From Patescibacteria group bacterium (GTDB taxonomy: Bacteria; Patescibacteriota; Microgenomatia; UBA12405): DNA of 36,173 nucleotides. The notes under the pieces were generated by a model that was not told the origin of the DNA, ran no database searches, and saw only the letters and a program-made list of their open reading frames with translations. The stretch's first letter is position 1; each line of letters starts with the position of its first letter. The DNA lies in NCBI GenBank assembly GCA_023380755.1, contig JAMCSD010000002.1:86022-122194 (forward strand), written 5' to 3'. Below are positions 1 through 36,173 of this stretch, in pieces. The position numbers and the translations under genes were made by a program.

Positions 1-1
1 T

Positions 2-73
2 GTTAAGCGGCTCAAATCGTTAATGGGGGCGGCGAAATACTTATTTTCTAAACCTAACTTGGAAGGATTATAG
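2..73 (+). CDS. 3' end of a truncated upstream CDS (C-terminal peptide ...VKRLKSLMGAAKYLFSKPNLEGL*)
   Basis: Frame 2 is open from the window start to the TAG at 71-73, 17 bp before the next ATG. The family cannot be identified. Confidence 0.4.
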   Translation, partial: VKRLKSLMGAAKYLFSKPNLEGL

Positions 74-90
74 AATTGACATTGTAAAAA

Positions 91-1980
91 ATGAATTTAA
101 ATCTATATATTGGGTTTACTTGGCTGTTTGTAAAGTTGAGTCTGCTGGCAGGTACGTTTGGTTTGCCTTTTGCTGTCTATAAATTAAAAAAACGTTTGCC
201 AATAGACTTGTTTGAGTGGTATTTGTTTGGTGTGGTTAATCTGGTAGCAATAATTTTTCTTTACAACAGCATTAATTATTTTTGGGATATCAGGAAAATT
301 AATATCGTATTATTCTCCTTGGCGGTGTCGTTGATTCAAACAGTATTAATCTATAAGAAAAGTAGCGAAAGTAAGTTAAGTAAAAAAGTTGGGTTGGTGG
401 ATAGAAATTGGAGGTGGTTTCTAATCGTTTTTATGATTTGTACGGTGTTATACAGCTGGATGAATTCTTTATATTTTGACCCGAATGTAAAAAAAGTTTT
501 TAGTCCGGGTTATGGAATAAATCACGATTTCATCATTGTTTTAGGGACAGCAAAGGCTTTTTTCGATTATAATCCCCAAAGCAGTAAGTTGATCAGGGAT
601 TTGTATTATCACTGCTATGAGGCGGGATATCCTTGTGGCGGAACACATATTAGCGCTTATTTTTCTGGATTATTCAATAGTGATGTTTATTTAATTTATG
701 AGAGGGTTTTAACCTGGCTTTCAGTCTTGACGGTAATTGTGGTTAATTATTTCTTAGTTAATTATTTAAAAAAACAGAATTTCCTATCACGAGTAGTTTT
801 GATTATCATTTCCGTAGCCTGTGTCTTAAATTATCTATCGATGAGTTTTATTGATTCTTCGGTATTCGGATCAACGGCAGCCATCCCCTTTTTGCTACTG
901 GCCATGTTTTTAACTTATAGGTATTTTGAAAATGAGGAAAAACATTATTTACCATTAATATTTTTAACCTTAATAGATTTAATCTATATATACACTTATT
1001 TTGGCGGTATATATTTTATTACTTTTTTGGTGGTGGCCACTGTCTTGTATTGGGGAAAGGCTTGGAAGAAATGGAAAGTGATTAAGATTGTCGCTCTTTT
1101 TTTGATCGCCTTTCTATTACCGTTGAACCTATTACCATCGGGGGTCTTTTTAAGAAAACAGGTTACTTCGAGTGTCAAAGAAATCAGCTTATTTTTAGGG
1201 ATGAATGGAAATATGGCTGGGTTTAACAATCCAATGACAGCCTTTTCAATTTGGATGTCAAATGCAGACTATCGGTTTTATGAGCCAAGTATTGAAAATA
1301 CCTGGCTATTTTTTACTTTAATGGCGCCATTATTATTTTTTGCAGTTATATCCGATAAGGAAGAACGGTCTTATAAGGGATTTTGGAGTATCGGATTACC
1401 TTTTATAATTTTAATCGGAGCAGGCTATTGGTTAACAAAAAGCCCTTATCAAAGTGGCAAAGCATTACATTGGTGGGGCGATATTTGGCCAATTGTTTTT
1501 TATTTAATATTGTTTAAATCATTAACTGATAGAAGATGGTTATTAAGAATTGCGGCATTTATTTATTGCTTAATCTTTTTTTATTATTCTTATAGAAGTG
1601 CTGTTTTTGCCAGTGCATATATAGGAAAGCCGATAGTTAGAAGTAACTACGAATTGATGGGATTAGAAAAAAAGCTATGTACCGATGACAGTAAGTTATT
1701 ATTTTTGGGCCGGGATGAAATGTCAAAGTATTTTCTGGATACATGTCATAATATTACCTTTTATTATGATAGGTTTGACAATAATGTTGCTTTCTGGGAT
1801 GTGATAAAGCTGAACAAGCTTAATCCTGTCGCCGAATGCCGGGATGATCAATATCAATTGACCAAAATTGATTATACTGGGTATCAAAGGGTATTAGTTG
1901 ATAAATGTTTTAAGTTCCAGGAGAAAGATTATCAACTAAAGCAAGAGTATGAAATGTACCGGCTTTATGAAAAAAAGTAG
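91..1980 (+). CDS. Polytopic membrane protein (about 12 TM segments) with a Cys-containing C-terminal extracytoplasmic tail; possibly a GT-C-fold glycosyltransferase
   Basis: 629-aa ORF, strongly hydrophobic throughout, with a soluble C-terminal tail (KKLCTDDSKLLFLGRDEMSKYF...). No family signature recognised with certainty. Confidence 0.75.
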   Translation: MNLNLYIGFTWLFVKLSLLAGTFGLPFAVYKLKKRLPIDLFEWYLFGVVNLVAIIFLYNSINYFWDIRKINIVLFSLAVSLIQTVLIYKKSSESKLSKKVGLVDRNWRWFLIVFMICTVLYSWMNSLYFDPNVKKVFSPGYGINHDFIIVLGTAKAFFDYNPQSSKLIRDLYYHCYEAGYPCGGTHISAYFSGLFNSDVYLIYERVLTWLSVLTVIVVNYFLVNYLKKQNFLSRVVLIIISVACVLNYLSMSFIDSSVFGSTAAIPFLLLAMFLTYRYFENEEKHYLPLIFLTLIDLIYIYTYFGGIYFITFLVVATVLYWGKAWKKWKVIKIVALFLIAFLLPLNLLPSGVFLRKQVTSSVKEISLFLGMNGNMAGFNNPMTAFSIWMSNADYRFYEPSIENTWLFFTLMAPLLFFAVISDKEERSYKGFWSIGLPFIILIGAGYWLTKSPYQSGKALHWWGDIWPIVFYLILFKSLTDRRWLLRIAAFIYCLIFFYYSYRSAVFASAYIGKPIVRSNYELMGLEKKLCTDDSKLLFLGRDEMSKYFLDTCHNITFYYDRFDNNVAFWDVIKLNKLNPVAECRDDQYQLTKIDYTGYQRVLVDKCFKFQEKDYQLKQEYEMYRLYEKK

Positions 1981-1982
1981 TC

Positions 1983-3419
1983 TTATTGATATAAAAGCTT
2001 TGACTTTTTGATGTAGGATGTAACGATATCAACAGCTTGAGTAATTCCGTGGCCATTCCAATGGGTGTCAGAGGGAAGATACAGGATTTCGGAAGAACTT
2101 TTAAACGGGTGGTAAAGGTCGATGAAGTTGACCTTGTTTTTTGATAGGTCAGAAAATAATTGATCGAAGAAAGGTGTTTCGGAATTATCCCCGGAAAAAC
2201 GGTGATAAATGGTGTATTTTGTCGGCATAGGAATAAAAATTAGTGTAACATTATACTTTGACATAAGGGTTTCGGAAATATATTTTAGATTATCAGCAAT
2301 TTTTTGAGTTTCGTCGGGAGAAGGAGGATTTTGGTAAAAATTGACGTCGTTTTCATAAAAGAGCATTTTTGGATTGAGTGAATATTTAGGGGTTAGAGGG
2401 CTAATTTTATGGAAAAAGTGAAAGTTTATTGTAGAAATTAGCTCATTAAGGGGTTCAGTAAGGGAGTTTTCTTGAAGGAAGAAGTCATAGGTTTTTAATC
2501 GGGAAGCAATTAACGAGTTGGTATAATTGTTCCAACTGATTAAGTTATCAATTAATCCGTCGAAAAGATTGATGGTGACATAGGATGGTTGTGATGGGTT
2601 TGATAGGTTGTGATTTAAATCATAAAAGTTAGCCGAAATTTTGTGTTTTCCTGTGGAAAGTTTAGTTGATAAGAAAAAACTCCAACCACTATTGAGCCAC
2701 GAGTTGTTTCTAAAAAAGGAGGCGACGTCAGATCGGGGAAGATTGGTAATGGCCTGACCGATGACTTTACCATCGACAAGAATATCAATTTTAGGTAACG
2801 GTGAGCCGGACTCATTGTCTCCCGCCCAACCGGAAACATAAAGAATATTATTTTTATAATTGACGATTTCAATTGAACCTTGGGGAGGAGTTTTATCGTT
2901 ATTAATAGCTCGATTATTAGCGATAGTGATAACTGGTGAATCGGAGGTCGATTTAGTGATATTTAAATATCTTAATACCAGTCCCCGATCAACGCTTTCA
3001 AGAATTAAAATTTTTGGTTTACCTTTAGTGAAATTATTTTCGGCAAGATATTCCAAAGGATTAGTTTTGCGCCAGGGTTCACCCGACCCCTGGATGTTGT
3101 AGTTGTGAACCTTAACATTCAAGTCATTTTTTAGTTTAGTAGGAAAGCTGGGGAAACCGGTAGCGACATTAAAAAAACTGTCTCCCATGGTAATTATTGA
3201 TGAATCAGCTAATGGGTTGAGTGATGGGATGGGAAGGTTAGTCGGGAGTGGAATTTTAAAATCAATTAATTTACTCATTTGGAATTGGTCTCCATATGAT
3301 GAGCTGTTTGAGAGGGTGTGTTGGCTTAGGTTAGGGACGAATGGAGCTATAAATAGTAAAAGTAAATAGCCGGAAAGACAAAGAATACAAAGAAAGACCG
3401 ATTTATCTTTTAGGGTCAT
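1983..3419 (-). CDS. Membrane-anchored SGNH/AlgX-AlgJ-like O-acetyltransferase partner with an internal Ig-like domain
   Basis: N-terminal TM anchor, GDSFF block I, and a C-terminal DTHWNGHG motif typical of AlgX/AlgJ-like SGNH proteins. It sits next to an MBOAT gene. Confidence 0.85.
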   Translation of the reverse strand: MTLKDKSVFLCILCLSGYLLLLFIAPFVPNLSQHTLSNSSSYGDQFQMSKLIDFKIPLPTNLPIPSLNPLADSSIITMGDSFFNVATGFPSFPTKLKNDLNVKVHNYNIQGSGEPWRKTNPLEYLAENNFTKGKPKILILESVDRGLVLRYLNITKSTSDSPVITIANNRAINNDKTPPQGSIEIVNYKNNILYVSGWAGDNESGSPLPKIDILVDGKVIGQAITNLPRSDVASFFRNNSWLNSGWSFFLSTKLSTGKHKISANFYDLNHNLSNPSQPSYVTINLFDGLIDNLISWNNYTNSLIASRLKTYDFFLQENSLTEPLNELISTINFHFFHKISPLTPKYSLNPKMLFYENDVNFYQNPPSPDETQKIADNLKYISETLMSKYNVTLIFIPMPTKYTIYHRFSGDNSETPFFDQLFSDLSKNKVNFIDLYHPFKSSSEILYLPSDTHWNGHGITQAVDIVTSYIKKSKLLYQ

Positions 3420-3421
3420 AA

Positions 3422-4804
3422 TTAAAACTTAAAATATAGGAAATCAACGACCTGTCTTGAAGCAAAGAATAGGATTCCAAAAAGCAAGAGAAAGTTTACT
3501 GATATGTAAAGGGGTACGGGATGAGGTGATCTTTTAGAGAAGTAAAAGAAAGGTAAGACGAGTAAGGATATGGCTAAGGGGAAAAGCAGGACCTGGAAAT
3601 TCAGATGGATGGGTGCAGAAGAAAATAAGTGGGTGAGGATATAAAATGCCTCAGGTAGTGACTTGGTTTTGAAAAATACCCAAGCGAAATTAACAAAATT
3701 AAAGGTGAGGAAAATCCCAATCAGTTTTTTAGCCTTTTGGTTTAGGGTAAAAATAGAAGTAAAGAATTTAGTATAAACGGCAGTGATGATTTGATAAATA
3801 CCGTGAAGAAAACCCCAAACAACAAAATTCCAGCTAGATCCGTGCCAGATACCAGTGGCTAAAAAGACGATTAAAATATTGATCATTTGACGCAAAAAGC
3901 CTTTACGGTTACCTCCCAGGGGGATATAAAGATATTCCCGAAACCAAGAGGAAAGGGATATATGCCACCTTTGCCAAAATTCCTTTATAGAGGAAGAGAG
4001 ATAAGGATTATTAAAGTTTTCTGGGACGGGGATACCCAGTATTTTCCCTAGACCCACCGCCATATCTGAATAACCGGAAAAATCAAAATATAATTGAAAG
4101 GAAAAGAGGTAAGTGGAAATAAGGAGATCAATACCCCGAAAGTGATAAATATTACTATAAACAGGAGAGATGATGGTGGCAATATTATTCGCAATAACAA
4201 CCTTTTTAAAAATTCCAATGGTTAAACGATATGTACCACTAAAAAATTTGTCATTAGAAAATGAATTGGGTTGTATGCTTGAACTGTAGAAATTAGAAAA
4301 GCGACTTATTGGTCCGGAAAGAAACTCCGGGAAAAAGATAATGTAAGAAAGGAAATAAAAATAAGATTTGATAGTAGTTGGATTACGGAAAATATCGAAT
4401 AAAAAACTGATAGTTTTAAAAGTAAAAAAAGAAACCCCTATGGAAGCAATGATCGGGTAGGTATCCGGTACCTGAAGATGCAGAGAAGGAAACAGTGGCG
4501 TTAAATTAGTAAAAAGAAAGAGCAGGTATTTAAAATAAGAAAGGAGTAGAAGATCAAAAATAATCGAGATAGCTAAGAAAATTTGGCGGATGGTTCGAGA
4601 AGTAAGCCGAGAAAGAATTAAACCAAAAAAGTAATTAATTAAGGTATAGATTATTAAAAATAGCGGTAGGGAAGCATCAAAAGTGGCTATAAAGATGAAG
4701 GAAATAAAAATCAAAAGAAGAAGACGAAACTTTGCTGGCGTGAGATAAAAGAAAGAAATTGAGATTAAAGCGAAGGCAACAAAGATCGGTGAAGTGATAT
4801 CCAT
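3422..4804 (-). CDS. MBOAT family O-acyltransferase (AlgI/DltB-like)
   Basis: FWQRWHISLSSWFREYLYIPLGGNRKG and GIWHGSSWNFVVWGFLHG signatures; polytopic. Confidence 0.95.
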   Translation of the reverse strand: MDITSPIFVAFALISISFFYLTPAKFRLLLLIFISFIFIATFDASLPLFLIIYTLINYFFGLILSRLTSRTIRQIFLAISIIFDLLLLSYFKYLLFLFTNLTPLFPSLHLQVPDTYPIIASIGVSFFTFKTISFLFDIFRNPTTIKSYFYFLSYIIFFPEFLSGPISRFSNFYSSSIQPNSFSNDKFFSGTYRLTIGIFKKVVIANNIATIISPVYSNIYHFRGIDLLISTYLFSFQLYFDFSGYSDMAVGLGKILGIPVPENFNNPYLSSSIKEFWQRWHISLSSWFREYLYIPLGGNRKGFLRQMINILIVFLATGIWHGSSWNFVVWGFLHGIYQIITAVYTKFFTSIFTLNQKAKKLIGIFLTFNFVNFAWVFFKTKSLPEAFYILTHLFSSAPIHLNFQVLLFPLAISLLVLPFFYFSKRSPHPVPLYISVNFLLLFGILFFASRQVVDFLYFKF

Positions 4805-7533
4805 TAAAAGGTGTTGTTGATAATCTGGAGCCGGTTTTCGATTAGTTTGGTTATACGAGAAGGGGAAAAATGATTAACCACATCGGTAAAACCTTGAAGG
4901 GTGATAAGGTCGAGAGTTTTTTGGTCCATTTCATATAGTTTTTTCATTTGAAAAGCAGCATGGTCGATATCCGGATCAGCCCAGTAACTGCCAGCTTCAT
5001 ATGGTCCAATGGCTTCTTTGAGGATAAAGGGTTGGTAATTTACCGGGAAAGAGTTACCTTCGTTTTCAAAGTCACGGTTACCTGAGTAACTAGTTGATAT
5101 TACCGGTTTTTTTAATAAATGAGCATTGATTAGAGGAATACCCAATCCTTCAGCCCGATGAAGGCTAACATAAGCATTGGCTCGGTTCAGAAGAGAAGTG
5201 ACCTCCTGATTTTCAAGGTAGGAATCTATTAAGATAATTTGTTTGTTCTGGTCTAAGGCTTTTTGGAATTGTTTATAAATATCTGTTTTGGCGATTTGGG
5301 TAGTTTTGATGATCAGTTTGATGTTTTTTTTGCCTTTGAAAGCCAGGGTAAAGGCTTTCATAAGAGCGAAGGGATTTTTTCTCTGCCAAAAAGAAGCAGA
5401 GTCAAATAAATTGAGAAAGAGGAAATCGTCATGTTCGACACGGCAATCGTATTTGGGAAAACTAAAAGGCTTTATTTTGGATTGTGGAGGTATAAAGACC
5501 GGTGGAATGCATATTATGGGTTTAGGTGATTTGGCTGAGATAGCTTGTTGGACAAAAGAAGTGGCTGTCCAAACTTCGTTAACAACCGAAAAACTATTTT
5601 GGTAATTATCCGGAAAGATATCTGACTCCCAATACCAGTAACCAATATTATATTTATTTTTAACGTAACCCTTGGGAAAATTATTTTCGAGAACAGGTAT
5701 TAATTGGTCGGCATTGACGCAAATCAGATTAATAGGAAAGTTATTTTTTTGGGTAAAGATATTGATGAAGGTCTTATCGTTGCGTCTTAGCCATGGTTGC
5801 TCGATATTGTTTAGGTTTAAGGGGATATTGGCGTTCTGGAGAGCCCGGACAAGACCTCTCCCTGACTCCCCTACACCGCTTTCAGTATCAAAATAACCAC
5901 TGATGTTACAGCCAAGAGTGTTAACCTCAGGTATATTAATAGCGGGATGGCTAACATCGGAAATTTGACGGGATTTTCTTTTCAAGAAATGACGATCAAA
6001 AAAAAGAAATTTAGAGGAAAGGGTAAGAAGATATAGATAATAAAATAAAATGGGATGAGTATAAAGACGACCATGCTTTAAGGTGAATTCGGTACTATTA
6101 AAAAGTCTAGCTAAAAATAAATTTCGAGAAGTCCTGAAAAGGTTCAGTTCCTTAAGATTTTTATTAAATCCGTCATGGTCGGGGCTACGATGAAGAATAA
6201 TTTTATAACTGCTGATAATAAAGTCAGGATTGCTTTGTTTTCTTTTGTTAGTTTCAAGGGAAAAAATTGTTTCCAGGACATTAAGGGGAATATAAGTACC
6301 AAAGGCAAAAACCGTATGGGTCCGATGGATTCTTTTTTGCAGACGAATGAAATATTCGGGTATACGGTAAATCGATTTGCCAATTGTTAGTGCCCAGTTA
6401 AGGTAAGTTTCTAATAATTGGATATTGTATGGCTGATCGAGGGGGAACTCCCGATGAACATCGTTTACAGATTCATTAAGAAGAAGAAAAAAATTTACAA
6501 TTTTTGTTTTATCGTTAATGATTACAAATTTAGAGAGAAAAGAAAAAAAGGATCCTTTAGGTTTGGTTTCAAAAAGCTTAATAAAATGAAGTTCATTTTT
6601 TTGTGTTAGGTAACGATAAATGCCTTTTATTTGGGGAGAAATTTCGACACCATTGTCAAAGTTAGCGTAAGGATAATGATATTGATTTATTTCTGGGTGC
6701 TGATTATTAAAAAATGATAGTTTCTTGGCATAATCATTAAAAAGCTTTTTATAATCGCCAATATTTTCAAGGGTGAACCGGTCTTGATGCTTGGAAAGAA
6801 CATTTTTTTCTGGAATAAATCCACTGAAATGAAAAAAATAGATATTATTTATGGGAACAAGACCAACATATTCGTGTAGATTCCAGTAGGCGGTATCATA
6901 ACCTTTGTCCCGGAGGATAAAGGTATCAAGAAAGGAAGGAGCATAATCCATCCATTTTTGATCCGTGAACATAAAATGATCAGTATCGGAATAAGCGTAA
7001 TCCCGCAGCTGATTCCCCCACCATTTAAGAAAAGACAAAACCTGATTATTTCGAGTTAAAGCAACAAAGCCGAGATTGTAGTAACCACAAGCCATAAAGC
7101 TCCATTCGTCAGGGTGTTTTTTATCATTGGTGGGGCTGGTACGATGAGGAATTAGAACGCAATCATGAGTCTCCAATTCTAAAAAAACCTTATCTATTGG
7201 TTTATAAAAACAAATATCCGGATCGATATATAAGATCTGATCGGGGTGTTCTTTTTTATTAAAAAACCAGGAGAATATAAAAGGCTTAACGGCGGTAGAT
7301 AATTCCATTAGACTGTATTTAAAGCAGAGCTCGTTGAAATCAGGAATATTTTCTACTTGAGTCAGAGAGATGGCTTTATAGTTTGCAGAAGGGATACATT
7401 TATCGTCGACAAAAAAGACGAAAAAATCATGATCCGGATGGTGTTGGTGGTAACTTTTAGCTAGAACTTCGGCTTGGGCATAGTAATTTTGAGCAATAAT
7501 TGTGAAGGCAAAAACCTTTTTATTTATATTCAT
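4804..7533 (-). CDS. Multidomain glycosyltransferase: GT8-like N-terminus, DUF4214-like middle segment, GT4-like C-terminus
   Basis: N-terminal FVDD.../LYIDPDICFYKP DxD motif. Middle segment IISSYKIILHRSPDHDGFNKNLKELN...LARLFNSTEF resembles DUF4214. C-terminal GYFDTESGVGESGRGLVRAL...SLHRAEGLGIPLINAHLLKKPVISTSYSG is GT4-like. Confidence 0.85.
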   Translation of the reverse strand: MNINKKVFAFTIIAQNYYAQAEVLAKSYHQHHPDHDFFVFFVDDKCIPSANYKAISLTQVENIPDFNELCFKYSLMELSTAVKPFIFSWFFNKKEHPDQILYIDPDICFYKPIDKVFLELETHDCVLIPHRTSPTNDKKHPDEWSFMACGYYNLGFVALTRNNQVLSFLKWWGNQLRDYAYSDTDHFMFTDQKWMDYAPSFLDTFILRDKGYDTAYWNLHEYVGLVPINNIYFFHFSGFIPEKNVLSKHQDRFTLENIGDYKKLFNDYAKKLSFFNNQHPEINQYHYPYANFDNGVEISPQIKGIYRYLTQKNELHFIKLFETKPKGSFFSFLSKFVIINDKTKIVNFFLLLNESVNDVHREFPLDQPYNIQLLETYLNWALTIGKSIYRIPEYFIRLQKRIHRTHTVFAFGTYIPLNVLETIFSLETNKRKQSNPDFIISSYKIILHRSPDHDGFNKNLKELNLFRTSRNLFLARLFNSTEFTLKHGRLYTHPILFYYLYLLTLSSKFLFFDRHFLKRKSRQISDVSHPAINIPEVNTLGCNISGYFDTESGVGESGRGLVRALQNANIPLNLNNIEQPWLRRNDKTFINIFTQKNNFPINLICVNADQLIPVLENNFPKGYVKNKYNIGYWYWESDIFPDNYQNSFSVVNEVWTATSFVQQAISAKSPKPIICIPPVFIPPQSKIKPFSFPKYDCRVEHDDFLFLNLFDSASFWQRKNPFALMKAFTLAFKGKKNIKLIIKTTQIAKTDIYKQFQKALDQNKQIILIDSYLENQEVTSLLNRANAYVSLHRAEGLGIPLINAHLLKKPVISTSYSGNRDFENEGNSFPVNYQPFILKEAIGPYEAGSYWADPDIDHAAFQMKKLYEMDQKTLDLITLQGFTDVVNHFSPSRITKLIENRLQIINNTF

Positions 7534-7537
7534 AAAA

Positions 7538-9262
7538 TTACCAAAGCTTAGGAGTTTTTATCCCTAAAGCCATTTCAAGATAATTTTCAGTGTCTGAATA
7601 ATCGTCAGTCTGGCAGTGAGCTATCAAACGATTACCGTTGACAAAAGATTTTACAACCTTAAAGCTTGTTTCTTCGAGCATGTTATTAAGGCAAATAAGA
7701 TTTGGTGCCCAGTAATTAGATGGGTCATTATTTAATGTGTGCTTTGGGTAAAATTGCATTAATGGTATATTTTCTAAAATCGGGGAAATGGAGGCAAGTG
7801 GAGTAAATTGCCCATTGGGAAGAAGGAAAGAATTTTCGATGCCTTGGGTTTCAATATACATTTTATTACTACAAACACTACGGACAATGTGTAAAGCTTT
7901 TATTGGGTCTGGTAAATGGTATAGCAAACCCAAAAATAACACAATGTCAAATTTACCATATTTTTTAGGAGAAATGTTGTATATATTATCTTGAACGTAA
8001 TGTACATTTTTGCTGTTTAAAATTTCAGCCATAACGGAAAATCCGGTAGTATTTTTAGGTACATAGTCAAGAGCCATTACTTTAGCGCCCCTTTTTTCGA
8101 GCTCAAAAGAAAAAAAACCATCCCGGGCTCCAATGTCCAAAACACTTAACCCAGAACAGTCTTCGGGTAGGTCAAGTAGTTTTAAAACTTCAGAAGAATC
8201 ATTGACACCAGGTGTAATTAACCCCGGGAGGATTTCAAATTGATGATACCAATTTTTTACACTAGTAATCTTTTCCTGGATTTCCTCCTTGGTGAAGATT
8301 TTTTCTTTAGGGGTTTTCTTAATTTTTTTTAAAAGAGTCTGGAGCAAATTTTGTCTCGAAGGTTGAGGGTGATGGATTAACTGGCTATAAGCTTTATGAA
8401 GTTTTTGATATTCTAATTGAGTTTTTTTAAGCTCCTTGTCGACTAGAGAGTATTGAATCGCAAATTCTTTGTGGAGATTGCTTTCTTTACTTTGAAATTC
8501 AAGGTTAAGTTTTTCATTTAATTGCATGAATTGATATGGAATATAATTGTCGGTGGCGTTAGCAGGTTTTTGCAGGAGTGATAAATAGTCGGAATGCTCG
8601 CGGTCAACATAAAAAATGTTAATACCATCGTATAAAGCTTTTAGATATCCGTGAGCAGACATAAACCGGTCAATTTGCAATGGGTTCTCTGTTTCAATAA
8701 GGACTATACTCGGATGGTATTTCTTCCAGTTATTACTTTTAAGAACATGTTCTTCGTAACCTTCAACATCAATTTTTAGAAAGTCAAATTTGTGTGGTGT
8801 GTCATGATCGTCTAGAATTTGTTCGAGGGTGTTTGTAGATACTTTTAATTTAGAGAAATTGGCACCTTGTTTAGTAAGATAGTGAAATTGTTTTTTCGAG
8901 AAGGTGGACCATTCGTTGACAGTGTGGCACTGGTAAAAAGACAGTAATGCTTTTTTAGAACTCACTCCAATATTTAGATTTATGTCGTTAGGGCGTATAG
9001 CTTTCAAACGTTCGAAGAAAGTAGCCTGCGGTTCGATATTAATACCCCGCCAACCCTTTAAATAAAATAAGTATGTTACTGAGTTAATAATCGGATCGGC
9101 AGCTCCGATGTCGACATAAAAACCCTTGTCTTGATGGGAAAAGACACGATTGATAACTATATCTTCTGCGTTTTGGGAATATGATGTTATAGGGTTATTG
9201 GACGTTTGAAAAGATCGGGAATTTAAATGATCAAGAGGGTGTTTATCTGAGTTGGTAGGCAT
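7538..9262 (-). CDS. Fused methyltransferase: N-terminal FkbM-type domain, C-terminal class I SAM methyltransferase (CmoB/DUF1698-like)
   Basis: N-terminus SQNAEDIVINRVF...GFYVDIGAADPIINSVTYLFYLKGWRGINIEPQ and FLKIDVEGYEEHVL are FkbM-type. C-terminus SGLSVLDIGARDGFFSFELEKRGAKVMALDYV is SAM motif I. Confidence 0.9.
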   Translation of the reverse strand: MPTNSDKHPLDHLNSRSFQTSNNPITSYSQNAEDIVINRVFSHQDKGFYVDIGAADPIINSVTYLFYLKGWRGINIEPQATFFERLKAIRPNDINLNIGVSSKKALLSFYQCHTVNEWSTFSKKQFHYLTKQGANFSKLKVSTNTLEQILDDHDTPHKFDFLKIDVEGYEEHVLKSNNWKKYHPSIVLIETENPLQIDRFMSAHGYLKALYDGINIFYVDREHSDYLSLLQKPANATDNYIPYQFMQLNEKLNLEFQSKESNLHKEFAIQYSLVDKELKKTQLEYQKLHKAYSQLIHHPQPSRQNLLQTLLKKIKKTPKEKIFTKEEIQEKITSVKNWYHQFEILPGLITPGVNDSSEVLKLLDLPEDCSGLSVLDIGARDGFFSFELEKRGAKVMALDYVPKNTTGFSVMAEILNSKNVHYVQDNIYNISPKKYGKFDIVLFLGLLYHLPDPIKALHIVRSVCSNKMYIETQGIENSFLLPNGQFTPLASISPILENIPLMQFYPKHTLNNDPSNYWAPNLICLNNMLEETSFKVVKSFVNGNRLIAHCQTDDYSDTENYLEMALGIKTPKLW

Positions 9263-10405
9263 TTATAAATTAATATATAAGTTGTCAGCAAAACTATCAA
9301 GGTTATAGTTTTTAAATAAGGAATACTGAATATCAATCTGAGTGCGGGAGAATGAGGAAACTAGATCACTAGTAAGTTTATTGTTAAAACTGGGTATCTT
9401 TGAAGGTAGAGAAATAAAAGCTGATTCCTGGTTAATAATAATAGGGGTACCGTAATAAATTGATTCAAAATTAACAATCCCGAGACTTTCTTCAATAGAG
9501 GGGTTGATAAAAATATCCATTAAGTTAAATATTTTCTCTTTTTCTTTATCAGGAAAGTCATAAATAATGGTTAATTGTTTGGAATCCAAATATTTTTTAA
9601 AATGTTTCTCGATTGCCGAACTACCATTGTTGCGGGCACCGGCGAAGATTACTTTGAAGTTGGCTTGCAACAAACTATCAAAAAGATAAAGGTTCTTTCT
9701 TTCGCATATTTGACCAACGTAGCCAATGGTAGGATGGGAAAAATCGTACTTTCTTTTAGCATTTTTTGTTTTTTGAAGTGCTATTTGTTTCTTAGAATAT
9801 GGACAGTAGGTGTTGATAATGGATTGGGTATCGGAAATGTGGTAGTTATTTGATAATTTTTCTTTTTCAAAGCTAGTTAGAAAGATGATTTTGGTGGCAA
9901 AATTCAGAGCCTGTTGAAAAAATGGAGAGTGGTTGTAATAGGAGACGTTATGATAAGCAGGTAGGACAAAAAGTTTTTTATTAAAATCGAGGGCAAACCG
10001 ATAGGCATCCCAAATCGCTTTAGTGGGGAAAGCAATACCAAAAAGGTAGTCACTGGAACGGATGATGTCTAAATCATCTTGGGTGTACTTAAGGATGGGA
10101 CCAAAAAATAAATGTGACAATATGCCGAATTTAGTTACTGGGCGGTAAAGAAATTTATTAGCCAGTCTTTGTTGCTGAAAATTAAGTTCAAGGCGGTGAA
10201 TGGTTGGATTATCTTTATCGGTAAAAAAGTTATTGAAGGTTTTATAACTATCGAGAGACAATCCCTGGCCAGTAAAAACATGAACCTCAAATTTTTCGTC
10301 AAGAATTTTTTTAATTTCACTAGACAGAAATTCAGCACCTCCCTTGGCTGGCGGGTAACAGTGGACAAAAAGAGAAATTATTGGTTTATTGGTGTTTTTG
10401 ATCAT
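9263..10405 (-). CDS. Glycosyltransferase family 4
   Basis: Starts with HCYPPAKGGAEFLSSEI; has TIGYVGQICERKNLYLF and INPSIEESLGIVNFESIYYGTPII (EX7E-type) motifs. Confidence 0.9.
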   Translation of the reverse strand: MIKNTNKPIISLFVHCYPPAKGGAEFLSSEIKKILDEKFEVHVFTGQGLSLDSYKTFNNFFTDKDNPTIHRLELNFQQQRLANKFLYRPVTKFGILSHLFFGPILKYTQDDLDIIRSSDYLFGIAFPTKAIWDAYRFALDFNKKLFVLPAYHNVSYYNHSPFFQQALNFATKIIFLTSFEKEKLSNNYHISDTQSIINTYCPYSKKQIALQKTKNAKRKYDFSHPTIGYVGQICERKNLYLFDSLLQANFKVIFAGARNNGSSAIEKHFKKYLDSKQLTIIYDFPDKEKEKIFNLMDIFINPSIEESLGIVNFESIYYGTPIIINQESAFISLPSKIPSFNNKLTSDLVSSFSRTQIDIQYSLFKNYNLDSFADNLYINL

Positions 10406-11132
10406 TTAAATACTTTTGGCAGGATTCAATTGGGTTACCTTCAAAGAGTATTCGAGAGTGATTAAGATAAATTACCGAAGAACAAAATGCTTGAACTTGG
10501 GTAAGGTTATGAGAAACGAAGAGAATGGTCACTCCCCTTTTTTTAAATTCTTCCATTTTAGAAAAACATTTGGCTTGAAAATCATCGTCACCCACGGCCA
10601 GAATCTCGTCAACAATTAATATCTCGGGATCGACATGAACTGCGATAGCAAAGGCAAGGCGCATATACATTCCAGAAGAGTAATGTTTGACTGGCTGGTC
10701 GATGAAATCCCAAAGCTCGGCAAAATCGACAATATTTTTATAGTAATTATCAATTTCTTTGCGCTTTAGTCCCAGTATGGCTCCATTTAAGTAAATGTTT
10801 TCTTTACCCGAGAGTTCGGGATGCATGCCGGCACCCAGTTCAATGAGGGGTGAGACTTTACCCTTAACAATGACCTGACCTTTGGTGGGTGACATGACTC
10901 CAGCAACTAACTTGAGGATAGTCGATTTACCGGATCCGTTTGGACCAATTATACCGATAGTTTCTCCCTTACTTATAGTAAAATTAATATCTGAAAGGGC
11001 AGTGAAATTTTTATGGGTTTCGTCACCAACGAATAAAGCAGGAAGAAATTCCTTAAAAGTACGGTGCTGGAGAAGGGTAAATTCCTTGGTGACGTGCTGG
11101 AAATCGATAATTGGGGGATTCTGGTTAGTCAT
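10386..11132 (-). CDS. Polysaccharide ABC exporter ATP-binding subunit (Wzt/TagH-like, without a C-terminal carbohydrate-binding domain)
   Basis: Walker A GPNGSGKST, signature HYSSGMYMRLAFAIAV, Walker B ILIVDEILAVGD, switch VSHN. At 248 aa there is no C-terminal extension. Confidence 0.95.
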   Translation of the reverse strand: MTNQNPPIIDFQHVTKEFTLLQHRTFKEFLPALFVGDETHKNFTALSDINFTISKGETIGIIGPNGSGKSTILKLVAGVMSPTKGQVIVKGKVSPLIELGAGMHPELSGKENIYLNGAILGLKRKEIDNYYKNIVDFAELWDFIDQPVKHYSSGMYMRLAFAIAVHVDPEILIVDEILAVGDDDFQAKCFSKMEEFKKRGVTILFVSHNLTQVQAFCSSVIYLNHSRILFEGNPIESCQKYLNDQKHQ

Positions 11133-11192
11133 TACTCACTTACTTTAACATGATTTTGCAAATTTGAGCGATTCGTGGCACCATAATGGGCA
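11133..11192. promoter_or_regulatory. Putative divergent promoter region between the Wzt-like gene and the CofD/YvcK-like gene
   Basis: The only divergent intergenic gap in the window (60 bp, AT-rich). A CATAAT -10-like hexamer on + lies only a few nt upstream of the ATG at 11193. No convincing -35 seen. Confidence 0.35.
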
Positions 11193-12170
11193 ATGGAAAA
11201 GAGTCTTAAAATATGTACTATTGGCGGTGGAACTGGAATGCCCGTAGTGAACAAAGCCCTGGTAAAGGCTGGTTTTCGGAATGTTTCCTCCATAGTGACT
11301 ACTTTTGATAGCGGAGGGGATACTGGCCGATTAAGAACCGATGAACGGGGAAGGATATTAGCCTATTCGGACTACTGGCGGTCATTAATCTCACTTTGGG
11401 TAGATGGAGAACAAAAGGAGTTGTGGGAAGAAATGCTACGATACCGGGATGGAAGATCAAGAAACTTCGGTAATTTATTTTTCCAATTTATGACCGAAAA
11501 ATTGGGCGACCTGAGTGATGTCGGTGATTATTTTGCCAAGTTAATGAACGCTGACATGAGAGGGACAGTGATACCGGTAACGTTAACACCATCAGAGATG
11601 TGCTTTCGAACGAAAAGCGGCAGAGAATTTTGCGGGGAGCACCGATTGGATGAGATGAGAATGTCAGCCGACATGGTGGAAGTAGTCTGGTTACAGGATA
11701 AGGTCAGAGCGAACGAAAAGGCCATTAAAGCAATAAAAGAAGCCGATTACCTAATTATCTGTCCAGGGAGCCTGTACGGATCAGTCATAATTAATTTCTT
11801 ACCTGTAGGGATGAAGGAGGCGTATCAGCAATCAAACGCAAAAAAATACCTGATCACCAACATAATGTCGGTGGCGAATGAAAACCACGGTTATGATCAG
11901 GAAAGCTATTTGGAGATTATGGAAAAGTATTTGGGAGTTAATAGCTTAGATCTGATTATTATGGCTGACCTGAAGTGTCTGGATCGAAAAAATTTAAAAA
12001 GGGCACTCTATTCGTATGAGTTAGAAAGATCTTTCCCGATAAGTTATAAAAATAACTGTAGAATTAAGACGGTCAAAGCGGATATAGCTTTAATCGAAAA
12101 AGGTCACGGACGCTTACGCCACAGTGAAAAGAAGTTGAGTGATTACTTAGCCATGCTATTATTGAAATAA
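11193..12170 (+). CDS. CofD/YvcK family protein (2-phospho-L-lactate transferase / gluconeogenesis-factor-like)
   Basis: CTIGGGTGMPVVNKAL, TTFDSGGDTGRLR and IICPGSLYGSVIINFLPVGMKEA match the YvcK/CofD layout (GGGTG, DxGGxxGRLR, PGSLYxS). Confidence 0.88.
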   Translation: MEKSLKICTIGGGTGMPVVNKALVKAGFRNVSSIVTTFDSGGDTGRLRTDERGRILAYSDYWRSLISLWVDGEQKELWEEMLRYRDGRSRNFGNLFFQFMTEKLGDLSDVGDYFAKLMNADMRGTVIPVTLTPSEMCFRTKSGREFCGEHRLDEMRMSADMVEVVWLQDKVRANEKAIKAIKEADYLIICPGSLYGSVIINFLPVGMKEAYQQSNAKKYLITNIMSVANENHGYDQESYLEIMEKYLGVNSLDLIIMADLKCLDRKNLKRALYSYELERSFPISYKNNCRIKTVKADIALIEKGHGRLRHSEKKLSDYLAMLLLK

Positions 12171-12967
12171 TGGATATTGTTAAAGAATTGGTTGAAGTAT
12201 GCCGGCATGGTGAATTATTAGGCCAGATAACTGCTAGGGAAATAAAATCAAGATATAAACAGTCGGTATTGGGTTATTTGTGGGTGATTGTTAACCCTCT
12301 TTTTCAGATGTTAGTGATGAGTTTTGCCTTTTCCGTAGTTTTAAAGATTCCGACAAATGCCAGCGAAAACATACCTTATTCAATATTTTTGTATGTGGCG
12401 CTCTTGCCATGGACACTATTTGCCAATTCATTAGCTTCGGCAAGCAATTCCTTAGTGGGGAACTCAAGTTTAATTACAAAAATTTATTTTCCTCGTACCA
12501 TACTGGTCATTTCAACGGTTATAGCTAAGGTTGTTGACTTTTTTTATGCCTCAACTATTTTAATAATTTATTTAGTGGTATTGCGAATTCCAATTAACCT
12601 AAATGTCTTATGGGTAATTCCTATTTTTATAATTCAAATGATTTTTACATTAGGATTATCTTTTTTCTTAGCCGCAGCAAATTTGTTATACCGCGATATT
12701 CAATACCTGCTTGGTTTGGTACTAATGCTGTGGATGTATTTAACCCCGGTAATTTATCCGGCAGACATCGTACCTGAGAAGTTAAGATTTATATACCAGT
12801 TAAATCCGATGAGTGTCATTATTAATGCCTATCGACAAACGATTTTAGGGGGAGGTATGCCGAACTTAACTAGTTTAGGTATTGGAGTATTAGTGTCAAT
12901 TGTTACCTTACTAATTGGACTAAAATACTTTAAAATCAAAGAAAAAATATTTGCCGACAACATTTAG
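12170..12967 (+). CDS. ABC-2 type polysaccharide export permease (Wzm/TagG-like)
   Basis: ITAREIKSRYKQSVLGYLWVIVNPLFQMLVMSF, RDIQYLLGLVLMLWMYLTPVIYP and LNPMSVIINAYRQTIL signatures; 6 TM. Confidence 0.95.
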   Translation: MDIVKELVEVCRHGELLGQITAREIKSRYKQSVLGYLWVIVNPLFQMLVMSFAFSVVLKIPTNASENIPYSIFLYVALLPWTLFANSLASASNSLVGNSSLITKIYFPRTILVISTVIAKVVDFFYASTILIIYLVVLRIPINLNVLWVIPIFIIQMIFTLGLSFFLAAANLLYRDIQYLLGLVLMLWMYLTPVIYPADIVPEKLRFIYQLNPMSVIINAYRQTILGGGMPNLTSLGIGVLVSIVTLLIGLKYFKIKEKIFADNI

Positions 12968-12973
12968 AAGCTT

Positions 12974-14698
12974 ATGTCACAAAAAAAGATTAAAAGACAA
13001 CGAACGACTCCCGGCGATAGAAAAAAGGAAGAAATTACAATTGTTAATGGACTAAGCATATTAAAAATTCTTAAAGAAAATTGGGTCTTCTTAGCTTTAC
13101 TACTGTTGGGAACTGTTGCAATTTATTTCAATTCGCTGAAAGGTAATTTTGTTTCCGATGATTATGCGTCGATTCCGCAGAATCCCATGGTAACATCGTT
13201 TACTTATATGTTAAGTGGTCTATTTGTGGGGATGACTAATTGGTTTTTGGCAACAGTGTTTGGAATCCAAAATACGGTACCATATCATATTTTAAATTTG
13301 GGTTTTTATTTATTGGCTTTAGTAGCAGTATTTGTGTTTGTGTATCTTATTGCTGGAAGACGGATTGCCACTTTTTCGTCTTTATTGTTTGCTGTTTTGC
13401 CAATACACGTAGAGGCGGTTTCTTGGGTATCGGGTAAGCCATATATAATTACAGGCTTTTTTATCCTATTAGCAATAATCGGATTTTGGCAATATTTAAC
13501 TACAGCAAAAAGGAATTATTTGTGGTTAATAATTGGAGGTTCAATATTAGCTTTTTTCACTGATAGGGTAAGGTCATTTTCAATACTGTTGATAATCTTT
13601 TTATTGGCAATTAGTTTTTTGGGTAAAAAAGGTATAAAGATAGACTGGAAAAAGGTCTTATTAGTCATGTTCGGCCTGGGATTGATCGCGGTTATTTTGA
13701 TGGTACCGCTGATTAGCAGCCGGATAAATAGTGTTAATAGCGGCTATAACGATTCCGGTAGTATATTTTATGACCCCTTTTTCCAGTACCCCACGGCGAT
13801 AGCAAAGTATCTCCAGCTAGTTATCTTCCCTTTTGATTTGACGTTATATCATACAATGTATATTTTGCCGGTGTGGTTGAATTGGCTGATAGTATTAATT
13901 TATGTAACCAGCTGCGCCTATTTTTGGTTTAAAAATCGATTAGTATCATTTAGTCTGCTATTTATTTTTATAGCCACGTTACCTTCAATGGCGCCAGTCA
14001 AGGTTAGCTGGTTGGTAGCGGAAAGATATATGTTTTTAGGAGCCTTAGGTGTCTGCATCATTGCAGCAGTAGTTTTGTCGCATTTATATAATAAAAGCCG
14101 GGCTTTGGTAATGGTAATCCTAGCAATGATTGCTTCAGTCTATGGATATCGTATATATATGAGGAATATTGATTGGTCGACCAATCATAATTTGTGGGTC
14201 AATACTTGTCAGGTATCGCCGAACAGTCACAATGCATGGAATAATATTGGGGATGATTACGATAAATTGAAGGACTATACTGATGCAGTTAAGGGGTTTA
14301 CCCAATCTACTATCGTGAAACCAAATTATGCCGATGCTTATCATAATCGAGGAAATATTTTCTTTAAGACGGGAAGGCTTGATTTAGCCAGGGATAGTTA
14401 TATGACAGCGATCTATTACTCCCCCACCCTCTACCATTCATATTTGAGCTTGACCCAAATAGATTTGATGGAGAAAAGGATGGATTTAGCGATTCAACAT
14501 GCCCAAAAGGTAACTGAAATACAGCCGAATGACCCACAATCATGGTATGTGATGGGAGTAGTTTTGGCTCAAGTAGGTAACAAAGAGGAAGCGATAAAAT
14601 CGATGAAGAATGCTTTATTGCTAAATCCTAATTATTCACCAGCTCAACAAGCACTAAGCCAATTATCTCAGGTACCAGAACCTACAACACAAAAATAG
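12974..14698 (+). CDS. TMTC-like polytopic membrane protein (GT-C-type) with C-terminal TPR repeats
   Basis: FVSDDYASI near TM1 and FAVLPIHVEAVSWVSGKPYIITGFFILLAIIGF resemble the TMTC signature. About 4 C-terminal TPRs (NNIGDDYDKLKDYTDAVKGFTQSTIVKPNYADAYHNRGNIFFKTGRLDLARDSY...). Confidence 0.88.
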   Translation: MSQKKIKRQRTTPGDRKKEEITIVNGLSILKILKENWVFLALLLLGTVAIYFNSLKGNFVSDDYASIPQNPMVTSFTYMLSGLFVGMTNWFLATVFGIQNTVPYHILNLGFYLLALVAVFVFVYLIAGRRIATFSSLLFAVLPIHVEAVSWVSGKPYIITGFFILLAIIGFWQYLTTAKRNYLWLIIGGSILAFFTDRVRSFSILLIIFLLAISFLGKKGIKIDWKKVLLVMFGLGLIAVILMVPLISSRINSVNSGYNDSGSIFYDPFFQYPTAIAKYLQLVIFPFDLTLYHTMYILPVWLNWLIVLIYVTSCAYFWFKNRLVSFSLLFIFIATLPSMAPVKVSWLVAERYMFLGALGVCIIAAVVLSHLYNKSRALVMVILAMIASVYGYRIYMRNIDWSTNHNLWVNTCQVSPNSHNAWNNIGDDYDKLKDYTDAVKGFTQSTIVKPNYADAYHNRGNIFFKTGRLDLARDSYMTAIYYSPTLYHSYLSLTQIDLMEKRMDLAIQHAQKVTEIQPNDPQSWYVMGVVLAQVGNKEEAIKSMKNALLLNPNYSPAQQALSQLSQVPEPTTQK

Positions 14699-14702
14699 GA
14701 AT

Positions 14703-15863
14703 TCAGTTATGGTCTTTGAGATGAAGATGTCTAAAACAACGGTATTCGGTAGCAGCGATGTTTTCCCAAGAATATTTTCCTAATAGCTTTTCTCCTTGAA
14801 GGTTAGAAAAATTTTTATGTTGGTACAATTCTAAAATTTTTTGGGCAACAGCTTGTGTGTCACCAATGGAAAAACGATAGATTTCATATTTGTGGTAGAT
14901 AAGTTTGTAAGCGGGTAGATCATAAGCCAAAGCAGGAAGCCCGGAACAGACGGCTTCCAGAAGAGCAATACCGAAGCTTTCGGTGCGGCTGAGGAACAAA
15001 AAGAATCGGCTTTTTTTTATAGTGGCATATTTTTCAGTACCATGGAGATAACCAAGGAAGGAAATATTCTTTTCAAGCGAATATTGTTGGATACGGGATT
15101 TAAAAGCCTTTAAGGTTTGAGAGTCTCCTGAGCCCATGATCGCCAATTTAAAATTTGGTAATTTGGGTTTTATTAGTCTTAGGACTTCAAGCATGTCATA
15201 AATTCCTTTTGCAGGATTTAGGCGTCCAATAAAGAGAGCATCAAAGATCTTTTGTGACGAAGAAGCCTCTTTTATATAAGTATTTTCGATACCGAAATTG
15301 GTTTGAAAAACCTGACTTTGTCGGAAACCATTTTCAAGAAGATATTCATTAAGTTGTGGGGTAGAAGCAAAAATTATATCCGCTCTTTTTATAAAAATAA
15401 GGCTGAGACGATAAAAGAGCCAAGCGAGTAACCGAACAAATTTGTTGCCTTCGACAAAAAGATTAACGGTATTATCAAAAACTGTTACCCAGATTGTGTT
15501 TGGGAAAAATAATTTAATAAAGAAAGGGGTAATAACCAAGTCAAGGACAGACGAGATGGAGTAAACTATTTCAAAACGATTTTTAATACAGGACTTTATT
15601 TGAGAGATAGCCAAAATATTCCGTTTAAAAGATTCAAACATGAATTGGTAAAGACTGCTCGTGAGGTTAGAAGTGTGGGACAATTCGATAAAGTCGAAGT
15701 CGGTGCCAATTATGCCTAAGTCGATAATATTTTTTTTTAATTCCTGATTACCCCAGAAGGTGACTCTCTGGTGCCATTGTTTGATCTTAAGTAATAAGGG
15801 AATGATGTTGGCATGCTCGAGAGTAGTACCAATAATTAGTATTCGTGGAATTTTAGTCGGCAT
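14703..15863 (-). CDS. Glycosyltransferase family 4
   Basis: FIGRLNPAKGIYDMLEVL and FLFLSRTESFGIALLEAVCSGLPALAYD (EX7E). Confidence 0.93.
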   Translation of the reverse strand: MPTKIPRILIIGTTLEHANIIPLLLKIKQWHQRVTFWGNQELKKNIIDLGIIGTDFDFIELSHTSNLTSSLYQFMFESFKRNILAISQIKSCIKNRFEIVYSISSVLDLVITPFFIKLFFPNTIWVTVFDNTVNLFVEGNKFVRLLAWLFYRLSLIFIKRADIIFASTPQLNEYLLENGFRQSQVFQTNFGIENTYIKEASSSQKIFDALFIGRLNPAKGIYDMLEVLRLIKPKLPNFKLAIMGSGDSQTLKAFKSRIQQYSLEKNISFLGYLHGTEKYATIKKSRFFLFLSRTESFGIALLEAVCSGLPALAYDLPAYKLIYHKYEIYRFSIGDTQAVAQKILELYQHKNFSNLQGEKLLGKYSWENIAATEYRCFRHLHLKDHN

Positions 15864-17298
15864 GAGAAAACTGGCGAGATATTATGTAATTAGCTATATT
15901 AAGAGCATTTTGGGGGAGGATATTCAAATAAAATTTGAAGTTTTGAAAAAAAGCTAAAAGACGTATTTTATGAATAAGTTCTAGATATTCTTTATTGTAT
16001 CTATATTCTGTATTCAGAAAAATCCGATTGTCTAGCAGATGAAAATTAATAGCGGTTAGGTCACGAAGCGTAATGGAAGGCAGTTGAACAAAGAGCCGGC
16101 TATAATCCATATTATCTGAGACTAAGTTAATTCGTTGGGCTGAAGGCCAAATAACGGTTCCCGGATAGGGAGTCAAAATGTAAATTTGGGTATTATCAAG
16201 AGGGTACTTCTTCATAAAATCAAAAGTATCCTGGAGGTCGTGGACGGTTTCCCCTGGAGTACCAACAATGTAACCGCTACTAGTCGTAATCTGGTAACGA
16301 CGGCAAAGAGTAACGGCCCGGCGGTTGTCTTCGACAGTAACTGAATGTTGCTTAAGGTAATCAAGAATTTTCGGAGAAGCACTTTCTAAACCAAAAATTA
16401 ATCTTTTAACATTCATTTCCTTTAGAATTTTGCAGGTTTTTTCATCAATTAAATTCGCCCGGGCATAGCCTATAAATTTAATTCGGTGATGAAGATTTTC
16501 GGCAATAATAAGATCTTTTAATTCTACTAATCGGTTATAGGGCGCAATGAATAAATCGTCCCAGAACATAATGCCGTCTACTTGGTAATCGGCAATAAGT
16601 TTCTTTATTTCATTGACTATATATAGAGGAGAATGAAACCGAACCCTTCCCCATTGAACCGGGGAACCGCAAAATACACAATGGTAGGGGCAACCTCGAC
16701 TGGTCATCACCGTTGCTAGACGCTTAATGCCATAAGGGTTGAGTTGTTTTTGTAAATAGACTTCTTTCATGGGAGTCAGATTACGGGCCGGATAAGGAAG
16801 AAGGTCTATATTTGGTAATAATGGCCGTCTTGGAGTAACAATGAGCTTATTTTTCGAGATAAAGAGTATCCCTTTAATTTTTTCTAAATGAATTGACGGA
16901 AATTTTTTTGATTTACTAAATAAAGTCAGAATTTCCAAAAGCGTTTCTTCACCTTCTCCGACGACACCAATGTCAAAGGGCTGAGAAAATGATTTGGGGG
17001 AAGCCGTAATATGAACTCCGCCAATGAGCAAGGGAACGGATAATCTTTTTTTTAAGGCGATAGCCACCTTTTTAGTATCATTAAAAAGAAGAGTATCACT
17101 AGTAAAACCAACAATGTCAGGCTTAGAGGCTAGAATTTGTTTTAGGGGGTTAAATCCTTCGACAATGGTAACTTTTATATTAGGTGATTTGTTAAGGATG
17201 TAAGCAGCCAGAGAGGTAAGGCCGAAGTGGGGCATGCTCATCTGGCTTTTCCAAACGTTCACAAGTGTTAGTCTTAAAATTTTCTTATTGATAGCCAT
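15853..17298 (-). CDS. B12-binding-domain radical SAM protein
   Basis: N-terminal KPDIVGFTSDT...LIGGVHITASP...VVGEGEETLLEIL; radical SAM motif SRGCPYHCVFC (CX3CX2C). Confidence 0.93.
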   Translation of the reverse strand: MAINKKILRLTLVNVWKSQMSMPHFGLTSLAAYILNKSPNIKVTIVEGFNPLKQILASKPDIVGFTSDTLLFNDTKKVAIALKKRLSVPLLIGGVHITASPKSFSQPFDIGVVGEGEETLLEILTLFSKSKKFPSIHLEKIKGILFISKNKLIVTPRRPLLPNIDLLPYPARNLTPMKEVYLQKQLNPYGIKRLATVMTSRGCPYHCVFCGSPVQWGRVRFHSPLYIVNEIKKLIADYQVDGIMFWDDLFIAPYNRLVELKDLIIAENLHHRIKFIGYARANLIDEKTCKILKEMNVKRLIFGLESASPKILDYLKQHSVTVEDNRRAVTLCRRYQITTSSGYIVGTPGETVHDLQDTFDFMKKYPLDNTQIYILTPYPGTVIWPSAQRINLVSDNMDYSRLFVQLPSITLRDLTAINFHLLDNRIFLNTEYRYNKEYLELIHKIRLLAFFQNFKFYLNILPQNALNIANYIISRQFSHAD

Positions 17299-18284
17299 TA
17301 TTTGAATTCGGGTAAACCTATTTTGAAAAACATATAAAATTTACCGGAACCAAAATACATATGTTTAATGATCGATAAATCTGATTGTTGACGTTGGGAT
17401 TGTACTTGAAAACGTTTTTGAAGAGTTTTGGGAAAATGATAAATGTTCCATAAATAAGCTTTTATGTAAAGGTAAACTAATCTAAATCGAAGATTAAATA
17501 TGAAGAGAATAATTTCTGATAAGTTGATTAAAAAATATAAAGGTAAGATGAAAATAAGAGTGGTTAACTGATAATTTTTCAGGAGGGTTAAAAGGTTATT
17601 TCTTTCGGAATAGTAACGGCGAAGAATTGTCGAACGATAATTGCCTGTTTTTGGAGGGCCACCACCGGCTGATTGGCCAGCCAGGTGGAATAATTTGGCT
17701 TCGGGTACAGAAAGGATATCAAAACCCATGAGGCGAATACGCCAGCAGAGGTCAACATCTTCATGGAACATAAAATAATCGCCATCAAAAGTACCAGCCT
17801 TAAAAAACAATTCTTTGGAAATAAAAAGCGAACTGCCTTCAGCGTAAAACATTTTAGGATAAGTTAAAGGAAAACCGAATATATCTGCAGCAATTCCAGT
17901 GTGGTAAAGGGTTTTTCCGTCGTAACTCAAAATTGAGGTAGTAGCGATTCCTGGATGAAAGGCTTCATAATTGGAAATAAGAATTTCGATTGTATCTTTG
18001 GCTATCTTGGAATCGTTATTAATAAAATATAGATATTCACCAGTAGCTTTTTTGGCTGCCAGATTATTACCTTGAGCAAAGCCAACGTTTTTATTAGAAC
18101 TAATTAAGAGACAGTTTTTATATTTGGGCAGACGTAACAAATCTAGGCTGTGATCGGGAGAATGATTATCGAAGACGACAATTTCAATGTTGGAGTAGGA
18201 TGAATTCAAGACGGAGTCGACGCAGGCTGGTAGGCAGGAAGAACCATTATAGTTGAGGATTATGACAGAAACTTTAGTTGGCAT
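17298..18284 (-). CDS. Glycosyltransferase family 2 (rhamnosyltransferase-like)
   Basis: VSVIILNYNGSSCLPACVDSVLNSSY, YFINNDSK and FHEDVDLCWRIRLMGF. Confidence 0.93.
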   Translation of the reverse strand: MPTKVSVIILNYNGSSCLPACVDSVLNSSYSNIEIVVFDNHSPDHSLDLLRLPKYKNCLLISSNKNVGFAQGNNLAAKKATGEYLYFINNDSKIAKDTIEILISNYEAFHPGIATTSILSYDGKTLYHTGIAADIFGFPLTYPKMFYAEGSSLFISKELFFKAGTFDGDYFMFHEDVDLCWRIRLMGFDILSVPEAKLFHLAGQSAGGGPPKTGNYRSTILRRYYSERNNLLTLLKNYQLTTLIFILPLYFLINLSEIILFIFNLRFRLVYLYIKAYLWNIYHFPKTLQKRFQVQSQRQQSDLSIIKHMYFGSGKFYMFFKIGLPEFK

Positions 18285-19794
18285 AATTACGATATTTCCA
18301 TTTAAGTTTCAGGTCATATGAAATAAAGTGGAAAATACTTTTGATGATACCAAAGTAGACGCTAGCCCGTTGATTAATAAAAATTATGAAGAACTTTAGG
18401 CTAATATTTAAGATTAGAGGCGGCTTAAAGGAACGATACCAGCGACGGGCGATAATCCAGTCGGCAACTCTTTTTGGCAGAATTGGCAGTAGCATGAAAA
18501 AGAACTGAAAATTTTTAAAGGAAAGAGCGGGATCGAAATCATTTTTATTACCAAAACCGACAACTAATGAAGTATTGGTTAAACCCCGGTTAATATGATC
18601 AACATCCCCCGGCTTTAACATTTTAGCTTTAAGGGCGTGCTGGATAATTTCCGCTTTAGGAAAATATTGAAGCCAATAAGCATTAATAACGGTAGGACGT
18701 AATTCGTTATAGAAATGGAGCGCCTCTTCATATTCTTTTATGCCTTCGGTGGGAATGTTGAAGATATGATCTATCGAAAACTTTAGCCCAGCATCGTGGC
18801 AACTTTTAGCCGCCCGGCGGATATCATCATTACTTTCGTGACGATTTAAAATTTTATGACGGGTATTTTCTGAAGCACTTTGAATACCGAAAAGTAAAAA
18901 GTAACAACCAGATTTGACTAATTCTTGAGCAATTTGCTCATTTAAAAAGCTAGGATGGGTTAACATGGCGTAAGGTAATCCAACATGGCGCCTGTATAAG
19001 CGACTAAATTCTTTAAGCCAATGGATATCTTGAACAAAAACATCATCCACGAATGTTAATTGTTTAAGATGGTAACGTTTTTTAGCCCAAGATAATTCGT
19101 TAACAATGTTTTGAGGGCTACGACGGCGGATCGGTTTGCCTAAGCCTTTATACACCTGCCGGATAACATTGTTAGCACAATAAGTGCAAGCAAAAGGGCA
19201 GCCTCGGCTAGAAATCGTATAATAATCATCAAAGAATCCAGGGAAGAGACGATAGTAAAGGTCCTTATCCGGAAATGGGAGTGAGTCTAGGTCTTCGATT
19301 AAAGGACGACTGGGATTTTTAATAACTTTTTTACCCTGTTTAAACCAGATGTTTTTGATATCAGTCCGAGATTCACCATTTTTAAAAGAAGCCAAAAGTT
19401 CATCCAAGGCCTGCTCCCCTTCTCCAACACAGACCATATCAACTGATTTTTCCTTGATTACTAATTCAGGAACAGAGGTAGGATGGATGCCACCAAAAAT
19501 AATCGGAGTATTAGGAAGATATTTTTTTATTAATTTTGCTAACTCTAAAGACCGTTGATAATTGATGGTGAAAACAGAAAAACCAATAAGGTCAGGCTTT
19601 TGTTCAATGATTTGGCGTACCAATTGGGGGCGAATATCAAATTTGGCGGAAAGTTTTTCTGACCCAATAACTTCAGTGTGGAAGGTGGCTGGATCAAAGA
19701 CTAAATCAACTTCATGGCCTTTTGATTTAAGATAACTTGAAAGAAATTCAATGGCCAAGCTTTCAACGGCGATACCCACGAAGGTAATTTTCAT
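18274..19794 (-). CDS. B12-binding-domain radical SAM protein
   Basis: KPDLIGFSVFTINYQRSLELA...IIFGGIHPTSVPE...CVGEGEQALDELL; radical SAM motif SRGCPFACTYC. Confidence 0.94.
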   Translation of the reverse strand: MKITFVGIAVESLAIEFLSSYLKSKGHEVDLVFDPATFHTEVIGSEKLSAKFDIRPQLVRQIIEQKPDLIGFSVFTINYQRSLELAKLIKKYLPNTPIIFGGIHPTSVPELVIKEKSVDMVCVGEGEQALDELLASFKNGESRTDIKNIWFKQGKKVIKNPSRPLIEDLDSLPFPDKDLYYRLFPGFFDDYYTISSRGCPFACTYCANNVIRQVYKGLGKPIRRRSPQNIVNELSWAKKRYHLKQLTFVDDVFVQDIHWLKEFSRLYRRHVGLPYAMLTHPSFLNEQIAQELVKSGCYFLLFGIQSASENTRHKILNRHESNDDIRRAAKSCHDAGLKFSIDHIFNIPTEGIKEYEEALHFYNELRPTVINAYWLQYFPKAEIIQHALKAKMLKPGDVDHINRGLTNTSLVVGFGNKNDFDPALSFKNFQFFFMLLPILPKRVADWIIARRWYRSFKPPLILNISLKFFIIFINQRASVYFGIIKSIFHFISYDLKLKWKYRNYAN

Positions 19795-19797
19795 AAG

Positions 19798-20820
19798 TTA
19801 GTAAAGCTTATCATATAACCATTCAACCCCGTTCTTATAGGGCGTATAGCAATGTTGGCAGATCGGGAGTGATGACAGATCCTGTTTAAGATGTTTTTTT
19901 CTTATTGATGAAAATCTCTGACCGTAAAAGAGAGAAAGTAGACTAGATTCTTCGATGTTGCCAAAATTATATTTAGATTCATAATCCAGGCAACAAAGAT
20001 TTATTTGTCCTAAATTATTGATAACTATGGTATTCCAAAGATATTTGCAGGGAAAAGGTGTTTTAGTATAATTTATTTGGTGATGCCCGGCGGTGTTGGC
20101 GACTGCGCCTGAATAGGAGTGGGCACGGTTGGTGCTAACGGAATCGACTTTATCTTTCCAAAAATTTATGAAATCGGAAAGTCGATTATCGTTGTCGGAG
20201 ACTAGGGCCATCGAGAGTCGGACCTTAAGAGAAGATTTTTTTAATTTCCTTTGAGATAAAAAATAATTGATGTTATCTACTGTTTGGGAGTATTTTAATT
20301 TCATAACTTTTTCATAAGAAGTTTTATCAAAACCATTAAAACTGATATTAAGCTCATCAAGACCACTATCCAGAAGGGAGTCGATTAGGGGTTTAGACGG
20401 TAGAGCAAAATTGGAATAGATTTTAATAAAAGAATGAGGGAAATTGTTTTTGAGAAGTTGGATCCGAGTTATCAGTTGTGGATCTGTAAATGGGTCACCA
20501 AATCCGTTTAATATAAAGGCTAAGGGTTGAATTTTGTCTTCGTGGAGACGTTTGATGATGAGATTGAAAGTCTTTTGGTCCATTAAACGACGAGGCCGTT
20601 TCATAATTATTTGGGGGCACATAATACAACGAGCATTACAGCTGTTGGTAGTTTCAATTACAATATTTAATTGTCGAGAACTTTTTAAAAAGCGGGTGTA
20701 CCGGTTTATTTTAAAAAAGATAAATTTTTTATAAAAGTTTGTCGAAGCAAGCCGATCAAAAATGGTGTTAAACCCAGAACTGCTTTCCAGTTGGTTTTTT
20801 AACCAGCGCAAGAGATCCAT
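19798..20820 (-). CDS. Radical SAM protein with a SPASM/twitch-type C-terminus
   Basis: ETTNSCNARCIMCPQ (CX3CX2C); C-terminal CKYLWNTIVINNLGQINLCCLDY...FGNIEESSLLSLFYGQRF...LPICQHCYTPY. Confidence 0.92.
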   Translation of the reverse strand: MDLLRWLKNQLESSSGFNTIFDRLASTNFYKKFIFFKINRYTRFLKSSRQLNIVIETTNSCNARCIMCPQIIMKRPRRLMDQKTFNLIIKRLHEDKIQPLAFILNGFGDPFTDPQLITRIQLLKNNFPHSFIKIYSNFALPSKPLIDSLLDSGLDELNISFNGFDKTSYEKVMKLKYSQTVDNINYFLSQRKLKKSSLKVRLSMALVSDNDNRLSDFINFWKDKVDSVSTNRAHSYSGAVANTAGHHQINYTKTPFPCKYLWNTIVINNLGQINLCCLDYESKYNFGNIEESSLLSLFYGQRFSSIRKKHLKQDLSSLPICQHCYTPYKNGVEWLYDKLY

Positions 20821-21398
20821 TTTTTCTTTTTAAAATCATAACGTCGGATGACTTTGGCTGGGTTGCCGACAGCTACAGAATAAGGCGGAATATCTTTAGT
20901 GACAACGGCATTGGCGCCAATTACGGAACCCCGGCCGATGGTGACATTTTTAAGAATTGAGCATTTAACACCCAAGAGGCAATTATCTTCAATATTTACA
21001 GACCCGTTTTCAGTTAGTGGTTGATCGAAGGGGGATTTATTAACATCATCGTTTCGGTGATCGTGATCACCGATGAAAACATAAGCCGACATAATAATAT
21101 TGTTGCCGATTGTGACGTTATTATTAGCGGTTATAAAAGTATTATTTCCGATATCAACATGGTTGCCGATTTTTAATCGAACCTTATTTTGACTTTGAGT
21201 TTTTTGGCCATTAAATTCGGTGCTGACTGTTATACGACAAAAAGAACCAATGTTGACATAATCACCAATGCTGATATATGGCTCATTATAACTATTTAAG
21301 AAGGGTTTAATAATAGAATGAGACCCGAATGATTTAAATTTGCGACTAACCAAAGCGGTATAAAATTTTCCTATGTAATAAAAAGCAGTGTAGTTCAT
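20799..21398 (-). CDS. Hexapeptide-repeat (left-handed beta-helix) acyltransferase
   Basis: Hexapeptide repeats (IGNHVDIGNNTFITANNNVTIGNNIIM; VTIGRGSVIGANAVVTKDIPPYSVAVGNPAKVIRRYD). Confidence 0.92.
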   Translation of the reverse strand: MNYTAFYYIGKFYTALVSRKFKSFGSHSIIKPFLNSYNEPYISIGDYVNIGSFCRITVSTEFNGQKTQSQNKVRLKIGNHVDIGNNTFITANNNVTIGNNIIMSAYVFIGDHDHRNDDVNKSPFDQPLTENGSVNIEDNCLLGVKCSILKNVTIGRGSVIGANAVVTKDIPPYSVAVGNPAKVIRRYDFKKKKWISCAG

Positions 21399-22411
21399 GA
21401 GCTAAAGGAATAGGAAATGCTTTGAGAGATAACCCGACGATAAATATTGTTTTTGTACCAATCAACTAGAGGTATTAAAAGGTTGGCGGGGATAAAGATA
21501 ACACCAAAAGATATGAGCCAAAAGTAGGGAGAGAACAAATTTTGCCACCGAAACCGAATTAAATAAATAATTTCGCGTATGACCCAGGAAAATTTACCAT
21601 AGTTTTTAATTTGAACTAAACCAATATAGTTACAGGCAATAAAATCTTTGATGAGAAGCTGATTTAACCGGTAATAAGTATTCTCGGGATAGACCGAATC
21701 GACCATTTGTTTCCAGCTAAGGATGGGTGATTTGCTATAGATCGAGGAAATTTTTCGGGTTTGACTAGAAGAGATTCTAACAGCAGTGTTATATTGATGA
21801 ACATAAATGATGGGATGTTTTTTGAAAATGGAGGCAAAAGGGTATATGTGACAGGGAAAAATGTCAGGGTGGAAAGGTGTATCCATAAATTGGCAGCGAA
21901 AGGCCAAACCGGATAACTGATCAAGGGAATCAAAAACGCGGATTATCTTATCGGACGGGGATTTGATGGAGACTTGTTCGTCGATTTCGGAATTAAGAAG
22001 TTTTTTGCGACGGACGGCTATATGAGAGTTTTTGTCAAACCAGTAATAGGGTCGAGTAATCGCCCCGACTTGAGGATATTTTTTAAACAAAGAAATATAA
22101 TATTTAATAGTTCCCGGTGAAAGAAGGTCATCTTGGCCCATGAGCAACAAAATTTCACCATGACAATATCGTCTTCCCCTTTCCAGATTGGCAGGATAAC
22201 CCACATTTTGAGAGTGGGAAATAATTTTTAGGTATGGTAATCTGAGTTTCGAAATAAATTTGAGAGTATTATCGGTCGAACAGTCATCGGAAACAATAAT
22301 TTCTAGATTAGGGTAATTTTGTTTGACAAGGCTATTAATTGTTTCTACGATTGAAGATTCGCCGTTGTAAGTAGGAATGAGGATGGAAAATTGAGGGTTT
22401 ATTGATGCCAT
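21395..22411 (-). CDS. Glycosyltransferase family 2
   Basis: FSILIPTYNGESSIVETINSLVKQNYPNLEIIVSDDCSTDNTL and LLMGQDDLLSPGTI. Confidence 0.93.
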   Translation of the reverse strand: MASINPQFSILIPTYNGESSIVETINSLVKQNYPNLEIIVSDDCSTDNTLKFISKLRLPYLKIISHSQNVGYPANLERGRRYCHGEILLLMGQDDLLSPGTIKYYISLFKKYPQVGAITRPYYWFDKNSHIAVRRKKLLNSEIDEQVSIKSPSDKIIRVFDSLDQLSGLAFRCQFMDTPFHPDIFPCHIYPFASIFKKHPIIYVHQYNTAVRISSSQTRKISSIYSKSPILSWKQMVDSVYPENTYYRLNQLLIKDFIACNYIGLVQIKNYGKFSWVIREIIYLIRFRWQNLFSPYFWLISFGVIFIPANLLIPLVDWYKNNIYRRVISQSISYSFSS

Positions 22412-23412
22412 GTATTGCGACTAAGATTTGTACTTAGGCCTATTTTAATCTGAAACCAACTAAAAGCATAGACAAGGGTAGTCAGCAAACAGGCCAAAGG
22501 GTGAAAAAACCAGGCAGGATCAGGAAAGTGATAAAAACCTATTAAGCTATCTTTTAGCGGGAGTACGATTGATAATGAATAAAGGGCAAAACCAAATGTT
22601 TTATTTTGGTACGACGACCACTGATGATGGCGATACTGTTGAAAGGAATAAAAGTCACGAATCCGACGCTGTTGTTTTTTAATAAATTTTGAGATGGAAC
22701 TTTCACAAAAGCTATGAATAATGGTATTTTTGGTTTTAGCAAAATAGATAGGTTTTAAGCAACGGTTAATCATGTCGATATCAAATAAATATTGGTCTTT
22801 CCCCAGCATCCTTTTTAAGAAGCTGGTGCGGAAAATGGTTCCATTGGCACCAATGGTGGGGTGAGAAGCGTGCGGTTGAAGTTCAATTTTGAGAAAATCA
22901 GGATGGTCTATGGTTGGAAGGGTCAAGCCAGTCCATTTTAAAGAGAGTTGGCTAAAGCGATCGTAAATGCCACAGTAATAGGCATAAGGATCATTGGCGC
23001 CCAACAAAGATGAATAGCGTTCGATAAAGCCAGCCTGAGGTCGATATTCAAAAGATAACGGTTCGGCACCAATTAGCTTCTTATCACTTAAAAGCGGTGA
23101 AAGAGTTTTTTGAAGATAGTCCGAAGTCGGAAGAATATTATCAGAATCCAGTAGACAGACATAATCGCCAGCGGCAGCGCGCAAAGCAGCGGCCTTGCCG
23201 GCTTCTCCAGTTAGTAACTTATTTTTAATTAAACGGCAGTGAAAATCTGTCGCTAATTTGATCGTGTTGTCAGTTGAACCGGCATCGGCAATAATAATTT
23301 CCAGCTTATCAGACGGATAGTTTTGTGATTGAACGGAAGTTAGGCATTTTTTAAGTACTGATCCGGCATTCAGAGTGGGAATAAGAATGCTAATTCTGGG
23401 AAGAGTTGGCAT
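22399..23412 (-). CDS. Glycosyltransferase family 2 with C-terminal hydrophobic segments
   Basis: RISILIPTLNAGSVLKKCLTSVQSQNYPSDKLEIIIADAGSTDNT and VCLLDSDNILP. Confidence 0.93.
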   Translation of the reverse strand: MPTLPRISILIPTLNAGSVLKKCLTSVQSQNYPSDKLEIIIADAGSTDNTIKLATDFHCRLIKNKLLTGEAGKAAALRAAAGDYVCLLDSDNILPTSDYLQKTLSPLLSDKKLIGAEPLSFEYRPQAGFIERYSSLLGANDPYAYYCGIYDRFSQLSLKWTGLTLPTIDHPDFLKIELQPHASHPTIGANGTIFRTSFLKRMLGKDQYLFDIDMINRCLKPIYFAKTKNTIIHSFCESSISKFIKKQQRRIRDFYSFQQYRHHQWSSYQNKTFGFALYSLSIVLPLKDSLIGFYHFPDPAWFFHPLACLLTTLVYAFSWFQIKIGLSTNLSRNTWHQ

Positions 23413-24883
23413 TAAGGGGAAAATCTTTTAACTTTTCAATATATTTTATGCCATAAGTAGCCAGAAATTTGATGTCGTCAAGAGAACGGATAGAAAGTAA
23501 TTTGCGGGTCAGAAATTTAGGTGTGAGGATACCGTGGAATAACTCCTGAACTAAACGTAATTGTTCCGCAGCCGGAATCGGAGACTTCATTACCGGTTGT
23601 CGCATATCAAAATCATCCCAGTTGGTGGTGAGTAGCCAGTGGTTATCCTGACATTGTTTAAATAAAGGTGTCCCCGGGTAAGGGATGACAATGGTGGCTT
23701 GCATGGAATCAGCCAAACCTTCTTTAAAGAGCTGTTTGGCTTGATTGAGTGTTTCCAGAGCATCTGATTTGCTTTCCCATGGGTAGCCAATCATGATGGT
23801 AAGGTGTGGTTCAAGACCGGCTTTTTTGGCTATAGTTAAAGTTTTTTTAGCATCGTCCACCTTAGTTTTTTTATTGATAAGATTTAGAGTTTTTTGGTTA
23901 GAAGATTCCAGACCATAAAGAATAAATCGGAAATTAGCTTGCTTTAAAAGGTTATATTGAGCCTGGTTAAGACAGCCAAAACGCATATTACAACCAAAGG
24001 TAACTTTATGATTGTATCCCCGACTAATAATTTCATGGCACAAATCGTTCAACCATGGCCCAATGGGTAGAGTACCAGAGTCATCAAAAATTTCTTTGAC
24101 TCCTAAATTGATCAAATTTTCAATTTCTTTTAAAGTGTGAGCCACAGAAAAATTTCTGAACGTACCTTGCGGGTGAGTGGTGGTCCATGAACAAAAGGTA
24201 CATTGGCCCCACCAGCAATCGCGACCCGACATAAGATAAGCGCCGGGTTTGTATTTAAAATTGGTGTTGTCATAAGCGTAGAGCTGCCATTTGGTCAGCT
24301 GACGGTCAATTATCGGAAGACTATCAAGTTGGTGGTGTTTAAGAGCAAATTTACCGGTATTAAGTATTTTTCTTTTAAACCTAAAATAAATGCCTGGTTC
24401 CAGTGGAGTTTTTGAAGAAAAGTGATTGGCTAAATTAAGCATCATAAAGTCATAGTCACCACCGGTAATGACAAAATCTACCGGTGAGTGTTGAAGGGAT
24501 TCTTCGGGTAGAGCGGTGACGTGGTCCCCCATCAAAACGGTAATCGGATGCCATTGTTTGGTTTTAGCTTTTTTAATTTGGGAAATAATTTGCCAATGTT
24601 GTTTGATAGCAGGTGTTTTAGTCTCCAAAAAAATAATATCTGGTTGTGTTTCGACCAACCGTTGGAACCATTGGGTATAGGAAATTTTTTCAGCGATAGC
24701 GTCATCCCAAAAAACTTCAAAACCGGCTTTTTTTAATGCAGTAGCTCCATAGGCAGGAATAACCGGATAAATTACATTACCAGTATTAGTCCATTGGAAT
24801 TGACGGTTTTGAGATAAAAAGGCGGTACCTTTTGGGCTCTGGAGCGGCGGATAAGAGATGGAAATCTTAATTTTGTTAGCCAT
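23390..24883 (-). CDS. B12-binding-type radical SAM protein with a CX4CX2C cluster motif
   Basis: Cobalamin-binding-like N-terminus (GATALKKAGFEVFWDDAIAEK...QPDIIFLETKTPAIKQH...VLMGDHVTALPEE); cluster motif GRDCWWGQCTFCSW; C-terminal LTIMIGYPWES...TIVIPYPGTPLF. Confidence 0.9.
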   Translation of the reverse strand: MANKIKISISYPPLQSPKGTAFLSQNRQFQWTNTGNVIYPVIPAYGATALKKAGFEVFWDDAIAEKISYTQWFQRLVETQPDIIFLETKTPAIKQHWQIISQIKKAKTKQWHPITVLMGDHVTALPEESLQHSPVDFVITGGDYDFMMLNLANHFSSKTPLEPGIYFRFKRKILNTGKFALKHHQLDSLPIIDRQLTKWQLYAYDNTNFKYKPGAYLMSGRDCWWGQCTFCSWTTTHPQGTFRNFSVAHTLKEIENLINLGVKEIFDDSGTLPIGPWLNDLCHEIISRGYNHKVTFGCNMRFGCLNQAQYNLLKQANFRFILYGLESSNQKTLNLINKKTKVDDAKKTLTIAKKAGLEPHLTIMIGYPWESKSDALETLNQAKQLFKEGLADSMQATIVIPYPGTPLFKQCQDNHWLLTTNWDDFDMRQPVMKSPIPAAEQLRLVQELFHGILTPKFLTRKLLSIRSLDDIKFLATYGIKYIEKLKDFPLNANSSQN

Positions 24884-24889
24884 AAGGTA

Positions 24890-25858
24890 TTATCCACCAA
24901 TATAGGAATTTTTTTCTGGGTTTATTTGGTGGGCAGAAAATATTGGTTTGGAGGAAAAAAAACCATAAATAAACCAACAACCATAGTAAAAATGAGAAAC
25001 CGGAATGGAAGCCGCAGCCAGGAAAGAAGCGAAAGGATGGTTTTTGGAAACCAGGAATTTAGTTAAAGTAAGAAATAATAGTAATACATAAATGATTAGT
25101 GGAATAAGAGTCACCTTTTGCCTAAAGAGAAAAGGGAGGAGAATTAAGTAGAGAGAGAATATTGAAGGCAGGAAATAACCAATCTTAAATGAATTTTCCG
25201 GATATTTTTTAGCAAAAAAGCCGCGATGAACGGCATATCTTTTTAGCTGTTTAAGGTGGGGTAAAAAGACAGATCGACGATGATGAAAAACGATAATACT
25301 TGGATGATAAAAAATTTTTTGATGAAATTCGTGAATGAGATTACGGCAAAGTAAAGTATCTTCACCTGGCCAGTGATTGATAGGAAAACCCCCAATTTTA
25401 TTAAAGTCTTTTTTTTTGACCATCAGGTTGACACTCGGATAGTCGTCGACGAAACGTGCGGATTGGGGTTGGTTGCGATAAGTTCCCGCTCCCCCGCTAC
25501 CTAAGAAACTACCCCAAAACAGGCCTGAGGCTTTTTGAGCTAAGGAATCATTTTCCGGGGTAAGGCAAGGACCGCAAACGGAGATTAGATTGGGATTAGA
25601 TGAAAACTGTTGAAACGCATTTAAAAGCCAGTTCTTATCAGGGAAAGAGTCGTCGTCAAGGAAGGCTAAAATGTTTCCCCGAGCTTTAGCAGCACCCAGG
25701 TTGCGTTTAACTGAAGGATTGGGAGTTTGGGAATCTTTGTCGGTAATTACGATGACTTCATAATGGCGATAAGTCTGTTGTTTTAGATGATATAAAGTCT
25801 CCTGAAGATATTTAGTACGAACCCTGACTGGGATGATGACAGAAAAAAAAATTTTCAT
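24890..25858 (-). CDS. Glycosyltransferase family 2 with C-terminal TM segments
   Basis: FSVIIPVRVRTKYLQETLYHLKQQTYRHYEVIVI, ILAFLDDDSFPDKNWL and GEDTLLCRNLIHE; hydrophobic C-terminus. Confidence 0.93.
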   Translation of the reverse strand: MKIFFSVIIPVRVRTKYLQETLYHLKQQTYRHYEVIVITDKDSQTPNPSVKRNLGAAKARGNILAFLDDDSFPDKNWLLNAFQQFSSNPNLISVCGPCLTPENDSLAQKASGLFWGSFLGSGGAGTYRNQPQSARFVDDYPSVNLMVKKKDFNKIGGFPINHWPGEDTLLCRNLIHEFHQKIFYHPSIIVFHHRRSVFLPHLKQLKRYAVHRGFFAKKYPENSFKIGYFLPSIFSLYLILLPFLFRQKVTLIPLIIYVLLLFLTLTKFLVSKNHPFASFLAAASIPVSHFYYGCWFIYGFFSSKPIFSAHQINPEKNSYIGG

Positions 25859-26658
25859 AGACCAGTGTTAATCCGCATGGATAATTCTTTGTCAAAAATC
25901 CACTGTCGTTGGTTGTGGTTATCATAATAATGGAGAATCTTTAAACGATAAAAAACGGCGAGAGCATCGATTAAGCAAGTGATAACTGTTTTCATCCCCG
26001 TCGCATGAGTTAAGCTTTTAAAGTTATAGCTAAGCTTAATAGGCGCTTCATATATACGGAAAAATCCTAAGTAATTTGCGACAGATAAAATTTCGAGATC
26101 AAAAGCATAATTTTTTACCATTAATCGGGGCAATACTTTTTCTAACACCTGTCGTTTAAAAATCTTTAAACCTGCCTGAGTATCGCTAACCTTAATATTT
26201 AGTAAAATACGAGCGATTATGCGTGCCCCAAGGCTTATTATTTTCCGGTCAGTAGGATATTGGACGCGCGAAGCCGGATGTAGTTTTGAGGCAACAACGA
26301 TATCAGCTTCATACCATTCCAAGTGTTCAATAACCATAGAAATGCCATTAGGATCAATCTCCATACCCGCATCAATGAAAGCAATGTAATCACCTTTGGT
26401 GCGGGCCATGCCATAGCGGACGGCGAAACCTTTGCCATGGTTATGCGGATAGCCATATAGTTTTAATTTAGGCAGGTGTGACCTTTTGAGTTCTTGGTAT
26501 GAGTGGTCTATCAAGGTGCCGTCAACAACGGCGATGAGCTCATAATCGTAACGGATCTGATCAAGAGTAGATAATATGCCCTTTATGTCAGTTAAAATTG
26601 TCTGTTCTTGTTTATAAATAGGAACAATGACAGATAAAAAGTGATCGGAGTTTTTCAT
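25855..26658 (-). CDS. Polyprenyl/dolichyl-phosphate glycosyltransferase-like GT2 (DPM1/ALG5-like); start set at the internal ATG
   Basis: FLSVIVPIYKQEQTILTDIKGIL, NHGKGFAVRYGMARTKGDYIAFIDAGMEIDPNGISMVIEHL and VSDTQAGLKIFKRQVLEKVLPRL. The ORF track starts at 26709, but M18 at 26658 gives a 4-nt ATGA overlap with the upstream gene stop at 26655. Confidence 0.88.
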   Translation of the reverse strand: MKNSDHFLSVIVPIYKQEQTILTDIKGILSTLDQIRYDYELIAVVDGTLIDHSYQELKRSHLPKLKLYGYPHNHGKGFAVRYGMARTKGDYIAFIDAGMEIDPNGISMVIEHLEWYEADIVVASKLHPASRVQYPTDRKIISLGARIIARILLNIKVSDTQAGLKIFKRQVLEKVLPRLMVKNYAFDLEILSVANYLGFFRIYEAPIKLSYNFKSLTHATGMKTVITCLIDALAVFYRLKILHYYDNHNQRQWIFDKELSMRINTGL

Positions 26659-27746
26659 GAAAGGATCGATTGATAGACCTGTAATGTTTGTTCGGCGGTT
26701 TTTTGCCAAGAGAATTGTCGACTTCTAGTAATTCCTAGATGGCGATATTTCTCTTGAAGACGAGCATCAGAATAAAGAGAAGTTAAAGCCTTTTTTAGGG
26801 TAAAAGGATTATGTGGATTAAAAGAAAGGCCAGCATTACCGGCAATTTCCTCCAAAGAAGTATTCTGACTGTATATAGTCGGGCAACCTGATTGCATGGC
26901 CTCCAGAAGTCCTAGTCCGAAACCTTCGGCATAAGAAGGGTGACAATAAACCGTAGCTAAATTATAAATAACACTCAGATCTTCGTTGGGGACAAATCCG
27001 AGGCAAAACAGTTGACTAAAAGTCTGTTTTTGAAGCCAAAGAAGATCCTGGGTCCAGGGATGATCAACCACATGTTTTTGAGTGGCCGAGGAACCAACAA
27101 TCACTAATGGATAGTTAAGATCACGACAAGTGTTAACCAGGGTGGGAATATTTTTATTCCAATTGATATCGCCAACATAAAGCACAAATTTTTGAGGGAG
27201 AGAGTATTTTTTAACTGTTTGGGAAAGTAGTTTCTGATTATTGATGGGCTGAAAAATAGAATCAGCAGCTAAATAAATAGGAATTATCTTATCTGGGGCA
27301 ACGCCGGTCAGAGTGGAAATGGAATACTTAGAGGTTAAGGAATCGGTAATGAGGCGATCGATGTGTTGTAAACGTTGTTTTTGGAGAAGCCATTTAACTT
27401 CGCCCTTAAACCCCACGGGAAAATGAGATTTAAATTGTCGAGGGATTATATCATGTACGGTTACAACGAGTGGAGTTCGGTGACGCTGCGGCAGGGTTAA
27501 TTCGAAGGGGTCAAAATAAGGATAATGGATTAAATCGTACTTATTAATTTCAGTGTTAGCCGTCGAAACTAAATCAATATGCCAATGGTGGTATTGAGTG
27601 CTGGTTTGGCAATACTTAATTAAAGAATCAGTTAGTCTCGAAGTATAAAAGCCGACGCCGCGGAATTGATTACCATTTTGGGTAGGACTGATATCGATGG
27701 CAATGTTAGGTGTGATGGTGGTATTCATATAGTTTGGCGTAGGCAA
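26655..27746 (-). CDS. Glycosyltransferase family 4
   Basis: TPLVVTVHDIIPRQF, FVLYVGDINWNKNIPTLV and CHPSYAEGFGLGLLEAMQSGCPTIYS (EX7E). The start may be at internal Met7 (27728). Confidence 0.93.
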   Translation of the reverse strand: MPTPNYMNTTITPNIAIDISPTQNGNQFRGVGFYTSRLTDSLIKYCQTSTQYHHWHIDLVSTANTEINKYDLIHYPYFDPFELTLPQRHRTPLVVTVHDIIPRQFKSHFPVGFKGEVKWLLQKQRLQHIDRLITDSLTSKYSISTLTGVAPDKIIPIYLAADSIFQPINNQKLLSQTVKKYSLPQKFVLYVGDINWNKNIPTLVNTCRDLNYPLVIVGSSATQKHVVDHPWTQDLLWLQKQTFSQLFCLGFVPNEDLSVIYNLATVYCHPSYAEGFGLGLLEAMQSGCPTIYSQNTSLEEIAGNAGLSFNPHNPFTLKKALTSLYSDARLQEKYRHLGITRSRQFSWQKTAEQTLQVYQSILS

Positions 27747-28494
27747 TGGGAAATCTTAGAGCCGAGAAAAAAGAAAAGGCGAAACCGGGGAATCCGTCAA
27801 CGTAGCCGCGATGACGAATATATGTTTTTAAAAACCAACAAACAGGCTTAAAAAAGAAGTAAGTGATAAAATTTACAAAATTTAATTGAAGGCGAACGTG
27901 ATCTAACTCTTTGGCGATTATAGTGGTATAGCGATTGTGACGATCAAGATAGCGGTTAAAAGATGAATCAGCATAGTGAAGCAGATCGTGTTGGAGAGTG
28001 GCGGTTTGGCCATCTACTTTAGCTTGTTCATGAACGGAAAGGCAAGGCAGGTGTCCGTGACCTCGTTTATAAAAACGTAATGTTAAGTCGGGGTATTGGC
28101 CGCCTTTTTTAAGGAATTTGCCTAAAAAATAATTACGACGTTTAATCCAAAAACCATTTTCTGGAATAGTATTGATATCTTTAGAAAGAATATGGGAAAT
28201 TTCATTTTTTAATTCCGGACTGACGACCTCATCAGCATCGAGCTGGAGAATCCAATCACTTTTACAATTGTCAATTGCCAGTTGTTTATTAATATGAAAC
28301 ATGGGTTTATTGTCGGTAGAGATAATTTTCGTATGAGGAAATTTCTTGGCGATAGTAACTGTCTGGTCTGAAGACGAACCGTCGACTAAGACGATTTCGG
28401 TGGCTAGACCGGAAACGGACTCGAGGCAGCGGGAAATAAAACTTTCCTCATTATAAGTAGCTATAGCGATAGAAAGAGTGGTTATAGATTTCAT
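27706..28494 (-). CDS. Glycosyltransferase family 2 (WaaE/KdtX-like)
   Basis: LSIAIATYNEESFISRCLESVSGLATEIVLVDGSSSDQTVTIAKKF and DWILQLDADEVVSPEL. Confidence 0.92.
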   Translation of the reverse strand: MKSITTLSIAIATYNEESFISRCLESVSGLATEIVLVDGSSSDQTVTIAKKFPHTKIISTDNKPMFHINKQLAIDNCKSDWILQLDADEVVSPELKNEISHILSKDINTIPENGFWIKRRNYFLGKFLKKGGQYPDLTLRFYKRGHGHLPCLSVHEQAKVDGQTATLQHDLLHYADSSFNRYLDRHNRYTTIIAKELDHVRLQLNFVNFITYFFFKPVCWFLKTYIRHRGYVDGFPGFAFSFFSALRFPIAYAKLYEYHHHT

Positions 28495-30104
28495 TTCTTA
28501 TATATTTTAAACGCTGGTTCGCCATTTGAGAAATTTATCACTTTGATCGGGCCTAAAGGAACATTTTCGGTGGAAGCGATAACAAGAGAGTTGGAAGGTA
28601 TTTTACCCCAATCTATACTTGTAAAATGAATATTGTCAATTTGACGGACGGTAGAAAAACCAAATTTATCTGGTGGGCTTAGCTTAATTTGCGGCTGAAG
28701 GTTTTGGGGCGGGTAGTGAGAATAAAAAAGATAAAGAATATAAGGTTGATCATATTTATCGGTAAAATAAATATTAGCATATTCCCTGGAATTAGATGTA
28801 ACGTAGGGAATAATCTGATCAAAAGATTGGCTCCAGGAATTAGGATAACGTTTAAGATAATGAAGGTAATAACTGTCCAGATAAAAAAAGATATTAAAAG
28901 CATAAAGAAGTATAAACAGGAGCATAATGGAAGACTTAGAGGGAATAGTCCGAGAATTTAGAAGCTGATGTAAGCCAATAGCAATAAATATGGAGAGGGA
29001 AATACTTAAGGGTAGGGCCCGGAGAGCTGAGGGAGCCTGAAAGGTAAAAGAGGAGGCTAGGGGGGTAATAAGAGTCCAAAAAACTAAAAAACGCTTAAAA
29101 ATAGGCGAATAGTTGTGGCGGAAGGCTAAAAATAATCCAAGGAGAAGAAATGGTAGTTCGACAAGGTATAACTGCCCCATTTCCGGTACCTTGGAACGAG
29201 GGACATCATCGCCATTAATGAATAAGAAGGAACCACTAAAGTGAGAGGTGTACTTTTCTGCCCACGAAATTGCATAAAGAACTACTTTGTTGTGGATTAC
29301 CCTGTAAAGAAGTGAAGGAGAATGCTGGCCAAGAAGTTCGTTAGCTCGCCAATAAGGCCCAGAATCAGCTAAAAGGCCAACCCCACTGAAACGGGCAGAA
29401 CCACCACTATGAACAAAAGAAATCAGTACCGGTAATGTAATTAAAAAGGCAAAAATTAGAGGAAAAACAAACTGTTTTGAACGATGAATAAGAGTCTTAA
29501 AATTGGAGAGAAAGAAAAAGATACCTAAAACTGGCGCAATGATACGTGCTGAATGATATATGTAAAGAGAGAGAACAAAAGCAATAAAAAATAAGACTAG
29601 ATGAAGGCTAACGGCTGTTTTTAAGTATTTATAGAAGAAATATGTTCCTAAAAGGATAAAGGTTAAGGCTGCTGAAGATTCCCAGGCACCGCGGGAGAAA
29701 TGGATATGCCAGGGGTTAATAGATAAAACAAAAGCACTTAGTAAGGCCAAATCCGAAGAAGAAGAGATTAATTTTACTAATAAATAAATTAAAATGACAG
29801 CACTGGTTGAAAGAAAAAGATTAGGAAGACGGACAGCCAGAGTGTTTAAGCCTAAAAGTTTGATAAAAGGAATAGCTAAATAAAAATAGCCGCCGGGTTT
29901 AAAATCACCAAAAGATTGGAAATGAAGCGGCCAAGAAGCTCCGTGTTCATCTTTGCCGGTTTGAATCAGGGAATAGGCATTGTAAGCAATAGCAGCTTCA
30001 TCCGGATTGATAGGAGGGTAACTATCAAGGCGATAGGATCGTAAAACAAAAGCCAGGACCAAAATAAGGAGTAAAAGAAATTTTTTATTTCGTAAAATAA
30101 GCAT
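28491..30104 (-). CDS. GT39/PMT-like GT-C glycosyltransferase, paralog 1
   Basis: NPDEAAIAYNAYSLIQTGKDEHGASWPLHFQSFGDFKPG in the first extracytoplasmic loop; NPWHIHFSRGAWESSA; about 10+ TM segments. Confidence 0.9.
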   Translation of the reverse strand: MLILRNKKFLLLLILVLAFVLRSYRLDSYPPINPDEAAIAYNAYSLIQTGKDEHGASWPLHFQSFGDFKPGGYFYLAIPFIKLLGLNTLAVRLPNLFLSTSAVILIYLLVKLISSSSDLALLSAFVLSINPWHIHFSRGAWESSAALTFILLGTYFFYKYLKTAVSLHLVLFFIAFVLSLYIYHSARIIAPVLGIFFFLSNFKTLIHRSKQFVFPLIFAFLITLPVLISFVHSGGSARFSGVGLLADSGPYWRANELLGQHSPSLLYRVIHNKVVLYAISWAEKYTSHFSGSFLFINGDDVPRSKVPEMGQLYLVELPFLLLGLFLAFRHNYSPIFKRFLVFWTLITPLASSFTFQAPSALRALPLSISLSIFIAIGLHQLLNSRTIPSKSSIMLLFILLYAFNIFFYLDSYYLHYLKRYPNSWSQSFDQIIPYVTSNSREYANIYFTDKYDQPYILYLFYSHYPPQNLQPQIKLSPPDKFGFSTVRQIDNIHFTSIDWGKIPSNSLVIASTENVPLGPIKVINFSNGEPAFKIYKK

Positions 30105-31698
30105 AAAAAGTAGATGAATCCCCTATCGGGCTAAGAGGAATAAAATTTTTAAAATCCGGATCACTAAAAAGACTTTGGCGGCGCATTTCTTCAAGAGAGA
30201 TAATTAGTAAAGTGTGAGGTATGGTTTTGAGACCAGAAAAATTTATAGGTTGAAAACGGATATTATCAATTGATTCTACCTTTCCGGTATCATAATTGTT
30301 TGAAAGGAGTTTGGCTTGGTGTTGATATTGAGCGGGTGAATAACGATTAAAGAATAAATAAAAGATATATGGCTGGCCATAATAGTCTGAAAAGTAAATA
30401 TGGGAGACTGAAGATTGATTATTAGCCACAAAACGGGAAGCTTGTTGGTATCCATAGAGGAAGTCGGTAGGACTCTTTTTCACCATATGATTAAAATAAA
30501 GATCACTATAATAAACAAAGGATAATAAATAACCACCGATAATAAATATGCCCAAATATCTGATACGGGACTTATGAGATAAAAGAGACATCATTTTGGT
30601 GATACCTAAAGCTGAGAAGTAGATCAGAGATAGCGAGAGAGGTAGACTACGGACGGCATGAATAGTATCCCGAGTGAGTGACGAAGCAATCGGGCTTAAT
30701 AACAGCCATAACATAAAAAAAATGTTTAAAGTGATATTGCCGAAAGAAAGGAATGACAGCAGCCCGACTAGTAAAAATATTATTGAGGGGTAAAGAAGAA
30801 CTCCAATGTAGGGAGCTGATTGGCGGGCGTTCTGCCAATCACCTTCAAAAAAGAGAAATTGAGGCGAAAAATAATTCAAATAATGACCTAAGAAGTTGCG
30901 GGTAAAGAATATAAAACGGTTATAAAAAAGATGGTAGTCAAGAACTGAGGTCTCATTAATGATAAGTTGTTTTTCATCTTGACTCCGAGGATAAGAGAAA
31001 AGGCTTAAGACTTGAAGACGATTGGCGTCGTGGTTTAATAAGCCGACTAAAATAATTAGGGCAGCGATTAAAAGAGGGACGGAAAAAGATAAAAGAAAAG
31101 CCGAAAGTTTACTTTTAAATAATTGGAACTGAGTAAAGCAAAGGGAAATGATTATTAGAAGGGAAATGAGCTTAGCTGATTGATAGGTAAATAGACTAAG
31201 GGAAAATATTATTGAAGAGAAAAGATACCGCTTTTTAAAAAATAGTAGAGAGGCTAACGCAAGTTCGAAAAGAAAGACATTGGTTTCCCATGCACCGCGA
31301 GAAAAGTGGATATTCCAAGGATTGAATGCTAAAAGAAGAGCTCCGATAAAAGCCAGCTGACGGTTCTTTTTAAAAGGAAAGTGACGGGCTAGAAAGTAAA
31401 AAACCAGCGGGAGAAGAGACCCTAAGATAATTGACGGTAGTCTGACCGAGAGAGTGGAAAGACCAAAAAGGTAAACAAATGGAACTGTTAAATAAACATA
31501 AAGACCAGGCTTATAATCACCAAAAGACTTAAAAATAAGGGGGAGTAAGTTTCCATATTCATCTTTTAAAGTTTTGGAAATAGAATAAGCATTATAACCC
31601 AGAGAAGCCTCATCCCAAGAAGGCGGCGGATAGGAATTAACTTTATAAATTCTGATTAAAAAGCTGGCAAAAAATAATAATATCAACCACTTTTTCAT
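30085..31698 (-). CDS. GT39/PMT-like GT-C glycosyltransferase, paralog 2
   Basis: SWDEASLGYNAYSISKTLKDEYGNLLPLIFKSFGDYKPG; NPWNIHFSRGAWETN. Confidence 0.9.
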   Translation of the reverse strand: MKKWLILLFFASFLIRIYKVNSYPPPSWDEASLGYNAYSISKTLKDEYGNLLPLIFKSFGDYKPGLYVYLTVPFVYLFGLSTLSVRLPSIILGSLLPLVFYFLARHFPFKKNRQLAFIGALLLAFNPWNIHFSRGAWETNVFLFELALASLLFFKKRYLFSSIIFSLSLFTYQSAKLISLLIIISLCFTQFQLFKSKLSAFLLSFSVPLLIAALIILVGLLNHDANRLQVLSLFSYPRSQDEKQLIINETSVLDYHLFYNRFIFFTRNFLGHYLNYFSPQFLFFEGDWQNARQSAPYIGVLLYPSIIFLLVGLLSFLSFGNITLNIFFMLWLLLSPIASSLTRDTIHAVRSLPLSLSLIYFSALGITKMMSLLSHKSRIRYLGIFIIGGYLLSFVYYSDLYFNHMVKKSPTDFLYGYQQASRFVANNQSSVSHIYFSDYYGQPYIFYLFFNRYSPAQYQHQAKLLSNNYDTGKVESIDNIRFQPINFSGLKTIPHTLLIISLEEMRRQSLFSDPDFKNFIPLSPIGDSSTFYAYFTK

Positions 31699-33239
31699 AA
31701 TTTAACAATATCGAACGCTGGTTTTTTATCCAGAAAATAAATCGTCTTGAGTAAAATCGCATTAGCGGGATAATTTCCCGGACTGGTAATTAGTAAGGAG
31801 TTATGGGTGTCTTCAGTTTTTGATTTAACTTCCCAGTCGTTAAGAAAATAAATGTTTTGAAATCGATCAATCCAGTACCAGTCAGCATGGTAATTCCAAT
31901 CTTTACTGGGGCCTTGTTGGTAATTGGCGGGATCTATTGGCCAATAAAATAACAAAAATTCATGAGGTTCGCCATATTTTTTAGTAATATAGATATTTTT
32001 AAATAGAGCGCCATTATTTTTAATAAACTGAATAGCTTCCTCGTAACCATATTGCCATGACCATGAGTAATTAACAGCATAAGCCTGGTAACGGCTAGCG
32101 AAAGAAAATAAGTAAAAGAACAGAATAACAAAAAGAAGTGGGAAAGCAAGTTTATTTTTAATAATGGAAATACCAAGAGCGGTAATGATAGTAGCTAAAA
32201 CAAGAAATACCGAGCTGCGAAGTGTGTGGGGCGCATCACGCGTAATCGCAGAAGGTAGAGGCGAAACTAGATACCAGTAAAGGAGCCAACTCCTATTTTT
32301 AAAAAGGAAGAATAATCCAATAGCGTAAAAAGGGATAAATAAAGAATATATTAATGGGAAATTAGGTATATTAAATTGATAATTACTGCTACCGGAGAAA
32401 AAAAGATATCGTGGATCAATGATTTTTAAATAATTTTCGGCTGAATAGAAAATAAAATAAGTAACTTTATTGTGAATTACTTTACCGATAAGCGGAGGAA
32501 GAGATTGTCGACGTTGCTCTATGCGATTAATTGTTCCTTGATCAATTAAACTTACTAATTTGTAACGAGATTGGCCGGTAGTAGCAAAAAAGGTTTGATA
32601 AAGGAAAAGGAGTATGGCGGCGATAAAAACAAAGAAGGGTAAGTTAAGTTTAATGGGACGAAAATAAAAAAGGGTTATAAGGTAAAAAGGTAATATAACC
32701 CGGGAATTATTATAAGTAAAAAGACACAGGGAAAAGAGAATTAAGCTGAAAGATACCTTCTTTGAAAAAAGAAAATAGAGAGAAAAGACAAAAAGGGTTA
32801 AGAAAAGGTTGGCTTCTAGAGCTATCCGAGATAAAAAGATAGACCACGGAAGAAAGGTAATTAATAATGACGAAAGGAATGGTAAATGTTTGTTATTTTT
32901 AAAGGCAACTTTGGTTAGAAGAAAAACTCCTATTGGGAGAAGGGCACCGCTGATGACCGAGAGAAGTCGAACAGAAATAACATTAAGGCCAAAAAGAGAA
33001 ATAAAAGGGAGAGAAAAATAGATATAAACTGGTAACTTGAAGTCTCCATAAGCGCGAAAGATGGTAGGAAAATAATTCCCCCATTCATCTTTACCAGTTT
33101 TTAAAATGGAATAAGCGTTATAACCAAGTGAGACTTCGTCCCAGTTGGGACTAGGAGGTAATTTAGTTATATCAATAAACCTAACAGTAAATGCCAAAGC
33201 TGCCAATAAAAGGAGAAAAAGAAATTCCTTTTTATTCAT
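31695..33239 (-). CDS. GT39/PMT-like GT-C glycosyltransferase, paralog 3
   Basis: NWDEVSLGYNAYSILKTGKDEWGNYFPTIFRAYGDFKLP; LPWSIFLSRIALEANL. Confidence 0.9.
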   Translation of the reverse strand: MNKKEFLFLLLLAALAFTVRFIDITKLPPSPNWDEVSLGYNAYSILKTGKDEWGNYFPTIFRAYGDFKLPVYIYFSLPFISLFGLNVISVRLLSVISGALLPIGVFLLTKVAFKNNKHLPFLSSLLITFLPWSIFLSRIALEANLFLTLFVFSLYFLFSKKVSFSLILFSLCLFTYNNSRVILPFYLITLFYFRPIKLNLPFFVFIAAILLFLYQTFFATTGQSRYKLVSLIDQGTINRIEQRRQSLPPLIGKVIHNKVTYFIFYSAENYLKIIDPRYLFFSGSSNYQFNIPNFPLIYSLFIPFYAIGLFFLFKNRSWLLYWYLVSPLPSAITRDAPHTLRSSVFLVLATIITALGISIIKNKLAFPLLFVILFFYLFSFASRYQAYAVNYSWSWQYGYEEAIQFIKNNGALFKNIYITKKYGEPHEFLLFYWPIDPANYQQGPSKDWNYHADWYWIDRFQNIYFLNDWEVKSKTEDTHNSLLITSPGNYPANAILLKTIYFLDKKPAFDIVKL

Positions 33240-34827
33240 GAGTATTAAAGATATAAATAGCGGCTTTTTGGTTAGAGGCGGAAGGATAATAAATTACAGC
33301 ATCGGGTTTTATACCGAGAAATTCTTCCGGTCGGCCAATCAAAATAGTATTGGGAATTTTAGCATCTTCAGCAAAGGAGATTTCTTTAAACGTAAAACGA
33401 CCTAAATTGTATTGGCCAAGCTGATCGACGAATGATTTACCTTGAGACTGATAGGCAAGCCAGGAAGCGGAAAAATGTTGGAAAATCTTGGGATCAAAAG
33501 CGGAAAAGAAAGCAACGTAGGCTTGAGGTTCGGAAAGTTTACGGGAGAAAACCACCTTCTTATTAGGAAAAGAAAGGGTATAGGCAACAGCCTGACGATT
33601 GCCAAAGAGCATTCCCTCGGCCAGGACCTCATTGGCATGAAAAAAGTAATTAAGGAAAAAATTAGTAGTTTCAAAGATGAAAAGAATAATAATAAAAACT
33701 TTAAAAATAACATTTTTAGAAGATAAAAGCTGATAAAATCCACAGGAAGCAAGAATAAGAAAGAAAGGTAAACCGATAAGTAGGCGATTGGCGGGATAAG
33801 TTCCCTTAGAGAGAGCTGCGGGAATACAAGCGAGAAGAATACCGGCTAGAAGCCAAAGGATTTTGCGGTTAGGCTTAAGAAGAGAGATTAGGAGACAAAG
33901 TGTAACTGCAAAACCAAGGACGCCAAAACCGGGTAGCATGCCATATGTGGTTTCCGATGGGCCACTGGTAATTAAAAATTGGGGTGAAAGATAAGATAAA
34001 AAATTGTTGATAAACAAACCGATAACTTCTGTTAACTTATTATTGAAGGAACGGTTAATTAAAAGCGGCAAGCCATTACGGTTAAGATCGTATTGAAGTG
34101 AAGATAAAGACCGCCATTTATCGGTAGGATTAAAGATCGAGATATCCCCTGCCCTGGTAGCTGAAGAGGAGAGAGCAGTGATACCGAAAACAATTAATAA
34201 GAAGGTAAAGATAATTAAAAAAAGGCGTTGATAACGACGAAGGAAATAAGTAGAAAAATAAACAAAAATCGGAGTAAAAAACTTAGCTGAATGATAAGAA
34301 AATAAACTGAGGATGAAGACGGTAGCCGCAGCAATATGATTTAAAAATTTTTTCGATAACCACAGGAGAGCAGCCAAGATAATTAAAAATAGTGATAAGT
34401 TAGCTTCTAAAGCCAGACGGCTTACCGGAACATGCCAAGGAGAGACCGCCAGTAAAAGGGCAGAGATGAGAGCGATGGTGGAATTTTTGAAGATGAGGTA
34501 GGCTAGGGCGAAAAGGCAAAAAACTGAAAGGGTACCAAAAAACGCGCTAGGAAAGCGGATAGAGAAAGTATTGAGGCCAAAAAGTTTAATTGACGGTATC
34601 ATGAAAAATGTTTGCAGAGGCGGTTTGAAGTCGCCAAATGAACGGAGGCTTAAAAGATTCCGACTCCCCCATTCGTCTTGTCCGGTCTGAATAATGGAAT
34701 AAGCGGTATATCCTTGAGCGATTTCGTCGGGAGTGTAACTGTTCGGAAGCTCTCCAAGGGAATAAAAACGTAAAAAGGCGGCCAAAATTAGAATAACGAC
34801 GAGAATAAAGATATGTTTAGGAGTCAT
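33232..34827 (-). CDS. GT39/PMT-like GT-C glycosyltransferase, paralog 4
   Basis: TPDEIAQGYTAYSIIQTGQDEWGSRNLLSLRSFGDFKPP; SPWHVPVSRLALEANL. Confidence 0.9.
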   Translation of the reverse strand: MTPKHIFILVVILILAAFLRFYSLGELPNSYTPDEIAQGYTAYSIIQTGQDEWGSRNLLSLRSFGDFKPPLQTFFMIPSIKLFGLNTFSIRFPSAFFGTLSVFCLFALAYLIFKNSTIALISALLLAVSPWHVPVSRLALEANLSLFLIILAALLWLSKKFLNHIAAATVFILSLFSYHSAKFFTPIFVYFSTYFLRRYQRLFLIIFTFLLIVFGITALSSSATRAGDISIFNPTDKWRSLSSLQYDLNRNGLPLLINRSFNNKLTEVIGLFINNFLSYLSPQFLITSGPSETTYGMLPGFGVLGFAVTLCLLISLLKPNRKILWLLAGILLACIPAALSKGTYPANRLLIGLPFFLILASCGFYQLLSSKNVIFKVFIIILFIFETTNFFLNYFFHANEVLAEGMLFGNRQAVAYTLSFPNKKVVFSRKLSEPQAYVAFFSAFDPKIFQHFSASWLAYQSQGKSFVDQLGQYNLGRFTFKEISFAEDAKIPNTILIGRPEEFLGIKPDAVIYYPSASNQKAAIYIFNTHE

Positions 34828-36173
34828 TATTGTTTTTGAATAACTTGACCAAAAATAGTGTGGTTAGGGAAATAGACGGTTTTTAGGGTAGAAAAACCAG
34901 GTATAGGATGTAAAGATAAATCCCAATCACCAGGAATATCTTTTAGTTGCAACAGGAAAAAGATATCACCGCTTTGAGCAAAAGAAGATATCTCATCTAA
35001 AGGCTGGCTGGAATGCCAGTCATTAATAAAGAATACACTCTGACTAAGGCGAAAGCCGTCGAATTTATTAAAGATATTGGGAAAAGTTTGGTCAGAAAAG
35101 ACAGCTGTATGAACTAGCAGCGGCGAGATGTGCTGATAAAAAAGAAAAGGTAACGTGGCATTAAAGTTTGAATCATCGACGAAAACGCGGTGATTAGAAG
35201 TGGGGATAGAATATAGCTGGTCGTAGCCATAATTCCATTGAAGAAAATATTCTTTAGGGTAATGGACAAAGTATTCATGTAAAAAGCTGAAGAAGTGGAA
35301 AGAGAATAAAAGGAGAAGGATTGTGGTCAGGAATTTAGGTTTAAGAGTAAAAATTCCTTTAGCTATGAAATAAAATAAAGCCGGTAAAATGAGAAAAAGC
35401 CGAGTGGCGTGTGTGGCTCCATCTGTTGTGAGAGCAGAAGGAATTGGAGAAATTAAAAGCCAAAAAGTGAAGAGGTTAAATTTAGAGGACAGAATACCAA
35501 TAATTAAAAATGGTAATAAAAAGAAAGAGATTAAGCCAAAGCCGGGAACGGTTTGCCGAGGATTGGGATCACCGGAAACAAACAAGAAAGATGGCGACAG
35601 AGAGGTGATATAGTTTGAGGTAAAACTATTGACAAAAGACAAAACCTTATTATGGAAGACTGATTCAATAAAACTATTTGAGGAAGAAAAACCGGTTCTT
35701 TTAAAAATAATCGTATTAATAATTTTCGGATCGTTAAAAATTGAAATTCGGTTAAAGCGATCACTAGCGTGGCCAAATATGACGGAAAAGGCAATTGGCA
35801 GGAGGAAAATAGTTAAAGCTAAAATAGGTTTATAAAAGTGGGAAAATGAGACATTTTTATTAATTTTAAAAACATAAAAGGTGAGAAATAAAATAAGGAG
35901 TGGGGTGAACACATTGGCTGTGTTATAGGTGTAAAAAGTAAGTCCGAAAAGAACTGCAGCTAGAGAAAAGTGATTTTTAAGAAAGAAATAAGTACCACTT
36001 AGAAGTAAAGTTAAAAGTAGGGAGACCTCAAAGGCCGAGCGCCCATAAATAAGGTGCCAATAAGAAAGGCCGAGAAGAAAGGTGGATAAGAGAGAAAAAT
36101 ATTTATCTTTGGAGAAGAGGCGTAAAAGGAGAAAGAAAAAGTAAAGTGAGAGAAGGCTAAAGGCAACTTCTGG
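34827..36173 (-). CDS. GT39/PMT-like GT-C glycosyltransferase, paralog 5 (5' end beyond the window)
   Basis: The frame stays open from the GTG at 35912 to the window edge, reading ...LLGLSYWHLIYGRSAFEVSLLL...LTFYTYNTANVFTPLL, which aligns with the WHxxxSRxAxE region of paralogs 1-4. The track start at 35912 is therefore internal. Confidence 0.88.
   Translation of the reverse strand, partial: PEVAFSLLSLYFFFLLLRLFSKDKYFSLLSTFLLGLSYWHLIYGRSAFEVSLLLTLLLSGTYFFLKNHFSLAAVLFGLTFYTYNTANVFTPLLILFLTFYVFKINKNVSFSHFYKPILALTIFLLPIAFSVIFGHASDRFNRISIFNDPKIINTIIFKRTGFSSSNSFIESVFHNKVLSFVNSFTSNYITSLSPSFLFVSGDPNPRQTVPGFGLISFFLLPFLIIGILSSKFNLFTFWLLISPIPSALTTDGATHATRLFLILPALFYFIAKGIFTLKPKFLTTILLLLFSFHFFSFLHEYFVHYPKEYFLQWNYGYDQLYSIPTSNHRVFVDDSNFNATLPFLFYQHISPLLVHTAVFSDQTFPNIFNKFDGFRLSQSVFFINDWHSSQPLDEISSFAQSGDIFFLLQLKDIPGDWDLSLHPIPGFSTLKTVYFPNHTIFGQVIQKQ

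Follow-up and report, generated by a model that had tools for sequence, protein, structure and literature searches.

A recurrent pair of a GT2 glycosyltransferase and a radical SAM protein with a variant cluster motif in a cell-surface glycan locus of Candidatus Shapirobacteria

A glycosyltransferase of family GT2 (GT2_d) and a radical SAM protein (rSAM_C) occur as a recurrent pair in many bacterial phyla and some archaea, and in the stretch of DNA analysed here (the window, 36,173 nucleotides of a Ca. Shapirobacteria genome) the pair is part of a cell-surface glycan locus. No assigned function was found for this pair, and in open-licence papers on radical SAM proteins with glycosyltransferases (CPR/Patescibacteria) or on polysaccharide loci, no title or abstract describes it. 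It is on balance probable that rSAM_C remodels a sugar or sugar-lipid in a step coupled to GT2_d, whichever chemistry it may use.

In the window, an export anchor on the left is followed by a variable middle region and then by a right half that is conserved (Table 1). A sequence-only reading of positions 14703-25858 had described ten overlapping or near-abutting genes on the minus strand, in the order GT4, B12-binding radical SAM, GT2, B12-binding radical SAM, SPASM radical SAM, hexapeptide acyltransferase, GT2, GT2, B12-binding radical SAM and GT2; all ten were found at these positions, and Pfam returned the same order. The limits given to this block did not hold, as it forms the end portion of a larger surface-glycan locus, in which the gene run continues unbroken beyond 25858 through GT2_e, GT4c and GT2_f and then through five genes of GT-C type as far as the right end of the window, which is also the end of the contig. 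Two more B12-type radical SAM genes lie immediately left of the window, and members of the left-anchor set adjoin the variable region in loci L026, L027 and L136. The suggested link to glycans is borne out, the cassette genes being glycan biosynthesis genes, and nothing was found that points to a glycosylated peptide, which had been named as a further candidate target. GT2_e, which overlaps GT2_d by 4 bp, resembles dolichol-phosphate mannose synthase, its best PDB match (5mlz, E 1.9e-8, residues 25-210), and also matches the ArnC-type structure 9hwj. PMT1 and PMT4 have PMT/PMT_2 Pfam matches, and PMT1-PMT5 are all polytopic by hydropathy.

Table 1. Features of the glycan locus, in window coordinates.
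Feature	Coordinates	Strand	Basis
Left anchor: Wzt-like ABC ATPase (-), CofD-like protein, Wzm-like permease, TPR membrane protein (+)	10386..14698
GT4b, GT4 at the end of the variable region	14703..15863	-	Pfam
rSAM_A, B12-binding radical SAM, variable region	15853..17298	-	PF02310 42.5 bits
GT2_a, GT2 between rSAM_A and rSAM_B, variable region	17298..18284	-	Pfam
rSAM_B, B12-binding radical SAM, variable region	18274..19794	-	PF02310 76 bits
SPASM radical SAM protein, variable region	19798..20820	-	Pfam; CNARCIMC and five C-terminal Cys
HexAT, hexapeptide-repeat sugar O-acetyltransferase (WbbJ/NeuD-like), variable region	20799..21398	-	Pfam, NCBIfam
GT2_b, GT2, semi-conserved	21395..22411	-	Pfam
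GT2_c, GT2 flanking rSAM_C opposite GT2_d, overlaps rSAM_C	22399..23412	-	Pfam
rSAM_C, radical SAM with B12-binding-like N-terminal domain, CWWGQCTFC; conserved core	23390..24883	-	Pfam
GT2_d, GT2 with C-terminal membrane helices, partner of rSAM_C	24890..25858	-	Pfam GT2
GT2_e, dolichol/polyprenyl-phosphate sugar synthase-like GT2	25855..26709	-	Pfam GT2; PDB match
GT4c, conserved-core GT4	26655..27746	-	Pfam
GT2_f, conserved-core GT2	27706..28494	-	Pfam
PMT1-PMT5, five tandem polytopic GT-C (PMT-like) genes, last cut by contig end	28491..36173	-

The four radical SAM genes of the block differ in their history, with rSAM_A, rSAM_B and the SPASM gene lying in a variable insert. Among 57 relatives, close homologues of these three were found in 4, 4 and 7 genomes, respectively, as opposed to 35 for rSAM_C; most relatives hold rSAM_C without orthologues of the other three, and the gene content between the locus anchors differs from genome to genome. 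In one genome of another genus (G018), which carries an rSAM_B homologue at 67-68%, the order rSAM_B, GT2, rSAM_A, GT4b and left anchor is kept, and GT2_c stands at the start of the contig. While this retained order and the operon-like arrangement of overlapping or abutting genes on a single strand would suit the earlier proposal of a single dedicated pathway involving all four radical SAM proteins, the proposal was rejected because the conservation of the four differs, and it is regarded as very unlikely. Within the block, conservation well beyond this genome was seen only for rSAM_C with GT2_c/GT2_d. The product of the SPASM gene belongs to the SPASM radical SAM proteins (SPASM domain 43.9 bits, cut-off 21.5; CNARCIMC, a Cx3CxxC motif). 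Its only match among solved sequences is BtrN, over the auxiliary-cluster region and confined to about 75 residues, and a dehydrogenase role read from this match would be only a guess.

rSAM_C contains a Radical_SAM domain scoring above the Pfam cut-off (PF04055, 56.2 bits, cut-off 29.5), and a structure search with its AlphaFold2 model (pLDDT 89.5) matched radical SAM enzymes. Its cluster motif is CWWGQCTFC (Cx4CxxC), as opposed to the usual Cx3CxxC of rSAM_A, rSAM_B and the SPASM protein. Across 80 GTDB loci of the rSAM_C family, the three cluster cysteines are kept in every locus, with Cx4CxxC spacing in 78 and Cx7CxxC in two; the canonical Cx3CxxC did not occur. Since variant spacing has been documented in the superfamily, for example in GenD1 (PMC4340712), the Cx4CxxC motif is compatible with radical SAM membership. 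An N-terminal QNR motif is also present in 80 of the 80 loci; the search pattern in part dictated this result, which is not taken as evidence. The sequence-only reading had counted three B12-type radical SAM proteins, all lacking DxHxxG; the motif is indeed missing from all three, and the class assignment stands for rSAM_A and rSAM_B, while the B12-binding match of rSAM_C (PF02310, 27.8 bits) falls under the Pfam cut-off of 32.1. Four more members of the rSAM_C family also match this model, as do 11 of 11 members of a set designated A2 (E <= 0.01).

rSAM_C is related to HpnJ- and AprD4-type radical SAM proteins, reaching 131.5 bits with the NCBIfam model for HpnJ, 95.6 with BchE and 37.9 with AprD4, and, among NCBIfam models, each of four family members tested scores highest with that for HpnJ (131-184 bits). 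An hhalign comparison of rSAM_C with curated HpnJ gave 99.8% over 425 columns. Among solved folds, AprD4 with bound paromamine comes closest (TM 0.71/0.77), and AprD4 is also the top PDB sequence match; the structural neighbours include TsrM, OxsB and MgmA. Assignment of rSAM_C to HpnJ, BchE, AprD4 or any other of the NCBIfam radical SAM families listed was rejected, with every score under its cut-off, and none of the four radical SAM proteins reaches a curated NCBIfam cut-off, a point in favour of the earlier reading. rSAM_C falls in no characterised cluster of unrelated function, and its neighbourhood is conserved beyond this genome.

The rSAM_C family, present in 35 of the 57 relatives (mostly at 60-74% identity within the host's own family) and in 12 of 145 genomes of the phylum, has at least 508 matches in GTDB species from more than 15 phyla, archaeal MAGs among them; homologues are also present in cultured sulfate reducers, among them Solidesulfovibrio alcoholivorans DSM 5433 and Desulfosarcina cetonica. 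In plasmid records, only distant relatives were found (below 29% identity among the matches listed, true HpnJ and BchE included). All 13 loci mapped in the host's family hold rSAM_C within GT2_d–GT2_e–GT4c–GT2_f–PMT1, with GT4c, GT2_f and PMT1 each in 13/13 and GT2_c in 11/13. GT2_c lies downstream of rSAM_C in 18 of 56 distant loci. A Polysacc_synt-type flippase is encoded no more than 6 kb upstream in 31 of 51 loci, and 42 of 52 have a Dpm1-like GT2 at most 4.5 kb away.

GT2_d adjoins rSAM_C directly upstream, usually with a 4 bp overlap, in 49 of 63 distant loci, those outside the host's own family, as counted with tblastn. In the 145 phylum genomes, the two occur together in 11, rSAM_C occurs alone in one and GT2_d alone in none (Fisher p 1e-15, without phylogenetic correction). 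Both are present in 34 relatives, and their distance matrices correlate (r 0.61, 0/2000 permutations). About one-fifth of distant loci have no GT2_d beside rSAM_C, and in one genome (G036) GT2_d is accompanied by another radical SAM protein instead. Adjacency in glycan loci can stem from co-transfer of genes that have no common substrate. The closest solved folds to the GT2_d model (pLDDT 91.9) are processive synthases and TarP, not polyprenyl-phosphate transferases.

One system to which a likeness is proposed is hopanoid HpnI-HpnK-HpnJ (HpnJ, TIGR03471), where a membrane lipid receives a sugar from a GT2 and this sugar is remodelled by a radical SAM enzyme of B12 type; the substrate of HpnJ is lipid-linked glucosamine, placed by the GT2 HpnI (PMC12583986). 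HpnJ and rSAM_C have the cluster residues CTFC[SL]W, and PYPGT, in common. However, rSAM_C scores far below the HpnJ cut-off of 577.6 bits, as opposed to 799.3 bits for curated HpnJ, and HpnJ has the Cx3CxxC motif. GT2_d has no similarity to HpnI detectable by BLASTP, on which ground an HpnI-like origin was rejected, and no HpnK-type deacetylase was noted next to rSAM_C, whose neighbours are glycosyltransferase, flippase and GT-C genes, pointing to a glycan and not a hopanoid.

For the substrate of rSAM_C, the order of steps and the reaction, we infer a scheme in which a carrier-linked sugar would be handled first by GT2_d and then by rSAM_C, much as hopanoid lipids are by HpnI and HpnJ. GT2_d would move a sugar onto a membrane-bound acceptor, probably polyprenyl-linked, and rSAM_C, using its [4Fe-4S] cluster and SAM, would generate a 5'-deoxyadenosyl radical that remodels the added sugar or the region of the sugar-lipid bond. 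The neighbouring glycosyltransferases would lengthen the remodelled intermediate, the flippase or ABC exporter would carry it across, and GT-C enzymes supplied by the Dpm1-like GT2_e would decorate it. The reaction may be a ring contraction, a C-methylation or a dehydration; an HpnJ-like ring rearrangement and a GenD1-like C-methylation of the sugar are favoured about equally. More specifically, and only tentatively, the pair may be a widely exchanged bacterial and archaeal module of two enzymes that assembles a sugar on a membrane carrier and, with the sugar still attached to the lipid, rearranges its carbon skeleton to give a carbocycle or branched sugar, a rather doubtful proposal which, if true, would place this surface-glycan building block outside nucleotide-sugar chemistry.

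C-methylation is the commonest reaction of B12-type radical SAM enzymes, and rSAM_C as a cobalamin-dependent sugar C-methyltransferase, moving the methyl group of methylcobalamin to a sugar-carbon radical as in GenD1/GenK, is a possible reading, if not a likely one, that overlaps with the remodelling proposed above. The product would be a branched or C-methyl sugar in a surface glycan, with GT2_d transferring either substrate or product. GenD1, the gentamicin C-4'' methylase, uses cobalamin and targets a sugar ring carbon, and it has the same spacing, Cx4Cx2C (PMC4340712); the two were compared by motif and description, and GenD1 differs in its soluble antibiotic substrate and in being a 77 kDa protein. 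The B12-binding match of the N-terminal domain in every family member tested is consistent with this reading, as is the presence of TsrM, OxsB and MgmA (TIGR04014), which are like rSAM_C in overall architecture, among its structural neighbours. The substrates of these three are protein, amino-acid or nucleotide. Against methylation, neither of the named families that score highest, HpnJ and BchE, consists of methylases, and a cobalamin supply is not evident in relatives, since a search of 33 of them for BtuC-type importers gave none and CbiQ is above cut-off in only one.

The near-absence from the lineage of the tested families of B12 import genes, and the subthreshold B12-binding score of rSAM_C, would fit an AprD4-like enzyme acting without cobalamin to dehydrate or deoxygenate a sugar diol in a glycan precursor, which also overlaps with the proposed remodelling. 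AprD4 (6fd2), a radical SAM 1,2-diol dehydratase of a sugar (aminoglycoside) substrate that is not known to use cobalamin, shares the two-domain layout of rSAM_C and leads its fold and PDB matches; yet identity is 15%, the AprD4 model (NF033070, cut-off 500 bits) is outscored by those for HpnJ and BchE, and no oxidoreductase is fixed beside rSAM_C, while AprD4 works together with a dehydrogenase partner. This reading is considered unlikely. That rSAM_C is a housekeeping or stress enzyme unrelated to glycans, placed in these loci by chance, is extremely unlikely, as the flippase, GT2_d and the Dpm1-like GT2 recur next to it across phyla and its presence follows that of GT2_d.

If the proposed coupling of GT2_d and rSAM_C is true, a radical step would lie inside ordinary surface-glycan assembly in many bacteria and some archaea, and some cell-surface polymers would hold sugars that present pathway models do not predict. 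In bacteria with genomes of about 0.8 Mb, SAM synthetase is often missing and B12 importers of the types tested are nearly absent; the proposal would bear on why such bacteria retain the costly rSAM_C. Occurrence in cultured sulfate reducers makes the role of the pair directly testable.

GT2_d, a GT2 glycosyltransferase, and rSAM_C, a B12-type radical SAM protein with a variant cluster motif, form a widespread and tightly coupled pair, which is the real find at this locus. The ORF map and Pfam matches confirmed the sequence-only reading in that all ten listed genes, with the domains named for them, were found overlapping or near-abutting on one strand. Past them, upstream in the reading direction, lie the glycosyltransferase genes GT2_e, GT4c and GT2_f and then five tandem GT-C-like membrane proteins (PMT1-PMT5), a run that reaches the window end, where the 122 kb contig also ends. 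On its other side the run is flanked by the left anchor, made up of a Wzt/Wzm-type ABC exporter, a CofD-like protein and a TPR membrane protein, and beyond these, by Pfam, come more glycosyltransferases, methyltransferases and an AlgX/MBOAT pair, the last of which suggests O-acetylation of an exported glycan. The region is a cell-surface glycan locus.

Positions of the features discussed, in the window unless another locus is named
Feature	Position	Strand	Remark
AlgX-like and MBOAT genes	1983-4804		adjoining (Pfam)
909-aa protein	4804-7533		GT4 domain C-terminal, weak DUF4214 match mid-protein (Pfam)
Left anchor	10386-14698
CofD/YvcK-like gene	11193-12170		PF01933; between export genes and TPR membrane gene; same position kept in L026, L027 and L136
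Ten-gene run	14703-25858	-
SPASM-type radical SAM gene	19798-20820	-
GT2_c	22399-23412	-
rSAM_C	23390-24883	-
GT2_d	24890-25858	-
Five tandem GT-C-like membrane glycosyltransferases	28491-36173	-	three of five without Pfam match
Extra B12-type radical SAM gene	L025 15956-17431		left of window; 29% identical to rSAM_B
Extra B12-type radical SAM gene	L025 18552-19994		left of window; 33% identical to rSAM_A
GT2_d with a different B12-type radical SAM gene, G036	L148 4987-9339		CPGRCTFC motif in the radical SAM protein
Radical SAM gene, then cobalamin-dependent protein gene	L146 4872-7921		Eleftheria terrae plasmid, inside a GT/deacetylase/epimerase cluster

Of 57 genomes surveyed (own, family, order and class), 35 contain an rSAM_C match with E <= 1e-20; identity within the family is mostly 60-74%, and one match (G047, 29% identity) is a cross-match to the rSAM_A type. 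Close homologues of the B12-type rSAM_A and rSAM_B and of the SPASM protein, counted at stricter thresholds (1e-60 and 1e-30) that exclude numerous paralogues, were found in only 4, 4 and 7 of the 57, so that the single dedicated pathway proposed for all four enzymes was not borne out. Conservation is unequal because rSAM_C belongs to a fixed block, continuing with GT2_d, GT2_e, GT4c, GT2_f and PMT1 in 13/13 mapped family loci (PMT2 in 12), whereas gene content from GT2_c to the anchor differs from genome to genome in the gene maps. In G018, from another genus, the gene order rSAM_B (67-68%), a GT2, rSAM_A (60-61%), GT4b is preserved beside the same anchor, and this insert has therefore been inherited or exchanged as a cassette. 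In its 0.8 Mb, the own genome encodes 12 radical SAM domains that score above cut-off.

In 49 of 63 loci outside the own family, the gene immediately upstream of rSAM_C, and co-directional with it, is GT2_d, most commonly with a 4-bp overlap; a Dpm1-like GT2 lies within 4.5 kb in 42/52 loci and a Polysacc_synt-type flippase within 6 kb in 31/51. Of 145 genomes of the phylum, 12 carry rSAM_C; GT2_d is present in 11 of these and in no other genome of the set; among the relatives, 34 have both and two have GT2_d without rSAM_C (Fisher values 1e-15 and 1e-13, both ignoring relatedness). In one of these two (G026) the locus is cut by the contig end, and in the other (G036) a different B12-type radical SAM gene close by is possibly a non-orthologous replacement. 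Family distances of GT2_d and rSAM_C correlate (r 0.61, 0/2000 permutations), and since the same is true of GT2_e, the correlation shows joint transfer of the module rather than pairwise contact. GT2_d has C-terminal helices, and structure comparison places its fold nearest membrane and wall-glycan GT2s, such as BcsA, hyaluronan synthase and TarP. No assigned function for the pair was found in the open literature searched.

Scanning GTDB with the rSAM_C alignment returned at least 508 relatives, the best 80 of which span more than 15 phyla and include cultured Desulfosarcina, Solidesulfovibrio and Fundidesulfovibrio as well as archaeal MAGs (Methanoperedens, Archaeoglobus); among these 80, identity to rSAM_C is 49-57% outside Shapirobacteria and close kin. 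In the tree, the closest named genomes are Candidatus Shapirobacteria, and several phyla appear at more than one place, which bins or paralogues could cause. A non-canonical cluster motif is present in 80/80 of the best loci (Cx4CxxC in 78, Cx7CxxC in 2), while rSAM_A, rSAM_B and the SPASM protein of the window carry Cx3CxxC. The two Cx7CxxC loci, L098 and L068 (RDCWHRKGGGCTFC, RDCWWRKDGGCTFC), belong to one Archaeoglobus and one Chlamydiae MAG, and the spacing recurs in the order-level relatives L038/L039.

rSAM_C reached the cut-off of none of the NCBIfam models; the top model for it and three distant members was HpnJ (131-184 bits, cut-off 577.6), and hhalign against a curated HpnJ gave 99.8% over 425 columns. 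Hopanoid biosynthesis uses a GT2, HpnI, to attach N-acetylglucosamine to bacteriohopanetetrol, after which HpnK deacetylates the sugar and the radical SAM enzyme HpnJ converts it to a cyclitol ether (PMC12583986). Judged by its anatomy, the GT2_d/rSAM_C pair resembles a second instance of this arrangement, a GT2 with an HpnJ-like enzyme after it, in which GT2_d would act first and rSAM_C next; unlike the hopanoid system, the pair stands in glycan loci, where the acceptor would more likely be polyprenyl-linked. A serious rival is sugar C-methylation, because the cluster motif spacing of rSAM_C is identical to that of GenD1, which uses cobalamin to methylate a carbon in the ring of a sugar (PMC4340712). 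A third possibility is AprD4-like dehydration; fold matches of the rSAM_C AlphaFold2 model (pLDDT 89.5) were AprD4 first, then MgmA, TsrM and OxsB.

Cofactor supply bears on these readings. A FecCD/BtuC-type importer, present in 13/14 control genomes, was not found in 33 relatives, and CbiQ was above cut-off in one of the 33, the own genome; the lineage is rich in radical SAM enzymes yet nearly without cobalamin importers of the types tested. SAM synthetase is patchy (21/57 genomes), and a search of the own assembly (77% complete) did not detect it. Either a partner supplies these cells with SAM and cobalamin by other routes, or cobalamin is not needed by rSAM_C, whose Pfam B12 score, below cut-off, is compatible with both. 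B12-type radical SAM enzymes are already known in sugar and lipid biosynthesis, and the GT2_d/rSAM_C pair is a variant of these.
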